Virus record (IMG/VR): IMGVR_UViG_3300030333_008334
Coordinates: 16,462 to 80,461 of that record
Origin: a virus
Length of the DNA stretch: 64,000 nucleotides
Direction: 5' to 3' (one strand)
Both the position numbers and the translations under genes were made by a program. Below, one piece after another: positions 1-64,000 of this stretch (position 1 is the stretch's first letter; every line of letters starts with the position of its first letter). Below the pieces are notes generated by a model. It did not search any database and had not been told where the DNA came from. It was given only the letters and a program-made list of their open reading frames with translations.

Positions 1-2915
1 TCATGTGCGTCCATTACTTTTGCTGATACTTTTTTAAAGCTATGCTCTTCTCCTCTGCCTAGAGGCTCGGCAACTGACGTCGAAGTGCCAGAAATCCTTC
101 TGGCTTTTGGTATTTTGGTACCTATCTTCATTCCTATCATGCCATCGTTATAGCCTTCTAAGCGTGTTTCAAAGCGTCCGGGCTCAACGATGCATTCTAC
201 TTCTGTTAAAAAAACATAACCTGCCATTCCTAGCTTCATAGTGAGCGATCTTGCCCTAGATGTCCTACCGCCCGAAACACGAGGGTGGACAAAAACATAT
301 TGGCCGGGCCTAAAAAAAGTAGATCCAATCGTGGTTAGATTTACAGTATAGTTTTCTCTTATTTGCGCGCTGATTGGATCGACGCCATCCATTTCCGTTC
401 TCGCTGCCTTGAGATATGGCATATCACGACGACTATATTTTATGCTTTTCAAGATTCCCTTATCAGCGCCCTGATAAAAATGATATATGCCGCGTTTTGT
501 ATCTCTAGCAGAATTGCCGGATAAGCCTGGAGATGGTGCGTTGTGGGTATAGATATAATTATAATTATATAAATTTCCAGCCTTGGTCAATGCGGCAGTT
601 CTTCTGGGTGGGTGCGGTTTTATATGTTTTATAGATCTAATACGGCCGACACCTTTTCTGACACGATCTCGGCCGCGGCGATCGCCCGGGCCATCGACAT
701 GCGATATATGAACTTTGGGAGCAGAATTATAGCCAGCAAAACATTCTGGACTTAAAGACGCAATAATCAAATCACGTACCACATCTTTGATAAATTGCTT
801 TATCGGCCAGGATTCTCTCTGAGTCTTAACTGCTTTGTTGTTATACCATTCTAAAAACAATATTAAAGAAATCGGCGTATCAGCCATATTAAAAGCAACA
901 ACACCGCCGGTTAATGGATCGATCATGGTCATATCGCCTAGCAAATATCTTATACTTTTTGACCCAGAGCCGATATTTCCTAATAAACTAAATGCTGCTT
1001 CGAGCAAGTCTCCAAGATAGAAATAATTTATCCTGTAGTGACCAGCGGGTTTTGAAGTGCTGCTCTGAAGCTCTTTTTGCGCATCATCTAGGCCGGCTTT
1101 TAATTTGTCTTCTCTATCTGTATCTGTCTCGCCTTCTTTGGTAGAAGGTTCGTCAGTAGCTTTTTTCATTGCCCGTGAAGTCGCGTCACTCCCAGCATCA
1201 TAATCTAAATTGCCAGTTGCGGCGCCGACAGGATTAACCGTATGGATATCAAAATCAATTCTCTTTCTCTTTGGAGTAGAGTCTTTTTTAGATTTTTCAG
1301 TGACACCATATTTTCTCATTATTGCCGACTGTTTTCTTGTTAATTGACCATCGTTCATAAAATTTACTTGTTCTTCAGTTAAATCAATATAACGCATATT
1401 GCCGCTTTCATATAATCTTTCTAGCAAAAGTTGATATCGTCTAGATTTTTCTGAAGTTACAAAATTATCTAAGTTTTGTTCTAAAATTTCAAGTTGAGCT
1501 TCCTCCTCTCTAGCCTTGCGTGCCAAACTCTTTACGCCTGGAGCGCCGACGTCAGCGACGCCAATCGCAGACTCAAGCGCGGCGGAGGGGTCAAGATCTA
1601 ATGACGTATCAAAAAAGCCGGCAGCATCTGATGAGGCCCGGGCCCTTTTGGCTTTTTTTCTAGCGCTTTCTAGTTGTTTTTTCTTCTTCTCCAAGCCTTT
1701 CTTAAAACTTTTACCCATATTGAAAATATCAACATTTGGAGTGTTTGTGCTAAAATCGATTCTACCTAAAAATTCAATCTGCAAAGTGCCTGAGCCGTCA
1801 TCTTTAAAGTCGAATGCATGGCCCTCAAGACCCAAGTGCATGGTAGTGCTTTGCGTTTCTAAAAATTTTCTTAATCTAGCAGGAACTAAATTATTTTTTG
1901 ATGTAGGAGCAGACCAGCCGGCAACAACTTTAATCTCATATTTTTCTGGATCCCATTCGTCGAATGGGACACCATAAGGATCTTTTACTTTTGTTCGGAC
2001 CTTTCCCGGCGAAAGCAAAATCATATCTAAGAAAGTACCGTATTGTTTTTTATCGACATCGGCGGGATCTATATCCTCTAAATTGCGGAATGATAAAGTT
2101 AATTTGCATCTAATATTTCTTTCAACTTCTTCATCTGTTTTGCCGATATATTTCCAAGTAAATTTTTTGACGCCTACACCATCGACTCGACCTTTCCTGT
2201 TAGAAAAATATTCGTCAATACTTTGCTTGTTGTTGTGATCTACGAACAATATTTCTTTTTCTTTTCCGCCAGGATATACTTTAAAAAATCTGAGCTGCGG
2301 ATGCAAGCCGGCTAATTCGTGAGGTTTGATATCAACAAAAGAACTTATATCTTCTGATGTTGATATTCTGCTGATAACGCGGGATGGAGGCAGGCCAACA
2401 CACGTAAAATATTTGCCATATGGACGCTTCATGTTGGATTGCACAATCGGCTCGTAATTATCAATTAAAAAGCATTGTTCTTGAAATCTTCTTTCGGCGC
2501 GGGCGTTGTCTGGCTCATCGATGAATTTAGTAGTTTCATCGGCGCCTTCGCCTGTTGTAGTCTCTTCTCCAGTCTTATCAGAAGCGGCAGTTTCTGCTGG
2601 TAATTCATCGACTGCTTTCGCAAATGTCGGGGTACCGCCCGGGCCGCCTGCACTTGTAGTTATAAAACTTTTTAAAGGTATCTCCCTTGCCTTGGGTCCT
2701 TGCGCAAATTTTACGTCTGCTGATGCCAAGCCTTTGCTTCTCAAAACTTCATTAACAGCCTTTCTCAAGAGCTTTGTATTAAAATTCTTTTGGCGAGTGG
2801 CGCCTACACCGGAGCCTTTTATGCCTTTTGAAAGCCTTTCGCGATCTTTGATCGCTAAAGTTTTAGCTTCGTTAACAATTTCTTCAATTGGATATTCTGA
2901 TGGTTTTTTTGCCAT
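1..2915 (-). CDS. Large baseplate hub-like virion protein, 3' end cut by window edge
   Basis: An open frame of 971 codons runs from the ATG at 2915 to the window edge without a stop. It begins MAKKPSEYPIEEIVNEAK. The C-terminal visible part (about residues 870-930) has the pattern RPGQYVFVHPRVSGG, then LGMAGYVFLTEVEC, then PGRFETRLEGY. This resembles the last beta-barrel region of tail hub proteins of the gp27/gpD type. The middle (residues about 420-600) is charged and low in complexity. It follows a tape measure, a tube-cap-like and a LysM/gp53-like gene, the same order as tape measure, LysM protein and hub in PBSX-like contractile tails. I infer a hub or central baseplate role. Another baseplate wedge protein is possible. 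The start has only a weak ribosome site (GGCGG about 10 bases upstream), 13 bases after the previous stop. Confidence 0.6.
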   Translation of the reverse strand, partial: MAKKPSEYPIEEIVNEAKTLAIKDRERLSKGIKGSGVGATRQKNFNTKLLRKAVNEVLRSKGLASADVKFAQGPKAREIPLKSFITTSAGGPGGTPTFAKAVDELPAETAASDKTGEETTTGEGADETTKFIDEPDNARAERRFQEQCFLIDNYEPIVQSNMKRPYGKYFTCVGLPPSRVISRISTSEDISSFVDIKPHELAGLHPQLRFFKVYPGGKEKEILFVDHNNKQSIDEYFSNRKGRVDGVGVKKFTWKYIGKTDEEVERNIRCKLTLSFRNLEDIDPADVDKKQYGTFLDMILLSPGKVRTKVKDPYGVPFDEWDPEKYEIKVVAGWSAPTSKNNLVPARLRKFLETQSTTMHLGLEGHAFDFKDDGSGTLQIEFLGRIDFSTNTPNVDIFNMGKSFKKGLEKKKKQLESARKKAKRARASSDAAGFFDTSLDLDPSAALESAIGVADVGAPGVKSLARKAREEEAQLEILEQNLDNFVTSEKSRRYQLLLERLYESGNMRYIDLTEEQVNFMNDGQLTRKQSAIMRKYGVTEKSKKDSTPKRKRIDFDIHTVNPVGAATGNLDYDAGSDATSRAMKKATDEPSTKEGETDTDREDKLKAGLDDAQKELQSSTSKPAGHYRINYFYLGDLLEAAFSLLGNIGSGSKSIRYLLGDMTMIDPLTGGVVAFNMADTPISLILFLEWYNNKAVKTQRESWPIKQFIKDVVRDLIIASLSPECFAGYNSAPKVHISHVDGPGDRRGRDRVRKGVGRIRSIKHIKPHPPRRTAALTKAGNLYNYNYIYTHNAPSPGLSGNSARDTKRGIYHFYQGADKGILKSIKYSRRDMPYLKAARTEMDGVDPISAQIRENYTVNLTTIGSTFFRPGQYVFVHPRVSGGRTSRARSLTMKLGMAGYVFLTEVECIVEPGRFETRLEGYNDGMIGMKIGTKIPKARRISGTSTSVAEPLGRGEEHSFKKVSAKVMDAH

Positions 2916-2928
2916 TTTGATTTACCGC

Positions 2929-3267
2929 CTATGACTCAACAATTTCTAGAAATATTTCTAAGTCTAAAGGAATGTTAATACTGTCGCCATATTCAACATG
3001 AGCTTCTGTGGGGGATCTATTTGCCCAAGCAATAACCCACCAGTAACGTGAGTCTCCATAAAACTCTTGTGCTAGTTTGTAGAATCTATCACCCGTTCTC
3101 CAGATATGAGTTCGCATTGCAATTCTTGCCAATTCTTCAGGCGTTGGATGTCTTAAGGCTGGCGTACCATAATGACGTACAAAGCTAACGCCTCTTTTTG
3201 CAAAGACGTGACGGTACATATCATTAGTATTTAAGAAAAGTTCTTGTGTTTCATATCTGTCTGCCAT
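2929..3267 (-). CDS. LysM-containing baseplate wedge protein, gp53-like
   Basis: A 112-residue protein. Residues about 55-100 hold a LysM-like segment: RTGDRFYKLAQEFYGDSRYW, then WVIAWANR, ending in GDSINIPL. This is the usual 'requirement to be stepped through, find the nearest neighbour, low-index constant' pattern of phage LysM baseplate proteins. T4 gp53, a wedge subunit, carries such a domain, and PBSX-type tails have a LysM protein between tape measure and hub. The gene sits in just that place here, 8 bases after the tube-cap-like gene and 13 bases before the hub-like gene. It probably clamps wedges around the hub at the end of baseplate assembly. The short length agrees with a stripped-down gp53. 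The family call is good, the exact T4 equivalence less sure. Confidence 0.7.
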   Translation of the reverse strand: MADRYETQELFLNTNDMYRHVFAKRGVSFVRHYGTPALRHPTPEELARIAMRTHIWRTGDRFYKLAQEFYGDSRYWWVIAWANRSPTEAHVEYGDSINIPLDLEIFLEIVES

Positions 3268-3275
3268 ACCTTAAA

Positions 3276-4265
3276 TTACCTTTCCCTTGGGGGAGCTAAA
3301 GAGGCTATGATGGCCTCATCCTTAATTTCGTTATTGACCCGTGCTCTTTCAGCAGAGTCAAGAAATTTTGATTTTAATCCATATTTGCGTGGGGGAAGCG
3401 CGTCGGCCAAGGCAGGATCAAGTTTGAATTGATGGGAGTCAGATAAAAGGCCTGGCTCTGGTCGATCAATTGAACCTAGCATAGTACCCTCTGCGTCGCC
3501 ACTCAGGAGTGAACTTTCAGATGCATCCAAGTCTGGGCTAACACTGTGAGCTTCTTCGATCCTCGCCATGGTCATTGTCTCATCTGCTGTTAGTGACCTG
3601 GGTGCAGCAGTTGAAATAGTATCTGTATTGGATATATTATAAGGAAATCTTTTCATTGCATTGCCCCTAGCATTGCCATCTTGTTGCCATCCTAATGAAT
3701 GTTGATGAATGATAGCCAATTGACAACTCAAGTCGATTAGTTTAGGAAACATCATTGTTTGCCCTCCGACATCCTCTACTACAAACCCAGCCTCCACATT
3801 TGGACTAAAGCTCAGCCCACTCATCGCAGCTGCAAGGCCGGATGTTTCTGCTGTTCCGCCAAGTGCAGTATTGCTAGCTATTAAATTGGCAAATTTAACT
3901 TTAACAACCGGGCTGCCTTTGATAGTCGAAGCTTCACTTCTGCGACGGCCAGTCCTTTCATAAACTGGATATTGCATTGCTGCCAACAAAGAACATCTAC
4001 GTAAGTTTTCCTTTGCCTCAGCCGCGCTATATGCTGGAATTTGCCAACTTATGCTAATTTGTCTGCTTGTTCCTTGAAAAATCTGAAATGGATCCATTCT
4101 TCCGTAAACTTCTTCTGTATTATACTTGGCATTAAAACTATCATCCATTTGGGTTAAAAATGCTTTAAATGTAACTCTTCTTTTTGTTGGCACATGATAA
4201 AAATCTAGTGTTATGCCAGATGAGCTGCCATTTTTGTAATATGAATTTGTTGCATCTACTGACAT
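3276..4265 (-). CDS. Tail tube cap or tube-initiator-like baseplate protein
   Basis: A 329-residue protein. The first 110 residues are rich in beta strands (GITLDFYHVPTKRRVTF, FNAKYNTEEVYGRMDPFQ, FQGTSRQISISWQIPAYS) followed by AEAKENLRRCSLLAAMQYPVYE. This is a common tail-protein pattern in marine myoviruses. The fold it suggests is tube-like, as in T4 gp48/gp54, the proteins that start the tail tube on the baseplate. The middle (about residues 150-215) has a glycine/alanine stretch followed by MMFPKLIDLSCQLAIIHQHSLGW. The C-terminal 100 residues look flexible. It starts 3 bases after the tape measure stop and precedes the LysM gene, which supports a place at the tube-baseplate junction. The function is inferred from context and strand pattern. 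Confidence 0.5.
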   Translation of the reverse strand: MSVDATNSYYKNGSSSGITLDFYHVPTKRRVTFKAFLTQMDDSFNAKYNTEEVYGRMDPFQIFQGTSRQISISWQIPAYSAAEAKENLRRCSLLAAMQYPVYERTGRRRSEASTIKGSPVVKVKFANLIASNTALGGTAETSGLAAAMSGLSFSPNVEAGFVVEDVGGQTMMFPKLIDLSCQLAIIHQHSLGWQQDGNARGNAMKRFPYNISNTDTISTAAPRSLTADETMTMARIEEAHSVSPDLDASESSLLSGDAEGTMLGSIDRPEPGLLSDSHQFKLDPALADALPPRKYGLKSKFLDSAERARVNNEIKDEAIIASLAPPRER

Positions 4266-4268
4266 TTA

Positions 4269-7025
4269 TTAACCTCCACCTGCATTCTTGATTATATCAA
4301 CAATATAGGGTTCAAAATCTTCCTCTCCTATGCTTAAATAGAACTTATATGAATTTCCATCAACTCCGCCGGCTCCTCTTTGTTTTATTACAGGAGATGT
4401 ACTAGCGGCAGGAGAAGCAGCTGCTGGTGCGGCTGAAACTGCAGCTGTTGCATATCTAGTTGCCATGGCAGGAGCGGTTATGTTCTCGCCGGCAAATCCA
4501 AATTTTTCAGTTGCGTTGGCAAACTCAACATATGTACCAATTGCTTTGCCTTCCATGCCTTCTGCTAGCTCAGCCAATTCAATAATATGATTTTTCATAT
4601 TCGCCAAGTCTACGCCGCCGGCAGCTGCCACTTTTCCTAAGCCACCAAACATATTTCCAAGTGCGGTTAAATCTGCAGTTGATATGGTTCGTAAAGCCAA
4701 TCCAACAAGTGTAATTCCAGCGGCAAGCATTCCAAAACCAACAAGCGCTGCAGTAGAAACAACTGCCATAACTTTCATTGTAAGCGCCAATACACCCATC
4801 GCAAGAGAAGTCGCTAACATTGCCTCTGCTGCTTTTAAGCCGCTCTCTCCTAACAATACGAATCCATAAACTGCCAAGAATATACCGCCACCAATCATCA
4901 ATATTGCTGCGCCGACTGTTGCTAATGGTATTGCTGCAGCAGCGCCTCCAGCCGCCGAAGCCAAAAGACCTTTTGCCATAAAGAAGAAGCCTGCGGCAAG
5001 TATGCCAATTGCAGCTGCAGAAGCAAGAAGCGTTGGTGCATCAAATTGCTTGAAAGCAGCTGCCAGAGTTGAAAAAGCTTCTGCGGTAAGATATATGGCG
5101 GCGCCAAGACCAGCCATGGCAACACCATACGCTGCCACTACTGCTGCTTTAGCCATCATGCCGGCTGAATCTATTACTGCACCGACGCCGCCGGCTCCTT
5201 GAGTCACATTTTGCCTTTGCAAAGCAGCTGTTTCGGCATTAATCTCTGCTATTCTTTTTGCAGAAGCTGCGGTGTCGACTGCAGCCTGCTTTTTTCTCAT
5301 TGCGATCGCGACCAAAATATTCGTTTTTTGTGTTGCCGCGGCTATAACACCAAATGCATAGTATGCTCTAATTCCGATCATAAGTAACTTGAAGCCGGCA
5401 AGGACCCCGACAATAATCGGAATGATACCTTTATTTTTATCGTTGAAATCTGCAATTCCAACTACTATATCGTGAAAAAACCCAACAACCGGCTGGATGC
5501 CAATTGCAAAATTTTCCATCATTACTTTAAGCATCTTTACGGTATCCATTGCGCGGCGAGCTTGCTCAGCCATGGCTTCTTCTTCTTTTGCCACCAATTT
5601 CATTTTCGCTTGCATCTCATCAAAGGCCTGGATGTCGCCTTGAAGCACCTTTAACGCCAGCGATGTGTCTTTAATTCCTGACAATCTAGCAAAAGCCAAG
5701 ACGCCGCGGGGATTAGCAGCTAATTCTGCTGCCCGGGCACTGTCGTGCATTTGTTCTACCAAAAAGCGCATGCGATCGGCTGAGTCAAGTGCCATCATCT
5801 CCATAGGATTGATTACTTGCGCACCCATCAAAGCATTGAGACTAGCGGCAGCTTTACCGGCGCTTGCAATTTCATCAAACTGTTCAGTAAAGTTTAAAGC
5901 GGTGCTTATATCTGTGTTCAAAGCCATGGCTGCAGCTTTCATTTTTCCAAAAACGTTTTCCATGCGATCGCCGTAATGTGCTAGCTGTTTTATTGCCTGT
6001 CCAAAGTCTTCTGTAATTGTGCTAGCGGCGACGCCAAGAGAATCAGCGAGGCCGGCCAATTGCCTAGTAAGATGCTCTGCTTCAGGTGCAGTTTTTCCTA
6101 AAGCGCCCATCATAAAGTTTAAGTTTTTTGATGCAGTTGCAGTATTAACGCCAGATTTCTCCAATGTTGCAACTAAAAGCGATAGAGAGTCTTGTGTTTG
6201 CTTGTTCATAAGACGAAATCTGCTAAGATTCTCTTCCAAGCTCTGAAAGGCTGCAGCTGCCTCTGCAATGCCAAGCCCTAGGGATCTAAATGATGTACCT
6301 AAATTTTCAATTTGATCAGCGTATTGTCCACCAGAGCTTGTAGATTTTTCAAAGCCGGCTTGTACATTGAAAGTTTCGACTGCCAAGCCCATGGTTGCTT
6401 CTTGAACCTTCATTACGCTGGATCCAATGGCATTTTCTAGAATTGCGCCGGCATTTTTTCCTAGTTGTCTTACCATATCGCCGGCGCTTTTTAATCCGCC
6501 GCCGACTTTGATTACTTCAACAAAACTGCCGTAAAGCGTATCTTTCCACTGAGAAGTAACTCCAGTCCATCCAGCTAATTCTTTGCCGACTCTTTCAGAA
6601 TGCTTGATTACTTTTTCTGTTACGCCAATTGATCGAGTTTGCTCGTCATTAAACTGCCTCATTTGCTTTAATTGATCTTCATTTAATTGAAGAATGCTTT
6701 GCAGCTGATTTTCTTTTTTCTCAAGAGCGAGGCGCTCGGCTTCGTTTAATTCGCCTTTTAGTTTTTTTTCTTCTTTTGTCTCTAGAAGCGTTTCTAGTTG
6801 AGCTTTTGCCCGGGCCTGAACTATTTCTAAATTGCCCTCTAGAAGATCTCTTGCAGATTGAGCTTCTTCCCGCAAAGATTGTAAAATATTCAACTCTTCT
6901 TCGCGGCCTTTAAAAATTTCACCCTGGGCTAATTTAATCTCGGCGTTTTTATTAGCTAGCTCGATTGTAACATCGCGCATTTCTTTTAATATAGCCAGCC
7001 TTAGTTCTTCTGTTTCATTCGCCAT
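4269..7025 (-). CDS. Tail tape measure protein
   Basis: A 918-residue protein with the usual tape-measure build. An N-terminal, highly charged coiled coil (residues 1-145, rich in E, K, Q and L) is followed by a long alanine-rich helical body. A cluster of hydrophobic segments lies between about residues 510 and 790 (for example GIIPIIVGVLAGFKLLMIG and AAIGILAAGFFFMAKGLL). A short proline/alanine linker and a beta-rich tail (YKFYLSIGEEDFEPYIVDII) end the protein. It is the longest gene between the tube and the hub genes, as expected. At about 1.5 angstrom per residue it would set a tail of roughly 135-140 nm, an inference only. It starts 12 bases after the small 114-residue gene, whose neighbours upstream are the chaperone-like reading frames. 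The hydrophobic helices may help pass DNA through the host inner membrane. Confidence 0.85.
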   Translation of the reverse strand: MANETEELRLAILKEMRDVTIELANKNAEIKLAQGEIFKGREEELNILQSLREEAQSARDLLEGNLEIVQARAKAQLETLLETKEEKKLKGELNEAERLALEKKENQLQSILQLNEDQLKQMRQFNDEQTRSIGVTEKVIKHSERVGKELAGWTGVTSQWKDTLYGSFVEVIKVGGGLKSAGDMVRQLGKNAGAILENAIGSSVMKVQEATMGLAVETFNVQAGFEKSTSSGGQYADQIENLGTSFRSLGLGIAEAAAAFQSLEENLSRFRLMNKQTQDSLSLLVATLEKSGVNTATASKNLNFMMGALGKTAPEAEHLTRQLAGLADSLGVAASTITEDFGQAIKQLAHYGDRMENVFGKMKAAAMALNTDISTALNFTEQFDEIASAGKAAASLNALMGAQVINPMEMMALDSADRMRFLVEQMHDSARAAELAANPRGVLAFARLSGIKDTSLALKVLQGDIQAFDEMQAKMKLVAKEEEAMAEQARRAMDTVKMLKVMMENFAIGIQPVVGFFHDIVVGIADFNDKNKGIIPIIVGVLAGFKLLMIGIRAYYAFGVIAAATQKTNILVAIAMRKKQAAVDTAASAKRIAEINAETAALQRQNVTQGAGGVGAVIDSAGMMAKAAVVAAYGVAMAGLGAAIYLTAEAFSTLAAAFKQFDAPTLLASAAAIGILAAGFFFMAKGLLASAAGGAAAAIPLATVGAAILMIGGGIFLAVYGFVLLGESGLKAAEAMLATSLAMGVLALTMKVMAVVSTAALVGFGMLAAGITLVGLALRTISTADLTALGNMFGGLGKVAAAGGVDLANMKNHIIELAELAEGMEGKAIGTYVEFANATEKFGFAGENITAPAMATRYATAAVSAAPAAASPAASTSPVIKQRGAGGVDGNSYKFYLSIGEEDFEPYIVDIIKNAGGG

Positions 7026-7037
7026 TCAGATTATATC

Positions 7038-7382
7038 CTATTCGAAAGGCCACTTTAGACCGGTCTTTCTTTCAAATTTATTTACGGCCGAATCAAGCAT
7101 TGCCCTGCTTCTATAAGTTTTTGGATCATTTAAACCATAATCAGATATCGCATCCAAATACTTTTTTTCACGTGTTATCGCGTTACGAAAGGCAGAAAGC
7201 TGAGATGAAGTTCCTCGCACCTTGACATTAGAAGGTATACCATAATCTTCCCAGAACATTCTACGAAGAATGGTTTTGATGCCATGACCCAAAATACTTA
7301 AAAAACTCTCTGTTACCTCGCCTTTGCTTTTTATATTTAAGTCGATTATAACAGGTGCCAAATTATCTTCGTTGATTTTCAT
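7038..7382 (-). CDS. Conserved-looking small protein upstream of tape measure
   Basis: A 114-residue soluble protein that I do not recognise. It starts MKINEDNLAPVIIDLN, has a central segment FLSILGHGIKTILRRMFWEDYGIP, and ends in a helical region with GLKWPFE. The GHGIK..LRRMFWED segment looks like a conserved core. It is the first gene after a terminator hairpin (7421-7451) and a copy of the candidate late-promoter element (7403-7419), so it probably leads the tape measure-baseplate transcription unit. Its place directly before the tape measure suggests tail assembly or baseplate work, but nothing in the sequence defines a function. Confidence 0.6.
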   Translation of the reverse strand: MKINEDNLAPVIIDLNIKSKGEVTESFLSILGHGIKTILRRMFWEDYGIPSNVKVRGTSSQLSAFRNAITREKKYLDAISDYGLNDPKTYRSRAMLDSAVNKFERKTGLKWPFE

Positions 7383-7402
7383 AGCAAATCCCCACTCTTA
7401 TA

Positions 7403-7419
7403 GAGTAAATAGTTATTTA
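7403..7419 (-). promoter_or_regulatory. Candidate late promoter element (variant copy)
   Basis: The minus strand reads ATAACTATTTACTC, a looser copy of the ATAAYACTATTTAT element found upstream of the sheath, scaffold and 325-residue structural genes. It lies 21 bases before the ATG at 7382 and just after a terminator hairpin, where a new transcript would be expected to start. Confidence 0.4.
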
Positions 7420-7420
7420 T

Positions 7421-7451
7421 AAAATAAAAGACCAGACATAAGCCTGGCCTT
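7421..7451 (-). terminator. Intrinsic terminator after the chaperone-like frames
   Basis: The minus-strand RNA folds as AAGGCCAGGC, loop UUAU, GUCUGGUCUU, a 10-bp stem with two G:U pairs, followed by a U-rich run (7427-7421). The same DNA read on the plus strand gives A-C mismatches, so the structure is built for leftward transcription. It ends the unit that includes the tube and gp26-like genes. Confidence 0.7.
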
Positions 7452-7455
7452 CGTT

Positions 7456-7713
7456 TTACCTTCTTTTAGCTTTAGATGAAGCTTCTTCGTGAGCTTCCTT
7501 TTCCATCTCAAATTGCTTTTGAAGTCTTTTCACAAACCACATTCTTATTATTGTCGGCAAATTGTATGCTTCCAAGAAACCCCATCCACCATGATATTTC
7601 ATTAAAAACAATTGCTCATAAACATTTTGAATGTAATCATTAGTTAGGCCAAAAAAAGTCCGTAGTAAACGGCACCTCCATGTCTTGATCGTAAAAACAC
7701 TCTTGGCAAGCAA
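7456..7713 (-). CDS. Downstream frame of tail assembly chaperone or baseplate hub assembly protein, probably made by frameshift
   Basis: The open frame from TTG at 7713 overlaps the end of the gp26-like gene, but only the part after the overlap (7650-7456, 64 codons) looks like real protein. It reads NDYIQNVYEQLFLMKYHGG, then a tryptophan/aromatic core, AYNLP, a helical segment and a very charged C-terminus ending KAKRR. There is no good start: the TTG lies inside the upstream gene without a ribosome site, and the first internal ATG (7602) would remove the first part of the conserved-looking core. The upstream gene carries seven T's (7657-7651) just before its stop, and a +1 or -2 shift there would join the two frames. 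Position between tube and tape measure matches the G/GT chaperones of lambda and Mu. Confidence 0.55.
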   Translation of the reverse strand: MLAKSVFTIKTWRCRLLRTFFGLTNDYIQNVYEQLFLMKYHGGWGFLEAYNLPTIIRMWFVKRLQKQFEMEKEAHEEASSKAKRR

Positions 7714-8506
7714 ACGGCTGAGTCATATCAACCGTTGGTGTATTTTTGGCATACTCTTTTCTTAAGAACCTTGAATCCATGGCCGGCATATTGTCGACGA
7801 ATTCATTAATGAAGCGGCGATCTGTATTGCCATTCACTGAAACCAACAAAGTCTTCAATTGATTTGTTAAAAGATTAGAAACCTTTTCAGTATTTTTGTT
7901 TCTTACATTGCTATTTTTGACCAGCTGGTTTTCATCTTTGCCAGTCAACAATCTCAAAGCCACTGTTGCATTTGTTCTAGGAAGTTGCAAAGTTATATGA
8001 CCATTCTCATCCAAACTCGCGCCTTGCTCAACAATATCATCAGCCGTGACAACTTTCACATCATCCAAATTGAATTCATGATCTTGAGACGTGCCGCATG
8101 CTGGACATGATATCTTTGTTTGGTAAAGAGGGCCATAGCCTGTAATCCTGGCTTTTACGACCAGTGCATTCTTATCGCATACCAATAAATCATTAACCTT
8201 GACTTTCTTGTCAATAATAATATTTTGCAAGAATCGGTCCAGCGCCAAGCCTTTTCTTAAAAGAGACTGCGAAGTTAAGATATCTTCATCTTTCGCTGTC
8301 ATGAAACGAATCTCCAAGCTTTCTTGACCGTACAAGGGATGATCTTCTGGATAGAATTTTCCTTGTGAGGGCAATTCAACAAACTCTGTTGGCCGGGGCA
8401 TTTGAAATGCCGACGCTTGAGTTTGTTCGTTCATAAGCTCGGGGACAGGAATATCAGCAGGAACGTTTGGCGAACCTAAACGCTCTTCATTATTTCTAGC
8501 ACCCAT
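7640..8506 (-). CDS. T4 gp26-like baseplate hub assembly protein with zinc ribbon
   Basis: A 288-residue protein. After a disordered start, residues about 38-95 read FVELPSQGKFYPEDHPLYG, then LEIRFMTAKDEDILTSQSL and KGLALDRFLQNII. These are the hallmark stretches of the phage baseplate family named after T4 gp26 (T4_baseplate type). A zinc-binding module is likely: CPAC at about 134-137 and CQEC near the C-terminus (about 270-273). Family members act in baseplate hub assembly, and their place between tube and tape measure also fits a tail chaperone. The last codons GAC TTT TTT TGG CCT AAC TAA include a T7 run, discussed as a frameshift site. It starts 57 bases after the tube gene. Confidence 0.75.
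   Translation of the reverse strand: MGARNNEERLGSPNVPADIPVPELMNEQTQASAFQMPRPTEFVELPSQGKFYPEDHPLYGQESLEIRFMTAKDEDILTSQSLLRKGLALDRFLQNIIIDKKVKVNDLLVCDKNALVVKARITGYGPLYQTKISCPACGTSQDHEFNLDDVKVVTADDIVEQGASLDENGHITLQLPRTNATVALRLLTGKDENQLVKNSNVRNKNTEKVSNLLTNQLKTLLVSVNGNTDRRFINEFVDNMPAMDSRFLRKEYAKNTPTVDMTQPFACQECFYDQDMEVPFTTDFFWPN
7651..7657 (-). other. Candidate programmed frameshift site (seven T's)
   Basis: Near the end of the gp26-like gene the minus strand reads GAC TTT TTT TGG CCT AAC TAA. A +1 or -2 slip on the T7 run leads into GGC CTA ACT AAT GAT TAC, the start of the 64-codon downstream frame. A -1 slip meets a stop (GCC TAA) at once. The upstream stop is only 9 bases after the run. Confidence 0.45.
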
Positions 8507-8563
8507 TTTTACCTCATTTGTTTTTTAAATAATACAATACTTTATCGTAAATTTAAAGCTTTT

Positions 8564-9136
8564 TTAAGTGGTTGGGACACCTTTTGCGTTTTCGGCCCAA
8601 TCATAGCGGAAAGTAACGTCCAATGTAACCATTCCGTCGCCGCTATAATCTAGCTCGCCCCATTTAATATCAGTTGGCCATGCATTATTGAGTGTCCAAG
8701 TTTCTGATACTTCTGTATTAGGTGTCGTTCTTCCCAGAGACTTTGCTCCGTTAGAGTCTAAGGTTTGGATCTGAACTTGATTGAAAGCCTCAACAGCCGA
8801 AGCCTTTGTGATGGTTCTTTGTGTTACCAAGTTTGGATCAGTTGGAAGAGTATAGCCCATTGAGATAAGAGCGTCATAGAGTCCTTGAGTCATATCATTA
8901 GCACCGCCGGGATCAACAAATGAAATCGTAACAGGATCCCATTCGGCTATTCCGGGGTAGTAAAAAGTGTGATTTAAATACTTGTGTGGAGTTTCACCAA
9001 CTTTTACACCAGGACGGCCGGCTTTTGTAGCATAATATCTCGAATTCGTAAGGCCTGGAATCAAAACAATAAACTTATATTGTCTTTTTGGCTCTAGCGT
9101 TGATGCTGCCCAGAAAAAATTTGTCTCATTTGCCAT
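8564..9136 (-). CDS. Tail tube protein (gp19-like)
   Basis: A 190-residue protein, close to the length of T4 gp19 (163). It begins MANETNFFWAASTLEPKRQY, followed by FKFIVLIPGL, which is the first tube strand. The core stretch YLNHTFYYPGIAEWDPVTIS and the closing segment ELDYSGDGMVTLDVTFRYDW are typical of T4-like tube subunits. It polymerises inside the sheath to form the DNA channel. It lies directly downstream of the sheath gene (61-base gap), the conserved sheath-tube order. A good ribosome site (GGAGGG) lies 10 bases before the ATG. I see nothing unusual. Confidence 0.88.
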   Translation of the reverse strand: MANETNFFWAASTLEPKRQYKFIVLIPGLTNSRYYATKAGRPGVKVGETPHKYLNHTFYYPGIAEWDPVTISFVDPGGANDMTQGLYDALISMGYTLPTDPNLVTQRTITKASAVEAFNQVQIQTLDSNGAKSLGRTTPNTEVSETWTLNNAWPTDIKWGELDYSGDGMVTLDVTFRYDWAENAKGVPTT

Positions 9137-9197
9137 TTAAATTACCCTCCAACGGTATTTCTAATAATAATTAGGTCTCTATAACTTTTTTGTTTTA

Positions 9198-12161
9198 TTA
9201 ATCTTCGAATGATGCTCCTGACCTGCTGACCACAAAGTCAAGTGCAATAAATTCAATTGCTCTGGCAGGCTTGAGGAAAATCTTTGCATACATGATATTT
9301 CTATCAATCAAATCTTCAGTTGTTGTAGACTCGTCCAAGACAACCTTGAAGTCTGTTAAGCCTAAGCCAACCTTAATATCGCGCAAGAAGGGAATCGCTC
9401 TGCTCGTAAAGTTTGCCCAAGTTGAAGGCACGTTCTGCTCGAACAGAGTAGTCGCTGCAATTCGCGAAATCTCCTTTTTGATGAAGATCATCAATCTTCT
9501 TACGTTAATTCTGTCTAAAGCGGAAGGTGTCACTTGCAGTGTCTTCTGACCGAAGATGACAATGCCTTCTGCTGGGAATGTCGCAATTGGGTTAATGTTT
9601 GCCTCATAAAGCTCGTCGCGCATCTTTGATGTCAAGCGCTCGCGAACTCCAATAACCGGAACGCCGGCTGAGCCTTCTGTCAAGCCGCCGCGTGTGAAGC
9701 CTGCAGGAGCAAACCACAGTGCGGATTTGGCCTGTGAGCTAGCAAAGGTGCCAATTGCTGCAATCGAGGGAGGAGCCCATAGGATCGATCCATTAATCGA
9801 ATCTCTGATGCGAACCCAAGGATAATATGCGCATGCATAACTTGAATTCAAAGCTCGGTTTCTTAAGTTAGTAATAGTTGTTGTATGACTACCATAAACT
9901 TCTGCACCAGATTCCCACTTGGGCTGATAGCCACCCTTGAGATCAACAACCGCTAAGGCATCGCCTCTATCTTCACAAGTATTGATCAGGTGATTAGTCA
10001 GTCCCTCGTGCCAAAGGCCAGGGATGGAGGCCATGTTCATTTCTACAACCTCGGGATCTGTAAGTGTATCAATCGCTTTTTTCACACTATAGAAAGCAGA
10101 GCTATTTTTCTCTGTCTTGTCTTCCATTGAAGTGCTATTGAAGGGATCTCTTTCGGTAATGTTAATACCGTCAAAGCCACCTACAAGAGGAATTGTAAAG
10201 CGATTGTGGCCGGCATCAAGAATATCCTTGTAGCTGCCACTGGTCGCTGTTACTGAATTACCAGCCATGCGACTGCCGCTTTGGTAAAGGACAATTCCCT
10301 CTCCATCTTTGCGCAAATCGTCTAATGTAAAGATAAATGCAGTTTCTGTTGAGTTCGAACTAACGCCTGTTGGTAGTCTGCGTGCTAAATCAATTGTGCT
10401 TTCATCGAAAGCTATTCCGGTTTCTGTTCTCCTCATATCAACGCCAAAGTAGGCATCGCGAGGAGAGCCTAGGCTATTATCAACAGAGCCTGATCGAAGC
10501 GTAAATGTTGGGAATTGCATGTGAATTGTCGATGCAATTGAATTTGCATATGTTAGGCCCTCATTGGCGGATTGACGCGTGTTGGTGACGTTCATCACTA
10601 CAAAACGCGGTACTGTTCCTGACAAGATGTTGTAGCCGCTGGGGCCGCCTTTGGTGGCTGAACCGACAATGCTTCCCGAACCGATAACGAATGCTGCGTT
10701 GAAGGCAGTACTGCCATCACCAAAAGCTGTGGATCCAGTAGCAGTATGAGCGATGCTAAAATTCTTGAATTTTGTCGGACCATAAAAGCCGTAAGGCAAT
10801 AGAAGCGGATCCGCTACGCCGGCATCGACGTCGCCGTCCATTTGAATATAAATGTACTGAGACAAGTTCTCATAATTTCCCTTATGAATATATCTCTTAG
10901 TATCTTCATCCCACTCAGTGTAAGAATCACCAATTTTTCTAGCAACATAATTGACAGAATTTGGATTAAGATTGCAGCCAGTGAAGCTTTCTAATATTCT
11001 TACTGCACCGTCATTATCATCAATCTTTCGCACCACTACGGTGAACGATCCATATGGATTGTAGGTGTCTGTTGCAACTCGAACGTCTTGAATAGAAATT
11101 TTTATGCTACTTTGTGCCCATTCTCCACTATCAAGAGCATGAAACTTAAATAGCTTTGAAGTGTGATTTGGATGATTGGTTGGATCGAATCCGCCGACTG
11201 GGACGCCAGTACCCTGTCTTAAATCCTGAGAAATAATCCATCCTGTACTAGACTTTTTAGCTCCTTCTCGGTGGTGTTGCCAGGAGCTAGTACCTTCGCG
11301 TAGGCCCAGCACAACACCCATGTAACCATTAGCATCAGAAGAGGCAACCAAATCGCTAACAGCTCTATCAAATGTCTCTCCGATCCAATAAGTTTGTCTA
11401 TTATCTTGATTACGTGATAAATTACTTGTTAAAATTGGATTAGTATTTAAAGCTTTGCGAATATATTTTTCACTATTCCGATCAAAGTTGAAATCTGTTT
11501 TCTTTGTTATATTTCCATCTCTATCTTTAATAACAGCTGTAAAAGTTTTGCCTGTCGCCTTGCTGAGTGTTAGCACAGCAGTACCAGTTACCTGCATAGC
11601 GGCAGGACCAGGGACCGCACCACTTAATTCGAAGCTGCCCTCTGTCAAGTACACAACAGCCGCTAGTGATCCAGTAGCAACGTTGCTTGGACTGGCGCTG
11701 GAACCGGTTGTAGGTGCAATAAACAATCCATACGCTCCGCCGTTGGCGTTTCTGTCAGTGCCAATTTCAGCAGAGGTGCCAACGGCCCCTTTGAGCCAAG
11801 TCTCCCAGCCACCATAGCCAGCATATGCATTCGCCTTGCTGTGCTGTTCTCCCAAGAGTCTAACATAAGTTAATGGGTTAGCGTTTCGCAACCATGCTTG
11901 TGCAGCATACATACCATACATCGGCGTTGTTTGATTGCCTTCTCTCCAGACGTCACTGCCTTGACCTCCCGGCATGGGAACACCAAAAACGTCAACAAAC
12001 TCCGAAAAAGAGTTGACTTTCGTAGGCCTCATAGAAGGACCTTTTGGCGCGCGGCCAATAATTACAGGACCGATCGCGTCGGGCACTGCGGGCAATTGTG
12101 AATTATCGATCTCATCGATAAAAACACCGGGTGATACAAACTTAAATTTTTTAACAGACAT
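9198..12161 (-). CDS. Tail sheath protein (gp18-like), enlarged
   Basis: A 987-residue protein, against 659 in T4 gp18. The start MSVKKFKFVSPGVFIDEIDN and the following GPVIIGRAPKGP are the sheath N-terminus that links neighbouring subunits. The C-terminal third (from about residue 690, ERDPFNSTS... onward) holds the conserved contractile core, including INVRRLMIFIKKEISRIAAT, VPSTWANFTSRAIPFL, and the last strand ARAIEFIALDFVVSRSGASF. The extra length sits in the middle (about residues 130-600), beta-rich and full of glycine and serine, probably surface domains. One copy of the candidate late-promoter element lies 58 bases upstream, and the ribosome site AGGAGAG is clear. Confidence 0.9.
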   Translation of the reverse strand: MSVKKFKFVSPGVFIDEIDNSQLPAVPDAIGPVIIGRAPKGPSMRPTKVNSFSEFVDVFGVPMPGGQGSDVWREGNQTTPMYGMYAAQAWLRNANPLTYVRLLGEQHSKANAYAGYGGWETWLKGAVGTSAEIGTDRNANGGAYGLFIAPTTGSSASPSNVATGSLAAVVYLTEGSFELSGAVPGPAAMQVTGTAVLTLSKATGKTFTAVIKDRDGNITKKTDFNFDRNSEKYIRKALNTNPILTSNLSRNQDNRQTYWIGETFDRAVSDLVASSDANGYMGVVLGLREGTSSWQHHREGAKKSSTGWIISQDLRQGTGVPVGGFDPTNHPNHTSKLFKFHALDSGEWAQSSIKISIQDVRVATDTYNPYGSFTVVVRKIDDNDGAVRILESFTGCNLNPNSVNYVARKIGDSYTEWDEDTKRYIHKGNYENLSQYIYIQMDGDVDAGVADPLLLPYGFYGPTKFKNFSIAHTATGSTAFGDGSTAFNAAFVIGSGSIVGSATKGGPSGYNILSGTVPRFVVMNVTNTRQSANEGLTYANSIASTIHMQFPTFTLRSGSVDNSLGSPRDAYFGVDMRRTETGIAFDESTIDLARRLPTGVSSNSTETAFIFTLDDLRKDGEGIVLYQSGSRMAGNSVTATSGSYKDILDAGHNRFTIPLVGGFDGINITERDPFNSTSMEDKTEKNSSAFYSVKKAIDTLTDPEVVEMNMASIPGLWHEGLTNHLINTCEDRGDALAVVDLKGGYQPKWESGAEVYGSHTTTITNLRNRALNSSYACAYYPWVRIRDSINGSILWAPPSIAAIGTFASSQAKSALWFAPAGFTRGGLTEGSAGVPVIGVRERLTSKMRDELYEANINPIATFPAEGIVIFGQKTLQVTPSALDRINVRRLMIFIKKEISRIAATTLFEQNVPSTWANFTSRAIPFLRDIKVGLGLTDFKVVLDESTTTEDLIDRNIMYAKIFLKPARAIEFIALDFVVSRSGASFED

Positions 12162-12218
12162 TTACCAGCTCTCCTTTTAAAAAAATAAAAAATCTAGGGA
12201 AATCCAATATTATTTCTT

Positions 12219-12235
12219 AAATAAATAGTGTTATC
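12219..12235 (-). promoter_or_regulatory. Candidate late promoter element upstream of sheath gene
   Basis: The minus strand reads GATAACACTATTTATTT. It matches the ATAAYACTATTTAT element at 17891 and 43555. It lies in the 95-base gap between the gp15-like gene and the sheath gene, 58 bases before the sheath ATG. Confidence 0.5.
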
Positions 12236-12256
12236 TTTAACCAAAAACCAATTTTA

Positions 12257-13138
12257 TTAATCGCGATAAAAAGCACCTTCGTCTAAGTTTTCATTTATAT
12301 CACCGACAATAACTCTTTCACGCGGAATTCTGACTTCAACTGCGTTTTCTCTAATGACAACACGAGGCTTGACTTGATTTTTATCCTCGCCTATTAAATA
12401 CCCCATAACTCTCATGTTTATTTTGGTCTGAAATTTTCTTTCTTCCTCTGACAAATTAGATATATTGTTGTCGAACGAAAAATCACCATCAATAAAAGCT
12501 TCGTAATGATGTTGATCTTCTGTGATAAAAACAGAATTAATTCCGCGAGGCTCAGGAACTGTTGCGAAAGGCACAATCAAATCATTCATGTGCTGTTGAT
12601 ATTCAGTTCGAATAGTCACTCCATAGGTCACTTCAACATAAACCGGGGCGGGCGTCGAAATGGTTTGATAAACTACTTTTTTGTTTTTTCTAGGAAAATT
12701 AAGCTGTCCTTTTCTTCTTTGTGCATCTGCGCGAGCGAAATTTCTAGTTTTTTCTTGGTTAATTCTTCTTGACATTACGATCGAGCCGCCCTGCTCATCG
12801 TTCATTGCGAGTACATTTCCAAAGAACCTCTTTGTTAAATCTTTATTGAAACCAGTCCTTTCAATAGATATAAGTGGTAGGTTAAACGATCCATCTCTAT
12901 CATTTCTTAAGTCGCGATTATGCTTCACGTTGAAGGATCTTTCTGCGCCGGTCCAAATAACTGGTACTTTTTTCCATCCTTTGTTCTTAAGAACTTTTAA
13001 ATTCAATTCCTCATCAATCCAGTTATAAAGCGCTTGATCAATAGTCTCAATGGTCGAAGGGTTAATAATTTTTTCATATATAATAGATGGATCTTCAACT
13101 TCTGAGTGATCATGATTTTCGTCTTCTCTACGTGGCAT
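12257..13138 (-). CDS. Tail sheath stabiliser or tail completion protein, gp15-like
   Basis: A 293-residue protein. Its order of features parallels T4 gp15: KKVPVIWTGAERSFNVKHN near residue 60, a strand NLPLISIERTGFNKDL, then VYVEVTYGVTIRTEYQQHMN with VPFATVP, and a late strand KFQTKINMRVMGYLIGED. Gp15 caps the tube and sheath and holds the tail to the neck. A charged C-terminus (GDINENLDEGAFYRD) ends it. The start overlaps the stop of the 163-residue neck gene by 11 bases, and the sheath gene follows, which is the right place for a tail terminator. Assignment rests on motif order from memory and on context, not on an alignment. Confidence 0.65.
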   Translation of the reverse strand: MPRREDENHDHSEVEDPSIIYEKIINPSTIETIDQALYNWIDEELNLKVLKNKGWKKVPVIWTGAERSFNVKHNRDLRNDRDGSFNLPLISIERTGFNKDLTKRFFGNVLAMNDEQGGSIVMSRRINQEKTRNFARADAQRRKGQLNFPRKNKKVVYQTISTPAPVYVEVTYGVTIRTEYQQHMNDLIVPFATVPEPRGINSVFITEDQHHYEAFIDGDFSFDNNISNLSEEERKFQTKINMRVMGYLIGEDKNQVKPRVVIRENAVEVRIPRERVIVGDINENLDEGAFYRD

Positions 13139-13619
13139 CGAATAAACCCTCTCTTGCTCTTATTGCTTTAGCTGAAATCTCAAATCTGTGATCGATTTGG
13201 CCAAACAACTGCTTTGGCTCTTTGAGTGTAACTAGCTCGTAATAAAAGTCACCATATAAAATAAAATCGCCTTCTCTAACAAATAGGTCTTGGTCTTCAG
13301 TTAATCTTCTTTTGTGAAAATGTACTGTTAAAGAAACATTTTTATCCAAACCATAATGATCTGTGAATGTTTCAGTTCCATCCCACTCAACCAAAGCATA
13401 AACTCTTACAGGCGGCAGAAAAGATTTGTTGACTGCTTCGCCATATAAAGAATGATAATTTGTAATCTCCAAATCAACAGGATAATAGACAACCTGCTGG
13501 CCAACGACTCTTTCTATAAGCTCGTCATTGACTTGCTTTACTAAATCTCTCTCTTTTTTGCCCAAAAACATTGGAGGAGGAGGCGAAGAAGGCTGACTCC
13601 ATTTATCTTTTTCTGCCAT
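13128..13619 (-). CDS. Probable neck or head-tail connector protein
   Basis: A 163-residue protein with a proline-rich start (SSPPPPM) and then a helical segment KERDLVKQVNDELIERV. It continues with strand-rich sequence such as VVYYPVDLEITNYHSLYGEA, SFLPPVRVYALVEWDG and FILYGDFYYELVTLKEP. The pattern 'LYGEA, then FLPPV' recurs in myovirus connector genes placed between gp13-like and gp15-like genes. By order it would be the counterpart of T4 gp14, but it is much shorter than gp14 (256 residues). It overlaps the next gene by 11 bases and follows the gp13-like gene by 10 bases. It most likely completes the head or neck. Confidence 0.55.
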   Translation of the reverse strand: MAEKDKWSQPSSPPPPMFLGKKERDLVKQVNDELIERVVGQQVVYYPVDLEITNYHSLYGEAVNKSFLPPVRVYALVEWDGTETFTDHYGLDKNVSLTVHFHKRRLTEDQDLFVREGDFILYGDFYYELVTLKEPKQLFGQIDHRFEISAKAIRAREGLFDAT

Positions 13620-13629
13620 TGTCTACCTC

Positions 13630-14895
13630 CTAGCCCACAAACACGCCTAGAGGAGCGTTCATTAATATTTCATTTGCGGCCTTTACAGTTTCTGACTGTG
13701 TTGTTGTAAGTTTATTATAAGTTAACTCATCCAATATTGTTTTGAGTTCTTCTCTTAATTTATCCTGCTCGTCTTTTGCTTGGGAAAGTAATTCCGAATG
13801 GTTTAAAGTTACAGACTCTCCAGGAATCGGAATTGTTGAAAATTTTCCACGTATCTGCCCTAGCATTTCTTTTGATAAAGCTAAGGCAAAGCGACGAATC
13901 CACTGTTTACCTATGCTGTTGATGCTTTTATAAGGAATATTAGCAAAAGGTAAAGTATTCATATTATTAATGCCTGAAACTCCAACTCTTCTATCTTCTT
14001 CTTCCTCCCATGCATCTTTATGAATTGTAAATTGAACCCACATCTTTCTTACTTGTATGCTTCTAGGTTGCGGAAAAATACGTATTTTGTTGTTTTTTAA
14101 CTCGTAGCTATAATGAGAATTTCTTGTCCATATTGCGTCCTCATATGCCATGGCTTGTAGTTTATTTTGGTATGGAGGAATAACTTCAAATGTAGAATCA
14201 TCTGCAAACATTCCATATGTCGACAAATTTCCAACAGAGTTCAAGCCACCATAATATCCAAAAAACCTCCACATCGAGTGTGGCGTCTTATAAAAGACTT
14301 TCTTAATCTTAACCTTTCGATCGTTAATATCCAGGCTTGAAGAAAAGCTACTGCTAATAATAGCCTGCAAATCATAATCAGTTTGTTTATCATTAATAGT
14401 GAAGGACGCTGAGTATTCGTTTTCATAGCCATCTAAGCCAATTTCGGCTGCGATGCCATCAGCTATCCTTTCTGCATATGCAAATCTGAATTTGGGGTAT
14501 TTAAGCTCAATATTAGATCCCGGAGAATTCGAGCCGGAAAGAAGGCCATCATGATCAAAAGATCCAGTTGTGTTACCAAGCATATTTGGCAAAGAATTTT
14601 TTGCCTGGTGGATGTTAACTATGTAAGAATATTCCAGCACTGCCTCTTCATAGGCCGTAAAAATATTCTGCTCAGTCAACTCGACATCTAAAACATCGCC
14701 ACCAAGTTTTTTGTAAGTATAAGATACTTGATCAATAGCGCCAGAGATAAAATTTGTATCATACAGGCTAGAATTTGGATCTGCATAAATACCAAAAGCA
14801 TAATTCACAATCGTTGTTGCATTCGATAATGCACCGGTAATTGGTAAAACTATGGCACTAGTTTGACTAACGGGAGTTAAAGTGGGTTTCGACAT
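13630..14895 (-). CDS. Neck protein, gp13-like
   Basis: A 421-residue protein. Residues about 60-95 (YTYKKLGGDVLDVELTEQN, then IFTAYEEAVLEYSYIVN) are the usual core start of gp13-like neck proteins. Later come FYKTPHSMWRFFGYYGGLNS, IRIFPQP, and the C-terminal helix KQWIRRFALALSKEMLGQIR followed by GKFSTIPIPGESVTLNHSEL. Gp13 joins the filled head at the portal vertex to receive the tail. It is longer than T4 gp13 (309). It is the first gene after the terminator that follows the capsid gene, with ribosome site GGAGG before the ATG. No promoter element is obvious in the short gap, so it may be read through from upstream. Confidence 0.75.
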   Translation of the reverse strand: MSKPTLTPVSQTSAIVLPITGALSNATTIVNYAFGIYADPNSSLYDTNFISGAIDQVSYTYKKLGGDVLDVELTEQNIFTAYEEAVLEYSYIVNIHQAKNSLPNMLGNTTGSFDHDGLLSGSNSPGSNIELKYPKFRFAYAERIADGIAAEIGLDGYENEYSASFTINDKQTDYDLQAIISSSFSSSLDINDRKVKIKKVFYKTPHSMWRFFGYYGGLNSVGNLSTYGMFADDSTFEVIPPYQNKLQAMAYEDAIWTRNSHYSYELKNNKIRIFPQPRSIQVRKMWVQFTIHKDAWEEEEDRRVGVSGINNMNTLPFANIPYKSINSIGKQWIRRFALALSKEMLGQIRGKFSTIPIPGESVTLNHSELLSQAKDEQDKLREELKTILDELTYNKLTTTQSETVKAANEILMNAPLGVFVG

Positions 14896-14935
14896 TCATG
14901 GAGCCTCCGATGTAATAATTAGTTTATAAAAATAG

Positions 14936-14970
14936 AAAACCCCGCCTCAGAATACCAAGACGGGGTTTTT
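14936..14970 (-). terminator. Intrinsic terminator after the major capsid gene
   Basis: Minus-strand RNA forms CCCCGUCUUGG, loop UAUU, CUGAGGCGGGG, an 11-bp stem with three G:U pairs, then a U run (14939-14936). The G:U pairs become A-C mismatches on the plus strand, so it serves leftward transcription. It sits just after the capsid stop and would limit high capsid expression to the scaffold-capsid unit. Confidence 0.75.
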
Positions 14971-14990
14971 GCTATAAATAGCTGATCTTA

Positions 14991-16784
14991 TTAAACAAGA
15001 TCTTGACAGATAACCAAGCCATACATATCAGGACGAACCATCTGCTTCGCATAGCGAGTCATCACGCCCTTACGGGGCACGAAATCCTCAGTACCGAAGA
15101 TGGTCGGCGTGACCTGTAGGGGCACGTATGGAGCGTAAACATAGCCGCTTTCGAGGAAGCTGCCACCCTTACGACCAACGAGAACAAGGTTACGACGGAA
15201 GTAAGGATCAACGTACACATCCCACTTCTTGCTTAAGCTGCCAACTTTAACAGCACCGACTGTACCAGTGTCAGTGTCAACACCGACATTAGCGCGGAAT
15301 CCGGCAGTGAACTCAAGTAGGTTTGCAACTTCAGGTGATGTCACGATGAAGTTTGCGCCTCCACGAAGAGTCTTTCTGTGGATCTGAGCTGATACTTCGT
15401 TAATGGTCTCGACAAGAGTCTCGTACCACTCACTTACTGTACCAGTGAAGTCGGGGCCGGCGAGGGACGAGCTAACAGCTAGCTGCTCGCCAGTCTCGCG
15501 ATTTAAGAAACGACCCGGGAGACGTGACCAGTAAAGCGTACCAGCATGAGCACCTGTAATAAGATCCTCAAGAATCTCACGATCAATTTCAAGAGCAATG
15601 TGCTCGGAGAGAATTGAAGTAAGCTCGACCTCAGCGTCCAAGTTATGGTAGGCGTTAAGATCCTGACCAAGCTCTGGGGTCCACTTAGCCTTGAGCTTCT
15701 TCGTCACCGCGGTCACAGCAATGCTGTCGACCTTGATGTCGATCTCAGGGATATCTTGGCTAACCTCATTCGCAAACGCAGTAGCCACAGCCTGATCGCC
15801 TGAACTCTCAAGCAACCACTCTGAAGCGCCCTTGACAGCGCCGATTGCGTTAGCAGCGTCAAAGTTATCAGCTGTTGCGTAATGCCAAACAGTGCTGGGG
15901 TTATTGCCGCCCAATGAACCAGACACAGTAGCCATAGTGGTACCGGCGTCAGGCTCAATAACAAAACGAATAGTGGTTTTGCCCAAGCCCGGGACAAAGT
16001 GGGTTAAGCGACGATGCAATGTAGCATTAATATCAGTAGAAACGTTAATTGCGGCCAAGTTGTCCAAATTAAGCTCTTCGCCGCCTGCCTGGAATATACT
16101 AGCAGAAACATCAACAATGAGAACGTTTGAGCCGGAAAGGTCCGGATCATACTGAACCATCTTCTCTAGCTGATTGACGCTGGTGAATGCCGCACCTCCG
16201 CCGGGGGAGCCGCCGTTGAGGATACCGCCGCCAAGGCTGGGGGTGCTAAGAGAACCGACTGTACCGGATGCATGAACGATAATGCCGTTCGTCGGCGTAA
16301 CATTCGCTAGCGGGGAAGCATAGCCGTTGCGAAGGTTGTAGAAACCGCCGCCATCATTAGCGGAAAGGTTAACACCACCTGTCACCTGGCTTGCAACCAC
16401 GTTACCGCCATAGACAGAAACATCAGCCAAGTCGCCTAGGCGAGCATCAGTCTGAGTAAAGTCAAGGAAGAAGATGAGGCCAGAAGGCAAGCTCATCGGT
16501 TGCACGGAAACAAGATCGTTAGCGATCAAGGATCCGAAAACACGACGAACGATTGGGAACGCAACAGATGCGAAACCTTCAACGTCGCCGCCGGCCATTG
16601 TGCTGGCCTCTTTCAAAAGTTGTGAAGCCTGATTCTCAAGGAGTCGGGCCATTGAATTCTTGGTATAATCGTTACCAAGACCCTCAAGAAGACCAGTGCG
16701 TTCCCATTTATCCATTAGGGCAGCACCTTCTCTCTGTAGGTCGCGGTTAACAATACCTTCAGTTAATTTATCTAATACAGACAT
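14991..16784 (-). CDS. Major capsid protein precursor (gp23-like)
   Basis: A 597-residue protein. I start it at MSVLDKLTEGIVNRDLQREG (ATG at 16784) because TATAGGAGG lies 7 bases upstream. An upstream in-frame start at 16835 overlaps the scaffold gene and has no ribosome site. The N-terminal 59 residues are a helical delta domain ending in QLLKE, a prohead-protease site (hydrophobic, any, Glu), with cleavage expected between E59 and A60. T4 gp23 is cut after E65. After it comes GFASVAFPIVRRVFGSLIAN and VQPMSLPSGLIFFLDF, typical of gp23. The C-terminal part (LVVGRKGG-like VLVGRKGGSFLESGYVYAPY) and VMTRYAKQMVRPDMYGLV end the HK97-type fold. A glycine-rich insertion (about residues 110-190) is probably exposed. 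Confidence 0.93.
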   Translation of the reverse strand: MSVLDKLTEGIVNRDLQREGAALMDKWERTGLLEGLGNDYTKNSMARLLENQASQLLKEASTMAGGDVEGFASVAFPIVRRVFGSLIANDLVSVQPMSLPSGLIFFLDFTQTDARLGDLADVSVYGGNVVASQVTGGVNLSANDGGGFYNLRNGYASPLANVTPTNGIIVHASGTVGSLSTPSLGGGILNGGSPGGGAAFTSVNQLEKMVQYDPDLSGSNVLIVDVSASIFQAGGEELNLDNLAAINVSTDINATLHRRLTHFVPGLGKTTIRFVIEPDAGTTMATVSGSLGGNNPSTVWHYATADNFDAANAIGAVKGASEWLLESSGDQAVATAFANEVSQDIPEIDIKVDSIAVTAVTKKLKAKWTPELGQDLNAYHNLDAEVELTSILSEHIALEIDREILEDLITGAHAGTLYWSRLPGRFLNRETGEQLAVSSSLAGPDFTGTVSEWYETLVETINEVSAQIHRKTLRGGANFIVTSPEVANLLEFTAGFRANVGVDTDTGTVGAVKVGSLSKKWDVYVDPYFRRNLVLVGRKGGSFLESGYVYAPYVPLQVTPTIFGTEDFVPRKGVMTRYAKQMVRPDMYGLVICQDLV

Positions 16785-16807
16785 TTTTAAACCTCCTATA
16801 TATTGTT

Positions 16808-17857
16808 TTATTTTAAGCCTGCAAGGGTTTTCCATCTAGAAAGTGATGGATCATCCTTCTTTGTTGCACTTTGGTTTCTATTCCTACCATGCAACAACAA
16901 ACCAGCGGAAGAATTTTTAACGGCTTCACTCAGTGATTGTGGCTCTCTTTTTGTTGTTGTGCTGCCCACTGCGTTCTGAAGAGTTTCAAAAATAACTTTT
17001 GCTTCTTCGACTGTTTCGGCCTCTGAAATAGCTTCGACAATTTTATTTTTTTGCCGCTCATTTAAGGAGTCGCTGATTAAGACCTTATTTGTATATAATA
17101 GTTTAGCATTGGTTAGAGAAGACTCTGTTAATTTATCTTTCATAATATAAATTGTTTCTCTTAACTGTTCTTTCTCTTCACCATGCGTTTGATTTTCAAC
17201 TTTAAGTTTCTCAAGTGCAGATTTTAAAGCTTCATTTTCTTCTTTAATTTCTGTATCCTCTGCACGAGCTAAAAGTTCTTCTTGTGCCTGCGCCAATTGG
17301 CTAGCTGGCATGCCATTATTTCCCCATCCACTGGAAACTGGCTTGATATCGACTACTAATTCTTCCAAAATAGAAGAAAGAAGGTTCTCGTCTAATTCAA
17401 TCTCTTCTTCAACATCAAGCTCTTCCTGCAATGGAGCGCGGAGTTCGTCATCTTCTAAAGCATCGGATCCTAAAATATCTGACGCCAAAGTCTCTTGGCT
17501 CTCTGGTTTTTCTGGCATTTCATCATCAGGCATTTTGGTAAGCTGATCTAGATCAACCTCAAATGTGTCCTCTTCCTCTGGACATGGACAAAGCTTCTCG
17601 CCGTCGACGGTGACAATAGGCATGTCCTTAAGTGCGGAGTCTTCTTCTGGCTCTTCGCCTGGAAGTGGTGCCTCTGCATCTAAATCCATTGCTTCATCAC
17701 CCATGTCGGGTGCAAGTTCTGGTTGCTCTAAAAGAGTTTCAACCGCTTCTTTAATCTGATTGGAGTATTTCTCAACAATCATATCTTCTGCATTTTTAAG
17801 TGCAGCTTCACGCAGTGCTTCTGCGTCGACTATTGCTTGTTCTAACATTGATGACAT
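16808..17857 (-). CDS. Prohead core scaffold protein (gp22-like)
   Basis: A 349-residue, strongly acidic protein. It opens with a helix (MLEQAIVDAEALREAALKNA), then a long acidic, proline-dotted stretch (about 50-180). A coiled coil follows at about 205-260, with the family hallmark NAKLLYTNKVLISDSLNERQ and KIVEAISEAETVEEAKVIFE. The C-terminus is basic (SLSRWKTLAGLK), probably the contact to the capsid subunit. It shapes the prohead and is then digested by the prohead protease. Its place directly before the capsid gene is the T4 order. Upstream lie a terminator (17966-17997) and a candidate late promoter (17891-17906), so scaffold and capsid form one late unit. Confidence 0.85.
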   Translation of the reverse strand: MSSMLEQAIVDAEALREAALKNAEDMIVEKYSNQIKEAVETLLEQPELAPDMGDEAMDLDAEAPLPGEEPEEDSALKDMPIVTVDGEKLCPCPEEEDTFEVDLDQLTKMPDDEMPEKPESQETLASDILGSDALEDDELRAPLQEELDVEEEIELDENLLSSILEELVVDIKPVSSGWGNNGMPASQLAQAQEELLARAEDTEIKEENEALKSALEKLKVENQTHGEEKEQLRETIYIMKDKLTESSLTNAKLLYTNKVLISDSLNERQKNKIVEAISEAETVEEAKVIFETLQNAVGSTTTKREPQSLSEAVKNSSAGLLLHGRNRNQSATKKDDPSLSRWKTLAGLK

Positions 17858-17890
17858 TTATAATCTCCCGTAAAAAAACGTAAATTATCA

Positions 17891-17906
17891 AAATAAATAG
17901 TATTAT
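17891..17906 (-). promoter_or_regulatory. Candidate late promoter element upstream of scaffold-capsid unit
   Basis: The minus strand reads ATAATACTATTTATTT, the clearest copy of the shared element. It lies 34 bases before the scaffold ATG and downstream of the fibre-gene terminator, which is the place where a new transcript should begin. Confidence 0.55.
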
Positions 17907-17965
17907 ATATGCATAAAAGAAGAAATTTTATACACCCACTTGGATGCCTTATAACATACACATAT

Positions 17966-17997
17966 AAAAAAGCCCCTAGAGCATAACTCTAGAGGCT
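17966..17997 (-). terminator. Intrinsic terminator after the fibre genes
   Basis: Minus-strand RNA forms AGCCUCUAGAG, loop UUAUG, CUCUAGGGGCU, an 11-bp stem with one G:U pair, followed by at least five U's (17970-17966). It lies between the stop of the 762-residue fibre gene (18040) and the scaffold promoter element. Confidence 0.8.
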
Positions 17998-18039
17998 TTA
18001 TATTACAACTTATTGTTGCAAATTGTTAAATAATTTAAA

Positions 18040-20328
18040 TTATTTTTGTAATTTAGCAACAATCTCTTTAAGCTGAGCGATCTGATCCTGCTGAGCCTTG
18101 ATAGCACCTGCAAACAAGGTCGACATTCTTGAGTAATCAATACCACGACCTTCGCCGTTAGCATCAAGAGCACAAATTTCAGGAACAACCTTCGCAACAT
18201 CCTGAGCGATGAAGCCAATTTCGCTTTTACCTGTGGCAACTTTGTCATAGGTAGTTGGCTGCAGCTTCATGACCTTCTCAAGGCAGTTATCCATTGTCTG
18301 GATGTTTGTCTTGAGAGTACGATCAGAATAAGTAACGAATGCATCAGCGCGCATGTTGCCATGGCCAGTCTGGACGTCAATTGCAAACCCAGAGCCTGGT
18401 GCTCTGCCAATTCCAACTGCGTTTTCAGACTCATCCCAGAGGAAATATCTTCCGGAAGTAGCACCGAAGAACTTAACATCGTAGCCAGTATCATCAACAC
18501 CAACAGTAATTGTACCGTCAGCCTGAACGTTACCGTCAATGTCGACTGCATCAAGATTTGCAGTTCCGTCAACGTCAAGATCAGTACCAACATACAATTT
18601 CTTGGCAATACCGACACCACCAGCAACTTGCAAAATACCGGATGTTTTGCTAGATGCATCTGTAGTGCCTTCTAGGAGCACGCTACTAGCAGCCTTGAGT
18701 GAGCCGCTGAATTCTGCTGTGCCGTCAACTTCAAATCCACCAACGTTTGTGATGTTCTGGCTGCTTGCATTAAGCGCTTGGCCGAGAGTATCAGCATGAA
18801 GTGCAACAATGTGAGCCTGAGCAAAACGATCAGATCCGCCGCCCAAATCATAAGTGTTATCAGCATCTGGTACCAAGTCAGAAGCTAATTTACCATTGAA
18901 GTAAATGTTGTCTGCCTGACTGTTAGCATTGGAACCAAGGTTGATAGTACCTGACATAGCAACGCCGCCGGCTGCAGTAACTTGACCAGTAAGTGTAGAA
19001 GTTGAAGCAACGGACAAAGTGCTCTTAAGAGTTGCAGCTCCAGTAACAGCAATAAGACCATCAAACAATGCTGCGCCGTCGACGCTCAATGATTGACCGA
19101 CCATCATGTGGCCAGATCCTGAGATGCTACCAACAACACCCAAAGCAGAACCGTTCCAAGCAAGGTTTGCGCTTTCCGAGAAGACGCCTGAACCATTGCT
19201 GAAAGCAATTGCTCCATTGCTTGTTAGGCCAGTAGCCTGCAGGGTAGTTGCTTTAACGTTACCGCCAGAGCTGTAAATAACAGCTTTACTGTTGACAACA
19301 GTATCAGCAGCAGCGCCATCAAGCAAGTTAAGTTCACCCGCATCTGAAGTAACTGCTGCACCAGCTAATTGTAAACCACCTGCTTTAGCGACGTTGAAAT
19401 CAACATCGTTAGCCAGTGCTAAAGACTGATTTGCAAGAGTCATGATATCGGCATCCGCATCACAACCAATTGTTGAACTATTGTCAACTGCCAAGCTTTT
19501 GAGAGCTGTGTCGCCATCAGCGTCAACTGAGAATCCAGTCATTGTGATAGTAGCAGCTCCCAAGTCAGCAGAAACGTCCAAGTCGCCCGTAACATCCATG
19601 CCAGCGGCGTCGACCGAAGCATATGCTGTGCCAGCAATATTAAATTCAAGCTTTGCGCCTGTGTGCTCATAAAGAACTGAAGCAACAGCGTCAGTGCCGC
19701 TAACGCCACCGATCTGTAAACCACCGCCGTCAGCTGCAGCAGATGCTGATCCTGAAGCAGCAATGATCAATTTGTCAACCACCTCAAGAACCGTTTCGGT
19801 TTTGTTAACAGTGTTGCTGTTAATTTCGTTAACGTCCAAGACATCAATCTTAGCGTATGAAGCTGTTAGCTGACTAACTCCACTAAGAACTGTGCTTCCG
19901 TCACCTGTAATATTACCATTTGCAATAATGTTGTTAGTGAAAGTTATATGATCTGCGAACGTTCTTGCGCCGGAAATTGAATCTTTAAGATCAATACCAG
20001 ATGCGCCGAGCTGCAGAGCATCGCTGTCAACTTTAGCAATAAGCTTGTTACTGCTAAATTCCATGCCTGGATTTGTTGCCAAATCAATTGCGATTGAAGC
20101 ATTAGCTGTGCCATCAAAAGTAAAGTCAGCGATACCATTGCCGTCTGTTAAGCTATACTCGTTTGTTGCAACGAGTCTTTGAGTTTGAGAACCAGCTCTT
20201 CTCAAAGCTAGCTTTGCGTCGGTGCCTGAACCAGTTGTATAAAGCTGGACTTCGCCCTGATTAGTAGCAGCATGCGAACCAGAAGCCAAAGCCTCTAGAA
20301 CAATAGATTTTCCATATTGTGTAGCCAA
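18040..20328 (-). CDS. Tail fibre protein with S74 auto-cleaving chaperone
   Basis: A 762-residue fibre. The body (about residues 1-640) is a run of short beta repeats rich in alanine, aspartate, serine and glycine (VDGTANLDAVDIDGNVQADG is typical), as in trimeric beta-helical fibres. The C-terminal 100 residues are an S74 intramolecular chaperone of the endosialidase type. VTYSDRTLKTNI holds the Ser and Lys five residues apart that perform self-cleavage, then come FIAQDVAKVVPEI and a terminal coiled coil KAQQDQIAQLKEIVAKLQ. The chaperone trims itself off after the fibre has folded. It is the last of four fibre-type genes and is followed by a terminator. The host receptor is not predictable from the sequence. 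Confidence 0.85.
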   Translation of the reverse strand: MATQYGKSIVLEALASGSHAATNQGEVQLYTTGSGTDAKLALRRAGSQTQRLVATNEYSLTDGNGIADFTFDGTANASIAIDLATNPGMEFSSNKLIAKVDSDALQLGASGIDLKDSISGARTFADHITFTNNIIANGNITGDGSTVLSGVSQLTASYAKIDVLDVNEINSNTVNKTETVLEVVDKLIIAASGSASAAADGGGLQIGGVSGTDAVASVLYEHTGAKLEFNIAGTAYASVDAAGMDVTGDLDVSADLGAATITMTGFSVDADGDTALKSLAVDNSSTIGCDADADIMTLANQSLALANDVDFNVAKAGGLQLAGAAVTSDAGELNLLDGAAADTVVNSKAVIYSSGGNVKATTLQATGLTSNGAIAFSNGSGVFSESANLAWNGSALGVVGSISGSGHMMVGQSLSVDGAALFDGLIAVTGAATLKSTLSVASTSTLTGQVTAAGGVAMSGTINLGSNANSQADNIYFNGKLASDLVPDADNTYDLGGGSDRFAQAHIVALHADTLGQALNASSQNITNVGGFEVDGTAEFSGSLKAASSVLLEGTTDASSKTSGILQVAGGVGIAKKLYVGTDLDVDGTANLDAVDIDGNVQADGTITVGVDDTGYDVKFFGATSGRYFLWDESENAVGIGRAPGSGFAIDVQTGHGNMRADAFVTYSDRTLKTNIQTMDNCLEKVMKLQPTTYDKVATGKSEIGFIAQDVAKVVPEICALDANGEGRGIDYSRMSTLFAGAIKAQQDQIAQLKEIVAKLQK

Positions 20329-20458
20329 AATAAACCCCTCCTATAAAATACACCACTCCCGTAAGAATGGCGGGTTATGCTTTATATAGCGCTATCAAAC
20401 TCGAAAATCCAATAAAAAAACGCAACACTGCTTGGCATTTGACTAATTAAGCATCTAC

Positions 20459-21385
20459 TTATTTCTTAAGCTTTTGATTTAATTCATCAATTTGCTTTTG
20501 CTGTTTTTTTACGGCTTCGACCAAAAAAGAGATTATTTTTAGGTAATCCATACCCTGGGCGTCTTTTTTGTTATCTTCCCAGGAAACAATACCTGGCAAG
20601 ACTTTTCCGACATCCTCTGCAATAAATCCATAATCTACACGTTCAGTATCTTTCCACTTAAATGAAACGCCATTTAGTTTATTTAGCACATCCATTGGGT
20701 CGTTTAAAACTTCAATATCTTTTTTATATCTCTGAGAAGAGTATGAAACAAATGCATTTGCTTTGATTTGTCCCGTTGTGTTATCATTGTTTGGAAGAGT
20801 AATTGCGTGAGTTATATCTGAATTTGGAATTCCAACGCCTAGCTTTTGGTCTACAATAACATGAGATCCGGATAAAACAATTCCCTTCGCAGCAGATCCT
20901 GAAATTACCAATATTTCTGCTGAGCCGTCGTTGTAATATATCTTAGCCTCTTTGTTTGGACCAAAATTAAATGCTGCTGATTCTCCTGCAGAGGTAAATT
21001 GAACCTCGCCGCCAATTTTAAGGGGGGAGGCTCCCTCTAATGTTCCTGCTATCTGAACAGTTGAGCCAGACAAAACAATGCCATTGGTTGAGCCAGAAAT
21101 TACTAAATAATCCTGACTGCCTGAATGTTTTATCGAACACTCATTATTATTACCAAAAAATAAATATTTGTCTGTTGGTAAATTTACACTGCCATCGAAG
21201 CTGGTAGAACCAGAAAATATATGAGCATCTAGACTTGAGTCGCCAACATGCAAACTGCCAGATATCTTAAGATCATCGCCGATTTTAAAGTCGCCGGCTG
21301 TAAATGCACCGGTTACGACAACATCTCCGCCGAACTGCGCAGTGCTACCAGCTGAATTGAACAGTCTTATCGGACGATATGGCAT
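20459..21385 (-). CDS. Short tail fibre protein with S74 auto-cleaving chaperone
   Basis: A 308-residue fibre. The start MPYRPIRLFNSAGSTAQF is a common attachment segment of such fibres. The body has repeats with ISGS or LSGS turns about every 20-30 residues. The S74 domain begins near residue 210: AFVSYSSQRYKKDIEVLN contains Ser216/Ser217 and Lys221/Lys222 at the catalytic spacing, followed by VDYGFIAEDVGKVLPGIV and a terminal coiled coil QQKQIDELNQKLKK. It shares the domain, but little else, with the next fibre gene. Having two S74 fibres next to each other may give two receptor specificities or a fibre and its short side partner. It lies 17 bases after the 760-residue fibre gene. Confidence 0.85.
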   Translation of the reverse strand: MPYRPIRLFNSAGSTAQFGGDVVVTGAFTAGDFKIGDDLKISGSLHVGDSSLDAHIFSGSTSFDGSVNLPTDKYLFFGNNNECSIKHSGSQDYLVISGSTNGIVLSGSTVQIAGTLEGASPLKIGGEVQFTSAGESAAFNFGPNKEAKIYYNDGSAEILVISGSAAKGIVLSGSHVIVDQKLGVGIPNSDITHAITLPNNDNTTGQIKANAFVSYSSQRYKKDIEVLNDPMDVLNKLNGVSFKWKDTERVDYGFIAEDVGKVLPGIVSWEDNKKDAQGMDYLKIISFLVEAVKKQQKQIDELNQKLKK

Positions 21386-21402
21386 GTATTAGTCTCCTAA
21401 TA

Positions 21403-23685
21403 CTAAGTAGACGCTACTCCAGTTACTAACCATTTCATGAGAGAATCTGTCGCAGCCACGCAAACAACATCAACATAATCTCCAGGTGCTGCCATTGCGC
21501 CGACAAAGGCCACATAATCGTGACCACCGCCGCCTGGACCTGTGCCATTAAAAACAACGCCACCGGGAGCAGAATTCGAGGACGCGTCGACAATATATCC
21601 AAACATAAAGTCATTAGAAGCGTCGCCTCTGGCTATTTTGATTCCCCGGTTGCCGGCTGTATCCAGCATAACTCGAAATTGATAACCCATTAATTGCCTA
21701 GCGCCGTCCTCAGTTGTCGCTGATGGCAGCGTAATTGTTGTATTTCCACTGGGACTGTCTTCTTGCGTCTGAATTGCTTTTATAATAGAGCCACAATATC
21801 CCATTGCGCCGGTCAAGCTCAGCGTTGATAAATTCAAATCTGAGCCGCTAAGTTCATGAATTGGCTTTTTATGACCCCAGCCGCCGTAGCCGCCATTATT
21901 AAAAGACATCGCATTGACCGTGCCGGTAGCATTAACAAAACGAACAGCGGCATAATCGGAAGTAGAGATTGTCTGAAAATCCACAGAGGGACCTGAACCG
22001 GTAGTGACTAAGTTTATAGAAAGAGCGTGTGTGCCTGCTTTCTTAATTTCAATATTGTCGCCGGCTGCATCAAGAATAATGTCACCATCGGCATCCAAAG
22101 TAAGGTGGCCACTAGTTCCCTCACTATCAAATGTGGCAAGGGTTGTGGATCCACTGCCGGCAACTTTTAAGGTAGCATATGCTTGATGGTTGCTAGCGAT
22201 ACCGCCGGCTGTGCCCGCAGTGGGGTAAGTCCATACCTTAAAAGATCCTGAAGTTGCTTCAAAATCAAAGGCGGAGACGCCATTATCTGTAATCGTAACA
22301 AGACCTGTGTCGGCATCTAGCTCTATATCACCATCAACATTTATAATAAGATCTGCATTATCCGCATCATCATCGATTGTTTGTATTTGAGTCGCGCCGT
22401 TGGCGGCAACAACTATTCTAAAAAAATCACCTGTGTCAGTATCATCATATATCGTAAACATTGTGTTATCACAATCGAATGAAAAATGACTTGCACTATC
22501 ATCTTTGATAGTAACCTGGCCGCCATCGGCATTTAGTACAATATCATTTCCGCAATCAATGGTAAAGTTGCCGTCATCTGCAACTGAAATGGTTGTAGTG
22601 TCAGCTGCATCATCTCCTTGATCAGCACTCAAAGTAAGCGTTGCTGCTTGGGCTTCACCGCCAATAATAGCAGCAGATCCACTAACAGACAAGCTTCCTG
22701 TTATAGCTACCGAGCCGCTTATATCCAAAGTCGATGTCGGAGAAGACTTGCCAACGCCAACTTTTCCGGAATTGTCGATTATTACTTTTTGAGAATTGCC
22801 GCCGGCGCCAAAGTACAGGTCTGCTTCACTATAAAGTGTTACATCTTGATCTCCGGTGTCCCATGCAATACCCCCTGATTTGGTTCCGCCGGCTTTGGTA
22901 AAGTGGAGATTTCCACCGTTTGTATCGCCGGTGTCGATCTCCATAGTTCGAGAACTTGGTGTTACTCGAAAAGTTCCATTACTAGTAGTTAACAAGCCGG
23001 TCTTATGTGTGGCGCTATAACGCACATAAGACTGTGGTAAACCAGTTTGACTTTTAACATCAAGCGGAGCATCAGGACTAGCCGTTCCAATGCCGACATT
23101 ACCGGTGAATTTATGTACATCGTCTGCGCTATTACCGAAATCTGTACTGCCGGTTGAACTAATATTAACAACCGACTCATTTACAACATTTACTTTGAAC
23201 TCATTCGCCACCAAAGTACCAGAGACAAACAATGAGCCAGTTAAACGTACTATTCCAGCTGTGTAGTCATAAGTAAGATTATTGCTTCCAGAGATTATAG
23301 ATCCTGAATTAATTAATATTTGAGTGTTTGAGCTGGAAACTAGCATATCTGCAGTTATAAGAGTTGTATCAGTCGATCCAACAACTATAGTAGAAATGGT
23401 TTCGTTATAATCAACTTTTGTCCAACTTGAACCGGTTGTATATACACACCAGTCGTTAACTTGCCAAGCATTTTGTCCATCTAAATTTGTTGAGCCGGCA
23501 GTATTAACTTGCCAATATTCTCCGACGCTAGCTGCCGAGGTGCCAGCAAGAACACCATTTCCATACCCACCGCTTACATGTGAGCCGGTGAATGAAACGC
23601 CACCAGACAAAGCAACGTTTGTGCTGGCGTTCCAATAGCCTCTAAATCTAGAAATTCCTATAAATGATAATTCGCCACTTGGCAT
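21403..23685 (-). CDS. Long tail fibre-like virion protein
   Basis: A 760-residue protein. The start SFIGISRFRGYWNASTNVAL leads into a domain with GEYWQVNTAGSTNLDGQNAW, then QVNDWCVYTTGSSWTKVDYN, a small beta module often found at the base of marine phage fibres. The middle (about 180-560) consists of repeats such as FTGNVGIGTASPDAPLDV, VGVGKSSPTSTLDISG and SVAITGSLSVSGSAAI, with many DADNADLIINVDGDIELD-like strands. The C-terminal 170 residues (ALMGYCGSII..., VDYVDVVCVAATDSLMKWLV-type strands) form a different, beta-rich tip and carry no S74 domain. It is clearly a fibre. Whether it binds the receptor is not shown. Confidence 0.75.
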   Translation of the reverse strand: MPSGELSFIGISRFRGYWNASTNVALSGGVSFTGSHVSGGYGNGVLAGTSAASVGEYWQVNTAGSTNLDGQNAWQVNDWCVYTTGSSWTKVDYNETISTIVVGSTDTTLITADMLVSSSNTQILINSGSIISGSNNLTYDYTAGIVRLTGSLFVSGTLVANEFKVNVVNESVVNISSTGSTDFGNSADDVHKFTGNVGIGTASPDAPLDVKSQTGLPQSYVRYSATHKTGLLTTSNGTFRVTPSSRTMEIDTGDTNGGNLHFTKAGGTKSGGIAWDTGDQDVTLYSEADLYFGAGGNSQKVIIDNSGKVGVGKSSPTSTLDISGSVAITGSLSVSGSAAIIGGEAQAATLTLSADQGDDAADTTTISVADDGNFTIDCGNDIVLNADGGQVTIKDDSASHFSFDCDNTMFTIYDDTDTGDFFRIVVAANGATQIQTIDDDADNADLIINVDGDIELDADTGLVTITDNGVSAFDFEATSGSFKVWTYPTAGTAGGIASNHQAYATLKVAGSGSTTLATFDSEGTSGHLTLDADGDIILDAAGDNIEIKKAGTHALSINLVTTGSGPSVDFQTISTSDYAAVRFVNATGTVNAMSFNNGGYGGWGHKKPIHELSGSDLNLSTLSLTGAMGYCGSIIKAIQTQEDSPSGNTTITLPSATTEDGARQLMGYQFRVMLDTAGNRGIKIARGDASNDFMFGYIVDASSNSAPGGVVFNGTGPGGGGHDYVAFVGAMAAPGDYVDVVCVAATDSLMKWLVTGVAST

Positions 23686-23696
23686 TAGTTCTTCTC

Positions 23697-24818
23697 CTAC
23701 GCTAACACTGCACTATCAGATTGTATGGGATACCATGCGGCACCGGTACCCGTTGGGTTGGCCCACAACAGTCTAATATAATCACCAACGGCATTGAAAG
23801 TCACCGTACTTCCTGACCATCCATCTGTCGCGACAGTCACTATCGCACGACCATTTGAACTTGGATCATTGCCGCCGTATACAAGCATTCTTATTTCTTT
23901 TACTTGACCTATCACCTCACCATCAGCCAAACTGTAGTTTCTGTCGGTCGTATCACTAGTATTGATGAACGATACACCGGTTGTAGCCAATGCTTGTGTG
24001 CCCCCATGGGATCCAGCAAAAGCCTCCACAGTACCAACGGTGATGCCGCTGGCAACAGTAACAATTTTATTACCCGGGATTGTCAAAGCAGTAGCATATG
24101 CTTCAGTAGCTGCTGTGCCAGAGCTTCCTCCAGCAGCCGATGTTTTAAATATGATTGAGCCACCAGAGGCAGTACCGGTACCTTTTCCACCCCTAATTGT
24201 AATATCTCCGCCTGCTCGGTCAGCAGTGCCTGAGCCAGGCGTAACATCGCTCGCGCCGATAGTAAAATTACGCCCTGTTTCTCCAGCTGTTGCATCAACA
24301 TGCATAATAGTTGCGCCGCTTGCTGCAGCGGTGCCTAAAGCAATGTCGCCGCCACTAGTTTCTAAATCGCCATCTATTTGAAGATTACCATCTTGTGTAA
24401 GCTTCATTATTTCAGTGCCGGCGTCGTGCTCCCAGCCAAAATATTGTCCAGATTGATCTTCGTCAACATCAATCTTGAAAAACATTGAAGCATCTGATCT
24501 TAGATTAAAATGACCATCGGTACCACCAGTTAAATCTGCGCCGCCAACTCTTAAATCTCCCGCAATGATAATATTATTTGACGTATCGATTGAGAAAGAA
24601 TTGTTAGCTAAAGATGACTCAAAGCTTTCGCCTGTATTTATAATAAAAGCATCAGCACTATCATCAATACCAATTATTGTTTTTAGAGTATTATGACCAA
24701 GCACAATAGTTCTGTCTGTACCATCAGCTGATGCGCCTATATCTAGACTGCCGGTTAAATCTAAATCGCCGCTGAGCGTTAATTCATCTAAATCCGAACT
24801 TCCTGGCTTAAACCCCAT
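23697..24818 (-). CDS. Tail fibre-like virion protein
   Basis: A 373-residue protein beginning MGFKPGSSDLDELTLSGDLD with short repeats (DLTGSLDIGASADG, AGDLRVGGADL, QIDGDLETSGGDIALG). A glycine-rich stretch follows (about 180-240, DITIRGGKGTGTASGGS). The last 80 residues form a tip domain: LADGEVIGQVKEIRMLVYGG, a strand-rich middle, then GDYIRLLWANPTGTGAAWYP. That ending is a frequent one in phage fibres of open-water phages and may be a receptor-facing or trimer-forming cap. It lies 11 bases before the 760-residue fibre gene and is probably made together with it. Confidence 0.7.
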   Translation of the reverse strand: MGFKPGSSDLDELTLSGDLDLTGSLDIGASADGTDRTIVLGHNTLKTIIGIDDSADAFIINTGESFESSLANNSFSIDTSNNIIIAGDLRVGGADLTGGTDGHFNLRSDASMFFKIDVDEDQSGQYFGWEHDAGTEIMKLTQDGNLQIDGDLETSGGDIALGTAAASGATIMHVDATAGETGRNFTIGASDVTPGSGTADRAGGDITIRGGKGTGTASGGSIIFKTSAAGGSSGTAATEAYATALTIPGNKIVTVASGITVGTVEAFAGSHGGTQALATTGVSFINTSDTTDRNYSLADGEVIGQVKEIRMLVYGGNDPSSNGRAIVTVATDGWSGSTVTFNAVGDYIRLLWANPTGTGAAWYPIQSDSAVLA

Positions 24819-24829
24819 CTCTAATCTCC

Positions 24830-25297
24830 TTAATTCGTTGGTCCATGTGGTTCGGCGCCGAGAGTTGTCAATCCGGATCCTGTCAAAGCATACATTTCTC
24901 CTGCAGGAATACCAGTTAGCGTCGCAACAACTCGATATTCTCTATTGCCCGCTCCATCGTCGGGGGCTGAGATGTAAATCTCCCTACATTTGACGTCTTT
25001 GAACTCATATGAATCTTCATCAGAGTCTAGTTCTACAAAGTGCTTTCCATTGATTACATGACCGCCGCTTTTTGAAGTGTTAAAATGTATATAAACTTTT
25101 CCAGAAGCTGATCCGCCATGGCGTATAACTGTAACATGTTTTGTCACATAAGGAAATTCAATTTTGTGCTCTTCGTCTGCACCTAACGTTGCAGATCCGG
25201 TGATCCATGGCATGCCAGAAACTTGGTATGATCCAACATTATGAAGACCAACACCGTATTTTTTAAATGGCTTTGGGGAACTTTTGCTATATGACAT
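24830..25297 (-). CDS. Small beta-rich virion protein next to fibre genes
   Basis: A 155-residue protein. It begins with a short basic, flexible segment (SYSKSSPKPFKKYGVGLHNV) followed by SYQVSGMPWITGSATLGADE. Then come strands HKIEFPYVTKHVTVIRHG, SGKVYIHFNT, GKHFVELDSDEDSYEFKDVK and CREIYISAP. The last segment, YRVVATLTGIPAGEMYALTG, resembles a fibre-type ending. The overall pattern, a flexible head followed by a compact beta sandwich, is seen in small head-decoration or fibre-adaptor proteins of marine phages. I cannot choose between them. It is the first gene of the fibre row, 27 bases after the S21-like gene. Confidence 0.55.
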   Translation of the reverse strand: MSYSKSSPKPFKKYGVGLHNVGSYQVSGMPWITGSATLGADEEHKIEFPYVTKHVTVIRHGGSASGKVYIHFNTSKSGGHVINGKHFVELDSDEDSYEFKDVKCREIYISAPDDGAGNREYRVVATLTGIPAGEMYALTGSGLTTLGAEPHGPTN

Positions 25298-25324
25298 CTC
25301 TTTTCTCCTAATAAATTAAATAGC

Positions 25325-25558
25325 TTACGAATTCAATTTTTTATTTCTTTGTATCTCAGCTTTACGCGCATTTTGTTTTTTGCGAATTTTCTCGCGGCGT
25401 CTTTTCGAAGACTTCTTCTCATAAAACATTCTAGATTTGTATTCTTCTACTATCTTTTGTTTTTTTGTTTTCTTGATAAATTTTTTGATTAGCCTATAAG
25501 GATCGCCTTTTACCTCCCTCAAGGTTACAACGACGTTTACTGCTCTTTTTTTAGACAT
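25325..25558 (-). CDS. Phage-encoded ribosomal protein bS21 homologue
   Basis: A 77-residue, very basic protein. It matches the layout of bacterial S21 along most of its length. An N-terminal strand (NVVVTLREVKGDPYRLIKKF) corresponds to VREN-EPFDVALRRF. Then come KKTKKQKIVEEYKSRMFYEK, corresponding to the 'EVRRREFYEKPT' segment, and a lysine/arginine-rich helix (RRREKIRKKQNARKAEIQRN). S21 binds the 30S platform near the anti-Shine-Dalgarno end of 16S rRNA and helps start translation. Phage-borne S21 is known from environmental phages and might favour phage mRNA. Here it lies inside the late head-gene row, between a leader-bearing protein and fibre genes, so it would be made late. The alternative, a DNA-binding basic peptide, is less likely given the FYEK block. 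Confidence 0.8.
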   Translation of the reverse strand: MSKKRAVNVVVTLREVKGDPYRLIKKFIKKTKKQKIVEEYKSRMFYEKKSSKRRREKIRKKQNARKAEIQRNKKLNS

Positions 25559-25568
25559 GATTTTCCTT

Positions 25569-25973
25569 TTAGACTAAATGCTTCCACTTGCCATTGGCAA
25601 GATTAAGTATACCATCAATATTTACACCAGCATCATCAGGAGCCACACCAGCCAAAGGTGATCCAGTACCTGACTCTTGAGGGATTGTTTTTGTATTTTC
25701 AAAGATATCAATCTTTGTATTTACTTTTGCAGATTCGTTCAATCTGCGAATTCTTTCTTGACGTCTTTTCTCGTACTCTTCTTCTTTTCGTTGTCTTTCA
25801 GAAGGATCTTGTTTAGAAGTTACAGTTAGGCCCTCGGCAACAATTCGCTGGTTTGCCATTCCTTTAGCAACTTCTGATATAATTCCAGAAAGGACGCCCT
25901 CTTCAAAGATGCACTCTTTAATGCATTCTTTAATAAGAGGCTTTAATACTTTTTTTAATTCATTTTTCTTCAA
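25569..25973 (-). CDS. Protein with capsid-targeting-like leader next to prohead protease
   Basis: A 134-residue protein. It appears to start with TTG at 25973: the ribosome-site-like AGGG lies about 9 bases upstream, the protease stop is 2 bases away, and no in-frame ATG fits. The N-terminus MKKNELKKVLKPLIKECIKE is an amphipathic helix followed by CIFEEG, which holds an I-x-E prohead-protease site. T4 internal head proteins carry such leaders. The rest is charged and helical (residues 55-85, basic and acidic alternating) with a low-complexity end. In T4 the small core proteins gp67 and gp68 lie directly beside the protease gene, so an internal core role is reasonable. The function is inferred. 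Confidence 0.5.
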   Translation of the reverse strand: MKKNELKKVLKPLIKECIKECIFEEGVLSGIISEVAKGMANQRIVAEGLTVTSKQDPSERQRKEEEYEKRRQERIRRLNESAKVNTKIDIFENTKTIPQESGTGSPLAGVAPDDAGVNIDGILNLANGKWKHLV

Positions 25974-25975
25974 GT

Positions 25976-26614
25976 TTATCCCTTTACAATATCATCAATA
26001 ATATTGTTAATTTTTTGCTCTTTTGTAAGGCTGCTGTTGTTTTCGTTTAAGTATACACTAATTTCTGCGTCGACGTTTGATGTTTGCATTCTAAGATATG
26101 CGCCCGGAGTTGAAGGCTCTGAAACCATATCAAAACAAATAAGCTGAAAATCATCTTCAACAATTGTCTGTCCATTAGATTCTTTTACAGTTCCTAATCC
26201 TCTAGAAGAAATTCCAAGTTTAACATTAGCTTTAATAAGATCCTTTAAAATTCTTCCAGAAGGCGTATTCAATACCTCAAACTTGGCCATAACATTATCA
26301 CCGTCCCACCACATTTTCACAGCAAGATGCGAAGTATTCTTAAGATTGACAACGCTATCATCCGGATGGTCGAGTTCGCCTAAAGCTCTACGTTCGCGAA
26401 TAGATTTCTGATAGTTTTCAACTTCTCTTTGCAAAGTTTCTTTGCGATAGATTCTGCCATTGCCATTTTTTACACCAGCTTTTTGGCAGACACCAACCAG
26501 ATAAACTGCGCCATTATCCATAGCATTTCGTTTTTCTGATTCTGTCATGACCTCTAGAGCGCACATTCCATCAGGACAAAGTTCAAAATATTCTTGTAGT
26601 AGTTGTTTTGCCAT
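25976..26614 (-). CDS. Prohead maturation serine protease (gp21-like)
   Basis: A 212-residue protein counted from MAKQLLQEYFELCPDG (ATG at 26614). A GTG at 26644 is also in frame but lies inside a hairpin (26634-26650). The protease core is plain: YLVGVCQKAGVKNGNGRIY, then RRALGELDHPDD with His83, VKLGISSRGLGTV with Ser136/Ser137, and LICFDMVSEPSTPGAYL with Asp162. These are the catalytic and substrate-site blocks of T4 gp21-type (U9/S80) proteases. It assembles in the prohead core, cuts the scaffold and the capsid delta domain after hydrophobic-x-Glu, and then digests itself. The tail of the protein is helical and probably autocleaved. No clear ribosome site precedes the ATG, which is odd. 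Confidence 0.88.
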   Translation of the reverse strand: MAKQLLQEYFELCPDGMCALEVMTESEKRNAMDNGAVYLVGVCQKAGVKNGNGRIYRKETLQREVENYQKSIRERRALGELDHPDDSVVNLKNTSHLAVKMWWDGDNVMAKFEVLNTPSGRILKDLIKANVKLGISSRGLGTVKESNGQTIVEDDFQLICFDMVSEPSTPGAYLRMQTSNVDAEISVYLNENNSSLTKEQKINNIIDDIVKG

Positions 26615-26629
26615 ATATAATTTTGAAAG

Positions 26630-26650
26630 AAAAGCGAGGCTCACCCTCGC
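26630..26650 (-). terminator. Hairpin with U run just before the protease start
   Basis: Minus-strand RNA has a perfect 6-bp stem GCGAGG, loop GUGAG, CCUCGC, then UUUUC. It lies only about 20 bases before the protease ATG, too close for a promoter in between. It may be an attenuator or a processing site, not a full stop. Confidence 0.45.
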
Positions 26651-26706
26651 GCGAATATGCTCCCTTTACAACAGCGACGTACTTCGGGAGTATTTCTTTT
26701 TCTCAT
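26641..26706 (-). CDS. Possible 21-residue basic peptide
   Basis: A short frame of 21 codons, MRKRNTPEVRRCCKGSIFAR plus G, starting with ATG at 26706. It is preceded by GAGGTAGG at a good ribosome-site distance and lies 4 bases after the stop of the membrane protein gene. Its stop overlaps the hairpin before the protease. The peptide is strongly basic with two neighbouring cysteines. The arrangement, a short frame followed by a hairpin with a U run and then the protease gene, looks like a translated leader. It could instead be chance, as the length is too small to judge by composition. Confidence 0.35.
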   Translation of the reverse strand: MRKRNTPEVRRCCKGSIFARG

Positions 26707-26710
26707 TTTC

Positions 26711-27013
26711 CTACCTCTTGTTAATTCTTATGTTTAAACCATCGTCTTCAATTATTGAGCTTATAAAGTAACTAGTACCAGCTGATAAGCATCCTAAAAT
26801 AAACGCGTTTGTAATATTATAATCAAAACTAAATAGTTCTGTTAAGCCATTAATGCTCCACAAAAATATGCCAGTCCAAAAGCCCATACACAGCGGACAC
26901 TTGAACAATTCTCCTAACTTACCTTTTGTCGGACGAAGAGTATTAAAGATAGAACCATACAATAAAATGAATGTCAACCCAAAAGAAGACAGGATAAAAT
27001 ATATTAATTCCAC
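26711..27013 (-). CDS. Small membrane protein, DUF1360-like
   Basis: A 100-residue protein with about three membrane segments (MELIYFILSSFGLTFILLYG near the start, TGIFLWSING in the middle, and a final one near FILGCLSAGTSYFISS). The marker is KCPLCMGFWTG, with the CPxCMGFW motif known from DUF1360-type phage and bacterial membrane proteins. The start is GTG at 27013, with AGG about 9 bases before it. It lies within the head genes, between the 188-residue protein and the protease, which is a recurrent place for this family in myoviruses of this kind. The function is unknown. It may act at the membrane where heads assemble. Confidence 0.65.
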   Translation of the reverse strand: MELIYFILSSFGLTFILLYGSIFNTLRPTKGKLGELFKCPLCMGFWTGIFLWSINGLTELFSFDYNITNAFILGCLSAGTSYFISSIIEDDGLNIRINKR

Positions 27014-27020
27014 TCTACAC

Positions 27021-27587
27021 CTAAAATCTGTACGCTGAAGCTAAACCATATGGCTTGACGCCTGGACGAATCGAGCCTTTCTGTTTGCCATGTCGTCGAG
27101 GATCAAATTCTGTTGACTCGCTTTCTAGTGGCTGCGACAGGCGACGCTCAAATTCTATTTCCATTGCGCGCTCGTATTCCATAGAAGGCCTCTCTTCTTC
27201 AATAAATTTACCAATCGCAAAAAGCGTTAACTGTGTTGTGTTATAGTCTTTTGATTCGACAATGTTTCCTTCAATTGAAGAGAATATGTTTCCGCCTTGC
27301 ACAGAGTCATAAATTATTACTCCCTTTCTCACCAAGTAATCAAACATTCTACTTTGTGCATTATAGACATTTTCGCCATATTCTTCTTTTGGGAAAGTAA
27401 CAACCTTGTTTTTGCTTGGCATTAAAACGATATCGATATCATTATGGTCAAAAATCATCACATTGCCATCAGGAGTTTTTCTTGCCTTAAGTTCCATTGT
27501 AGCTTGTACAGGTTTCTTTTCTTCTACCTCTCTAGCTAAATCTTGCCTGGCCTTTTCTTGCTGATTAAATGTAATTTTTATTGCCAT
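27021..27587 (-). CDS. Conserved head-module protein of unknown function
   Basis: A 188-residue protein that I do not recognise by name. It begins MAIKITFNQQEKARQDLARE (charged helix), then a strand-rich middle (NVMIFDHNDIDIVLMPSKNK, YNAQSRMFDYLVRKGVIIYD, VQGGNIFSSIEGNIV). It ends in a charged helix and a basic tail with RPGVKPYGLASAYRF. The central piece looks like a small alpha/beta domain. It shares one base with the stop of the 269-residue gene, so translation is probably coupled. Its place between portal and protease corresponds to the T4 core-gene interval (67/68), but the size and composition do not match those small acidic proteins. Confidence 0.6.
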   Translation of the reverse strand: MAIKITFNQQEKARQDLAREVEEKKPVQATMELKARKTPDGNVMIFDHNDIDIVLMPSKNKVVTFPKEEYGENVYNAQSRMFDYLVRKGVIIYDSVQGGNIFSSIEGNIVESKDYNTTQLTLFAIGKFIEEERPSMEYERAMEIEFERRLSQPLESESTEFDPRRHGKQKGSIRPGVKPYGLASAYRF

Positions 27588-28396
27588 TATATTTCACCCA
27601 TCAAGTTTTGTATTTTAAGCACCTTTTGTACTAAGTTTGAATCAATTCTAGAGCCTTTAAAATCATCGATAACATTTAAAACTTCATCAAGTTTTTTGCT
27701 CAATTCAGATTCAGGATCATTTTGCACTTTCTGAGCGATGTTTTCTCTTAGGCGCCCCACTTCTTCATTTAAGAAAATCTTAAACTGCAATCCATTATCA
27801 GAAAAAGAAGTTATATATTTGCTTAAAAGCTCTTTTTGCTCGCTCAACAATGCTTTAGAGTACGTAGAATTGTATTTTTGCAAGAAAGTTTTAAATGCTA
27901 AATTATCAATCTTAGGAAATTTAACTTCATCTTCTGTCTTGCTTTCAGATAACAACTCAGCCATTTGATTTTCTAAAACTAATCTAGATTTCGCTGAAAG
28001 CTCAGAGTCATGAAAAAATTGATATACAGTAGCAGCATCTTTATAGGAAGGTACAAAATTGACAAAAACATCTTTTGTAATTGTTTTGTTAATTTCGTTT
28101 ATTAATTTTGTTTGCTGGTTGAATATCTCTTTTAGATCTAGCTTTAGATAGTCTTTTTTAACTTCTTGTAACAAACGTATAGCTGTGTTTTCATTTAAAT
28201 TTTTTGATTCTAGCAGTGCTTTATAAAGGTCCAGTTCTTTTGAGAGAATAGTGCCTTTCTTGAAGTATTCCTGTAAAACTGCAAATATTTTATTTTTTCT
28301 TTGACTATCTTGCTTAACAGCAGATTTGGTCATTTCTCTTATCAATGCTTCGAAAAGAAAAAAAGTATTTCGTTTTTTGTTGTGCCTGAACTTCAT
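27587..28396 (-). CDS. Conserved helical protein downstream of portal
   Basis: A 269-residue, almost wholly helical, lysine- and glutamate-rich protein. I start it at MKFRHNKKRNTFFLFEALIR (ATG at 28396), 4 bases after the portal stop and with AGGAAAA upstream. A TTG at 28429 in the same frame overlaps the portal gene. The start NKKRNTFFLFEALIREMTK looks conserved. Helices follow with VFAVLQEYFKKGTILSKELD, KAALLSEQKELLSKYITS and RLRENIAQKVQN. The C-terminus returns to helical sequence (LVQKVLKIQNLMGEI). It could be an accessory core or connector protein. Neither length nor composition decides, and no catalytic motif is visible. Confidence 0.6.
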   Translation of the reverse strand: MKFRHNKKRNTFFLFEALIREMTKSAVKQDSQRKNKIFAVLQEYFKKGTILSKELDLYKALLESKNLNENTAIRLLQEVKKDYLKLDLKEIFNQQTKLINEINKTITKDVFVNFVPSYKDAATVYQFFHDSELSAKSRLVLENQMAELLSESKTEDEVKFPKIDNLAFKTFLQKYNSTYSKALLSEQKELLSKYITSFSDNGLQFKIFLNEEVGRLRENIAQKVQNDPESELSKKLDEVLNVIDDFKGSRIDSNLVQKVLKIQNLMGEI

Positions 28397-28400
28397 AATG

Positions 28401-30374
28401 CTATTTTTCCTGCTTTTCCATTTGCTCAATTAACTTTCTTACTTCATGATTAATTGCAAATATGTTTTCTTCTTCTTGCTTATAAGTAGAGTCTAAACTT
28501 TCATAAATTCCAAAACGCGTCTGATCTTGTTCGCCTAGAGCCGGAAATAGCTTTCCTCTTGTTGATCTCTTGGTTGCTCCCTGCTTATCAGAAGATATAG
28601 AAGCTTCTGCTCTCATGTTTAAACGTCTTCGGCCAGATCTATGATGAGAGCCTCCTGCGCGCTGCTTATAAGCATTTCCTTTTTTAGAGACTGTCATCCC
28701 GCCGCCGTCGTCGCGTTTAGCGGGAGGTAGAGGTGATGGTGCGGCGCCTGGGGGTGTTGCCAGGAGATCTCCTTCTTCTGGCTCGGGAGGCGCGTCTTCT
28801 GGAGGCGTCTCTTCTGGCGGAGTTTCAGCTCCTCCAGCGGGAGGTTCATCTAGGCCGGCGCCTAGGTCCAAGCCTCCGCCTAGTCCAGCGCCCGCATCTC
28901 CACCAAGCTCGGCGTCTCCAGCAGCTCCTTCGATTGATCTTTCAAGAGCAGACTCAAATTTTCTATCGTGGAACATCTCTCTCTGAATTCTAACCATCTC
29001 ATCTTCTGGTAGATTAAACAAGTTCTCCGAAACCCAGCGCTTGCTGAAATATCCTTCCGTTGCAGAACTAGCAATGTCGAACTTTGTCTTCCAGTGTTCA
29101 AGTTCTTGAAGCTCTGCGAGTCGCGAGGGATTATTCAAATGCAACTTAAAGGAAAGCAGATCTGCTCCTCTGTAGCCCAAGGTAAACAAATGAACAATTC
29201 CAATCTTTTCTAATTCTGAAATGACTGCGCGCTGTAATCTCTGAATTGTCCTAGCGAAGCGAATGTCCTTCTGGGATAATGTTGTTTTATCTTCTTGCGC
29301 ATCTTTGTCTTGTGCCAAATAGGAAGCTGGCACTTTAAGCGCTGAAAATAACTTATCTCTCAAATATTTAACATCATCAATATCGCCAGTATATGTACCG
29401 CCTGGTAAAGTTTCAACCCTAGAGGACTGTCCTCCTCGAACCGGAATGTAATAATCTTCTTCTACACTCATAGGATTATAGCGCAAATCAACTCGTCCAG
29501 TATCTGGATCGACAATTTGATTTCTCTTCATTTGCGTCAAAACTTTTTGCATATAGCTCTCAACATCATCTGGGTTAATTGAACCCACATCAATGTAAAA
29601 AACTCTACGCTCTGGCGATCTTACGATTCGATAAGCCATCATCGCATCTTCAATAAGCGTCAATTGTCTCCAGATTCTTCTAGCTGGCTCTAGAATTGAT
29701 GTACCATATGGAGCGTACTTATCATTTCCCAAGACTCTAAAGTGTGCAACCTGCCAATTCTCAAAAGTCATCCCAGCATCATTCCATTGAAATTGAATGT
29801 AATTTGGGTTTTTCTTGTCTTCACCCTCAAGTCTTTCAATTTGCATTGGAGGAATGCCTGTCACATATTTGACGCCATGAGTATCATCGATATCTAAGTA
29901 AAGAAAGAAATCTCCATATTTACACATTGTGCGACACCAACCAAAAAGATTGAACTTGATGTTTAATACATTATGATAGAGCGTGTCTAAGACATGCTTA
30001 ATTTCCTCATTAGGGCATTTAATTGAAAGTAAAGGAGTCAAATAGGTTGCAGTTGTCATTTCATCAGCGTAAATATCTAATGCCGAGGCAATCTCTGGTG
30101 TGTATTCCATTTGGTCAAAATCAATATATCGATCTGCACGATTTTGATTTGCCATATATGCAGCCTGCATTGCTTCGTATGGCGTGCGCGTATCTTTTTT
30201 AAAGGATTGCCCACTTGCTGATTTGAAGCGAGATGATACACGATCGATTTGGTGTCTTCTTAATTTGCGTGGGGTCTGTCTTCTAAAGTCAACCAGAGGC
30301 CCCGAGAGTAGTCTAGTTAACTTCTTAAACAGTTCGCTTTCTTTATTTTTAGGATTGTGTTCTCTATCCGCCAT
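28401..30374 (-). CDS. Portal protein (gp20-like)
   Basis: A 657-residue protein. The early part includes EAMQAAYMANQNRADRYIDF, MEYTPEIASALDIYADEMTT, and GDFFLYLDID, which are well-known T4-type portal blocks. Later come EDAMMAYRIVRSPERRVFYI, KVLTQMKRNQIVDPDTG, RYNPMSVEEDYYIPVRGG, and VPASYLAQDKDAQEDKTTLS with the RFARTIQRLQR crown helix. T4 gp20 has 524 residues. The extra length is C-terminal: about residues 490-560 are a glycine/proline/glutamate stretch (PPEETPPEDAPPEPEEGD), then a basic, disordered segment. The portal forms the dodecameric DNA gate and docks terminase and neck. It starts 3 bases after the terminase stop, so both are probably co-translated. Confidence 0.92.
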   Translation of the reverse strand: MADREHNPKNKESELFKKLTRLLSGPLVDFRRQTPRKLRRHQIDRVSSRFKSASGQSFKKDTRTPYEAMQAAYMANQNRADRYIDFDQMEYTPEIASALDIYADEMTTATYLTPLLSIKCPNEEIKHVLDTLYHNVLNIKFNLFGWCRTMCKYGDFFLYLDIDDTHGVKYVTGIPPMQIERLEGEDKKNPNYIQFQWNDAGMTFENWQVAHFRVLGNDKYAPYGTSILEPARRIWRQLTLIEDAMMAYRIVRSPERRVFYIDVGSINPDDVESYMQKVLTQMKRNQIVDPDTGRVDLRYNPMSVEEDYYIPVRGGQSSRVETLPGGTYTGDIDDVKYLRDKLFSALKVPASYLAQDKDAQEDKTTLSQKDIRFARTIQRLQRAVISELEKIGIVHLFTLGYRGADLLSFKLHLNNPSRLAELQELEHWKTKFDIASSATEGYFSKRWVSENLFNLPEDEMVRIQREMFHDRKFESALERSIEGAAGDAELGGDAGAGLGGGLDLGAGLDEPPAGGAETPPEETPPEDAPPEPEEGDLLATPPGAAPSPLPPAKRDDGGGMTVSKKGNAYKQRAGGSHHRSGRRRLNMRAEASISSDKQGATKRSTRGKLFPALGEQDQTRFGIYESLDSTYKQEEENIFAINHEVRKLIEQMEKQEK

Positions 30375-30377
30375 ATC

Positions 30378-31952
30378 TTATCCCTTTAATAGCCATATAA
30401 AATCTTTACTCAATTTTTTATTTTCATTCTTTTTTATTTTTTCGTAACCAGACATTCCAGGAATAGTAGTATTTAAAGTAGTTGAACTTTTTGTCATTGA
30501 ATTTAAAAATGCCTTCTTGTATTCTACTTCTCGCTGGTTGGCATTAAAAACCGTATCCCTAATCCAACAACCAATAGCGCATGATGTTATCAAATCATCA
30601 TTGTACTTTCTCATTGCTTGCGGCCGGCCAGAATGCCAAACAAAAGTTTTCATCTCATTATACAGTCTTTTTGAATATATTTTAATTAGTTTATTTCTTA
30701 CTAATTCCTCCATTTTTGCTATGACCAAAGGACGAGTCTTTGAAGTCATGCTAAACCCAGGAACTGCATTGGATGCATATTCGCCCGTAACAGGATCTAC
30801 ATATTCGTGTGATGTCTTGTATGAATAATATAAATTAGGATATCCTGATTCATGCAACTTATCCAACACCGTCCAGCCAACTGAATTGTTTTCTACCGCT
30901 AGCATACAATTGCCATATTCTGAGCCGACTTGAGTTAATAAATTTGCAAACACATCTAACGTAGGCTTTCCTTGGTACTCAGCAGCAATCTCCATTGTCT
31001 CTACATTGAAAACATGAAAAGCTGAAAAGTCTTTGCCATCACCACGAGCGACGTCTGCAACTAGTAAATAATTGTGTTCTGGGCTGTGCTCTTGCCAAAT
31101 CCAAAAGTTTCTATCAAAACCAGTCTTATGTTTTGGCTCGCACAGCATTTCGTCTATTCTTCTCATATCATCTGGATGAAAAACTGTCTCGCCAGACATG
31201 TTGAAGTTACATTCAAGCTCTTGAGCTATTTGGCGACGAGACATATTTTTTGTCTCATTCTCAAACCATGCTTGATCGCGCTCGGGATGAACATCCCATG
31301 GCAGAATAGTTCCAAAAAAATCATTCTTGTTTTCTTCTGTATCGATATATGTTTGATGAAACCAATTACCAACGCCATTTGGTGTTGACAGCGCAATGCA
31401 GCGGCCTCCAGTTGATAGCGTAGGATATAGGCCCGTCCAAAGCTCATCTAAGCCTTCAACGTGTGCAGCCTCATCAATAACCAATAGTGACAAGGCCTCA
31501 GAACGACCAGCATCTGCACTTGTTGACGATGCTTTAATCTGCGATCCATTAGACAATTCAAATGACGTTCTGTTATCTACACTGATATTTGCTATTCTCA
31601 CCCACTCTGGGAGATTCTTAATGATTGCCTTAACCTTTTTGACCAAATTTGATGCTGTGCTAAATTTAGTAGCAATTACAAGGATGTTTTTATCGCGATG
31701 AAACATCATCATCCAAACAACGTAAGCTGCTGTAATTGTTGATATTCCTAGCTGCCTGGCTTTTAAAATAACATTAAAGCGATGATCATTGAAGTTTTGG
31801 ATTAAATCTTCTTGATAGTCGTACATGTTAAAAGGTATCAAACCCAACAGTGGGTGAGATATCTTTGCGTAATTATTGATAAAATAAACAGGATCTTTAC
31901 CAGACTTTACAATTTCTTTTATAATCTGGTCTTTGGAAAGCTGATAGCTCAT
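30378..31952 (-). CDS. Terminase large subunit (gp17-like)
   Basis: A 524-residue packaging motor. The ATPase half has the Walker-A-like KARQLGIST (64-72), the adenine-side FNMYDYQEDLIQNF, the Walker B LLVIDEA with D160 and E161, and the coupling motif CIALSTPNG. The nuclease half has the acidic residues of the RNase H fold: LLVADVARGDGKD (D300), MLAVENNSVGW (E354) and YNDDLITS (D452/D453). It makes ATP-driven translocation and cuts concatemers during packaging. It lies between a 177-residue gene and the portal gene, 3 bases from each. The small terminase subunit is not evident nearby. Length and motif order agree with the family. Confidence 0.93.
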   Translation of the reverse strand: MSYQLSKDQIIKEIVKSGKDPVYFINNYAKISHPLLGLIPFNMYDYQEDLIQNFNDHRFNVILKARQLGISTITAAYVVWMMMFHRDKNILVIATKFSTASNLVKKVKAIIKNLPEWVRIANISVDNRTSFELSNGSQIKASSTSADAGRSEALSLLVIDEAAHVEGLDELWTGLYPTLSTGGRCIALSTPNGVGNWFHQTYIDTEENKNDFFGTILPWDVHPERDQAWFENETKNMSRRQIAQELECNFNMSGETVFHPDDMRRIDEMLCEPKHKTGFDRNFWIWQEHSPEHNYLLVADVARGDGKDFSAFHVFNVETMEIAAEYQGKPTLDVFANLLTQVGSEYGNCMLAVENNSVGWTVLDKLHESGYPNLYYSYKTSHEYVDPVTGEYASNAVPGFSMTSKTRPLVIAKMEELVRNKLIKIYSKRLYNEMKTFVWHSGRPQAMRKYNDDLITSCAIGCWIRDTVFNANQREVEYKKAFLNSMTKSSTTLNTTIPGMSGYEKIKKNENKKLSKDFIWLLKG

Positions 31953-31955
31953 TGA

Positions 31956-32489
31956 CTAGCCCCTCTGGTTTTTGTTTGAGGGACGCTGACCCCATCCTCC
32001 TAAATTCAAAAACTCTTTGAACTTGCCTTCTAATCTTTCTTCAGATGGTTTAAGTCTATCTTCTACGTCTTTCATTCCGCCAATCTTGTATACTTTGGCG
32101 ACGGTAACAAATACTCTGACTCTGGACGTTGATTGAACCATGACATCGACATCTTCGCCGGCTGTCAAAGCCAACCCATTACCAGTTACTTTCTTGTATT
32201 CTTTCTTTAACCATTTAACAATGTCTGCACATGTTCTATTGCACTCATTTTCAAAATTTGTGCTGTAGACATCCTTTAGTTTGATGTCAGACTGGTATGA
32301 TACAATAAGGTTGTTTCCATCAATTCTGCATTTGAAACCATCAACTGTTCTAGAATCTAACACTGGATGGCCTTCCTCTCTCTTGAGACCAATTTTAATT
32401 GGCTCGCCTTTGTCGTCTAATGCGCCATCATATGCATTAGCAGCTGCCTGGGCGATTCCTCTAACAATATCTAAAGTTACTTGTGACAT
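31956..32489 (-). CDS. Conserved protein upstream of terminase
   Basis: A 177-residue protein not known to me by name. It starts MSQVTLDIVRGIAQAAANAY, followed by GALDDKGEPIKIGLKREEGH and strands FKCRIDGNNLIVSYQSD. Its middle VYSTNFENECNRTCADIVKW leads into WLKKEYKKVTGNGLALTAGE, then VDVMVQSTSRVRVFVTVAKV. A disordered end (KPSEERLEGKFKEFLNLGGW) follows. It lies 3 bases before the terminase gene, where a small terminase or a head-completion protein could be found. Its alpha/beta pattern is not that of T4 gp16-type small terminases. I leave the function open. Confidence 0.55.
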   Translation of the reverse strand: MSQVTLDIVRGIAQAAANAYDGALDDKGEPIKIGLKREEGHPVLDSRTVDGFKCRIDGNNLIVSYQSDIKLKDVYSTNFENECNRTCADIVKWLKKEYKKVTGNGLALTAGEDVDVMVQSTSRVRVFVTVAKVYKIGGMKDVEDRLKPSEERLEGKFKEFLNLGGWGQRPSNKNQRG

Positions 32490-32869
32490 TTATTTTCTCC
32501 TGGTCTCCAGCCGTTAAGCCATCTTTTTTCTCTGCCTTCGATATATTGTATGAAACATTTCTCACAACAATCATATTTTAACATGTAAATATCATCCTGA
32601 ATTGAAAAAGAATATTTCTCGCAAACTGGACAATTTCTATTTGAATCTCTATTAATTAGTTTTTTAGATACTAAAAAACCATCAATTTCAACCTTTTGTG
32701 TTTCTTCTTCATTTGAGCGTTTGGCTAAGTCAATTTTCTTTAACTGTTCTAGATACTCTTTTTCTTTCTCTTCGTCCCAGTTTGATTTAGGATTTAAAAT
32801 TGCTTCTTCACCATATTTTTGTTTAATGGCTTTTTCCAACTTAGCGATATATTCTAAGTCTTTCTTCAT
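32477..32869 (-). CDS. Zinc-ribbon protein of unknown function
   Basis: A 130-residue protein, taken from MKKDLEYIAKLEKAIKQKYG (ATG at 32869), which overlaps the previous stop as ATGA. A longer frame to 32944 overlaps the upstream gene and has no ribosome site. The N-terminal half is a charged helix. The C-terminal half reads NRNCPVCEKYSFSIQDDIYM and then DCCEKCFIQYIEGREKRWL, so four cysteines (CPVC and CEKC) form a likely zinc ribbon. It could bind nucleic acid or a partner protein. The 13-base overlap with the next gene suggests tight coupling to the terminase operon. No close relative comes to mind. Confidence 0.6.
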   Translation of the reverse strand: MKKDLEYIAKLEKAIKQKYGEEAILNPKSNWDEEKEKEYLEQLKKIDLAKRSNEEETQKVEIDGFLVSKKLINRDSNRNCPVCEKYSFSIQDDIYMLKYDCCEKCFIQYIEGREKRWLNGWRPGENKCHK

Positions 32870-33330
32870 TTCTGAACCTCTACTGCCGCGTAGAAGACGC
32901 CTAAAGACAATAAAACGCCAGAGATTATCCCTAAAGAAACCCATAAAGCAGTATAATCATTTGAGTTTTCTGAAGCTATTTCTTGCAAGCGTTCAATTTC
33001 CTGGCTCTTAAGCATTAATATAGAATCAGTGCTTTCTTTTAAAGAATCATATTTTGCCTGTAATGTCGACAACTCTAAGCTATGTTCTGCGTTAAGCTTC
33101 TTGGTTTCATAATCTAGTTTAAGCTGACTTTCCATTAAGGAATATTTTTTGTCTGTATTAATTTTTGCTGCGGCGACTGGATCAAGCAAAATACCAGCAT
33201 ACGGTGCTTTTTGATTAATTGAAAGCGCTGTAATTTTTCCTTCCAAAGCGTCGGCTTCTTGTGCCTTTGCTTTAACCGGAGCGATTATAATACTAAGACT
33301 TATTAAAAGGCTCAATATGCATTTGAACAT
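32866..33330 (-). CDS. Exported coiled-coil membrane protein, possible lysis factor
   Basis: A 154-residue protein. I start it at MFKCILSLLISLSIIIAPVK (ATG at 33330), because GGAG lies 6 bases upstream. A TTG at 33342 is also in frame. The start is a signal peptide with a probable cut near KAKA|QEA. Then comes APYAGILLDPVAAAKI, a segment seen in many small phage membrane proteins. A long coiled coil (about residues 55-120) follows, and then a membrane helix near the end (LWVSLGIISGVLLSLGVFYA). A periplasmic coiled coil between two anchors resembles inner-membrane spanin designs. It lies next to another TM-plus-coiled-coil protein and a holin-like gene, which supports a lysis role, but this is inference. 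Confidence 0.55.
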   Translation of the reverse strand: MFKCILSLLISLSIIIAPVKAKAQEADALEGKITALSINQKAPYAGILLDPVAAAKINTDKKYSLMESQLKLDYETKKLNAEHSLELSTLQAKYDSLKESTDSILMLKSQEIERLQEIASENSNDYTALWVSLGIISGVLLSLGVFYAAVEVQK

Positions 33331-33331
33331 T

Positions 33332-33709
33332 TTAGACTCCAAATAGTTTTTTCATTTCTTCTGCTATGGCATCCGGATTTTCATTGTGGTTTTTAACCAA
33401 ATTTTCAATCTCTCTGCGTTTCTTTTTTGAAAGTTCGCTTACTTTAATGTTATGTTCTTTTTCAAGATTTTTTAAAGTTTCTTGGTAGATCATTACTATT
33501 TCTTCTCTTTTTGCTAACTCTTTTTCATGCGCTAGCTTTACTGTTTCTAATTCTTTTCTGTAACTTTCTTTTGCTATATCAAGTACTTTCAAAGCATTCG
33601 CATTTGATTTTCGAAACACTAGCCATAGGACAATAGTATAAACCAACACTGCTGGTATATACCAATAGTGCTTTATCCAAGTCCAAATTTTTTTGATATT
33701 AAAAATCAT
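33332..33709 (-). CDS. Single-pass coiled-coil membrane protein
   Basis: A 125-residue protein. The N-terminal third holds one membrane helix (YWYIPAVLVYTIVLWLVF) after a short basic segment. The rest is a long charged helix, probably a coiled coil, rich in glutamate and lysine (ESYRKELETVKLAHEKELAK). This is the layout of inner-membrane spanins, which link to an outer-membrane partner to end lysis, but no lipoprotein partner is apparent. It overlaps the HExxH gene by 4 bases (ATGA), and its stop is 1 base from the next start. It may instead be a superinfection-type or structural membrane factor. Confidence 0.5.
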   Translation of the reverse strand: MIFNIKKIWTWIKHYWYIPAVLVYTIVLWLVFRKSNANALKVLDIAKESYRKELETVKLAHEKELAKREEIVMIYQETLKNLEKEHNIKVSELSKKKRREIENLVKNHNENPDAIAEEMKKLFGV

Positions 33710-34089
33710 TGTTTAATATAATTGATCCAATTCCACATCTTTCTCGTGTTTAAGTAATCTGATTTTTGATCGTTATCATATGCTTCTTTCTCAAAAGGAT
33801 TGAGATAATATGCTTTCTTTGCATCGCGATGTTTAATCAACCCAATCAACCAAAATATTCCATACATAAGCCACTGACCAATAAAAAGCATTTCTAATTG
33901 CTGGTGGTAATGTATCGTTTCATGTCTTCGCGTTGTATCATTCAACTTGCCCCTGCAAAATACAAAGCAAGCAAAACTTAAAGCATAAATTTCTATTGGA
34001 TTGATCTTCGATAACCAAACAGGAATTTTACTATCTTCAAAAACTATTGGTCTTTTAGAAGAAATACATTTTCTAATTTTTTCAACCAT
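33706..34089 (-). CDS. Membrane-associated protein with zincin-like HExxH motif
   Basis: A 127-residue protein. It has RRHETIHYHQQLEMLFIGQW: His56, Glu57 and His60 form HExxH, the zinc-binding motif of zincin peptidases. A possible third ligand lies in NPFEKEAYDN (Glu100 or Glu102). Between them is a hydrophobic segment WLMYGIFWLIGLI, and an earlier one sits near EIYALSFACFVFC. Small proteins with this layout (HExxH, membrane segment, F-E-x-E-A-Y) occur in bacteria and phages without known function. It overlaps its neighbours on both sides (8 and 4 bases), so it belongs to the small membrane-protein cassette. Peptidase activity is a guess from the motif. Confidence 0.55.
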   Translation of the reverse strand: MVEKIRKCISSKRPIVFEDSKIPVWLSKINPIEIYALSFACFVFCRGKLNDTTRRHETIHYHQQLEMLFIGQWLMYGIFWLIGLIKHRDAKKAYYLNPFEKEAYDNDQKSDYLNTRKMWNWINYIKQ

Positions 34090-34264
34090 GCTTCCAAGTC
34101 TTAGCTAAATCAACGGCCGCTTGAGAGCCAATGTATACTAAAGTTACAGCTACCCAATCTTCGCTATGCAAAGCACCTTGTAATGCCAAAGCTGTTGCAG
34201 TACCCCAAGCCAGAAGCTTTCTGCTCATTATTTTTCCAAGTAATCCATCAACAAGTTCTTTCAT
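34082..34264 (-). CDS. Holin-like small membrane protein
   Basis: A 60-residue protein. After a short amphipathic start (MKELVDGLLGKIMSRKLLAW) come two hydrophobic stretches, AWGTATALALQGALH and DWVAVTLVYIGSQAAVDLAK. The pattern 'SRK-[LF], alanine/glycine-rich helix, then W-V-x-x-x-x-Y-I-x-[SG]-[QE]-x-x-[VI]-D' is common in small phage membrane proteins annotated as holins. It is the first of four overlapping or nearly touching small membrane genes, 21 bases after the stop of the SbcD-SbcC gene. A holin function is plausible, yet no lysozyme lies nearby. The ribosome site AGGAG is clear. Confidence 0.5.
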   Translation of the reverse strand: MKELVDGLLGKIMSRKLLAWGTATALALQGALHSEDWVAVTLVYIGSQAAVDLAKTWKHG

Positions 34265-34285
34265 GATTTTTCTCCTGTGTTTTGT

Positions 34286-37200
34286 TTAGTGATTTACGTT
34301 TGCAAATCCTTCTTTCTTATCTATAATTATCTGAGTGTCAACAATATCTTTCAAACTATCTAGATGTGAAATAAGTAGTACTGTCTTGAACTGATTTTTA
34401 ATCATATCTAATATTCGAATAAATCCTTCCATATTTTCTTCATCCAAAGCTGTTCCAGGCTCATCTAAGATAAATACGTCTCCCTTTGGCAAAGTAGAAA
34501 TATTCAACAAAGCCAAGCGTATAGCCATTGATGCTATCGTCTTCTCTGCGCCTGAACCCATTTCAATGGGCCTAGGATCATAACCTGGATGTTTAATTAG
34601 GATATCAAGTTTTGTATCTTCATTTAAGAACATAATCTCAAAATCAACAATATTCGTAAGAATTTTTGATACTTCTGAATTGATTAAAGGAAGACGTTTT
34701 TTGATAATGTCAAACGCAATTCCATTTGCATGCATGCAACGCATAAATAAATCATAAGCAGAATATTGTTCCTGCATATCTTTATACTCTTCATGCTCTT
34801 GTTCTATTTTATGAAGCTGCTGTTCACACGAGCCGTTGATTTTATACAGATCTAATATGTCTTTTTGACACATCTCATATGACTCTTTCTTGAGTGCGAT
34901 CATTTCTTCTAGCTCTTTCTTTCTTTCAAGAAGGCTTTCTAGATTTTCAATCGCCTCTTTGTTCTCGTCATATTCTTTCTTTTTACTCTCTAAGTTATTA
35001 ATAACATTATTGCATTTAAGCATTTTTGTTTTGTTTTTCTCAATGTTTAACTCCAAAGCACTAATTTCATTTTGCGTTGCTGACTTCTTTTCGACAACTT
35101 GTTCATATTTTAAAATATAATCATTTGTCTTGTTCGGTTCCATAGAAGTAATGGAAGTCTGCTTTTCTTTCTTTGAAGCAGATAGCTTTTCAACAGTCAC
35201 AAGAGTGCCAGTAATTTTTTCTTTTGCTAAATATGCATCTTTAATAAACTTACAATGTGAATACTCTGATCCACATGGTACTTCATTTAAGAGTTGTATT
35301 TTCTTCTTTTGTCTTTCTAGTTGTCCTTCGTGCTTGTTTATTTCTTTTTCGATCTTATCGAGTTTGTCATAATTTTCCTCAATAAGTCTCTGTTTTTCTT
35401 CGAGCGAAGACACATCAAAAGTTTCCAAGAAGTTCGCAAGCTTGCTAAGCATTGTTTTGCTTTCGTGCAAATCTTTGTTTGATGACTCATTTTGTTTTTT
35501 AAATGTTGCCAACATCTCCCTTTGATCAATAAGTTCTTTCTTTACCTCGTGAATATTGATTATCTCTGTCGGCAAAGAACGAACTTTGGCATCAATGCCA
35601 GAAAATTCACTTAACATGTCTTGCGTGTTTTTCTGAATGTTTTGACATTCTCTTTGTTTAATTAATATCGAAGTGTCATTTCTGGCAAATTCTGTTCTAG
35701 CTTTTTTTATTTCATTTTCAAATTCTCTATCTTCTGACCTTCGTAAAACGCCACGCATATCAGTTGCGTCTTCTTTAGCTTTGCGAAATTTATTTTCAAA
35801 TATTTCCAAATCAAGAAACTTTGCAAGAATCTCTTTTCTCTTAGTAGAGCCTTCGTTGATATAGCTTAGAGATCCCAACTGAGAGGCCATAGATGTCATC
35901 AAGAAATCATCAATAGTGCCAAATATTTTACGAATGTTTTTATCAGTATCTAGCCGACTGAGACCATTCAGTTCTTTCTCCTCGCCTGTTGCGTTGTCCA
36001 AAACTCTAAAATCGACATCTGTCTTGGCTTCTGTAGTTACTTTTCCTTTTAGCTTTTTTTGATATTTCTTACTTGTTCTTTCAATCATGTAAGTTCTAGT
36101 ACCCACATCAATTTCTACATAGCCTCTGCAATCTTCTTTGTTCTGATTGATAATGTTGAGATTTTTACGATTATGCTTTGATGTGGTGTTGTACATTGTA
36201 TACAGCAAACTGTCAATAATACTAGACTTTCCAGAAAAGTTTTTACCTAAGATGCCAACAATACCGTTCATGTTGGCAAAATTTATACTATTATTCTCCG
36301 CATAGTTAAATAAATTATCCCACTCTAAATGTTTAATTCTCCAATTGACATTGCGACTTACTTCTTCTTGCTCTTCAGCGATCGCTTTATACTTTCTATT
36401 AAGCTCATAAACTTTTTCTAGAGACGCACTGGATGCTTGAAAGTCTTTCAAGTACTCTTCAATTAATTCTTCTTGTATTCCAAGATCTCTTAAATCTTCC
36501 TGAACCAATCCATTTGTTAAATCCTCAACGTTTCCGCGCTCACCAGCAGATCTGTTGACATAAGTAATCGCCTCTGGTTTAAATCTTACCTTGCTAGCTT
36601 CCACAGCTTTTCGCACAACGCCTAAAGGAAGATTGTTTTCAGAAACCAATCGTAACCTTGCGCCTTTTTGCACAGCCGCGTTTTTTGGAATTCTGCCGGC
36701 AGGTGTAAGAACAATTGTCACAAACGGCTTGGGATTTTTAATTGCATAATGCTTGACAGTAAAGTTATCCTTGTCTTTGATATCCCAAAGCAAATAACCT
36801 TTATCGTTTGTTTCTCCATGATTCTGTTGAATTGTCGAACCAGGATATCGAACCTTTCCTAATTTATCTAGCGCTTGGTTGGTTTTGTGAATATCACCAA
36901 GAAAGCCATAGTCAAAATCATTAAAGATGCTAAGATCATTTTCCCCCCTCTCCATTGTCCAGCCGGCGTCAGTTTGGCAATTTGAAATAGATCCATGGTA
37001 GAGTGCGATACTTACACAATCTTTGTTGGAGGGCGGCTGCCAATTGTCCTCATCAAATACAGACAGCACATTCAAGGAGAAATTGTCCCTTAAAGGCACT
37101 TCGCCCGAATCACGTAGTAGGTATAGGTTTTCGTGCCCAAGTGCGTTTACGATAGGTGTAAGCGCATCTTGGCGGCTTGAATTACGCAAGTTGCCATCGT

Positions 37201-37438
37201 GGTTGCCCAAGATGACATAAGTTGGCGCAATATCTGCCAAATTACGAAAGAAATCAGAACACATTTGCACAAACTCAGGACTAATTTGAGTCTTGGTATG
37301 TGCAATGTCTCCGCAATGAATTATATAGTCTGGCTTTTGCTTAGCCAATTTTTTATAGAGCCGCTCAAACACTACTCGATACTCTTTATGATATTTGAGA
37401 TTTCGAATATGCGTATCGGCTAAATGTGCAAATCGCAT
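34286..37438 (-). CDS. Fused SbcD-SbcC (gp47-gp46) recombination nuclease-ATPase
   Basis: A single 1050-residue protein joins two partners that are separate in T4 and bacteria. The N-terminal 340 residues are an SbcD/Mre11 phosphoesterase: D8 and H10 in LADTH, D44 in HCGD, GNHD at 78-81, YHGS and GDIHK near 181-185. From about residue 365 comes an SbcC/Rad50 ATPase: Walker A GKNFSGKSS (398-406) with a Q-loop-like MASQLGSLSYI. Two long coiled coils flank a cysteine pair VPCGSEYSHCKF, a possible zinc-hook apex. The ATPase ends with MGSGAEKTIASMAIRLALL (signature) and FILDEPGTALDEENMEGFI (Walker B). It makes DNA ends for recombination-dependent replication. A strong promoter lies just upstream. 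Confidence 0.88.
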   Translation of the reverse strand: MRFAHLADTHIRNLKYHKEYRVVFERLYKKLAKQKPDYIIHCGDIAHTKTQISPEFVQMCSDFFRNLADIAPTYVILGNHDGNLRNSSRQDALTPIVNALGHENLYLLRDSGEVPLRDNFSLNVLSVFDEDNWQPPSNKDCVSIALYHGSISNCQTDAGWTMERGENDLSIFNDFDYGFLGDIHKTNQALDKLGKVRYPGSTIQQNHGETNDKGYLLWDIKDKDNFTVKHYAIKNPKPFVTIVLTPAGRIPKNAAVQKGARLRLVSENNLPLGVVRKAVEASKVRFKPEAITYVNRSAGERGNVEDLTNGLVQEDLRDLGIQEELIEEYLKDFQASSASLEKVYELNRKYKAIAEEQEEVSRNVNWRIKHLEWDNLFNYAENNSINFANMNGIVGILGKNFSGKSSIIDSLLYTMYNTTSKHNRKNLNIINQNKEDCRGYVEIDVGTRTYMIERTSKKYQKKLKGKVTTEAKTDVDFRVLDNATGEEKELNGLSRLDTDKNIRKIFGTIDDFLMTSMASQLGSLSYINEGSTKRKEILAKFLDLEIFENKFRKAKEDATDMRGVLRRSEDREFENEIKKARTEFARNDTSILIKQRECQNIQKNTQDMLSEFSGIDAKVRSLPTEIINIHEVKKELIDQREMLATFKKQNESSNKDLHESKTMLSKLANFLETFDVSSLEEKQRLIEENYDKLDKIEKEINKHEGQLERQKKKIQLLNEVPCGSEYSHCKFIKDAYLAKEKITGTLVTVEKLSASKKEKQTSITSMEPNKTNDYILKYEQVVEKKSATQNEISALELNIEKNKTKMLKCNNVINNLESKKKEYDENKEAIENLESLLERKKELEEMIALKKESYEMCQKDILDLYKINGSCEQQLHKIEQEHEEYKDMQEQYSAYDLFMRCMHANGIAFDIIKKRLPLINSEVSKILTNIVDFEIMFLNEDTKLDILIKHPGYDPRPIEMGSGAEKTIASMAIRLALLNISTLPKGDVFILDEPGTALDEENMEGFIRILDMIKNQFKTVLLISHLDSLKDIVDTQIIIDKKEGFANVNH

Positions 37439-37460
37439 TTAGATCCTATTGTGTAGTATT

Positions 37461-37488
37461 ATTATAACTTCCGCAACTTAAAAGTCAA
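37461..37488 (-). promoter_or_regulatory. Consensus sigma-70-type promoter upstream of SbcD-SbcC gene
   Basis: On the minus strand TTGACT (37488-37483) and TATAAT (37466-37461) are separated by 16 bases. The predicted start lies about 7 bases past the -10 box and leaves a leader of about 15 bases with AGGA before the ATG at 37438. It differs from the ATAAYACTATTTAT element of the structural genes and suggests early transcription by host polymerase. Confidence 0.6.
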
Positions 37489-37490
37489 GT

Positions 37491-38006
37491 TTAAAATTTC
37501 TTTTGACGCGCTTTTTTAGTTGCTGGGCCATCTTTCTCTTCGTAGTAAACTCTTGTTTTCATTAGTCTATCAACCCAATCGGTTGTGACTCCCCAATTAG
37601 CGTCTTGAGTTTTTCCCATGTGGTGATCATAGTGCCATCTTAAAAAGATCTTTCCCCATATCGGCTGTAAATGTGCATATTTGTGAATTCTGTAATACCT
37701 GATTGCGCAAAAAATCAAAGTAAGGAAAAACAAAGGAGCATAGTAAGCTAGCGGAAAATGAGCAGCCACTAATAAAAATAAGCCAAGCTTTTCTCTAAGA
37801 GGCGGGCCTTGCATTCCATCTAAATAATCGTCATCTCTATTCTTATTTTTTCGGCAGCTTTTGTGGTGGGCATGCCAATGAAAAGACCAAAAGCTTCCTT
37901 TCTTCTTGCCCAAACCATGCAAAATATATTTATGAATAGCCCACTCTGATATCTGAGAATATATAATCGCTAGAGGTATAGACAATATATGAAGCAGGTA
38001 GATCAT
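37491..38006 (-). CDS. Membrane di-iron fatty acid hydroxylase/sterol desaturase family enzyme
   Basis: A 171-residue membrane protein with the histidine clusters of the fatty acid hydroxylase superfamily. H25 and H30 are in AIHKYILHG, H43, H45, H47 and H48 in SFHWHAHHKS, H108 and H112 in IHKYAH, and H125, H128 and H129 in RWHYDHHMG. The closing NWGVTTDWVDRLMKT is also typical. Hydrophobic helices occupy residues 1-20 and about 75-105. The family uses a di-iron centre to oxygenate lipids or carotenoids. The length is near the short members of the family and all ligands are present. It overlaps the previous gene by 4 bases. The substrate cannot be told. It may alter host membrane lipids or pigments during infection. 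Confidence 0.82.
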   Translation of the reverse strand: MIYLLHILSIPLAIIYSQISEWAIHKYILHGLGKKKGSFWSFHWHAHHKSCRKNKNRDDDYLDGMQGPPLREKLGLFLLVAAHFPLAYYAPLFFLTLIFCAIRYYRIHKYAHLQPIWGKIFLRWHYDHHMGKTQDANWGVTTDWVDRLMKTRVYYEEKDGPATKKARQKKF

Positions 38007-38575
38007 TTTAACTCTTCTGGCACCTCTATAGGATCTATGTCGCTAAGTCGATAGCCAACTGACATGCTGCCCCAACGTGCAGCTGCAACTTCTTGTACAA
38101 ACTGGGCTAATCTCATGACTTTATCATAAACTTCTGGTGCATATATTTCTGCACTTTCTGGCATTCTATTCAAAATATATTTGGCCAAGCTCATAACATC
38201 TTCCCACAAACCCTCTGCGTATCGATACTCGACTTCTGTTAATTCTAGTTTAGGATGTTCTTCAATTTTACTAGCCAAGCTTCTAATCATAGCAAAGAAA
38301 CCTCTATCTTGCTGATATCTTTTTGAAGAATTATGCAAGGTGCTCAACTCTTCAAAGATGATGTTCAAAGCTTTGTTGACCGCTGGCCAATGAGGAATAT
38401 TGTCACCTTCTGTAGAAGTTTTTGAAGAAGCTATTCCTTTGCCAAAGCGAAGATCTTGAGGTTGCGATAACGCTGTGCTATAATCAACAGCCTTTGATAG
38501 ATAGCCATCAGCTTCTAAAATTGATTGAGCCTCTTCGTGTATGATCTGTCTTAGTTGTAATTCTGTAATTTTCAT
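38003..38575 (-). CDS. Protein with capsid-targeting-like leader, function unknown
   Basis: A 190-residue protein. The first 17 residues, MKITELQLRQIIHEEAQ, form an amphipathic helix ending in I-H-E before E. That is a hydrophobic-x-Glu site of the kind cut by T4-type prohead proteases, like the leaders of T4 internal head proteins. After a flexible segment the rest is helical (HWPAVNKALNIIFEELSTLH, FAMIRSLASKIEEHPKLELT, YILNRMPESAEIYAPEVYDK), with an acidic end (DPIEVPEELK). It overlaps the hydroxylase gene by 4 bases. I infer a head-packaged protein, possibly delivered with the DNA. What the body does is unknown. No ribosome site is clear, and a hairpin lies 15 bases upstream. Confidence 0.5.
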   Translation of the reverse strand: MKITELQLRQIIHEEAQSILEADGYLSKAVDYSTALSQPQDLRFGKGIASSKTSTEGDNIPHWPAVNKALNIIFEELSTLHNSSKRYQQDRGFFAMIRSLASKIEEHPKLELTEVEYRYAEGLWEDVMSLAKYILNRMPESAEIYAPEVYDKVMRLAQFVQEVAAARWGSMSVGYRLSDIDPIEVPEELK

Positions 38576-38589
38576 GTATAGACGGAATG

Positions 38590-38613
38590 AAAAACGCCGA
38601 CCTCGATCGACGC
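38590..38613 (-). terminator. Hairpin with U run between primase and leader-bearing gene
   Basis: Minus-strand RNA folds as GCGUCGA, loop UCGAGG, UCGGCGU, 7 bp with two G:U pairs, followed by UUUU. As at 26630-26650 it lies only about 15 bases before the next ATG, leaving no room for a promoter between. Partial termination or RNA processing is possible. Confidence 0.5.
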
Positions 38614-38654
38614 AAAAAAATCATCACCCCCTTTGTTTTTTATTAGGCAAGAGA

Positions 38655-39593
38655 CTAAATTTTCATAATCTCTTTCAATAAATAGTTGTCTTTGTTCATA
38701 AATTCTGCTTTCTTTTTTCTTTTCGTATATTCATCTTTAGACATCTCACCAACGTCTTCGAAAGGATATATATCGACTTTGTAGACTTCTATTCCGTAAT
38801 CTAATAATTTGTTGATCAAACGCATCGCTTTTTTTTCTGCGTCAGGATCAAGAGCGATATAGACAGGGGTATCGTTGTTGACAATCTCCTGAAATAATTT
38901 AGAGTCCTCTCGAAGGGTTGAGCCTAAGAGAGGGACTGCATTTGGGCCTGCAACAATTGCATCAAAAGTACCTTCTACAATTGACAGATCCTCATCAAAA
39001 TTTAAAAATAGATGATTGAAAATAATATCTCTACTTATAGGAGGGTTAGAATACTTTCTCCAATCATCTGTGTATGTTCTGGCTGTGAAAAAATTACAAT
39101 ATCCAGCCAAGTTAAAAGAGGGAATTATAATTCTTCCTGCATAAACCCCTGTCTTGCAGTAGCCTATCTTCCATCTTATTATATCTTGTTTTGTTATCCC
39201 TCTAGACTTTAGGTAATTTCTAGCATAAAGAGAATCGTATGTTAAATTATTATTTGCCAAAGACGCATATTCATTTGGCAAATCAATTCTTTGCTCTTGT
39301 TTGACAAGCTCTCTGAAAAATAAAGCTTCTTCAAATGAAGCTATGTCGACATGCTCAGTTAATTTATCCCAAGAGGATCTTTGCTTAAAGTCGCCTTTGT
39401 TTCTGACGAGTCGCCTTAATGACCTGCCGGTATAATCGCACACCCAGCATTTGAATACATCCTTCTCAATATTAACAGAAAGCTTTTTTTTATGATGTTC
39501 ACATTTTGGACAAAAAAACAAATATTCTTGTTTTACCTTATAACAAGAACCTAAAATTTCTTTTAGTATTGAGAGTTTTTTTGCTTCAGACAT
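38655..39593 (-). CDS. DnaG-type DNA primase
   Basis: A 312-residue primase. The N-terminal zinc ribbon has C28 and C31 (FFCPKCEHH) and C49 and C52 (FKCWVCDYTG). The TOPRIM catalytic core has SIVEGTFDAIVAG with E207 and VYIALDPDAEKKA with D249 and D251. Between them lies WKIGYCKTGVYAGRIIIPS, followed by NLAGYCNFFTARTY, which matches the primase RNA-polymerase domain start. It makes RNA primers for lagging-strand synthesis and would work with a helicase that is not in this window. The length is close to T4 gp61 (342). The start at ATG 39593 overlaps the RuvC-like gene by 31 bases, so the two are translated together. Confidence 0.85.
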   Translation of the reverse strand: MSEAKKLSILKEILGSCYKVKQEYLFFCPKCEHHKKKLSVNIEKDVFKCWVCDYTGRSLRRLVRNKGDFKQRSSWDKLTEHVDIASFEEALFFRELVKQEQRIDLPNEYASLANNNLTYDSLYARNYLKSRGITKQDIIRWKIGYCKTGVYAGRIIIPSFNLAGYCNFFTARTYTDDWRKYSNPPISRDIIFNHLFLNFDEDLSIVEGTFDAIVAGPNAVPLLGSTLREDSKLFQEIVNNDTPVYIALDPDAEKKAMRLINKLLDYGIEVYKVDIYPFEDVGEMSKDEYTKRKKKAEFMNKDNYLLKEIMKI

Positions 39594-40102
39594 TCACACC
39601 CTGCTTTTGCAATAACCCAACTGTCAGCTTTATCATAACATCCGGGTTTTGGATTACCTTGCTTAGTATAATCAATAAGAACGCCTGGCACATTGTCAAT
39701 AATATATTTTATAACTACTTGTTTTGCTTTGGTTCCTTTAGGCACAACAATTCCACATTTCTTTCTTGCAGAAGTTGCTGCGATATATTCTGGTTCTAAT
39801 TCAAATATTGAATAACATAGCCACGAAACAATACCATTAAAGCGCGAAAGTGTAGAAAGTGTCTTCGCTGATGAGAAACCACTTCGAAAACTCTGCAGTG
39901 ATTGTTCTATAAAAACTGCTTCCAGATGAAACATATCGTCTAATTCTAGTATCTTATCTTTGACGAATTTTGCTTTATCAAAAATAGAAGGAAACTTATT
40001 TTTATTTCTTAAATCCCATGCTTCGTTGTAAATGATATTTTCATGCTTATCTAAAACAGTTGCGCCAGTTATGCTGGTGCTAATATCTAAACCTAAAATC
40101 AT
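39563..40102 (-). CDS. RuvC-like Holliday junction resolvase
   Basis: A 179-residue protein with the RNase H-like resolvase fold. MILGLDISTSITG has Asp6 in the first strand. AVFIEQSLQSFRSG holds Glu66. GCYDKADSWVIAKAG holds Asp157 and Asp160. These four acidic residues correspond to the metal-binding set of RuvC. The middle segment includes PEYIAATSARKKCGI and KGTKAKQVVIKYI, as in RuvC. It should cut branched DNA before packaging, the role that T4 gives to endonuclease VII. The start codon overlaps the stop of the 33-residue gene (ATGA), and its end overlaps the primase gene. All catalytic residues are present, so it is probably active. Confidence 0.82.
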   Translation of the reverse strand: MILGLDISTSITGATVLDKHENIIYNEAWDLRNKNKFPSIFDKAKFVKDKILELDDMFHLEAVFIEQSLQSFRSGFSSAKTLSTLSRFNGIVSWLCYSIFELEPEYIAATSARKKCGIVVPKGTKAKQVVIKYIIDNVPGVLIDYTKQGNPKPGCYDKADSWVIAKAGCECLKQKNSQY

Positions 40103-40200
40103 AGAGAAATCAAATAAATTCCAACAACCAACAAGACCGGAATGCCTATCGTTATCCCAGCATGTGCCATAAAAAGCAATATTTCTTCTTTGCTCTTCAT
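40099..40200 (-). CDS. 33-residue single-pass membrane peptide
   Basis: A 33-codon gene too short for ordinary gene callers. It reads MKSKEEILLFMAHAGITIGI followed by a hydrophobic stretch PVLLVVGIYLISL, which would span the membrane once. The start at 40200 follows GGAGG with a 6-base spacing, a strong ribosome site. The stop overlaps the ATG of the RuvC-like gene by 4 bases, so it would be coupled to it. I see no named family. Strong ribosome site, coupling and a clean membrane helix make it a likely real gene. Confidence 0.6.
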   Translation of the reverse strand: MKSKEEILLFMAHAGITIGIPVLLVVGIYLISL

Positions 40201-40223
40201 CTTTAACCTCCAGAAAAACTATA

Positions 40224-41405
40224 TCATATATCTAGCTTAAGTTTAAAGGTAAATTCATCAGCTTCGCGCTTTCTAACAGGCGTTGCAAGCTTTGCGATCG
40301 CGATTAAATTCTTATTATCATCGTATATGCCAATTCTAGAAATGTAGGTTTGCTTTTCAAAACTAGCCGAATGGTTGTCATAATTATTCTTTACTGTATT
40401 TTTAATCTGCAAGTCTTTGTTTTCGATGTAAGTGTCAGTTGGATCTTCGCCCCATGAATAAGCCAGCGTTGCTGAGCCGCTATAGCTGTTTTGTATTTGC
40501 TGATTGTGTTTAATAAAAGTAGGATTGTTTGAATGATTCAGTTCTCCTTTTCTAGCATGTGTCAGCATTGTGATTGTCGGAGTATAAGTTGTTCCTTCAA
40601 ACATCATATCAAAACTAGAAGAAATAAGATGATTGTTTTGTGAGCCAGTTGAAAAATAATGCAACCAACTAGCGGCCATGGCCGAGCTGTCGCCTTCATA
40701 AAAATCAGTGGATCCGTTTCCTATATCTCCGCTAGATGTTAGAATCATGAAACCCTCATCGTACAAAGCAATACCGGCTACTTTTCCTAATTGTGCAGAA
40801 TTATAAGTTTCTACTAGTTCTCCATTCTTTCTAGAATCTTCAAGTCTCGCTACCAAAGTACCGGTAATATAATAGTTTAATTGTATACTTCCTTTGCGTA
40901 TGCTAGATCCATAAAATATAGAAGGTATGCTTATTAGATTCAACTCAGCGCTAGAGAAATTACGTTTTAACAGCGATGAAGAAAATGCACAGTGAGGGCT
41001 GTATCTTCTGTGAAAATCGATTGTAGACTTAAGAGCTTTGACTCTACGACGAGGTGAGTCGGCAGTTTCATACTTCCTGTGTATAGAAGCGCTAAGTGGA
41101 TATGATCCAGACAGCACATCGCCATAATTAAAATCTGTATTAACGCTAGTAGCTGATACTGTTTTAAAGCTAGTGAGACTTCCCTCTTTTGTGATGAAAG
41201 GATACACCAAGCCATGTGCATTGGCATCACGATTTACGTTCATCTCATAAAGATTTATGTGCCCATTTGGCGTATTAGAATTCTGCTTGTTTTGATGAAT
41301 GTCGTTATAGTATACGTTATGATTAAAAAGGGTAAACTTTACTTTAGGATAAGCCTTAAGCTGGTTGTAGAAAATATCATTTTTTCCAAATTTGTAATAC
41401 GGCAT
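40224..41405 (-). CDS. Virion structural protein, paralogue of next gene
   Basis: A 393-residue protein beginning MPYYKFGKNDIFYNQLKAYP. It is rich in beta-type sequence with SGS turns (NLLSGSYPLSASIHRKYETA style). Its last 70 residues, including QTYISRIGIYDDNKNLIAIA, then KLATPVRKREADEFTFKLKL, closely parallel the end of the 370-residue neighbour. I take these as copies of one C-terminal domain. The N-terminal parts differ, as in parts that attach to different partners. The pair sits at the end of the large structural row (baseplate or fibre side). The exact place in the virion is unknown. Only 23 bases separate it from the 33-residue gene downstream, whose ribosome site lies in that gap. Confidence 0.6.
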   Translation of the reverse strand: MPYYKFGKNDIFYNQLKAYPKVKFTLFNHNVYYNDIHQNKQNSNTPNGHINLYEMNVNRDANAHGLVYPFITKEGSLTSFKTVSATSVNTDFNYGDVLSGSYPLSASIHRKYETADSPRRRVKALKSTIDFHRRYSPHCAFSSSLLKRNFSSAELNLISIPSIFYGSSIRKGSIQLNYYITGTLVARLEDSRKNGELVETYNSAQLGKVAGIALYDEGFMILTSSGDIGNGSTDFYEGDSSAMAASWLHYFSTGSQNNHLISSSFDMMFEGTTYTPTITMLTHARKGELNHSNNPTFIKHNQQIQNSYSGSATLAYSWGEDPTDTYIENKDLQIKNTVKNNYDNHSASFEKQTYISRIGIYDDNKNLIAIAKLATPVRKREADEFTFKLKLDI

Positions 41406-41420
41406 GACATTATCTTTTTC

Positions 41421-42533
41421 CTAGTAATCTAAACGTACTCGCAAGGTAAACTCTGTTGTGGGATCTTTTTTGAGTGGCTCAGATAGTTTTGCAACAGCCA
41501 ACAATTCATTGTCTGCTGAATATAATCCAACTGTTGTAATATAAGAAACTGGAGTGTCTGTAGAAATATTCTTAACAACCAATTTACTATCAGAAATATA
41601 ACTTGGATTAGAACTATAATTGTATTCGTTATGATGCGCTCTGCAGTAATAAATCGTGGAATTCAACTCAGTAGTATTATTAAACTGAATGTTCGATACT
41701 CTTCTTCTTACTGAATTGGCAATATTTTGAATAGTAGATCCAGTAACATAACGATATACATATGAGGATTTTGATCCGACATTGGTAATGCCGAATGAAG
41801 CTGTAGCAAGTCCTGGGCCCGGGCCATCGGCTTGAGAGCCAACAACCCTCTTGTGGCCGAACACAGAAGCTGTTACAACTGCGACGCCGGCTTGATAATA
41901 GACATGACCCAATGCTGTTTCTGGATGCGCGTTAGCGCCAGTTAAAAGTAGTCCATATTCGCCGGCAGGAGAATTAACAAAGTAGCTATTTTGTGCGCCA
42001 TGATCTGATATGCTTAGCACACCGGCAACATCAGATTTTGAAATACCAATTTCACCTACTTCAGATCCAGTAATAAAGGACATTGTAAAGGATCCTTTCT
42101 TGATTTCGTCTTTAGTTAAAAGTCTAGAGAAGCTAAAAAAGAAAGCTTGATGAAATTTTCTGTTTGCTTGAGCATTACCACCTGTTGAAAAATTACCATC
42201 TTGATCGAATTTTCTAATTCCGCCAGTTACATCATGACCAACTAAAACCTGCGCCATTTGATTGTAGATATTTGATTTCTTGGTGTTTTGAGAAAAGCTG
42301 CTATTTTGCACCACTGAGGAATGACCAAATGTAATATCAAACAAGTGATTAGCCGAGGAGCTTAAGTAAGGATAATCATAAACACTTTGGAACATTCCAT
42401 GAGAAAAGTCTTTAATATTATGATCATTATAAGTACCTGAAACTAAAGCACCAGTCATCGGAATAGCTTCGTGCAAAAGTGTTCTTGTCGACGTAACGTC
42501 GTTATTCGTTAAAGATTTAAATGATGATGCCAT
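41421..42533 (-). CDS. Virion structural protein, paralogue of previous gene
   Basis: A 370-residue protein beginning MASSFKSLTNNDVTSTRTLL, with HEAIPMTGALVSGTYNDHNI and FDITFGHSSVVQNSSFSQNT, then beta-rich repeats. The C-terminal strand set VSYITTVGLYSADNELLAVA and KLSEPLKKDPTTEFTLRVRL is the domain shared with the 393-residue gene. That ending ('YxTxxGLYxxxNELLAVAKLSxPxxK') recurs in many structural genes of marine myoviruses. It lies after the 325-residue structural gene with a 25-base gap. Probably baseplate or fibre-associated. I cannot name a T4 partner. Confidence 0.6.
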   Translation of the reverse strand: MASSFKSLTNNDVTSTRTLLHEAIPMTGALVSGTYNDHNIKDFSHGMFQSVYDYPYLSSSANHLFDITFGHSSVVQNSSFSQNTKKSNIYNQMAQVLVGHDVTGGIRKFDQDGNFSTGGNAQANRKFHQAFFFSFSRLLTKDEIKKGSFTMSFITGSEVGEIGISKSDVAGVLSISDHGAQNSYFVNSPAGEYGLLLTGANAHPETALGHVYYQAGVAVVTASVFGHKRVVGSQADGPGPGLATASFGITNVGSKSSYVYRYVTGSTIQNIANSVRRRVSNIQFNNTTELNSTIYYCRAHHNEYNYSSNPSYISDSKLVVKNISTDTPVSYITTVGLYSADNELLAVAKLSEPLKKDPTTEFTLRVRLDY

Positions 42534-42558
42534 TTGTTATTTCCTGTTTTTTTTTATT

Positions 42559-43536
42559 TTATGATGAAGGCAGTTTAACATATCTAATAGGAATGTCTAT
42601 TCTATAGCCTGTCGTAACACCTGTAACGCGAACGTTGGTATCAATGTATTTTGTTGTGGCGCCTAGGCCCATGACGTTGTTTGAATCGATAGCGCCAAAC
42701 TTTGTAAATAAATGTGTTGATGTTTGCAGCTCTAATTTTGCGCGTAGGCCAAACTGCAAGAAGCTTCCTCTCGGACCTCTAATAACTTCTGCTGGAGCAG
42801 TGCCGCCGGTGTCAGCTGGATTGGCGCCAATGACTCCCGTATTGCTGTTGTTTTTTACAAAATCAGAATTTGCGTCTGAGACATAATAACTAGCAATGCT
42901 GTCGTCATCTAGAAAAGAATATGTCATGACATTGCCACCTTCCATATTTTCTCCGCCTGTTGCCAGCTGTCCAAGTCTATCATCCATCTCAACCATATAT
43001 TGAGTTTCGTAAAGGTCTTGATCAATTTGCATTCCAGGTGAAATTTCTGTGGTGTCTAGCCCTTGATCGATACGAATGTAACCACCAACATAATTTTCTG
43101 TTTGCGTTGTTCCATTCAACACTCCATTTTTTAGAGTACCGCCGGTGTTCTTGGCAGCTTCTAGTGTTGTAGTGTCAACTGCAACTAAAAATGTATTAGC
43201 CAACTTTCCAAAATCAGCGCGTTTTGTGGAAGCAGTGTTTAATTTTAAAATAGGCAAATATAAAAGGTTTGTCCTAGAGATAGTAATTAGCTTTGACTTC
43301 ATTGTTGAAGTATTGTTTGTAAATGCCTCTAGTACTGGCGTTTGCAAAATGTTTAGATCAAAATAAGCAGATCCGGAAGTGTGGGTCTTATCATAAAGAC
43401 CATAGTTAATCTCGTCATCGCCTAAAGCAAACTTAGTAATCTTAAAACTTCCGTCGCCTCGGGCAAGTCTGAATCGGCCGGTATCTGTCAATACGGCATC
43501 TAAAATAATATCTCCAGAGTTGTCTAGAAAAGCCAT
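42559..43536 (-). CDS. Virion structural protein with 'LTDTGR' N-terminal motif
   Basis: A 325-residue protein. The N-terminus MAFLDNSGDIILDAVLTDTG continues RFRLARGDGSFKITKFALGD and DEINYGLYD. This block occurs at the start of many structural proteins of marine T4-like phages. The 365-residue gene in this window has a related one (VIDLELTQYGKYLLSKGRMK with AFYDDDILYDTNY). The middle and end are beta-rich, and the protein closes with RVTGVTTGYRIDIPIRYVKL. A candidate late promoter lies 19 bases upstream with a good AGGAG ribosome site, so this gene and the two after it may form a separate late unit. The role is inferred as baseplate or fibre attachment. Confidence 0.65.
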   Translation of the reverse strand: MAFLDNSGDIILDAVLTDTGRFRLARGDGSFKITKFALGDDEINYGLYDKTHTSGSAYFDLNILQTPVLEAFTNNTSTMKSKLITISRTNLLYLPILKLNTASTKRADFGKLANTFLVAVDTTTLEAAKNTGGTLKNGVLNGTTQTENYVGGYIRIDQGLDTTEISPGMQIDQDLYETQYMVEMDDRLGQLATGGENMEGGNVMTYSFLDDDSIASYYVSDANSDFVKNNSNTGVIGANPADTGGTAPAEVIRGPRGSFLQFGLRAKLELQTSTHLFTKFGAIDSNNVMGLGATTKYIDTNVRVTGVTTGYRIDIPIRYVKLPSS

Positions 43537-43554
43537 TTATTTTCTCCTATTTTC

Positions 43555-43571
43555 TTTATAAATAGTATTAT
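43555..43571 (-). promoter_or_regulatory. Candidate late promoter element upstream of 325-residue structural gene
   Basis: The minus strand reads ATAATACTATTTATAAA, sharing 14 consecutive positions with the copies at 17891 and (one difference) 12219. It lies in the 88-base gap before the gene start at 43536. A TATAAT box is also present about 10 bases further upstream. Confidence 0.5.
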
Positions 43572-43624
43572 GCATTATAATCTACTTTTTAAAATTATTT
43601 AAAATAATTACTCTTTTTTTATTT

Positions 43625-46600
43625 TTAGTATGAAAGAAGAGGTTTTTTGTGTTTATGTTTGAATTCAAAATTAAAATCAATTTTTCTTCCTGTTGTCTTG
43701 GATGTTAATCTCAACTTGAATTTTTTGCCAGTCATTGCTGAGCCGCTTAAATCTTGACGCGCAAACAAAGACTGTTCTGTAGCCCCCAGCACGGGATCAA
43801 TTTTATCCAAATTTAAAGTTGGATTTTCTTCCGAGCCTGGTAGTTTAGATACTTTGTCGTTTATTGTCGATTGCTCACGGGTTGGTCTTATAAGAATATA
43901 TTTTCTTACACTGCGTTCAAAATTATCTTTTGTTGGTTTCGGAAAATCATATATCTTAATTTTTGGTAGCACCGCAACACGATATGCCTCAGAGCCATCT
44001 TCCAAAGTTGTTAGTTCTATTTCATAAACTGGAGATGGATTAGAAATATTACCTCTTGAATCTATACTTCTAAACATGTAATAATATTTCTTGTTAGGAT
44101 TGATTTTATCTGTATAACTTGTTTTTGAAGTCGTGAATATCTTTCTACCTTTGAAATCTTGATATGATAAAGGCGGGTTTACAGTTCTAAAAACTTCAAA
44201 TGAAACCAAAGGATTATCAGAGTTAAAAGTTATCTCCTCTCCTTCTCCAACAGATTGAGCTAATCTTTGAATATCAAAATATTCTTGATCGCCTTCCTCG
44301 ATTACTGTTGGCAAAACGTTTTCTTTACCAACTGAGCCGTCAAATAAAAACATGATTTTGTCTTTTACAGCCCTAAAAGGTATTGGCACAATTTGAGGAG
44401 GAAGCGGAGGCGCGTCTAACACCATTGAAAAACCGCCAGGGTCTACATTGAAATATGGCAATTCTATCAATTTCAATGTTGGCTTAACCATCACATTGAA
44501 CCTCAAAGCCATCTCGGCGTCGGGATAAGGCATTTCTGTTTCCTGATCGTCGAGAGGAGGAGGAAGCATTTCTACGTCAGATTGCTGCACAACTCCTGTA
44601 CCACCTTGACCGGTCATTCCTGATCCAACACTAGTGCCTCCATAATCAGTGCCAGTTTGATAAGGAGCAGTACCAACGCCAACCGGCCCAGGAGTAACAG
44701 GAGAGGTGCCATCAGGAGCAGCTACGGCCTGTTCATAGGTATCATCTCCAGAAGGCGATGTTGGTGGACTACATGTATTTTCTAAGGCACCGAAGCTGCT
44801 ATACAAAATATTTCCGTTTGAATCGTAACCACTTATAACTATTGAAGAATCATCTTCGCATAATTCTGGTGTTGCAACAGGGACTTCAACATTTTCTGTT
44901 GGAGAATGTATCATAGGCAAATTAGCGCCGCCGGCAAAAACATCCCAGTAGCTGTATTCAGAGCCCACAACTGCGTGATAAGCATAAACTCGATATCTAT
45001 ATACAATTCCATATTTAACTTGTGTATCCAAAATATTTGCAATATCAATCTTGTTTGAATTAGGAACATACATGTTTTGACAAACTTCATACATTTGTGT
45101 TGTTGGATTAAGTTTGCTTTTTTCTATTCGATACAACACAATCTCTGAATCTGCATGTTCTCCTGCCATTATCTCTTCGTAAGTTCGAGCGCGCTGGCCA
45201 ATATATTCTTTCATTTTACTTTTGAACACAGCTAGCAAAATTGTCTTAACAATAGAAGAAGAAGGATCTGAAAAGTCTAATTCTTTTGTGCTAAAAAATA
45301 CTGTATGAAGGTCTGATTTTTCATTTATATAATCTTCGCCCATTGTACGATAGCCGTTCATTATTTTTTCTAGATCCCACACATTTCTAATTGTCTCTTC
45401 GAACTTTTGATTTTTTACCAACTTAGAATCTTGTGCTGGGCTTTCATCAATGGTATATCGATCAGCCATTTCGACAAATTGTTTAGACCTTATACCCAGC
45501 ATTGTATTATCTTTGTCTGAATCTGGCATATTGACATCTGTTATCTCAACAACTTTTTCAATAATTGCTGGCATCAAGAAAGATTCATTAAGGAGATTTG
45601 TCAAATCAACATCTCTGTCAGTTCTAAAAGTGATCTCAGTTGACATAGGAAAAGAAGATTTAAATTCAGAAAATTCACGCAACATATCCGCAGTCGATTC
45701 CGTAAAGACTACATTTTCATATGCAGAAGAATCATCCATAACTGATTGTGCTGCGCCGTCGCCGGCGGCTGCGTTTGCCAAGACTTTCGACAATACGTAT
45801 GAGTATATGTTATAATACCTTTCTTTATCCATTGTGTGAAGAGCATCTCTCAAATCAATTTCTGGAAATAGTTTTTCTCCTTTATGATTTACTGCAATTT
45901 GCAACTGATTGGATAAAGTAATATTTGAAGTTATATGTCCTACCTTATTTGTAAACGTTGAAACTTCGTCTTCTTTTTCAGATAAAATCAAAAATGAATA
46001 TAGGTTTGGTAAGGTATACTCATTGACCTCGGACGAAGCAATTGTGTCAATATAATTATCAAAATTAAAATTTGGAGAGTAATAAGTTTTTATATCCGCA
46101 GCTGTTGCGCCTGGTCCGGAATTCATTTTTTCCAGCTCTAAATTAGAAAAAGGTGCTACTGCGATAAAAGAATTGCTATCAAATACTTTAATGTTACTAA
46201 CAGTAGATTCATGAATTATAGGAGGATTATCGCCTGTTCCGTAGACATAGCCTCTCCACTCATCGATCGCGCTATAAATTTCATCAAATCTTGTATTGCC
46301 GACATTTAAAGTAACAGAGACAGAATAAAGTTTTGCCCCTACCTGTTTTGCTAAATTATAAGATTCCGGGTATGCAGCTGCTTTGCTTTCTGGCACCTCG
46401 CCAAGATGCTCAATATTAATTGGCAATTGTCCTTGAATTGCTTTTGCCACTGATATTCCTTTATCTCCGGATTCACCAATGACGCCGTTGCCAAAGATAT
46501 TATATTTTAATCTATGCGCATACCAAAATCTTGTCCACAAACCTATGGGATATCCATAAATTAATTTTCCAGGAGCTTCAGGTTTTGCAGGATCAATTGG

Positions 46601-46855
46601 CACACCGGCAGATTCACCAGGCTTAATTAAATCCCAGTAGTTGCCCATTTCTATTCTAAATCTATCTCTAGAGTTATATTCTGGACCCCATATGCGAAAA
46701 TCAACACCGTAAAAAGAAGATCCGTTAGGCGTTGGATTTTCTGAATTTAAATCACCATATATATCTTTATCGATAACCAGTGTATTTTTACCTACACCGG
46801 AGGCATGATTCTTTGGAATATAAATAGATGAATTTTTCTTATCTTCTTTTGACAT
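43625..46855 (-). CDS. Large virion structural protein with Fn3-like module
   Basis: A 1076-residue protein. The start is hydrophilic, then SFYGVDFRIWGPEYNSRDRF and WTRFWYAHRLKYNIFGNGV. Residues about 690-760 are a glycine/threonine/proline linker without clear structure. After it come strands and, at about 878-942, a fibronectin type III-like module (VSFEVFRTVNPPLSYQDFKG, then YTDKINPNKKYYYMFRSIDS, RGNISNPSPVYEIEL). The C-terminus is basic and beta-rich (KKFKLRLTSKTTGRKIDFNF), ending EFKHKHKKPLLSY. It may be a large baseplate wedge or fibre connector. The gene begins 10 bases after its neighbour and is in a row of similar giants. Confidence 0.55.
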   Translation of the reverse strand: MSKEDKKNSSIYIPKNHASGVGKNTLVIDKDIYGDLNSENPTPNGSSFYGVDFRIWGPEYNSRDRFRIEMGNYWDLIKPGESAGVPIDPAKPEAPGKLIYGYPIGLWTRFWYAHRLKYNIFGNGVIGESGDKGISVAKAIQGQLPINIEHLGEVPESKAAAYPESYNLAKQVGAKLYSVSVTLNVGNTRFDEIYSAIDEWRGYVYGTGDNPPIIHESTVSNIKVFDSNSFIAVAPFSNLELEKMNSGPGATAADIKTYYSPNFNFDNYIDTIASSEVNEYTLPNLYSFLILSEKEDEVSTFTNKVGHITSNITLSNQLQIAVNHKGEKLFPEIDLRDALHTMDKERYYNIYSYVLSKVLANAAAGDGAAQSVMDDSSAYENVVFTESTADMLREFSEFKSSFPMSTEITFRTDRDVDLTNLLNESFLMPAIIEKVVEITDVNMPDSDKDNTMLGIRSKQFVEMADRYTIDESPAQDSKLVKNQKFEETIRNVWDLEKIMNGYRTMGEDYINEKSDLHTVFFSTKELDFSDPSSSIVKTILLAVFKSKMKEYIGQRARTYEEIMAGEHADSEIVLYRIEKSKLNPTTQMYEVCQNMYVPNSNKIDIANILDTQVKYGIVYRYRVYAYHAVVGSEYSYWDVFAGGANLPMIHSPTENVEVPVATPELCEDDSSIVISGYDSNGNILYSSFGALENTCSPPTSPSGDDTYEQAVAAPDGTSPVTPGPVGVGTAPYQTGTDYGGTSVGSGMTGQGGTGVVQQSDVEMLPPPLDDQETEMPYPDAEMALRFNVMVKPTLKLIELPYFNVDPGGFSMVLDAPPLPPQIVPIPFRAVKDKIMFLFDGSVGKENVLPTVIEEGDQEYFDIQRLAQSVGEGEEITFNSDNPLVSFEVFRTVNPPLSYQDFKGRKIFTTSKTSYTDKINPNKKYYYMFRSIDSRGNISNPSPVYEIELTTLEDGSEAYRVAVLPKIKIYDFPKPTKDNFERSVRKYILIRPTREQSTINDKVSKLPGSEENPTLNLDKIDPVLGATEQSLFARQDLSGSAMTGKKFKLRLTSKTTGRKIDFNFEFKHKHKKPLLSY

Positions 46856-46865
46856 AATCTTATCC

Positions 46866-49800
46866 TTAGTAGCCTCCGCCGCCTCCGCCGTAACCAGAGC
46901 CGGCTACTGGTGTTGTTGTTTTCATCGTAGCGTCTGCTAAATTTATAGTGAAATACTGGTTCATAATTGGAACATCAGTCGTTAATTTTGTTTCACTGAC
47001 ATTAAAGTCGTCGTTATAGTATCTTCTTAGGCGACATACTATTTCGCCTGCGCCGTTGGCTAATAAAGATTCCATTAATTGATTTGTCAGCGGCGCCCAG
47101 TTTGGTGCGGCCATATGCTTTATTTGCATTTTCTTTTTTTGACCTAGATGATCTACGTATCTTTCGTCTGTCTTGAAGCCAATTAAAGCCTCGACTGCAA
47201 CTATGTTCTTATATATCATCCAACTATAAGGAAAACTTGAGCCTTGCAAATCTTCAATTCCGAGCATGCCGCGGCGAAGAGCAGAATTCGATCCATACTG
47301 TGTTGGCTGCTGCTCCAATAGCATTGTCCAAAGCGGCAAAGGAAGATTGTTGACATATTGCTTGCCTTCAGGCTTATCAACCAAGATCTTTGTCATCCTT
47401 GCCTCTTGTGAGGCTAAATTATAATCTAGTTTATTATCTAGATGATTTGGAAATATATTTGCCATCATGATACCAACAGATGACATGATACCCGGTATTT
47501 TATCTTCTTTTGTACCCATGATATAATCATATTTTCTGCCAGTAGATGATTTTATATTTGATTGACGTTGTTTGTGAGCAGCATTGCCTGCCGGTGTTCC
47601 TTCTAAGAGTGGGTTTAATATCTCATTACCATCTTCATCGAGAATATAAATTCCCGTCTGAGATTCATATGATACATACAAGAAATTATTCTCAGACGGT
47701 TTGTCCTGCAAGACATAGTTTCGGTGTTCATCGGTATCTTTAGGTACAATATGGCAATTATATTTTTCTAACACACTTAAATAAGTGTCTAATTTTCTTT
47801 CAACTGCAGTGCCATATAGTATTGATACTCGTTGATTAAAAGTTTTGTTATCAATAAATCTCGTGCTATAAGAACCAGCAACAACATGTTGCACTAGAGA
47901 TATAACTGCTTCGGTAGACAGAGCTTTGACGTTAGTCTCTGACTGATAAAATCCAGTATACTGGCCCTCCAGCAGATCTGCAATCCCGCCAGTAAATCTA
48001 ACTCCTGTAGGTGTCAAATATCGTGTGGCAATATCATAAGCATTTACAAAGTCACTATAAAAACGTTGTTTTGGAGCACCTGCCGTAGAAGGAACAGTAG
48101 GGTCGTGATATATAACAGCCATCTCAAGATTATCTTTTGAGGTGTTTTGTGTTACATTCGGCAATATGTACTTTTCTATTTCTTTAGACACCCTTACGTC
48201 ATATTCTGCACGACTCATTTGTTTAATTCCAGGCTTGGTTTGCCACGTATTTAATAAATTTGCCACGCCCTGCATCGATGAGCCAAGAAATTCATATCCA
48301 CTAAAACTATTCATGAAATTAACTTCTAATATGTCTGAAAAAGTATACTCGTGCTCAAATATGCGTCGGCTAGAGGTGCCTTTGTTTTCCACGCTTACAG
48401 TATTTTGATTAAAACCTAAGCCATCTTTATCCAGTGATGGAACGCTTCCTAGTACATCTGTCAACGTTACAATAAATTCTTCTATTAATCTTATAACAGT
48501 ATCGATGCCTTTTGGACTACCAGTTCTTGGTGCGCACATGTTTTTTAAATTCTTTCTTGTGCCCTCGACTGAAAATAAATCGCCTGAATTATCATAAACC
48601 AATTGTGCGCAGTCTAAATAAGCATCGATTGCATTTTCCCAAGTTGATTCTCTGCCAGCCATTGAGCCAATGAATTGTTTTGTAAATCTTTTGTATATGT
48701 TATCCCATGAGCCAGCGCCTTTGTTGTCTGCGCCCTTTGAAGCCATGGCTCTGTAACTTCGAAGCGGCCTTAAATGACTGCGCAACGTAGAAATCTTATT
48801 CATTAAATATGAATGCACACCATTTCTAATTCTTAGTTTAATTGTGTATTGATATGTACCGCCAGATAAATTCGAAACACTTCCGTCAGTTAGAGTAAAA
48901 AAACGAGCACCATCGCCAGTGCTTTCTAATAAATTAGTATTAGTTATTTCTCGAATACTACCAACAGATACTTCTGAATGTTTTTCTAAATTTCCATGCT
49001 TTGTGCTGTCTGTACCGTATGAAATTCTTTTTGTCTGCAGTTTTGAAATCAATTTTTTATTGGAAGAATCTGACGTCGACACAATCAACTCTGGTGGTAT
49101 ATTTTCGTCAACATCCAAAATGGTTTCTAGCGCTTCTGATTTATTTACTAATTTTTCTCTATAAACTTCAAGCAATAATATTTCACTATAAGAAAGAATG
49201 TCTTCTATTCTTTTTCTATCTTTTAGCTTTTGTGGAAAATCTAATAACGATGGGAAAAGAGAATTATTCTTTATCATCTTTCGATAATCCATGACAAAAA
49301 ACATGTTGTTTATTGTTCCATTTCGCGTTGATACAGCTGGAGTCATATAAAGTTCTGACATATAAGATAGTTGTTTTCCAGCGTAAAGGGGTTTCTCAGA
49401 GGTCATTTTCAATCGATTATTGAATTGTGACATTAAATTCTCAATCGAAGTAAAATCTAAAACCCTAGGATTAGTAAGTCTCTCTATTCTTCTAAAATCA
49501 GTTATCTTATTGTTTTGTATTCTTTTTTTAGATAAATCTACTGATGTTGCACTCATTTTATGGCCAGTCATATATTTGCCGGCTTGATCTGTATTCTCCG
49601 GAGGATGATAGTGGATCGGGCCGGCCCAGGGCATGCCATCAGGCGTAACAAAATAATCTGTTGTTGATGCGACACCGGTCGAGGAGAGAACACGCTCTAT
49701 CAAAGGAGCACTGTAAATAACATCAAAATTTGTTGGATTTATTCCAAACTCATCAACTAAAGGATTGCCTTCGCCACTATTGTTTAAATCGACACTTATA

Positions 49801-50420
49801 AAAGAAACTAACATTAAATTTGATTGTGTGTCTGGGATTTCAAACGTAACAGTATAAGGCACATAATAAACATTTTTTCTAGTGTTAGGATCATATTTTG
49901 CGTAGGAAGAGCCAGTCGCTCTTCGACGTGGGCCTGTAGACGAATCATTTGCTCCTGACTCTACTTCAACTTCATTTAAATTAATTTTAAAGTGTCTTAC
50001 CTTATTTGTTTCTAGATCGGTGAAGGATTCGCCTCTAATTGTTTTTTCTATGTGCTTGGCTAAAAAATCATCTAGTGTTTTTGTATCTTTTACAGCGACA
50101 ATATTAATTGCTAGAAACTTCTTAATCATATCACTATCAATCCACATTGGAAGATCGCTCTTTCCAGTCAATTGATCTTGCACAAGAACTGTTACTGTTA
50201 CTTTAGTATTTCCGTCAGTTGAAACAATATTATGTATTTCCGCTTTTGGCTGCGAATTACCCAAAGCATATTTAATAAGCTTTCCGCTGATCGGGTCGTT
50301 TACCACCATATATTGTGTTTCCTCATTTATATGAGGGTTATCTTTCAATTTTTTATTATATCCAGCAGTGCCAGACTCTAAAACAATCTTATCAACAGAC
50401 ATGGAAGGCAATATATTCAT
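46866..50420 (-). CDS. Large virion structural protein of unknown function
   Basis: A 1184-residue protein. I start it at MNILPSMSVDKIVLESGTAG (ATG at 50420) because AGGAGA lies 8 bases upstream and the ATG overlaps the preceding stop (TAATG). A TTG at 50426 is possible but weaker. The N-terminal domain reads YMVVNDPISGKLIKYALGNS, then VTVTVLVQDQLTGKSDLPMW. Further on it is a mixed alpha/beta protein with many LRIRNGVHSYLMNKISTLRS-like segments and no enzymatic motif. The C-terminus ends in glycines (GSGYGGGGGGY). No domain can be named. It is probably a large baseplate or tail-associated part made in the same row as the 1076- and 3884-residue proteins. Confidence 0.5.
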   Translation of the reverse strand: MNILPSMSVDKIVLESGTAGYNKKLKDNPHINEETQYMVVNDPISGKLIKYALGNSQPKAEIHNIVSTDGNTKVTVTVLVQDQLTGKSDLPMWIDSDMIKKFLAINIVAVKDTKTLDDFLAKHIEKTIRGESFTDLETNKVRHFKINLNEVEVESGANDSSTGPRRRATGSSYAKYDPNTRKNVYYVPYTVTFEIPDTQSNLMLVSFISVDLNNSGEGNPLVDEFGINPTNFDVIYSAPLIERVLSSTGVASTTDYFVTPDGMPWAGPIHYHPPENTDQAGKYMTGHKMSATSVDLSKKRIQNNKITDFRRIERLTNPRVLDFTSIENLMSQFNNRLKMTSEKPLYAGKQLSYMSELYMTPAVSTRNGTINNMFFVMDYRKMIKNNSLFPSLLDFPQKLKDRKRIEDILSYSEILLLEVYREKLVNKSEALETILDVDENIPPELIVSTSDSSNKKLISKLQTKRISYGTDSTKHGNLEKHSEVSVGSIREITNTNLLESTGDGARFFTLTDGSVSNLSGGTYQYTIKLRIRNGVHSYLMNKISTLRSHLRPLRSYRAMASKGADNKGAGSWDNIYKRFTKQFIGSMAGRESTWENAIDAYLDCAQLVYDNSGDLFSVEGTRKNLKNMCAPRTGSPKGIDTVIRLIEEFIVTLTDVLGSVPSLDKDGLGFNQNTVSVENKGTSSRRIFEHEYTFSDILEVNFMNSFSGYEFLGSSMQGVANLLNTWQTKPGIKQMSRAEYDVRVSKEIEKYILPNVTQNTSKDNLEMAVIYHDPTVPSTAGAPKQRFYSDFVNAYDIATRYLTPTGVRFTGGIADLLEGQYTGFYQSETNVKALSTEAVISLVQHVVAGSYSTRFIDNKTFNQRVSILYGTAVERKLDTYLSVLEKYNCHIVPKDTDEHRNYVLQDKPSENNFLYVSYESQTGIYILDEDGNEILNPLLEGTPAGNAAHKQRQSNIKSSTGRKYDYIMGTKEDKIPGIMSSVGIMMANIFPNHLDNKLDYNLASQEARMTKILVDKPEGKQYVNNLPLPLWTMLLEQQPTQYGSNSALRRGMLGIEDLQGSSFPYSWMIYKNIVAVEALIGFKTDERYVDHLGQKKKMQIKHMAAPNWAPLTNQLMESLLANGAGEIVCRLRRYYNDDFNVSETKLTTDVPIMNQYFTINLADATMKTTTPVAGSGYGGGGGGY

Positions 50421-51517
50421 TAGCAAATTTCTCCTGAAGCCTCAGCGTCTTCTTTATCGGTTTCATAAATATCTTCTGAGTATTCATGAGACTGATCTAA
50501 ATCTGCACAATCAATAAATTCGTCACCAAATATACCCTTTGACCGGTCAGTTATATGCTGACATAAGACTTCTGGTGAGATCTCGTCATCTACAAAAATA
50601 TCAAAATAATATTCTACATCTCGCGGTGTGACATCTGGAGTTAATAATTCTAATTCTTGTTCATCAAGTATGGCGCCATTGTCTAGATTAGAAAAATCAT
50701 TATTTCTATTATCATAACCTTGATTAATTAAAAAATTCAAAGGTATGAGATTTTCATCGCCTGTTTTAATATTGGCTGTGTTGACAACATCTTTTATCTC
50801 TTCTATTTCAAAAAGTTCTATATCAAAATTTTTGAGCAAATATTGAGTATTTTTTTCTTCAATATTGATCAACAAGAAATCTTCTTCTACTGTTATTAGT
50901 CCTGAGCCGGCTTGGCCAGGTACGTTTAAATCTATATCATCTGGCGTCAACATACCGGCAGCTAAAGCATGTGTGTCTATTGTCTCTAAATTAATTGATG
51001 TTTCATAGACGGCTTGGCAATCAATTTGTGGATAATTTATTACCCTGTCCATATTAGTTTTGTTGCTGTTGCCGGTGATATGTGTATAATTTTTCGACTG
51101 GATTAATTCACCTTTATAAAACTTTACAAACCAAGCAGCTGCTTTATCAATATTTAAATCTGTCGTACCTAAAGGGCTGACTAACGCGTGATGCTTATCG
51201 TTTGAAGGCTGAATACTTTCTGCACCTAAATCAACCCTTTCAGAAGTTAATTTAGATCTTACCATTTCATTTATTCTCTTAACTTCTGTTTCTATGCCAC
51301 TATAGACATATTGTGTTTTTAATCGAGGAGTTTCTGAACGTATTCTGTCTTCTGAAGTGTTTTGCTCTTCTGTAACTCCAGCGTAGTTAGTATCATATAA
51401 GATATCGTCATCATAAAAAGCATAATACGCCGGTTTCATTCTACCTTTTGAAAGTAAATATTTTCCATATTGCGTTAATTCTAGGTCGATGACATCTTCT
51501 TTTCGATCAAAAAACAT
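50420..51517 (-). CDS. Virion structural protein with 'ELTQYGKYLLSKG' N-terminal motif
   Basis: A 365-residue protein. MFFDRKEDVIDLELTQYGKY continues LLSKGRMKPAYYAFYDDDIL and YDTNYAGVTEEQN, a conserved opening of structural proteins in marine T4-like phages. The middle includes TPRLKTQYVYSGIETEVKRI. The C-terminal 100 residues are very acidic (DVTPRDVEYYFDIFVDDEIS, EYSEDIYETDKEDAEASGE), perhaps a flexible acidic tail. It shares the first 45 residues' pattern with the 325-residue gene at 42559. It is placed between the 3884- and 1184-residue genes, 44 bases after the former's stop. Function in the tail or baseplate is likely but unspecific. Confidence 0.6.
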   Translation of the reverse strand: MFFDRKEDVIDLELTQYGKYLLSKGRMKPAYYAFYDDDILYDTNYAGVTEEQNTSEDRIRSETPRLKTQYVYSGIETEVKRINEMVRSKLTSERVDLGAESIQPSNDKHHALVSPLGTTDLNIDKAAAWFVKFYKGELIQSKNYTHITGNSNKTNMDRVINYPQIDCQAVYETSINLETIDTHALAAGMLTPDDIDLNVPGQAGSGLITVEEDFLLINIEEKNTQYLLKNFDIELFEIEEIKDVVNTANIKTGDENLIPLNFLINQGYDNRNNDFSNLDNGAILDEQELELLTPDVTPRDVEYYFDIFVDDEISPEVLCQHITDRSKGIFGDEFIDCADLDQSHEYSEDIYETDKEDAEASGEIC

Positions 51518-51561
51518 TTACTTGTTCCTCTTTGTAATAATTAGAAAACAATATGATTTTA

Positions 51562-54500
51562 TTATAATTCATATTCAACGCTTAATTTCGCAGTCTCAAC
51601 CAAACTAAAGAAATCATAAGGCCAGTTATAATTATAACGCGATTGCAGCCTGACATCTTCGGAGACTGATGAGCCTCCAGCAAGATTACCAACGTTATCA
51701 ACTTGAAATAGTGAAGAAACTTCATTTTTATTTTTCAGCTGTCTCATTGACATATTAGCGCGTTTTTTAACTTTAAAGATCAACCATTTAACGCCACCGT
51801 ATTGTTGTGTTGGCCCAAATATTTTTTTAAGCGTTTTGGAATTTTCGTTGATGTTTTCTTGACGATGATTGCCCGACCATTGACCTTCGGCTATTTTTGT
51901 ATTTAAATGGTCTAATCTTCCCCAGAATTCATAATTTGATCTGTCACCACTCATGGCATGGCTTAATACCGAAGCTTCTTTCTTCGCTCTCATTCCCGCA
52001 TCAGGCAAAAGATTTTGCCATATATCTCCTAAGTCTTTGTTGTCTAATTGCCTAGAGAATTCATGTATATACATGATAAATGGATCAATTCCATCTTCTT
52101 GATTATTCATAAATCTTTGACGCGTCAGAAGATATTTTTTGCCCGAAGGTAAATCTTTCGATCCTATTCCTCTATGATAAAAGTCTAATTCTGGTGGTAT
52201 AACATATTGATCCATCATGTTTATCATTCTAGAAATACTAGTTTCTCCAATATCTTCGGCCGGGAACGTCAAATCCATTTTTGAATGCGCGTTTTTCGAA
52301 CCCAAGACCTGGGAAGCCAAATCAACATGCACGGCCGGCTTTCCACTCGTAAAATTTTCGTATTGAGCGTAATACTCATCTGGGTGAATTTTAATAAAGT
52401 GAATATTGACTCCATATTTTGTGAAAGGCGAGTATGTAACCCCGGGAAGTTCATTTTCTAAAAATGGAATTGCAACAATAGCTTCTGTGACTGTCTTAGA
52501 GTTTGCAATTTGTCCAATATATTTAGATAACTCTTGCTCTTCGTCGGCGTTTGGACCATTTCTAAAGCCAGCCACATTTAACAATGATTCTTCTGGATTA
52601 TTTGTAGCATCTGAAAGGGTAATTTTAACTCCTCTACGCGGGAATGAAACAACTGTTCCGTCGCTTAAAGTAGTAGTTTCATTTCCAAATCCATCAACAT
52701 TATCAGTATTGGAATATCCCATCCAAATTGATCTTCCTGTTCTGTCGCTGAAGTATCCTTTATTAGCATTGTCTTTTTGCTGTTCGTGTGTTAAATCAGG
52801 TCTATGACGACCGGTGCCAACATAACTGCTTTCAGCTAAATTAATCACAGGGCATTCAAATTTAGTACTAATCTCCCATACCTTTTCTTTCTTCGTGCTA
52901 CCGTCCGGGGCTTGAAAAAGCACTTCTTTAATCTTAAACAAATCTAGAGAAGACGAAACCTTCATTCTATGTTTGTAGGCAGTATGTCCTCTGGATCCAG
53001 TAGATGGACTACTAGAATCTAAAGTAAGAGCCACATCTTTAGCTAATACAGGAGTGCCGTCGTCGCGATAATATACCGGCCTGTCAAACAAATTATATTC
53101 TTCACTTACAGAATTTGTTTGAATATTGGTTATAATTTCTTCCAGTGTTGGAATAGCGGCTTGCATCGGAGCAGCTCCAAGAGCACCATCTACTTCAGCC
53201 ACGAGGTTGCCTAATTGGCTACCGGCATCCGGTTGGTGGGTATAAGCCATCTTGTAAACTGCTTTTCCATAATAATACGGGGGAGTGTAAGGTGCATAAC
53301 AAGGATCTGTTTCGTGACTTGTTAGATTATATAATTCGCCGCTTGTGCCATATGATGTGCCTTCTACATCTGGTTGAGCACTGTCTGTAGCGATCAAAGT
53401 TGTAATTGATCCAGTGGCAGTTGGGCCGCCGGTCCAACTCTTGCCGTTAGATGCATCAGCTTTGTCACTCCATTTAAGCAATGCTGGTCCGAATATTGAG
53501 CCGCGGCGGGGCAGAGGTTGATATTGTGTCTGTCTGTCTGTAATTGGCACTAGTGGCTTTCTTGGCCCCTCTGCCATGACAAATTCGCTGCCGGCTTGGG
53601 GACTTTCTGGGCTTGGACCTCCGGGGCGATATTGATCAAATATTTCGATAGATACATTCATTAAGTATGTGCGGTCTCTAACCATTGGCTTGATTTGTGA
53701 AGATCTTGCTGAAGTGAAGCTGGTTAGGCCAGAATTCTTCAAAAAGAAATTAGGAATTTCAGACAAGAAATTATTTGCGGCTTTTTCATAAAGTGGGCCG
53801 CGTTCGCCAGTCCAAGCAGCATAAAAAGAGCCAGCCATTTCTTTGCCTAACTTCGCATTTCCTTGGTCATCAGTACCGCACATGTGCCATGTCGGTTCGG
53901 TATAATAAATTTTTGGTACCTCTCCGAGCCCTTCGGGCGGGGCGCTTGGAATATTACTTAAGTCATATAATGTCTCAAAAGGTAATCTATAATTTGGAGC
54001 GTCAATTAATATTGCGCCATCTGTGTGATCTTTAAGTTTTATACCGTCACCAATTTCTGTAACAAAATTTGTAACGGCCGGCTCTCTCTGATTGATATAG
54101 ATTGGGTAATCAACTGCAACTCCTGATTTGATTGTGTTAAACATAATACCAGGGGCAAAGGTTGGCTGTAACATAGACTGCATTTTTCCGGCTTGATGTA
54201 CGTCAATTAATGCCTGTTTCCATCCCTTGGCGCCTTCGTGTCCAGCAGCAGCTAAATCAAAAAGTCGAGTTGAGAAATGAACGCCATCTTTGAGGCCGTA
54301 GTTTAAACCGCGGTGAGGGTATGATGTTGTGCCTTTGCTACCCATTAGTTCATATGTAGGATGCGCACTAGCAGTAATAAATTCTGCGCCTCTTTCTACA
54401 TATGTTCCAGCAGGAGTATAAGCTATGCCACCAGACACTGCGTCGCCGTGTTCCCATACCTCTTTACTATGGTGGTAACCTAGATAAGTTTTCTTATTAA

Positions 54501-57500
54501 CTGAAAGATTGTCTAAACTGCAGCTTAAGAACGGACCGATTGACTGCGAGAATAAAGTTGCTAACTGCATGGTTCTAGTAACAGGATAGAAACCATAATA
54601 TGGCATTAATTTCGTAATCGCATCAAATCTTAAAGTGATGGCTCTTGGTCGGGCGCCGCCTCCGAGCGAAATATCTTCACCAACTTTGTTATGCATATAG
54701 TCCATAGAATCTGATATGCAATAGCGCCTTAAGAATTGTTCTCTCATTACACCAGTATTTTTGTATTGCTCTGTTAAAATTGAAGTGCCTGGGGGGAAAT
54801 ACAAGCTAGATGACATAGACCCTTGACCTCTTAAAGTAAACAGGCCCGGGTTTGGCTTTGTATAGTCAAAATTATATTGGGCGTATTCATCCATATTTTC
54901 TGACATATTAAACTCAGCTAAAACTCCATAATCTTTTCCAAACACCCTAACATCTTCTATATAATCTTCGTAAGAATCATACCATGGATTTTTATTAGCA
55001 ATCTTATTTGCACGATAATAAGGAGCGGTCTTGACATAGCCCAAGGCGCCTGAGAAATCTAATGTATTTGCAATATATTCTCCATTGCCGTTTGTGAAAG
55101 TATAGTGTTCGCCTATGATATTTGACTGAGAACTAACAATGGCGTGACCTAGCCTTCCTGCTTTATGAATTGTCTCTGCACTGCCACTTTCTTTACCTGC
55201 GGGCGCGCCAGAAAAAGAAGAAGAAAGGCCGGCGACATTAAAATTATTGTAAGGATCTCTGAACAAGCACGGAGAAGCATAAGGCCTACGATAGCCGCCT
55301 CTGAACATTGTATCAAAAGTTGGAGGCGGCATGTTTCTATATCCCTTCTGGCTCCATTCCGAGCCGCTATGAATTGTCATATATGCAGTATTGTCACTTA
55401 TACCGCCCATAGCCGCATAATTATGCCTGGCGCCGAAACTGTTGTTTGTATTTGTTTTCCAATTGTAAGCTCTAGAATTTATACTCGTTATTCTTCCTAC
55501 AGTAGCAACACCGGGCTTGATTGTTCCTGTGCCAAAATTATCTACTCCAGCTGCTTTTCCAACATATGGATCCATAAACGAAGCAGTGCCGCATGCCCAG
55601 TTTGCCGAGGCCCATGAAGTAAGAAAGTTCATCGATGGATCTTCCGCTAATTCTCCTTTCATTCCAAACGTGCCTGACGTAAAATGATTGCCAAAAGTTG
55701 AACCAGAAATAAGATTATAGCTGCCGCGGAAAGTATGAGCTTTGAAGTATTGCCCCGTGGGACTAACGGCGGAGCTGCTAGTATCGACATGATGTCTCAG
55801 CACACCTTCATTGTCTCCTTCTTGCGCAGGGGGCAATCCAGAGCCGGCAGGTCGTGGCAAAACGCTTGATCGATTTAGAGAATCTAGTTCAGCACTTGAA
55901 GAAAATATTACAAGCCAATCCTGTTTATAAGTTGGGCCGTAATAACCTCCCTGTGGGATTAGTGGGGTATCGCCATGAAAACGATTATTTGTTTCTAATA
56001 TGCCGCCGTATTTGCCATCATCCAAAGGCCAGGCTGATAAAGGCATGTCCATAAACGTAGATCCAATACTGGGATTACAGAACGGCAAAACAGTACCGCC
56101 AAAATCCATATTTTCACTTGCTGAAACCACATGATTGGTTAGTCGACCTTGAGCGACTGAAACTGCATCACAGAAAGGCATTGGCTTGCTTGGGTGGTAA
56201 TCCATGAAATATGTACCATCAGACATTTTTGGGCCGCCAAAACGGCTAATACGCCAGCCCATTGAATTCGAAGCTGAACCTTCAGTTCTTAATCGATCTG
56301 GACTGTCTATTGTATGGCGATTTTTCCAGAAAGTATTATGTGAAATTCTATCATAGCCTTTTTTACTGTGGCCTTCTATTTCTGAATATTCTGTTCTTAC
56401 TCTTGTTTTATTTAAATACGTATGTTGTGCGCGGGGCCAAACAGTTTCTGTGTATCGATGTTTAAATACACTAGTATCATTTGCCATAACTTCGTATATT
56501 TTGTTTTCTGTTGACTCGTGATAATCATCGATTTCATCTAGTTGCAGTCTGGTATTTAATGCTTTATTGTCAAATTTAACAAGATTATTAGCATATGAAT
56601 AGACATATGTAAATCCGGATTTTTCCGCAACCATAGGCTTAAATTTAGAAGAAACTGGAGGTTCCGTATACTTGTGTATTTTTAATCCGTCTGATTTAAT
56701 CTTGCGATGCAAAAGAGATATCTCAGCCGCCAATGAGCCAAACTCTCTAGCTTTGTGCCAATCATAAGGCCTGGTATCGCCAATAACCCCTTCTTCTGTG
56801 GTCAGAGTAATAATATTACTTCTGCGTTGATGTCTAACGATTGGATGTTCCCCAGTTCTAATTTGTTTCCAAGAAGGATAATGGTAAGGGCCATTTCTAT
56901 GGTGAAGCAAGCTATTCAAAATGCTTCCCGGCATTTGACTGCTTACGACCGCATCATTAGATGCTTTCCCTACGTAACCTAGGTGAAAAGCTGTAGGGTA
57001 TGGGTTTTTTAGGCTGCCGGCGGAGGTGCGCAAACTCGGGTCGACAAAGTGGCCCAAAGTATTGGCGCTGGAAGTTATTGGCTCGTGAATGTTAATATTT
57101 AAACCTATAAAATCATTAACAAAAAATCTAGCATTCAAAGGAGTCCCATCGGCTGTTACTCCTAGAACAGGATTAGTAACATGCGTCGTGACGTATGATC
57201 CAATTTCGCTTGCAGATAAAAATGTAAATTGATGAGATGCAGTTGCATGGCCCCATGGAGCAGTTGGCTTGTTGCTGTTTGCGCTTGAGGCCAGTGCGTA
57301 TACATGATTATAAGGCTGTTTTTGTTTTTGACTTAGAGATCTCCATATCCAATTATATTGAGTATCGCTTCTTGGAATTGTATGTTGCACAAGCCAGTTA
57401 TCATTTTGTGTCTTATAGGAAGTTGCTTCTTGGCCATCATAATTGTACTCATAATCGGCTTGTGGATTATAAGGCCTTAAGTAACCACTTCCTGAAGTGT

Positions 57501-60500
57501 AAAGTCTATAGCCAGGATTTCTATTTATTTTGTGGTAAGAAGCAGTTAAGAAATATCCTGTGTCTCCGTAGCGAGAAACTGGATTTTCAGCACCTGGGGC
57601 GGTATGAGTTGCGCCATCTCGCAGTCCAAATTTCTCACTGTGACGTACTAGAAGGCTAGCGGAACCATAGTTTGCTAAGAATCTTCTAGTTGCCCAGTTT
57701 CTCCACGGCAAAGCGTTGTATACAGAAAAAGTCTCAGAAGCCCTATCTAGATATCCCCTAGACAAAGTTGCGGGATCGCCTGGAGCGGAGAATCTTTCAG
57801 CAATGACTGTTTTGTTTCTGCTGCCATCTTTTAATTTTCCTCGATCGACTAATTGATAATCTTGGATGCCTAAGACTGCATCTAATTTGGATAATTCATC
57901 AGTAACACCGCCTTCTCCGTCGACACCTTCACGAATCCATAGGTTGTTGACATTTCTACCTGAAGTTTGTACAACTTGGTAGTTATGTTCATAATTACCT
58001 ATAATTGTTGGTAGCTTTTGATGACCTTTTTGTTCCTCAACCACAACCTCGCCATTGTTTTTCGCAACAGCACCCGGCAATTCGGTCGCGGCCTGATGCT
58101 TGATATTTCTAATATTAACCGGTCGTTTCGCGTATTCATCTCGATACATTGTTGCGCGGGGGCGATCTAAGTTTATAACCAGTCCAGAATTAGCATCGTA
58201 TCTAAGCATTTTTTTATAGTTAATGTCGTATAATGACATTTCTGCGTTTTCAGTTACAAAGGCAGTTAAATTGATATTATCAATCGCAACATAGCCCAAA
58301 TATCCATAAGCAGGATGTCCAAAATTAACAAATCTTATGTGAAAACTGGTACCTATGTAAGAGGTCAAATCAACAGTCGCTTGACGCCATGCAGAGCCTT
58401 GGGCACCTAATAAAGAAGTTGCGCTGACGCCATTCCAACTAGTTGTCAAGGTTGTATAAGTAGATTTATCTGCTGTGTGCTGTAGTAAGAGTTCACCAGG
58501 ATTTGGCCCTATCATTAAATAGAAAAATGTCAACTTTGGCCCGGGTGTTTTAGCGGGATCAACATTCGTTAAATCAATCTTCGGCGTTGTAAACTGAAAC
58601 TCTCTTACGTTACTATAGTTTGTTGTTTGCTCAATGGTAGTTGCCGGTGGAATAATCGTTGTGCCATGGCCAGCATTGCCGACAATAACCGCAGTGGTAT
58701 AATTTTCTGGAGTTACTAGCATTCGATAGCCATTTTGAGACGAATAGCTCGTTCCGCCGTGAATAAAGTTATTTTTTAAATTAAAACCAAAGGAAGGAAT
58801 TCCTGCTCCGGGGCCTCCATAATCTATATACTTTTCAGATGAATTTGTTTTTGGACGATTATCAAAACCGCTGTCAGCGTTAAATTCAGTCACTGAACTA
58901 TAGCCATCAAAATCTTCTTTCAAAAGATTGACAAGTGTTGTGTTGTTATATGGCTTTCTAAGATACCAGCCCTCTGGGCGTGTGGCTTCGGTATCAATAC
59001 CGCGAATAGAAGAACTGTAATTTATATCAATATGTCGATATTGTAAACCACCGACATATTTTTCAGTAAATGGGCCTTGCATTGGCGCCTCATTTCCAAT
59101 AGTATATTTATCTTCATGAATATTCGTTATATCTATCCTAGAGGCAGTAACAAATGAAGCATAGCCTCCTTCTCCCAAAGAAGAAGAATATACAGCGAAT
59201 GGAACAATTAAATTAGCTTTTGATTTACCATAAGAATCTTGTGTATTTGTATCTGTAGAAACTCCTTTGCTAAAGACTTCGGCAGTTCCTTTTATCTTTA
59301 CCTTATTGTTTAAAGTCTTATCATCTTTACATACTGGATATTGTGATGAATCTTTCTTAATTGTAATAAAGGATGTTCCGTCTTTAAATTTAATTGCTTG
59401 TCGATGATATCCAAAAAGATTATTTGAGTCTTTATTAGACCCACCATCTAAATGCTTAGAAGTGTCAATAGCGAACTTATAAGGCTTAGACAATCTTCGA
59501 AGAGCATATGTTGACCCTTTATATGTTACGCCGGCGGCGTCTTTTCTGCGAGGACCTGAAGCACTGTTTTCTGTTGTTACAACATCTTTTATAGTATTTC
59601 GTTGGCTGTCGACTGTTGTGTTGCCAGAAGTTAATGCAGCTGAATCTCTTTCGGCGCGCTCTGAAAACCACAGACAGCCTTTGTCTTGACCCAAGGAAGA
59701 GGTAGCATGACCAAATTTCCAATTATAGGTAAGTTCATTAATACCAAAAATCTTACCCTCGGGTGGGTCTTGGTTCATCTCTAGAGTTGGAAACTTATTC
59801 CAGTATTTGTTTCTTTCCAGAACATGACTTTCGATCATGTTTCTTAAACTATCACTCACGTTAGCAGATGCCGGCAGCAAATCGTGGATCATGCTTATAA
59901 TTGCTGAATCAAACCACTTGTAATAATTTAAATATTTCTCTATATCTGGAGTGTTTTGAACTTTTTCAAAGAAAAGCTGGCGAAGCTTGGCCATCTCTTT
60001 GTAGTCTTGTCGGTATCTATTGACAGGATCGCCAATCACATTGTTGAAATACTCTACAGTATCAAAGAAGTTTATCATCTCTTGAGAGATCGTTTGATAC
60101 ATACTTTTCTCTAGAGCAACATAATATTGAATTGGTCGACTTTCTCTTGTGAATACATCATCATCTTGAGAGACAATGTTAATCATATCATCAGAATTGA
60201 TTAATTCCGGCAATTGTTTTTTTGCAGCTGGAATATAAAATTTATCAACAATCTTATTGCTGCTGGTTACAAAGAACTGTCCTTTGGCGTCATGTTGCTT
60301 ATCAACAATATTGGCAAACAAAGTTGGATATCTAGATCTATAATTATTTGAACCTGAAGAATAGTCAACCACATGAAACGTTCCGTCAGCAGCCGAAGAA
60401 GTTACGTTTTCAAAATCCCAATTTAATATTAAAGTCTCTATTGGTCGAATTCTAGATCCAGACATCTGTGTCTGGCTAAAAAGAGAATTTCCATAATCGT

Positions 60501-63216
60501 GAGGACGTCCAAAGTTTGCGGGATCTAGAGCATGCGCCTTCACAGACCCTGTTGTAAGATGGTCTAGCCAGGCACGTACATGGCCTATTTTCACGTCGGA
60601 AGAGATTAGGGTACTTCCGGTAAAGTCTAAGCGTTGGGCGCCGGCATACATCCTTTTCGGGGCCGATACGAACTTTCTACCAGATTGATAATCCAAGCTC
60701 TTTGTAAGGTGGAATTCGTTGATAATATGTCCCAATTCTCTGTTGACGCCATAAAATTCTAATTTATAGCCAGTAGTTGCGTCAATAGATCCAGAGGAGC
60801 CAGATACCAAGTCGATATATTTCTTTTCAGGGCTAACTGAGACTGCAAAATTCCATTTTGAGTTATCGTAGACTTCATTAAAATAACCAGAGGATAGTGT
60901 CACAGATCCACTTAGATCAACAGCGAAACGTGCATCAAAAGGATTAGTCTGACTCTTTACAGAGTAAACTTTAAACTGCGCGTGATCATTTGCCGAAGTG
61001 GCTCCGTCCATCCACTTGATAGTAGTTGCACTATTATTATCGACCTGTCGAGCACCAAAAATAGAACTTGTGCCTAGAATTGGCACTTCTCCAAAAATTT
61101 TATTATTTGTAACTTTTTTTGGAAAAATAGCTTCGGCTTCCGCAGAGAAAGAAAAACCATGTAAATATTCATCATTGAAAATATTTGTACCACTAATAAA
61201 GTTAACAGAATTAGGATTGGATGCATCAGTGCTTTGGTAAACTGTTGCGTCAAAAGCAGTTTGATTTAATGGTGCTTTAAAAATAAAGTCATTAAAGTCA
61301 ACATATTTGTTGTCAACTGAAAGTTCTCTATAATTGTCCTCAAACAGATAAGTTGTATTATCCCCATATAGATTTATTTTAATCAACTCATCGTCGATCC
61401 CAAAACATCTTAAAACATTACGTAAGGATCTTTCTGTTCCTTTTGATTTATAAATTGGCGTTAGATTATTATATATATTTTGATATATAAAGTTCTTAAG
61501 CTCTTCTAGCTTCATTCCGAAAGATGCACTTTCATTACGATCGTAAAACCTTTCCAAGGCTGTTACGTCTGTAAAAATTTGTGAAGTATCAAAACCGTAG
61601 GAATGCAAAAGTTTTTCAGTAAAAGGTTTTGGCTTATCAGTAAAAGTAGCTCCTAGGCTGCTGCTAGGATATCCTAGATTTTTTAATTTAGGCACTTCAT
61701 CGATTTGAAGCTGAACAGTGTCAAAATGACTGGCCAATATTTGTGTTAACTTTTTCAGTACTTCTGAGCCACCTATTGTAGGATCGGTATCGCCTTCTAT
61801 AATCCAGGAAGGCAAAGTATTGAAAATAGCAGAATTATTTTCTTGATCCCACTCTTTACCTTCTTGCACTTTTCTTGCATAGTAAGAACTAACACTTGGA
61901 TGACTTGAATATATAATAGGATCTTTATATTCAGAAGTAACATGTCCAGATTCTACCATCGCAGATTCTGTGTGTCGTGAACCTGCTTGATATCCAACCC
62001 AATTTCCGTTTGATATTCTACCAGAATAATCTAATACAACAGAGTCTTTAGTTGAATTTCCAACAACACCTTCATTAAATTTAAAGTATACGCCCAGATT
62101 CACATTAGAAGTGTCTGTGTTGGTGCCGCCTCCAACTTGAAATTTCCAAAACCGTCTAATTTCTTTTGGAGTCCTGGCTGTCTTCCAAAAGCGAAATTCA
62201 TCCAAGGAAGCAGAAAGTGTATTCCATCCTAAATCGCCAATCGCTCCACTAACTGCGGCTTGAGCACCAATCGTAGCAAAGTTTCCATTGAATTGTCCAA
62301 AAGTTTTGCTGCTTTTTATTTCAGACTTTTGTACACCATCAGTAAAAAGTCTAACACGTGTTTGATTACTTTCTTCATCAAAAACAAAAGCATAATGATG
62401 CCAAGTTGAATCTTTGAAATCAGCCAACCCAGAAGCAATTGGTAATTCAAAATTATCATGTGCGGGGCCTGAACCAGAGTGACACATAATATAGAAATTA
62501 GCATCGGCCGACGACAGACTAATTCGCAAACGACCATTATCCCACGCTGGATTTCCGTCAATAGAGCTACTAGTCCATAAGTCGAATATTGTCTCTTTAA
62601 GAACTCCTGGGGATGAAGAATGGTCAGCAGCCCAGCCAGTCTTTTTCATCCAAAATTCAATTGTGTTTCCACGAGTTGCAAAATCTACTTTTAGATTACT
62701 ATCACGATTTGATCCAGTGTGCCAAATATTTGCTTTACTTAACTTAATATCATCTTTATAAGTGTAAGCACCTTGAGGACCATGAGGGCCGCCTTTAACT
62801 AAAATATATTCTGGATTGTTATTTTGCCAGTTTTGCGATGAAATGCTTGATGCATTAATAGAGAAATTTTTACCAATCTCAACATATCCATTTGTTCTTG
62901 GGTATTCTTTTTCAAAAATAAATCTCTGTAAAAAAGACCCAGTGTTGTGCCAAGATATTTTTTCTTTTAATGAGCCGTCATATGGAAAAGTTTTATAAAT
63001 ATTGCTAATAGTATCGGCATAGTACATTTCTGCCGAGCCATATCTTGCAAATGCTTGTGGCTTGGTAAAATCTACATTAGGAAAAAATCTTTCAGTATCT
63101 TTTTTATATTCCGCAACAAAGCTGGCAGATTCCATGCCATCATCTAGAAGGTTATCTAGTGTTTTGGAAGAAATGATTTTTCCACCATTTTTATTAAAAT
63201 AATCTTTAACGCTCAT
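51562..63216 (-). CDS. Giant virion protein (3884 residues) with LamG-like and MAM-like domains
   Basis: An uninterrupted 3884-codon frame. Residues about 184-355 form a LamG/ConA-type jelly roll: NTIEFWMKKTGWAADHSSSP, WHHYAFVFDEESNQTRVRLF, ASLDEFRFWKTARTPKEIRR. Such modules bind sugars or act as fibre parts. Next comes a helical segment (LKKLTQILASHFDTVQLQID, about 495-520). At about 1541-1655 is a MAM/jelly-roll-like module (LTFFYLMIGPNPGELLLQHT, ... YLGYVAIDNINLTAF). The rest is low in sequence signatures, with many histidines, tyrosines and SGSA-type turns. The C-terminal 250 residues are helical (EYYAQYENFTSGKPAVHVDL and on). It is probably a large tail-fibre or baseplate component that may bind host surface glycans. 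No enzymatic motif is visible. The start overlaps the upstream gene's stop. Confidence 0.65.
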   Translation of the reverse strand: MSVKDYFNKNGGKIISSKTLDNLLDDGMESASFVAEYKKDTERFFPNVDFTKPQAFARYGSAEMYYADTISNIYKTFPYDGSLKEKISWHNTGSFLQRFIFEKEYPRTNGYVEIGKNFSINASSISSQNWQNNNPEYILVKGGPHGPQGAYTYKDDIKLSKANIWHTGSNRDSNLKVDFATRGNTIEFWMKKTGWAADHSSSPGVLKETIFDLWTSSSIDGNPAWDNGRLRISLSSADANFYIMCHSGSGPAHDNFELPIASGLADFKDSTWHHYAFVFDEESNQTRVRLFTDGVQKSEIKSSKTFGQFNGNFATIGAQAAVSGAIGDLGWNTLSASLDEFRFWKTARTPKEIRRFWKFQVGGGTNTDTSNVNLGVYFKFNEGVVGNSTKDSVVLDYSGRISNGNWVGYQAGSRHTESAMVESGHVTSEYKDPIIYSSHPSVSSYYARKVQEGKEWDQENNSAIFNTLPSWIIEGDTDPTIGGSEVLKKLTQILASHFDTVQLQIDEVPKLKNLGYPSSSLGATFTDKPKPFTEKLLHSYGFDTSQIFTDVTALERFYDRNESASFGMKLEELKNFIYQNIYNNLTPIYKSKGTERSLRNVLRCFGIDDELIKINLYGDNTTYLFEDNYRELSVDNKYVDFNDFIFKAPLNQTAFDATVYQSTDASNPNSVNFISGTNIFNDEYLHGFSFSAEAEAIFPKKVTNNKIFGEVPILGTSSIFGARQVDNNSATTIKWMDGATSANDHAQFKVYSVKSQTNPFDARFAVDLSGSVTLSSGYFNEVYDNSKWNFAVSVSPEKKYIDLVSGSSGSIDATTGYKLEFYGVNRELGHIINEFHLTKSLDYQSGRKFVSAPKRMYAGAQRLDFTGSTLISSDVKIGHVRAWLDHLTTGSVKAHALDPANFGRPHDYGNSLFSQTQMSGSRIRPIETLILNWDFENVTSSAADGTFHVVDYSSGSNNYRSRYPTLFANIVDKQHDAKGQFFVTSSNKIVDKFYIPAAKKQLPELINSDDMINIVSQDDDVFTRESRPIQYYVALEKSMYQTISQEMINFFDTVEYFNNVIGDPVNRYRQDYKEMAKLRQLFFEKVQNTPDIEKYLNYYKWFDSAIISMIHDLLPASANVSDSLRNMIESHVLERNKYWNKFPTLEMNQDPPEGKIFGINELTYNWKFGHATSSLGQDKGCLWFSERAERDSAALTSGNTTVDSQRNTIKDVVTTENSASGPRRKDAAGVTYKGSTYALRRLSKPYKFAIDTSKHLDGGSNKDSNNLFGYHRQAIKFKDGTSFITIKKDSSQYPVCKDDKTLNNKVKIKGTAEVFSKGVSTDTNTQDSYGKSKANLIVPFAVYSSSLGEGGYASFVTASRIDITNIHEDKYTIGNEAPMQGPFTEKYVGGLQYRHIDINYSSSIRGIDTEATRPEGWYLRKPYNNTTLVNLLKEDFDGYSSVTEFNADSGFDNRPKTNSSEKYIDYGGPGAGIPSFGFNLKNNFIHGGTSYSSQNGYRMLVTPENYTTAVIVGNAGHGTTIIPPATTIEQTTNYSNVREFQFTTPKIDLTNVDPAKTPGPKLTFFYLMIGPNPGELLLQHTADKSTYTTLTTSWNGVSATSLLGAQGSAWRQATVDLTSYIGTSFHIRFVNFGHPAYGYLGYVAIDNINLTAFVTENAEMSLYDINYKKMLRYDANSGLVINLDRPRATMYRDEYAKRPVNIRNIKHQAATELPGAVAKNNGEVVVEEQKGHQKLPTIIGNYEHNYQVVQTSGRNVNNLWIREGVDGEGGVTDELSKLDAVLGIQDYQLVDRGKLKDGSRNKTVIAERFSAPGDPATLSRGYLDRASETFSVYNALPWRNWATRRFLANYGSASLLVRHSEKFGLRDGATHTAPGAENPVSRYGDTGYFLTASYHKINRNPGYRLYTSGSGYLRPYNPQADYEYNYDGQEATSYKTQNDNWLVQHTIPRSDTQYNWIWRSLSQKQKQPYNHVYALASSANSNKPTAPWGHATASHQFTFLSASEIGSYVTTHVTNPVLGVTADGTPLNARFFVNDFIGLNINIHEPITSSANTLGHFVDPSLRTSAGSLKNPYPTAFHLGYVGKASNDAVVSSQMPGSILNSLLHHRNGPYHYPSWKQIRTGEHPIVRHQRRSNIITLTTEEGVIGDTRPYDWHKAREFGSLAAEISLLHRKIKSDGLKIHKYTEPPVSSKFKPMVAEKSGFTYVYSYANNLVKFDNKALNTRLQLDEIDDYHESTENKIYEVMANDTSVFKHRYTETVWPRAQHTYLNKTRVRTEYSEIEGHSKKGYDRISHNTFWKNRHTIDSPDRLRTEGSASNSMGWRISRFGGPKMSDGTYFMDYHPSKPMPFCDAVSVAQGRLTNHVVSASENMDFGGTVLPFCNPSIGSTFMDMPLSAWPLDDGKYGGILETNNRFHGDTPLIPQGGYYGPTYKQDWLVIFSSSAELDSLNRSSVLPRPAGSGLPPAQEGDNEGVLRHHVDTSSSAVSPTGQYFKAHTFRGSYNLISGSTFGNHFTSGTFGMKGELAEDPSMNFLTSWASANWACGTASFMDPYVGKAAGVDNFGTGTIKPGVATVGRITSINSRAYNWKTNTNNSFGARHNYAAMGGISDNTAYMTIHSGSEWSQKGYRNMPPPTFDTMFRGGYRRPYASPCLFRDPYNNFNVAGLSSSFSGAPAGKESGSAETIHKAGRLGHAIVSSQSNIIGEHYTFTNGNGEYIANTLDFSGALGYVKTAPYYRANKIANKNPWYDSYEDYIEDVRVFGKDYGVLAEFNMSENMDEYAQYNFDYTKPNPGLFTLRGQGSMSSSLYFPPGTSILTEQYKNTGVMREQFLRRYCISDSMDYMHNKVGEDISLGGGARPRAITLRFDAITKLMPYYGFYPVTRTMQLATLFSQSIGPFLSCSLDNLSVNKKTYLGYHHSKEVWEHGDAVSGGIAYTPAGTYVERGAEFITASAHPTYELMGSKGTTSYPHRGLNYGLKDGVHFSTRLFDLAAAGHEGAKGWKQALIDVHQAGKMQSMLQPTFAPGIMFNTIKSGVAVDYPIYINQREPAVTNFVTEIGDGIKLKDHTDGAILIDAPNYRLPFETLYDLSNIPSAPPEGLGEVPKIYYTEPTWHMCGTDDQGNAKLGKEMAGSFYAAWTGERGPLYEKAANNFLSEIPNFFLKNSGLTSFTSARSSQIKPMVRDRTYLMNVSIEIFDQYRPGGPSPESPQAGSEFVMAEGPRKPLVPITDRQTQYQPLPRRGSIFGPALLKWSDKADASNGKSWTGGPTATGSITTLIATDSAQPDVEGTSYGTSGELYNLTSHETDPCYAPYTPPYYYGKAVYKMAYTHQPDAGSQLGNLVAEVDGALGAAPMQAAIPTLEEIITNIQTNSVSEEYNLFDRPVYYRDDGTPVLAKDVALTLDSSSPSTGSRGHTAYKHRMKVSSSLDLFKIKEVLFQAPDGSTKKEKVWEISTKFECPVINLAESSYVGTGRHRPDLTHEQQKDNANKGYFSDRTGRSIWMGYSNTDNVDGFGNETTTLSDGTVVSFPRRGVKITLSDATNNPEESLLNVAGFRNGPNADEEQELSKYIGQIANSKTVTEAIVAIPFLENELPGVTYSPFTKYGVNIHFIKIHPDEYYAQYENFTSGKPAVHVDLASQVLGSKNAHSKMDLTFPAEDIGETSISRMINMMDQYVIPPELDFYHRGIGSKDLPSGKKYLLTRQRFMNNQEDGIDPFIMYIHEFSRQLDNKDLGDIWQNLLPDAGMRAKKEASVLSHAMSGDRSNYEFWGRLDHLNTKIAEGQWSGNHRQENINENSKTLKKIFGPTQQYGGVKWLIFKVKKRANMSMRQLKNKNEVSSLFQVDNVGNLAGGSSVSEDVRLQSRYNYNWPYDFFSLVETAKLSVEYEL

Positions 63217-64000
63217 CTTTCTCTATTCTAAACCTAAATTTTTCGTTTTGCTCGTGATATTGGCCATTTGAATAATATGAAAATTTTATTTCATACATAT
63301 AATCTGATTCTAGCAAGCTCATATCTAAATCAAAATAGTTACCTGAAACATCTATAGAAAGTCTAGTGTTGTACATTTGATTAGAGCCTGTACCATACGG
63401 AATAACTTCTAAATCATCCGCCACTCTTATAACTTTATAGAAAGCATCTTCAACCGGCTCTGCTGTTGCTTTTGCTGACGCTTTAGTATATATTGTCGGA
63501 CACCAGTTTTTAGCCCTAGTAAATAATCTTAATCTAGGTATTTCATCTCTATTGTAAGCCGGCTTAAGATTTCTAATATTTGTCACGTAACTATCTGATG
63601 GGTCATTATAACTGTTGGCAGAATAATTTTTAATCTTTAAAGTTCCTGTGAAGTATTGATTACTTCCACTGAACCAGACATCATGCAAAATAGACGCAGT
63701 AGTATTGACTGCGATGCTGGCAGAATATATGCCAGTCTTATTGTTGCATATGCCGCCAGTAACAGGTGTAGTTGGCAATATGGTTAGAGGGTCGCCAACA
63801 GGAGATCCATTTGAATCAGCATAAAGATTCACATATATGTTTTGTGAATTATTGCCTAGAGGAATATTTTTAAGCTGCCCTCTGACGTAATTATAAAGAT
63901 AAATTTTATTTAGATTATCTGCTGGGGATACTAAAGAACTGCTAGCATAAAAATCTGATCTTCTATCTTTTATTGAAGAATCCCATTGTGCTTCAATGCA
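63206..64000 (-). CDS. Virion structural protein, 5' end beyond window edge
   Basis: An open frame of 264 codons that is still open at the window edge (upstream residues read CIEAQWDSSIKDRRSDFYAS), so the true start lies outside. The GTG at 63832 is only an internal codon. The visible part is beta-rich and asparagine/serine-rich, with NIYVNLYADSNGSPVG, GGICNNKTGIYSASIAVNTT and ILHDVWFSGSNQYFTGTLKI. A C-terminal part RLSIDVSGNYFDLDMSLLES follows, then EIKFSYYSNGQYHEQNEKFR. The architecture is like small beta-sandwich segments of fibres. It overlaps the giant gene start by 11 bases, which suggests co-translation and a common assembly. Confidence 0.55.
   Translation of the reverse strand, partial: CIEAQWDSSIKDRRSDFYASSSLVSPADNLNKIYLYNYVRGQLKNIPLGNNSQNIYVNLYADSNGSPVGDPLTILPTTPVTGGICNNKTGIYSASIAVNTTASILHDVWFSGSNQYFTGTLKIKNYSANSYNDPSDSYVTNIRNLKPAYNRDEIPRLRLFTRAKNWCPTIYTKASAKATAEPVEDAFYKVIRVADDLEVIPYGTGSNQMYNTRLSIDVSGNYFDLDMSLLESDYMYEIKFSYYSNGQYHEQNEKFRFRIEKDER

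What the first reader, a model, noticed from the sequence alone, without database searches (positions are those of the whole stretch)
7456..7713. Probable +1 or -2 programmed frameshift in a tail gene between tube and tape measure
The gp26-like gene ends GAC TTT TTT TGG CCT AAC TAA. The next real-looking protein stretch (64 codons, NDYIQNVYEQLFLMKYHGG and on) is in the +1/-2 frame, has no credible start codon, and begins exactly at the T7 run. A -1 slip is excluded because it meets TAA at once. Lambda (-1) and Mu (-2) make their tail chaperones by frameshift in the same genomic position, between tube and tape measure. Here the upstream product carries a gp26-type baseplate domain and a zinc ribbon, which is not a usual chaperone partner. 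If real, it links T4 gp26-type genes to the G/GT scheme.
Basis: partly seen in the sequence, partly recalled or inferred. Interest (0 to 1): 0.75.

Follow-up and report, generated by a model that had tools for sequence, protein, structure and literature searches.

The report
Frameshift-made tail chaperone in T4-type phage
A marine virus of bacteria appears to make two versions of a tail-building helper protein from one gene by having some ribosomes skip one letter at a run of Ts; this kind of trick is known from other phages, but here it goes in the unusual forward (+1) direction and is kept across a deep branch of T4-like viruses.

Summary
On the minus strand, the gp26-like gene (8506-7640) ends GAC TTT TTT TGG CCT AAC TAA, and a 64-codon frame in the +1/-2 phase (7650-7456) continues it without a usable start codon. 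All 80 IMG/VR relatives keep this frame relation and a UUU_UGG site; the P-site TTT is the only fully fixed two-fold codon of 21. Sixteen of 81 loci have no ATG/GTG/TTG before the conserved core. Thirteen have TTC TTT TGG, which argues for +1 over -2. The +1 frame encodes a three-helix domain related, through cyanophage 'gp51', to the C-terminus of T4 gp51. T4 gp26 and gp51 are themselves paralogues. The pair is therefore most likely the T4-type tail assembly chaperone (short and long form). One PF12322 gene plus a frameshift occurs in this branch (+1) and in cyanophages, KVP40 and some jumbo phages (-1); T4's closer relatives have two genes instead. Genes 26/51 as T4's chaperones were published in 2022 (Vladimirov et al., known here through citing papers). 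New here, as far as could be checked: the conserved +1 UUU_Y site, its spread, direction switches, and selected Shine-Dalgarno-like elements upstream. No protein evidence was available.

The parts
7640..8506 (-). gp26-like gene, zero frame (288 aa); proposed short chaperone form (TAC-N); PF12322 T4_baseplate with two CxxC pairs (zinc ribbon)
   Evidence: PF12322 E 3.6e-16; phrog_150 baseplate hub E 2e-19
7649..7657 (-). shift site TTT TTT TGG; P-site codon TTT = 7654..7652, zero-frame A-site TGG = 7651..7649, base skipped in +1 = T7651
   Evidence: UUU_UGG kept in 81/81 loci incl. window; preceding Phe codon TTT 68, TTC 13
7456..7650 (-). +1-frame extension (64 aa + stop); proposed C-terminal domain of the long form (TAC-C, gp51 C-terminus-like)
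   Evidence: Conserved in 80 relatives; codon-position bias; AlphaFold pLDDT 95, three helices; homology chain to Kyanoviridae gp51 and T4 gp51
7456..8506 (-). predicted frameshift product, 349 aa, junction ...TTDFF-GLTND... for +1
   Evidence: translation with one four-base step
7640..7642 (-). zero-frame stop TAA, two codons after TGG
7674..7679 (-). SD-like GGAGGT about 20 nt upstream of the P-site codon; role unproven
   Evidence: Mean duplex energy to anti-SD -8.1 kcal/mol in 70 relatives vs background -0.7 +/- 0.6; Glu codon GAG 55/55 vs 45% elsewhere
7659..7662 (-). CGGA just 5' of the T run; possible short SD-like element at prfB-like spacing; role unproven
   Evidence: third base of codon -3 is G in 49/70 vs 11-15% background; second-strongest synonymous bias of 228 columns
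8564..9136 (-). tail tube gene upstream (gp19-like)
   Evidence: phrog_4542 tail tube E 6.8e-22
7038..7382 (-). 114-aa ORF of unknown function between the pair and the tape-measure candidate; HTVC008M has a 110-aa ORF at the same place
   Evidence: no family match
4269..7025 (-). 918-aa tape-measure candidate (weak identification)
   Evidence: phrog_167 E 0.23; no tblastn match; position as annotated tape measures in immuto, LIS04, HTVC008M

Best explanation
The locus encodes the tail assembly chaperone of a T4-type contractile phage in two forms. Most ribosomes read the gp26-like frame to its stop and make the short form. A minority shift by +1 at UUU_UGG: with peptidyl-tRNA-Phe on UUU in the P site and slow decoding of the single Trp codon, the tRNA re-pairs one base downstream (UUU to UUU), and translation goes on with GGC CTA... 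to add a 64-residue three-helix domain. The short form would coat the tape measure protein; the minority long form would, through its extra domain, recruit the tail tube protein, as gpG and gpGT do in lambda. Shown here: conserved frame relation, conserved shift site, lack of start codons in many relatives, coding-type conservation of the second frame, homology of the two parts to T4 gp26 and, through intermediates, to the C-terminus of T4 gp51. Inferred: that the shift happens on the ribosome, its frequency, the exact shift codon, the roles of the two forms, and any stimulatory role of the upstream SD-like elements.
For: 80/80 IMG/VR relatives (45-100% identity) keep the +1 relation and UUU_UGG. 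In 71 distinct loci the P-site TTT is the only fully fixed codon of 21 conserved two-fold columns, while other Phe columns mix TTT and TTC. 16/81 loci lack any ATG/GTG/TTG from the upstream stop to the conserved core, 46/81 lack ATG. Third-position excess of substitutions in the +1 frame. The +1 relation also holds in Mel-JY01, immuto (80/80 loci of its type), SP-15, LIS04, GXN1, RM378, pSt2308 and an uncultured 484-kb phage, with UUU_Y at or next to the junction in all; UUU_Ynn is described as especially prone to +1 shifts in bacteria even without a stop codon (PMC5009743). Second domain vs Kyanoviridae -1 'gp51' hhalign 83% (E 9e-6), Kyanoviridae vs T4 gp51 C-term 97% (E 2e-10), no shuffled profile as good in 150. 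T4 gp26 and gp51 both PF12322, gp51 being a gp26-like domain plus C-terminal extension. One PF12322 copy in frameshifting phages, two in T4 and five related Straboviridae.
Against: No peptide or reporter evidence. The direct profile comparison of the window-group domain with the T4 gp51 C-terminus is negative (0.2%); the link runs through cyanophage sequences. Fold matches of the domain to gp51 and annotated tape-measure or tail-assembly chaperones are not significant by E-value (0.2-3.3). The tape measure of the window itself is only weakly identified. In the window's own T7 site a -2 slip would also pair. No downstream RNA structure was found. In Kyanoviridae an ATG two codons after the gp26 stop is conserved in 75/83, so separate initiation is possible there.
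Confidence: 0.88

Rival explanations
1. The shift is -2 rather than +1 on the T7 run (Mu-like), giving DFFFGL instead of DFFGL.
For: On TTTTTTT both give the same frame with full re-pairing; Mu uses -2 at this genomic position (established knowledge).
Against: 13/81 loci have TTC TTT TGG, immuto-type phages TTT CTT/CTA TGG, and more distant ones TTT CAC, TTT CGT, TTT CGC, where -2 re-pairing is poor but +1 at UUU_Y works.
Confidence: 0.06
2. The second frame is an independent gene started on its own (TTG at 7713 or an internal codon), perhaps by translational coupling.
For: A TTG exists 21 codons upstream in the same phase. LR756511 has a real ATG overlapping the stop; most Kyanoviridae have an ATG two codons after the stop.
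Against: 16/81 loci have no ATG/GTG/TTG before the conserved core; the SD-like GGAGGT is not followed by a start codon in that frame; the shift-site codon is fixed.
Confidence: 0.04
3. Sequencing or assembly error in a homopolymer broke one continuous gene.
For: A T7 run is a typical place for indel errors.
Against: Same frame relation in 80 metagenomic loci and in isolate genomes sequenced independently, with non-homopolymer sites in some (TTT CTT TGG, TTC TTT CGT).
Confidence: 0.01
4. Transcriptional slippage on the T run rather than a ribosomal shift makes the fusion.
For: T7 runs can slip in RNA synthesis.
Against: 13 loci carry TTC TTTT (only four T in a row) and other phages lack a run.
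Confidence: 0.03

Closest known systems
T4 gp26 / gp51 (tail assembly chaperones of T4-like phages, Vladimirov et al. 2022)
   Same: Zero frame is PF12322 like both T4 proteins; the extension is related, through cyanophage sequences, to the extra C-terminus of gp51. Short plus long form.
   Different: T4 and its closer relatives make the two forms from two paralogous genes; here one gene and a +1 shift. T4 gp26 ends with TTC TTT and has no continuation in another frame.
Kyanoviridae and KVP40 gp26 with the small 'gp51' ORF
   Same: Same two parts, adjacent, shift site at the end of gp26; KVP40's record already notes similarity of the small ORF to the gp51 C-terminus.
   Different: -1 frame with T_TTT_TTC in 83/83 loci and an SD-like GGAGG about 10 nt upstream.
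Lambda gpG/gpGT
   Different: Lambda shifts -1 on another slippery sequence; sequence homology to lambda was not tested here.
HF1-group haloviruses and HSTV-2 (+1 proposed, TTT-CGC in the HF1 group, between tube and tape measure; PMC7230728, PMC5009743)
   Same: +1 direction, UUU_C site, same genomic position.
   Different: Archaeal viruses; homology of the proteins was not tested here; the shift there is also unproven.
Influenza PA-X UCC_UUU_CGU and bacterial UUU_Ynn +1 sites
   Same: P-site UUU re-pairing +1 with a slow A-site codon; GXN1 has the same UUU CGU.
   Different: The window site has UGG (Trp) in the A site.

Membership tests
Tail assembly chaperone with short and long form (G/GT type) | Located between tail tube and tape measure genes | tested here: met
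   Tube at 8564-9136; tape measure weak in window, annotated in immuto, LIS04, HTVC008M
[quoted passage not shown]
Tail assembly chaperone with short and long form (G/GT type) | Shift direction -1 (usual, but not defining: +1 and -2 cases are described) | tested here: not met
   -1 frame stops after two codons; +1 favoured
Tail assembly chaperone with short and long form (G/GT type) | Short form in excess, binds tape measure; long form binds tube; absent from virion | not testable with these tools
   needs biochemistry
T4-type chaperone (gp26/gp51, PF12322) | N-terminal part matches PF12322 above the curated cut-off | tested here: met
   60 bits vs 24.5
T4-type chaperone (gp26/gp51, PF12322) | C-terminal extension homologous to the gp51 C-terminus | tested here: inconclusive
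   Direct hhalign negative; chain window group - Kyanoviridae - T4 gp51 positive against shuffled controls; phrog_634 hits in 7/35 members, best E 0.006
prfB-type +1 site | Stop codon in the A site | tested here: not met
   A-site codon is TGG; the stop comes a few codons later
prfB-type +1 site | SD-like element about 3 nt before the shift codon | tested here: inconclusive
   Selected G giving CGGA at -8..-5, weak pairing (about -3 kcal/mol)
DUF6760 (PF20546) | Score above curated cut-off | tested here: not met
   Window 14.7 bits vs 27; 27/35 relatives match at E up to 1, best E 1.7e-5

The most novel reading that the evidence does not exclude
A whole deep branch of T4-type phages (marine relatives of the window, Mel-JY01, immuto, SP-15/LIS04, GXN1, RM378, pSt2308) makes its tail chaperone by a +1 shift at UUU_Y without an A-site stop, helped by upstream Shine-Dalgarno-like elements; the direction flipped to -1 at least once inside that branch, and a gene duplication replaced the shift in T4's ancestors.
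Probability: 0.55. Interest if true: 0.62.

Novelty: new variant of a known kind. Interest (0 to 1): 0.5.

Why it matters
T4 was long listed as the exception to the frameshifted tail chaperone rule (PMC5009743). The comparative picture here puts T4's two-gene solution beside two opposite frameshift solutions of the same homologous pair, which suggests that having both forms, not the mechanism that makes them, is what is kept. It also offers a large natural set of +1 sites (UUU_Y with no A-site stop) with selected flanking sequence, useful for studying how bacterial ribosomes shift forward, and it corrects annotation in many phage genomes where the extension is missed or given a wrong start (for example HTVC008M).

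Tried and rejected
Hairpin CCGT..ACGG just upstream of the site: pairs formed in only 61-95% of distinct sequences, few compensatory changes; not supported. Downstream stimulatory structure: 60-nt folds at +7 are no more stable than shuffles (z -0.08). Direct hhalign of the window-group domain against the T4 gp51 C-terminus: negative. Structure search of the gp26-like model against PDB: nothing significant (the HK97 tail assembly chaperone, 2ob9, appears at E 4.8). PDB sequence searches with the fused protein and with T4 gp51: no match. Viral scans with XacN1 gp26 found none, with SP-15 and KVP40 gp26 only themselves or one near relative. Two family scans failed on a wrong reference. tRNA scan of the window: none, so no phage-borne Phe or Trp tRNA in this part. 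The 2022 Virology paper is not held, so its content is known here only from citing papers and memory.

Full report
What is there. All tail genes of this window run on the minus strand: portal (gp20, PF07230), major capsid (gp23, PF07068), terminase, sheath and tube mark it as a T4-type myophage; the source is a 112,740-base virus record. The gp26-like gene at 8506..7640 is a PF12322 T4_baseplate protein (60 bits, cut-off 24.5). It ends GAC TTT TTT TGG CCT AAC TAA. A second frame, one base on, runs from the T run to a stop at 7456 and codes GLTNDYIQNVYEQLFLMKYHGGWGFLEAYNLPTIIRMWFVKRLQKQFEMEKEAHEEASSKAKRR. The -1 frame closes at once.

Is it real. Eighty IMG/VR relatives (45-100% identity in gp26) were read at the same place. 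All keep the second domain in the same +1 phase, and all keep TTT TGG in phase at the end of the zero frame. The codon before is TTT in 68 and TTC in 13 of 81 loci including the window. Among 71 distinct sequences, the P-site TTT is the only one of 21 conserved two-fold codons that never varies, while Phe codons of the gene overall are 75% TTT. In 16 of 81 loci no ATG, GTG or TTG occurs in the second frame between the last stop and the conserved VYEQ core, and 46 lack ATG. Differences between relatives in the second frame fall mostly on its third codon position (55%). A chance frame, an assembly error and independent initiation are therefore all poor explanations.

Beyond the close relatives. 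The same arrangement was found in other phage records. +1: Mel-JY01 (TTT TTT TGG), immuto (TTT CTT TGG; 80 of 80 immuto-type loci +1), uncultured LR756508 (TTT CTA), SP-15 (TTT TTT CAC), LIS04 (TTT TTT AGT), GXN1 (TTC TTT CGT), RM378 (TTT TTT TGG), pSt2308 (TTT CGC). -1: XacN1 and RAS14 (T_TTT_TTT), PA5oct (T_TTT_TTC), and the Kyanoviridae and KVP40 group, where 83 of 83 loci have T_TTT_TTC with both codons fixed although TTC is the minority Phe codon in that gene. One jumbo phage, LR756511, has a plain ATG for the second part. For HTVC008M the annotated gp51 start lies inside the conserved domain and the -1 frame has no ATG before it, so the record as annotated truncates it.

Who the two parts are. 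T4 gp26 and T4 gp51 both match PF12322 and phrog_150; gp51 is a gp26-like domain plus about 48 further residues. The window-group second domain is related to the Kyanoviridae -1 domain (hhalign 83%, E 9e-6), and that to the gp51 C-terminus (97%, E 2e-10); none of 150 column shuffles reached either score. The direct comparison of the two ends of this chain is negative, so the step to T4 rests on the intermediates. KVP40's own record already says that its small ORF resembles 40 residues of the gp51 C-terminus. T4 gp26 stops right after the ...EFF.. motif at which the frameshifting phages shift, and gp51 runs through the corresponding place in frame. Copy number agrees: one PF12322 gene in every phage with the shift in which the profile scores, two in T4, RB43, phage 31, phiP4-3, AbaM_3014 and SFHK24 (Mel-JY01 and immuto are below the profile's reach but give one tblastn place each). 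A maximum-likelihood tree places all gp26 and gp51 rows of these six Straboviridae in one clade (99/97) next to KVP40 and Kyanoviridae (-1), and the +1 phages in the other main branch with XacN1, RAS14 and PA5oct (-1) nested in it. The reading is one duplication in T4's ancestry and at least one change of shift direction. Several rows have long branches and the root is only a midpoint.

Mechanism. The common element of the +1 sites is UUU followed by a pyrimidine. [quoted passage not shown]). HF1 haloviruses have a proposed TTT-CGC +1 site in the same genomic position (PMC7230728). At TTC TTT TGG a -2 slip would put tRNA-Phe on UCU, so +1 is favoured. Among 228 codon columns of the zero frame the five with the strongest synonymous bias all lie within eight codons upstream and two downstream of the site. 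The one at +2 is explained by coding in the second frame; the others are not. They create GGAGGT at -25..-20 (duplex energy to the anti-SD -8.1 kcal/mol against a background of -0.7) and CGGA at -8..-5. In the -1 Kyanoviridae a GGAGG lies about 10 nt before the heptamer, the spacing known from dnaX (established knowledge). At 20 nt the strong element of the window group fits neither the dnaX nor the prfB spacing, and its role is open. No downstream structure was detected.

Function. Position and architecture are those of the tail assembly chaperones: a short form that coats the tape measure and a rarer long form whose extra domain brings in the tube protein (lambda gpG/gpGT, PMC5009743). For T4-like phages this was proposed in 2022 by Vladimirov, Gautam and Davidson, cited in PMC10885494 and PMC12846349; from memory, their abstract says that frameshifting is kept in several T4-like groups and replaced by separate genes 26 and 51 in T4's group. 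The window finding is therefore a new variant of a known kind. What could not be found in the held literature is the +1 direction for this family. The second domain is predicted as three helices (pLDDT 95); fold matches include cyanophage Gp51 and three annotated tape-measure or tail-assembly chaperones, but at E 0.6-3.3 they are suggestive only.

Verdict. Experimental proof is missing.

Noticed in passing
window 7674-7679 (-) and the same place in 70 relatives: Strong SD-like GGAGGT about 20 nt upstream of the shift codon, with Glu always GAG (55/55); spacing fits no known stimulator.
   Followed up: partly
L104 (HTVC008M) 1867-2004: Annotated gp51 starts at an internal ATG and omits the conserved LETYYDLIFK; probably the C-part of a -1 frameshift product.
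   Followed up: yes
L106-L185 (Kyanoviridae-type): An ATG two codons after the gp26 stop is kept in 75/83 loci beside the slippery heptamer; a separate product may also be made.
   Followed up: partly
L089 (LR756511): Jumbo phage in which the second part has its own ATG overlapping the gp26 stop instead of a shift site.
   Followed up: no
+1 domain vs PF20546: 27 of 35 relatives match DUF6760 weakly (best E 1.7e-5); whether that family is a counterpart in bacterial contractile injection systems was not tested.
   Followed up: no
window 9198-12161 (-): Sheath-like protein of 987 aa, much longer than usual sheath proteins; only its C-terminal part matches sheath families.
   Followed up: no
window 51562-63216 (-): 3,884-aa ORF; its last 999 residues match no Pfam family.
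   Followed up: no
L269-L273: Contigs filed under bacterial MAGs (Actinomycetes, WOR-3, Flavobacteriales, Alphaproteobacteria) carry the same phage locus with the +1 site; likely phage sequence binned with bacteria.
   Followed up: partly
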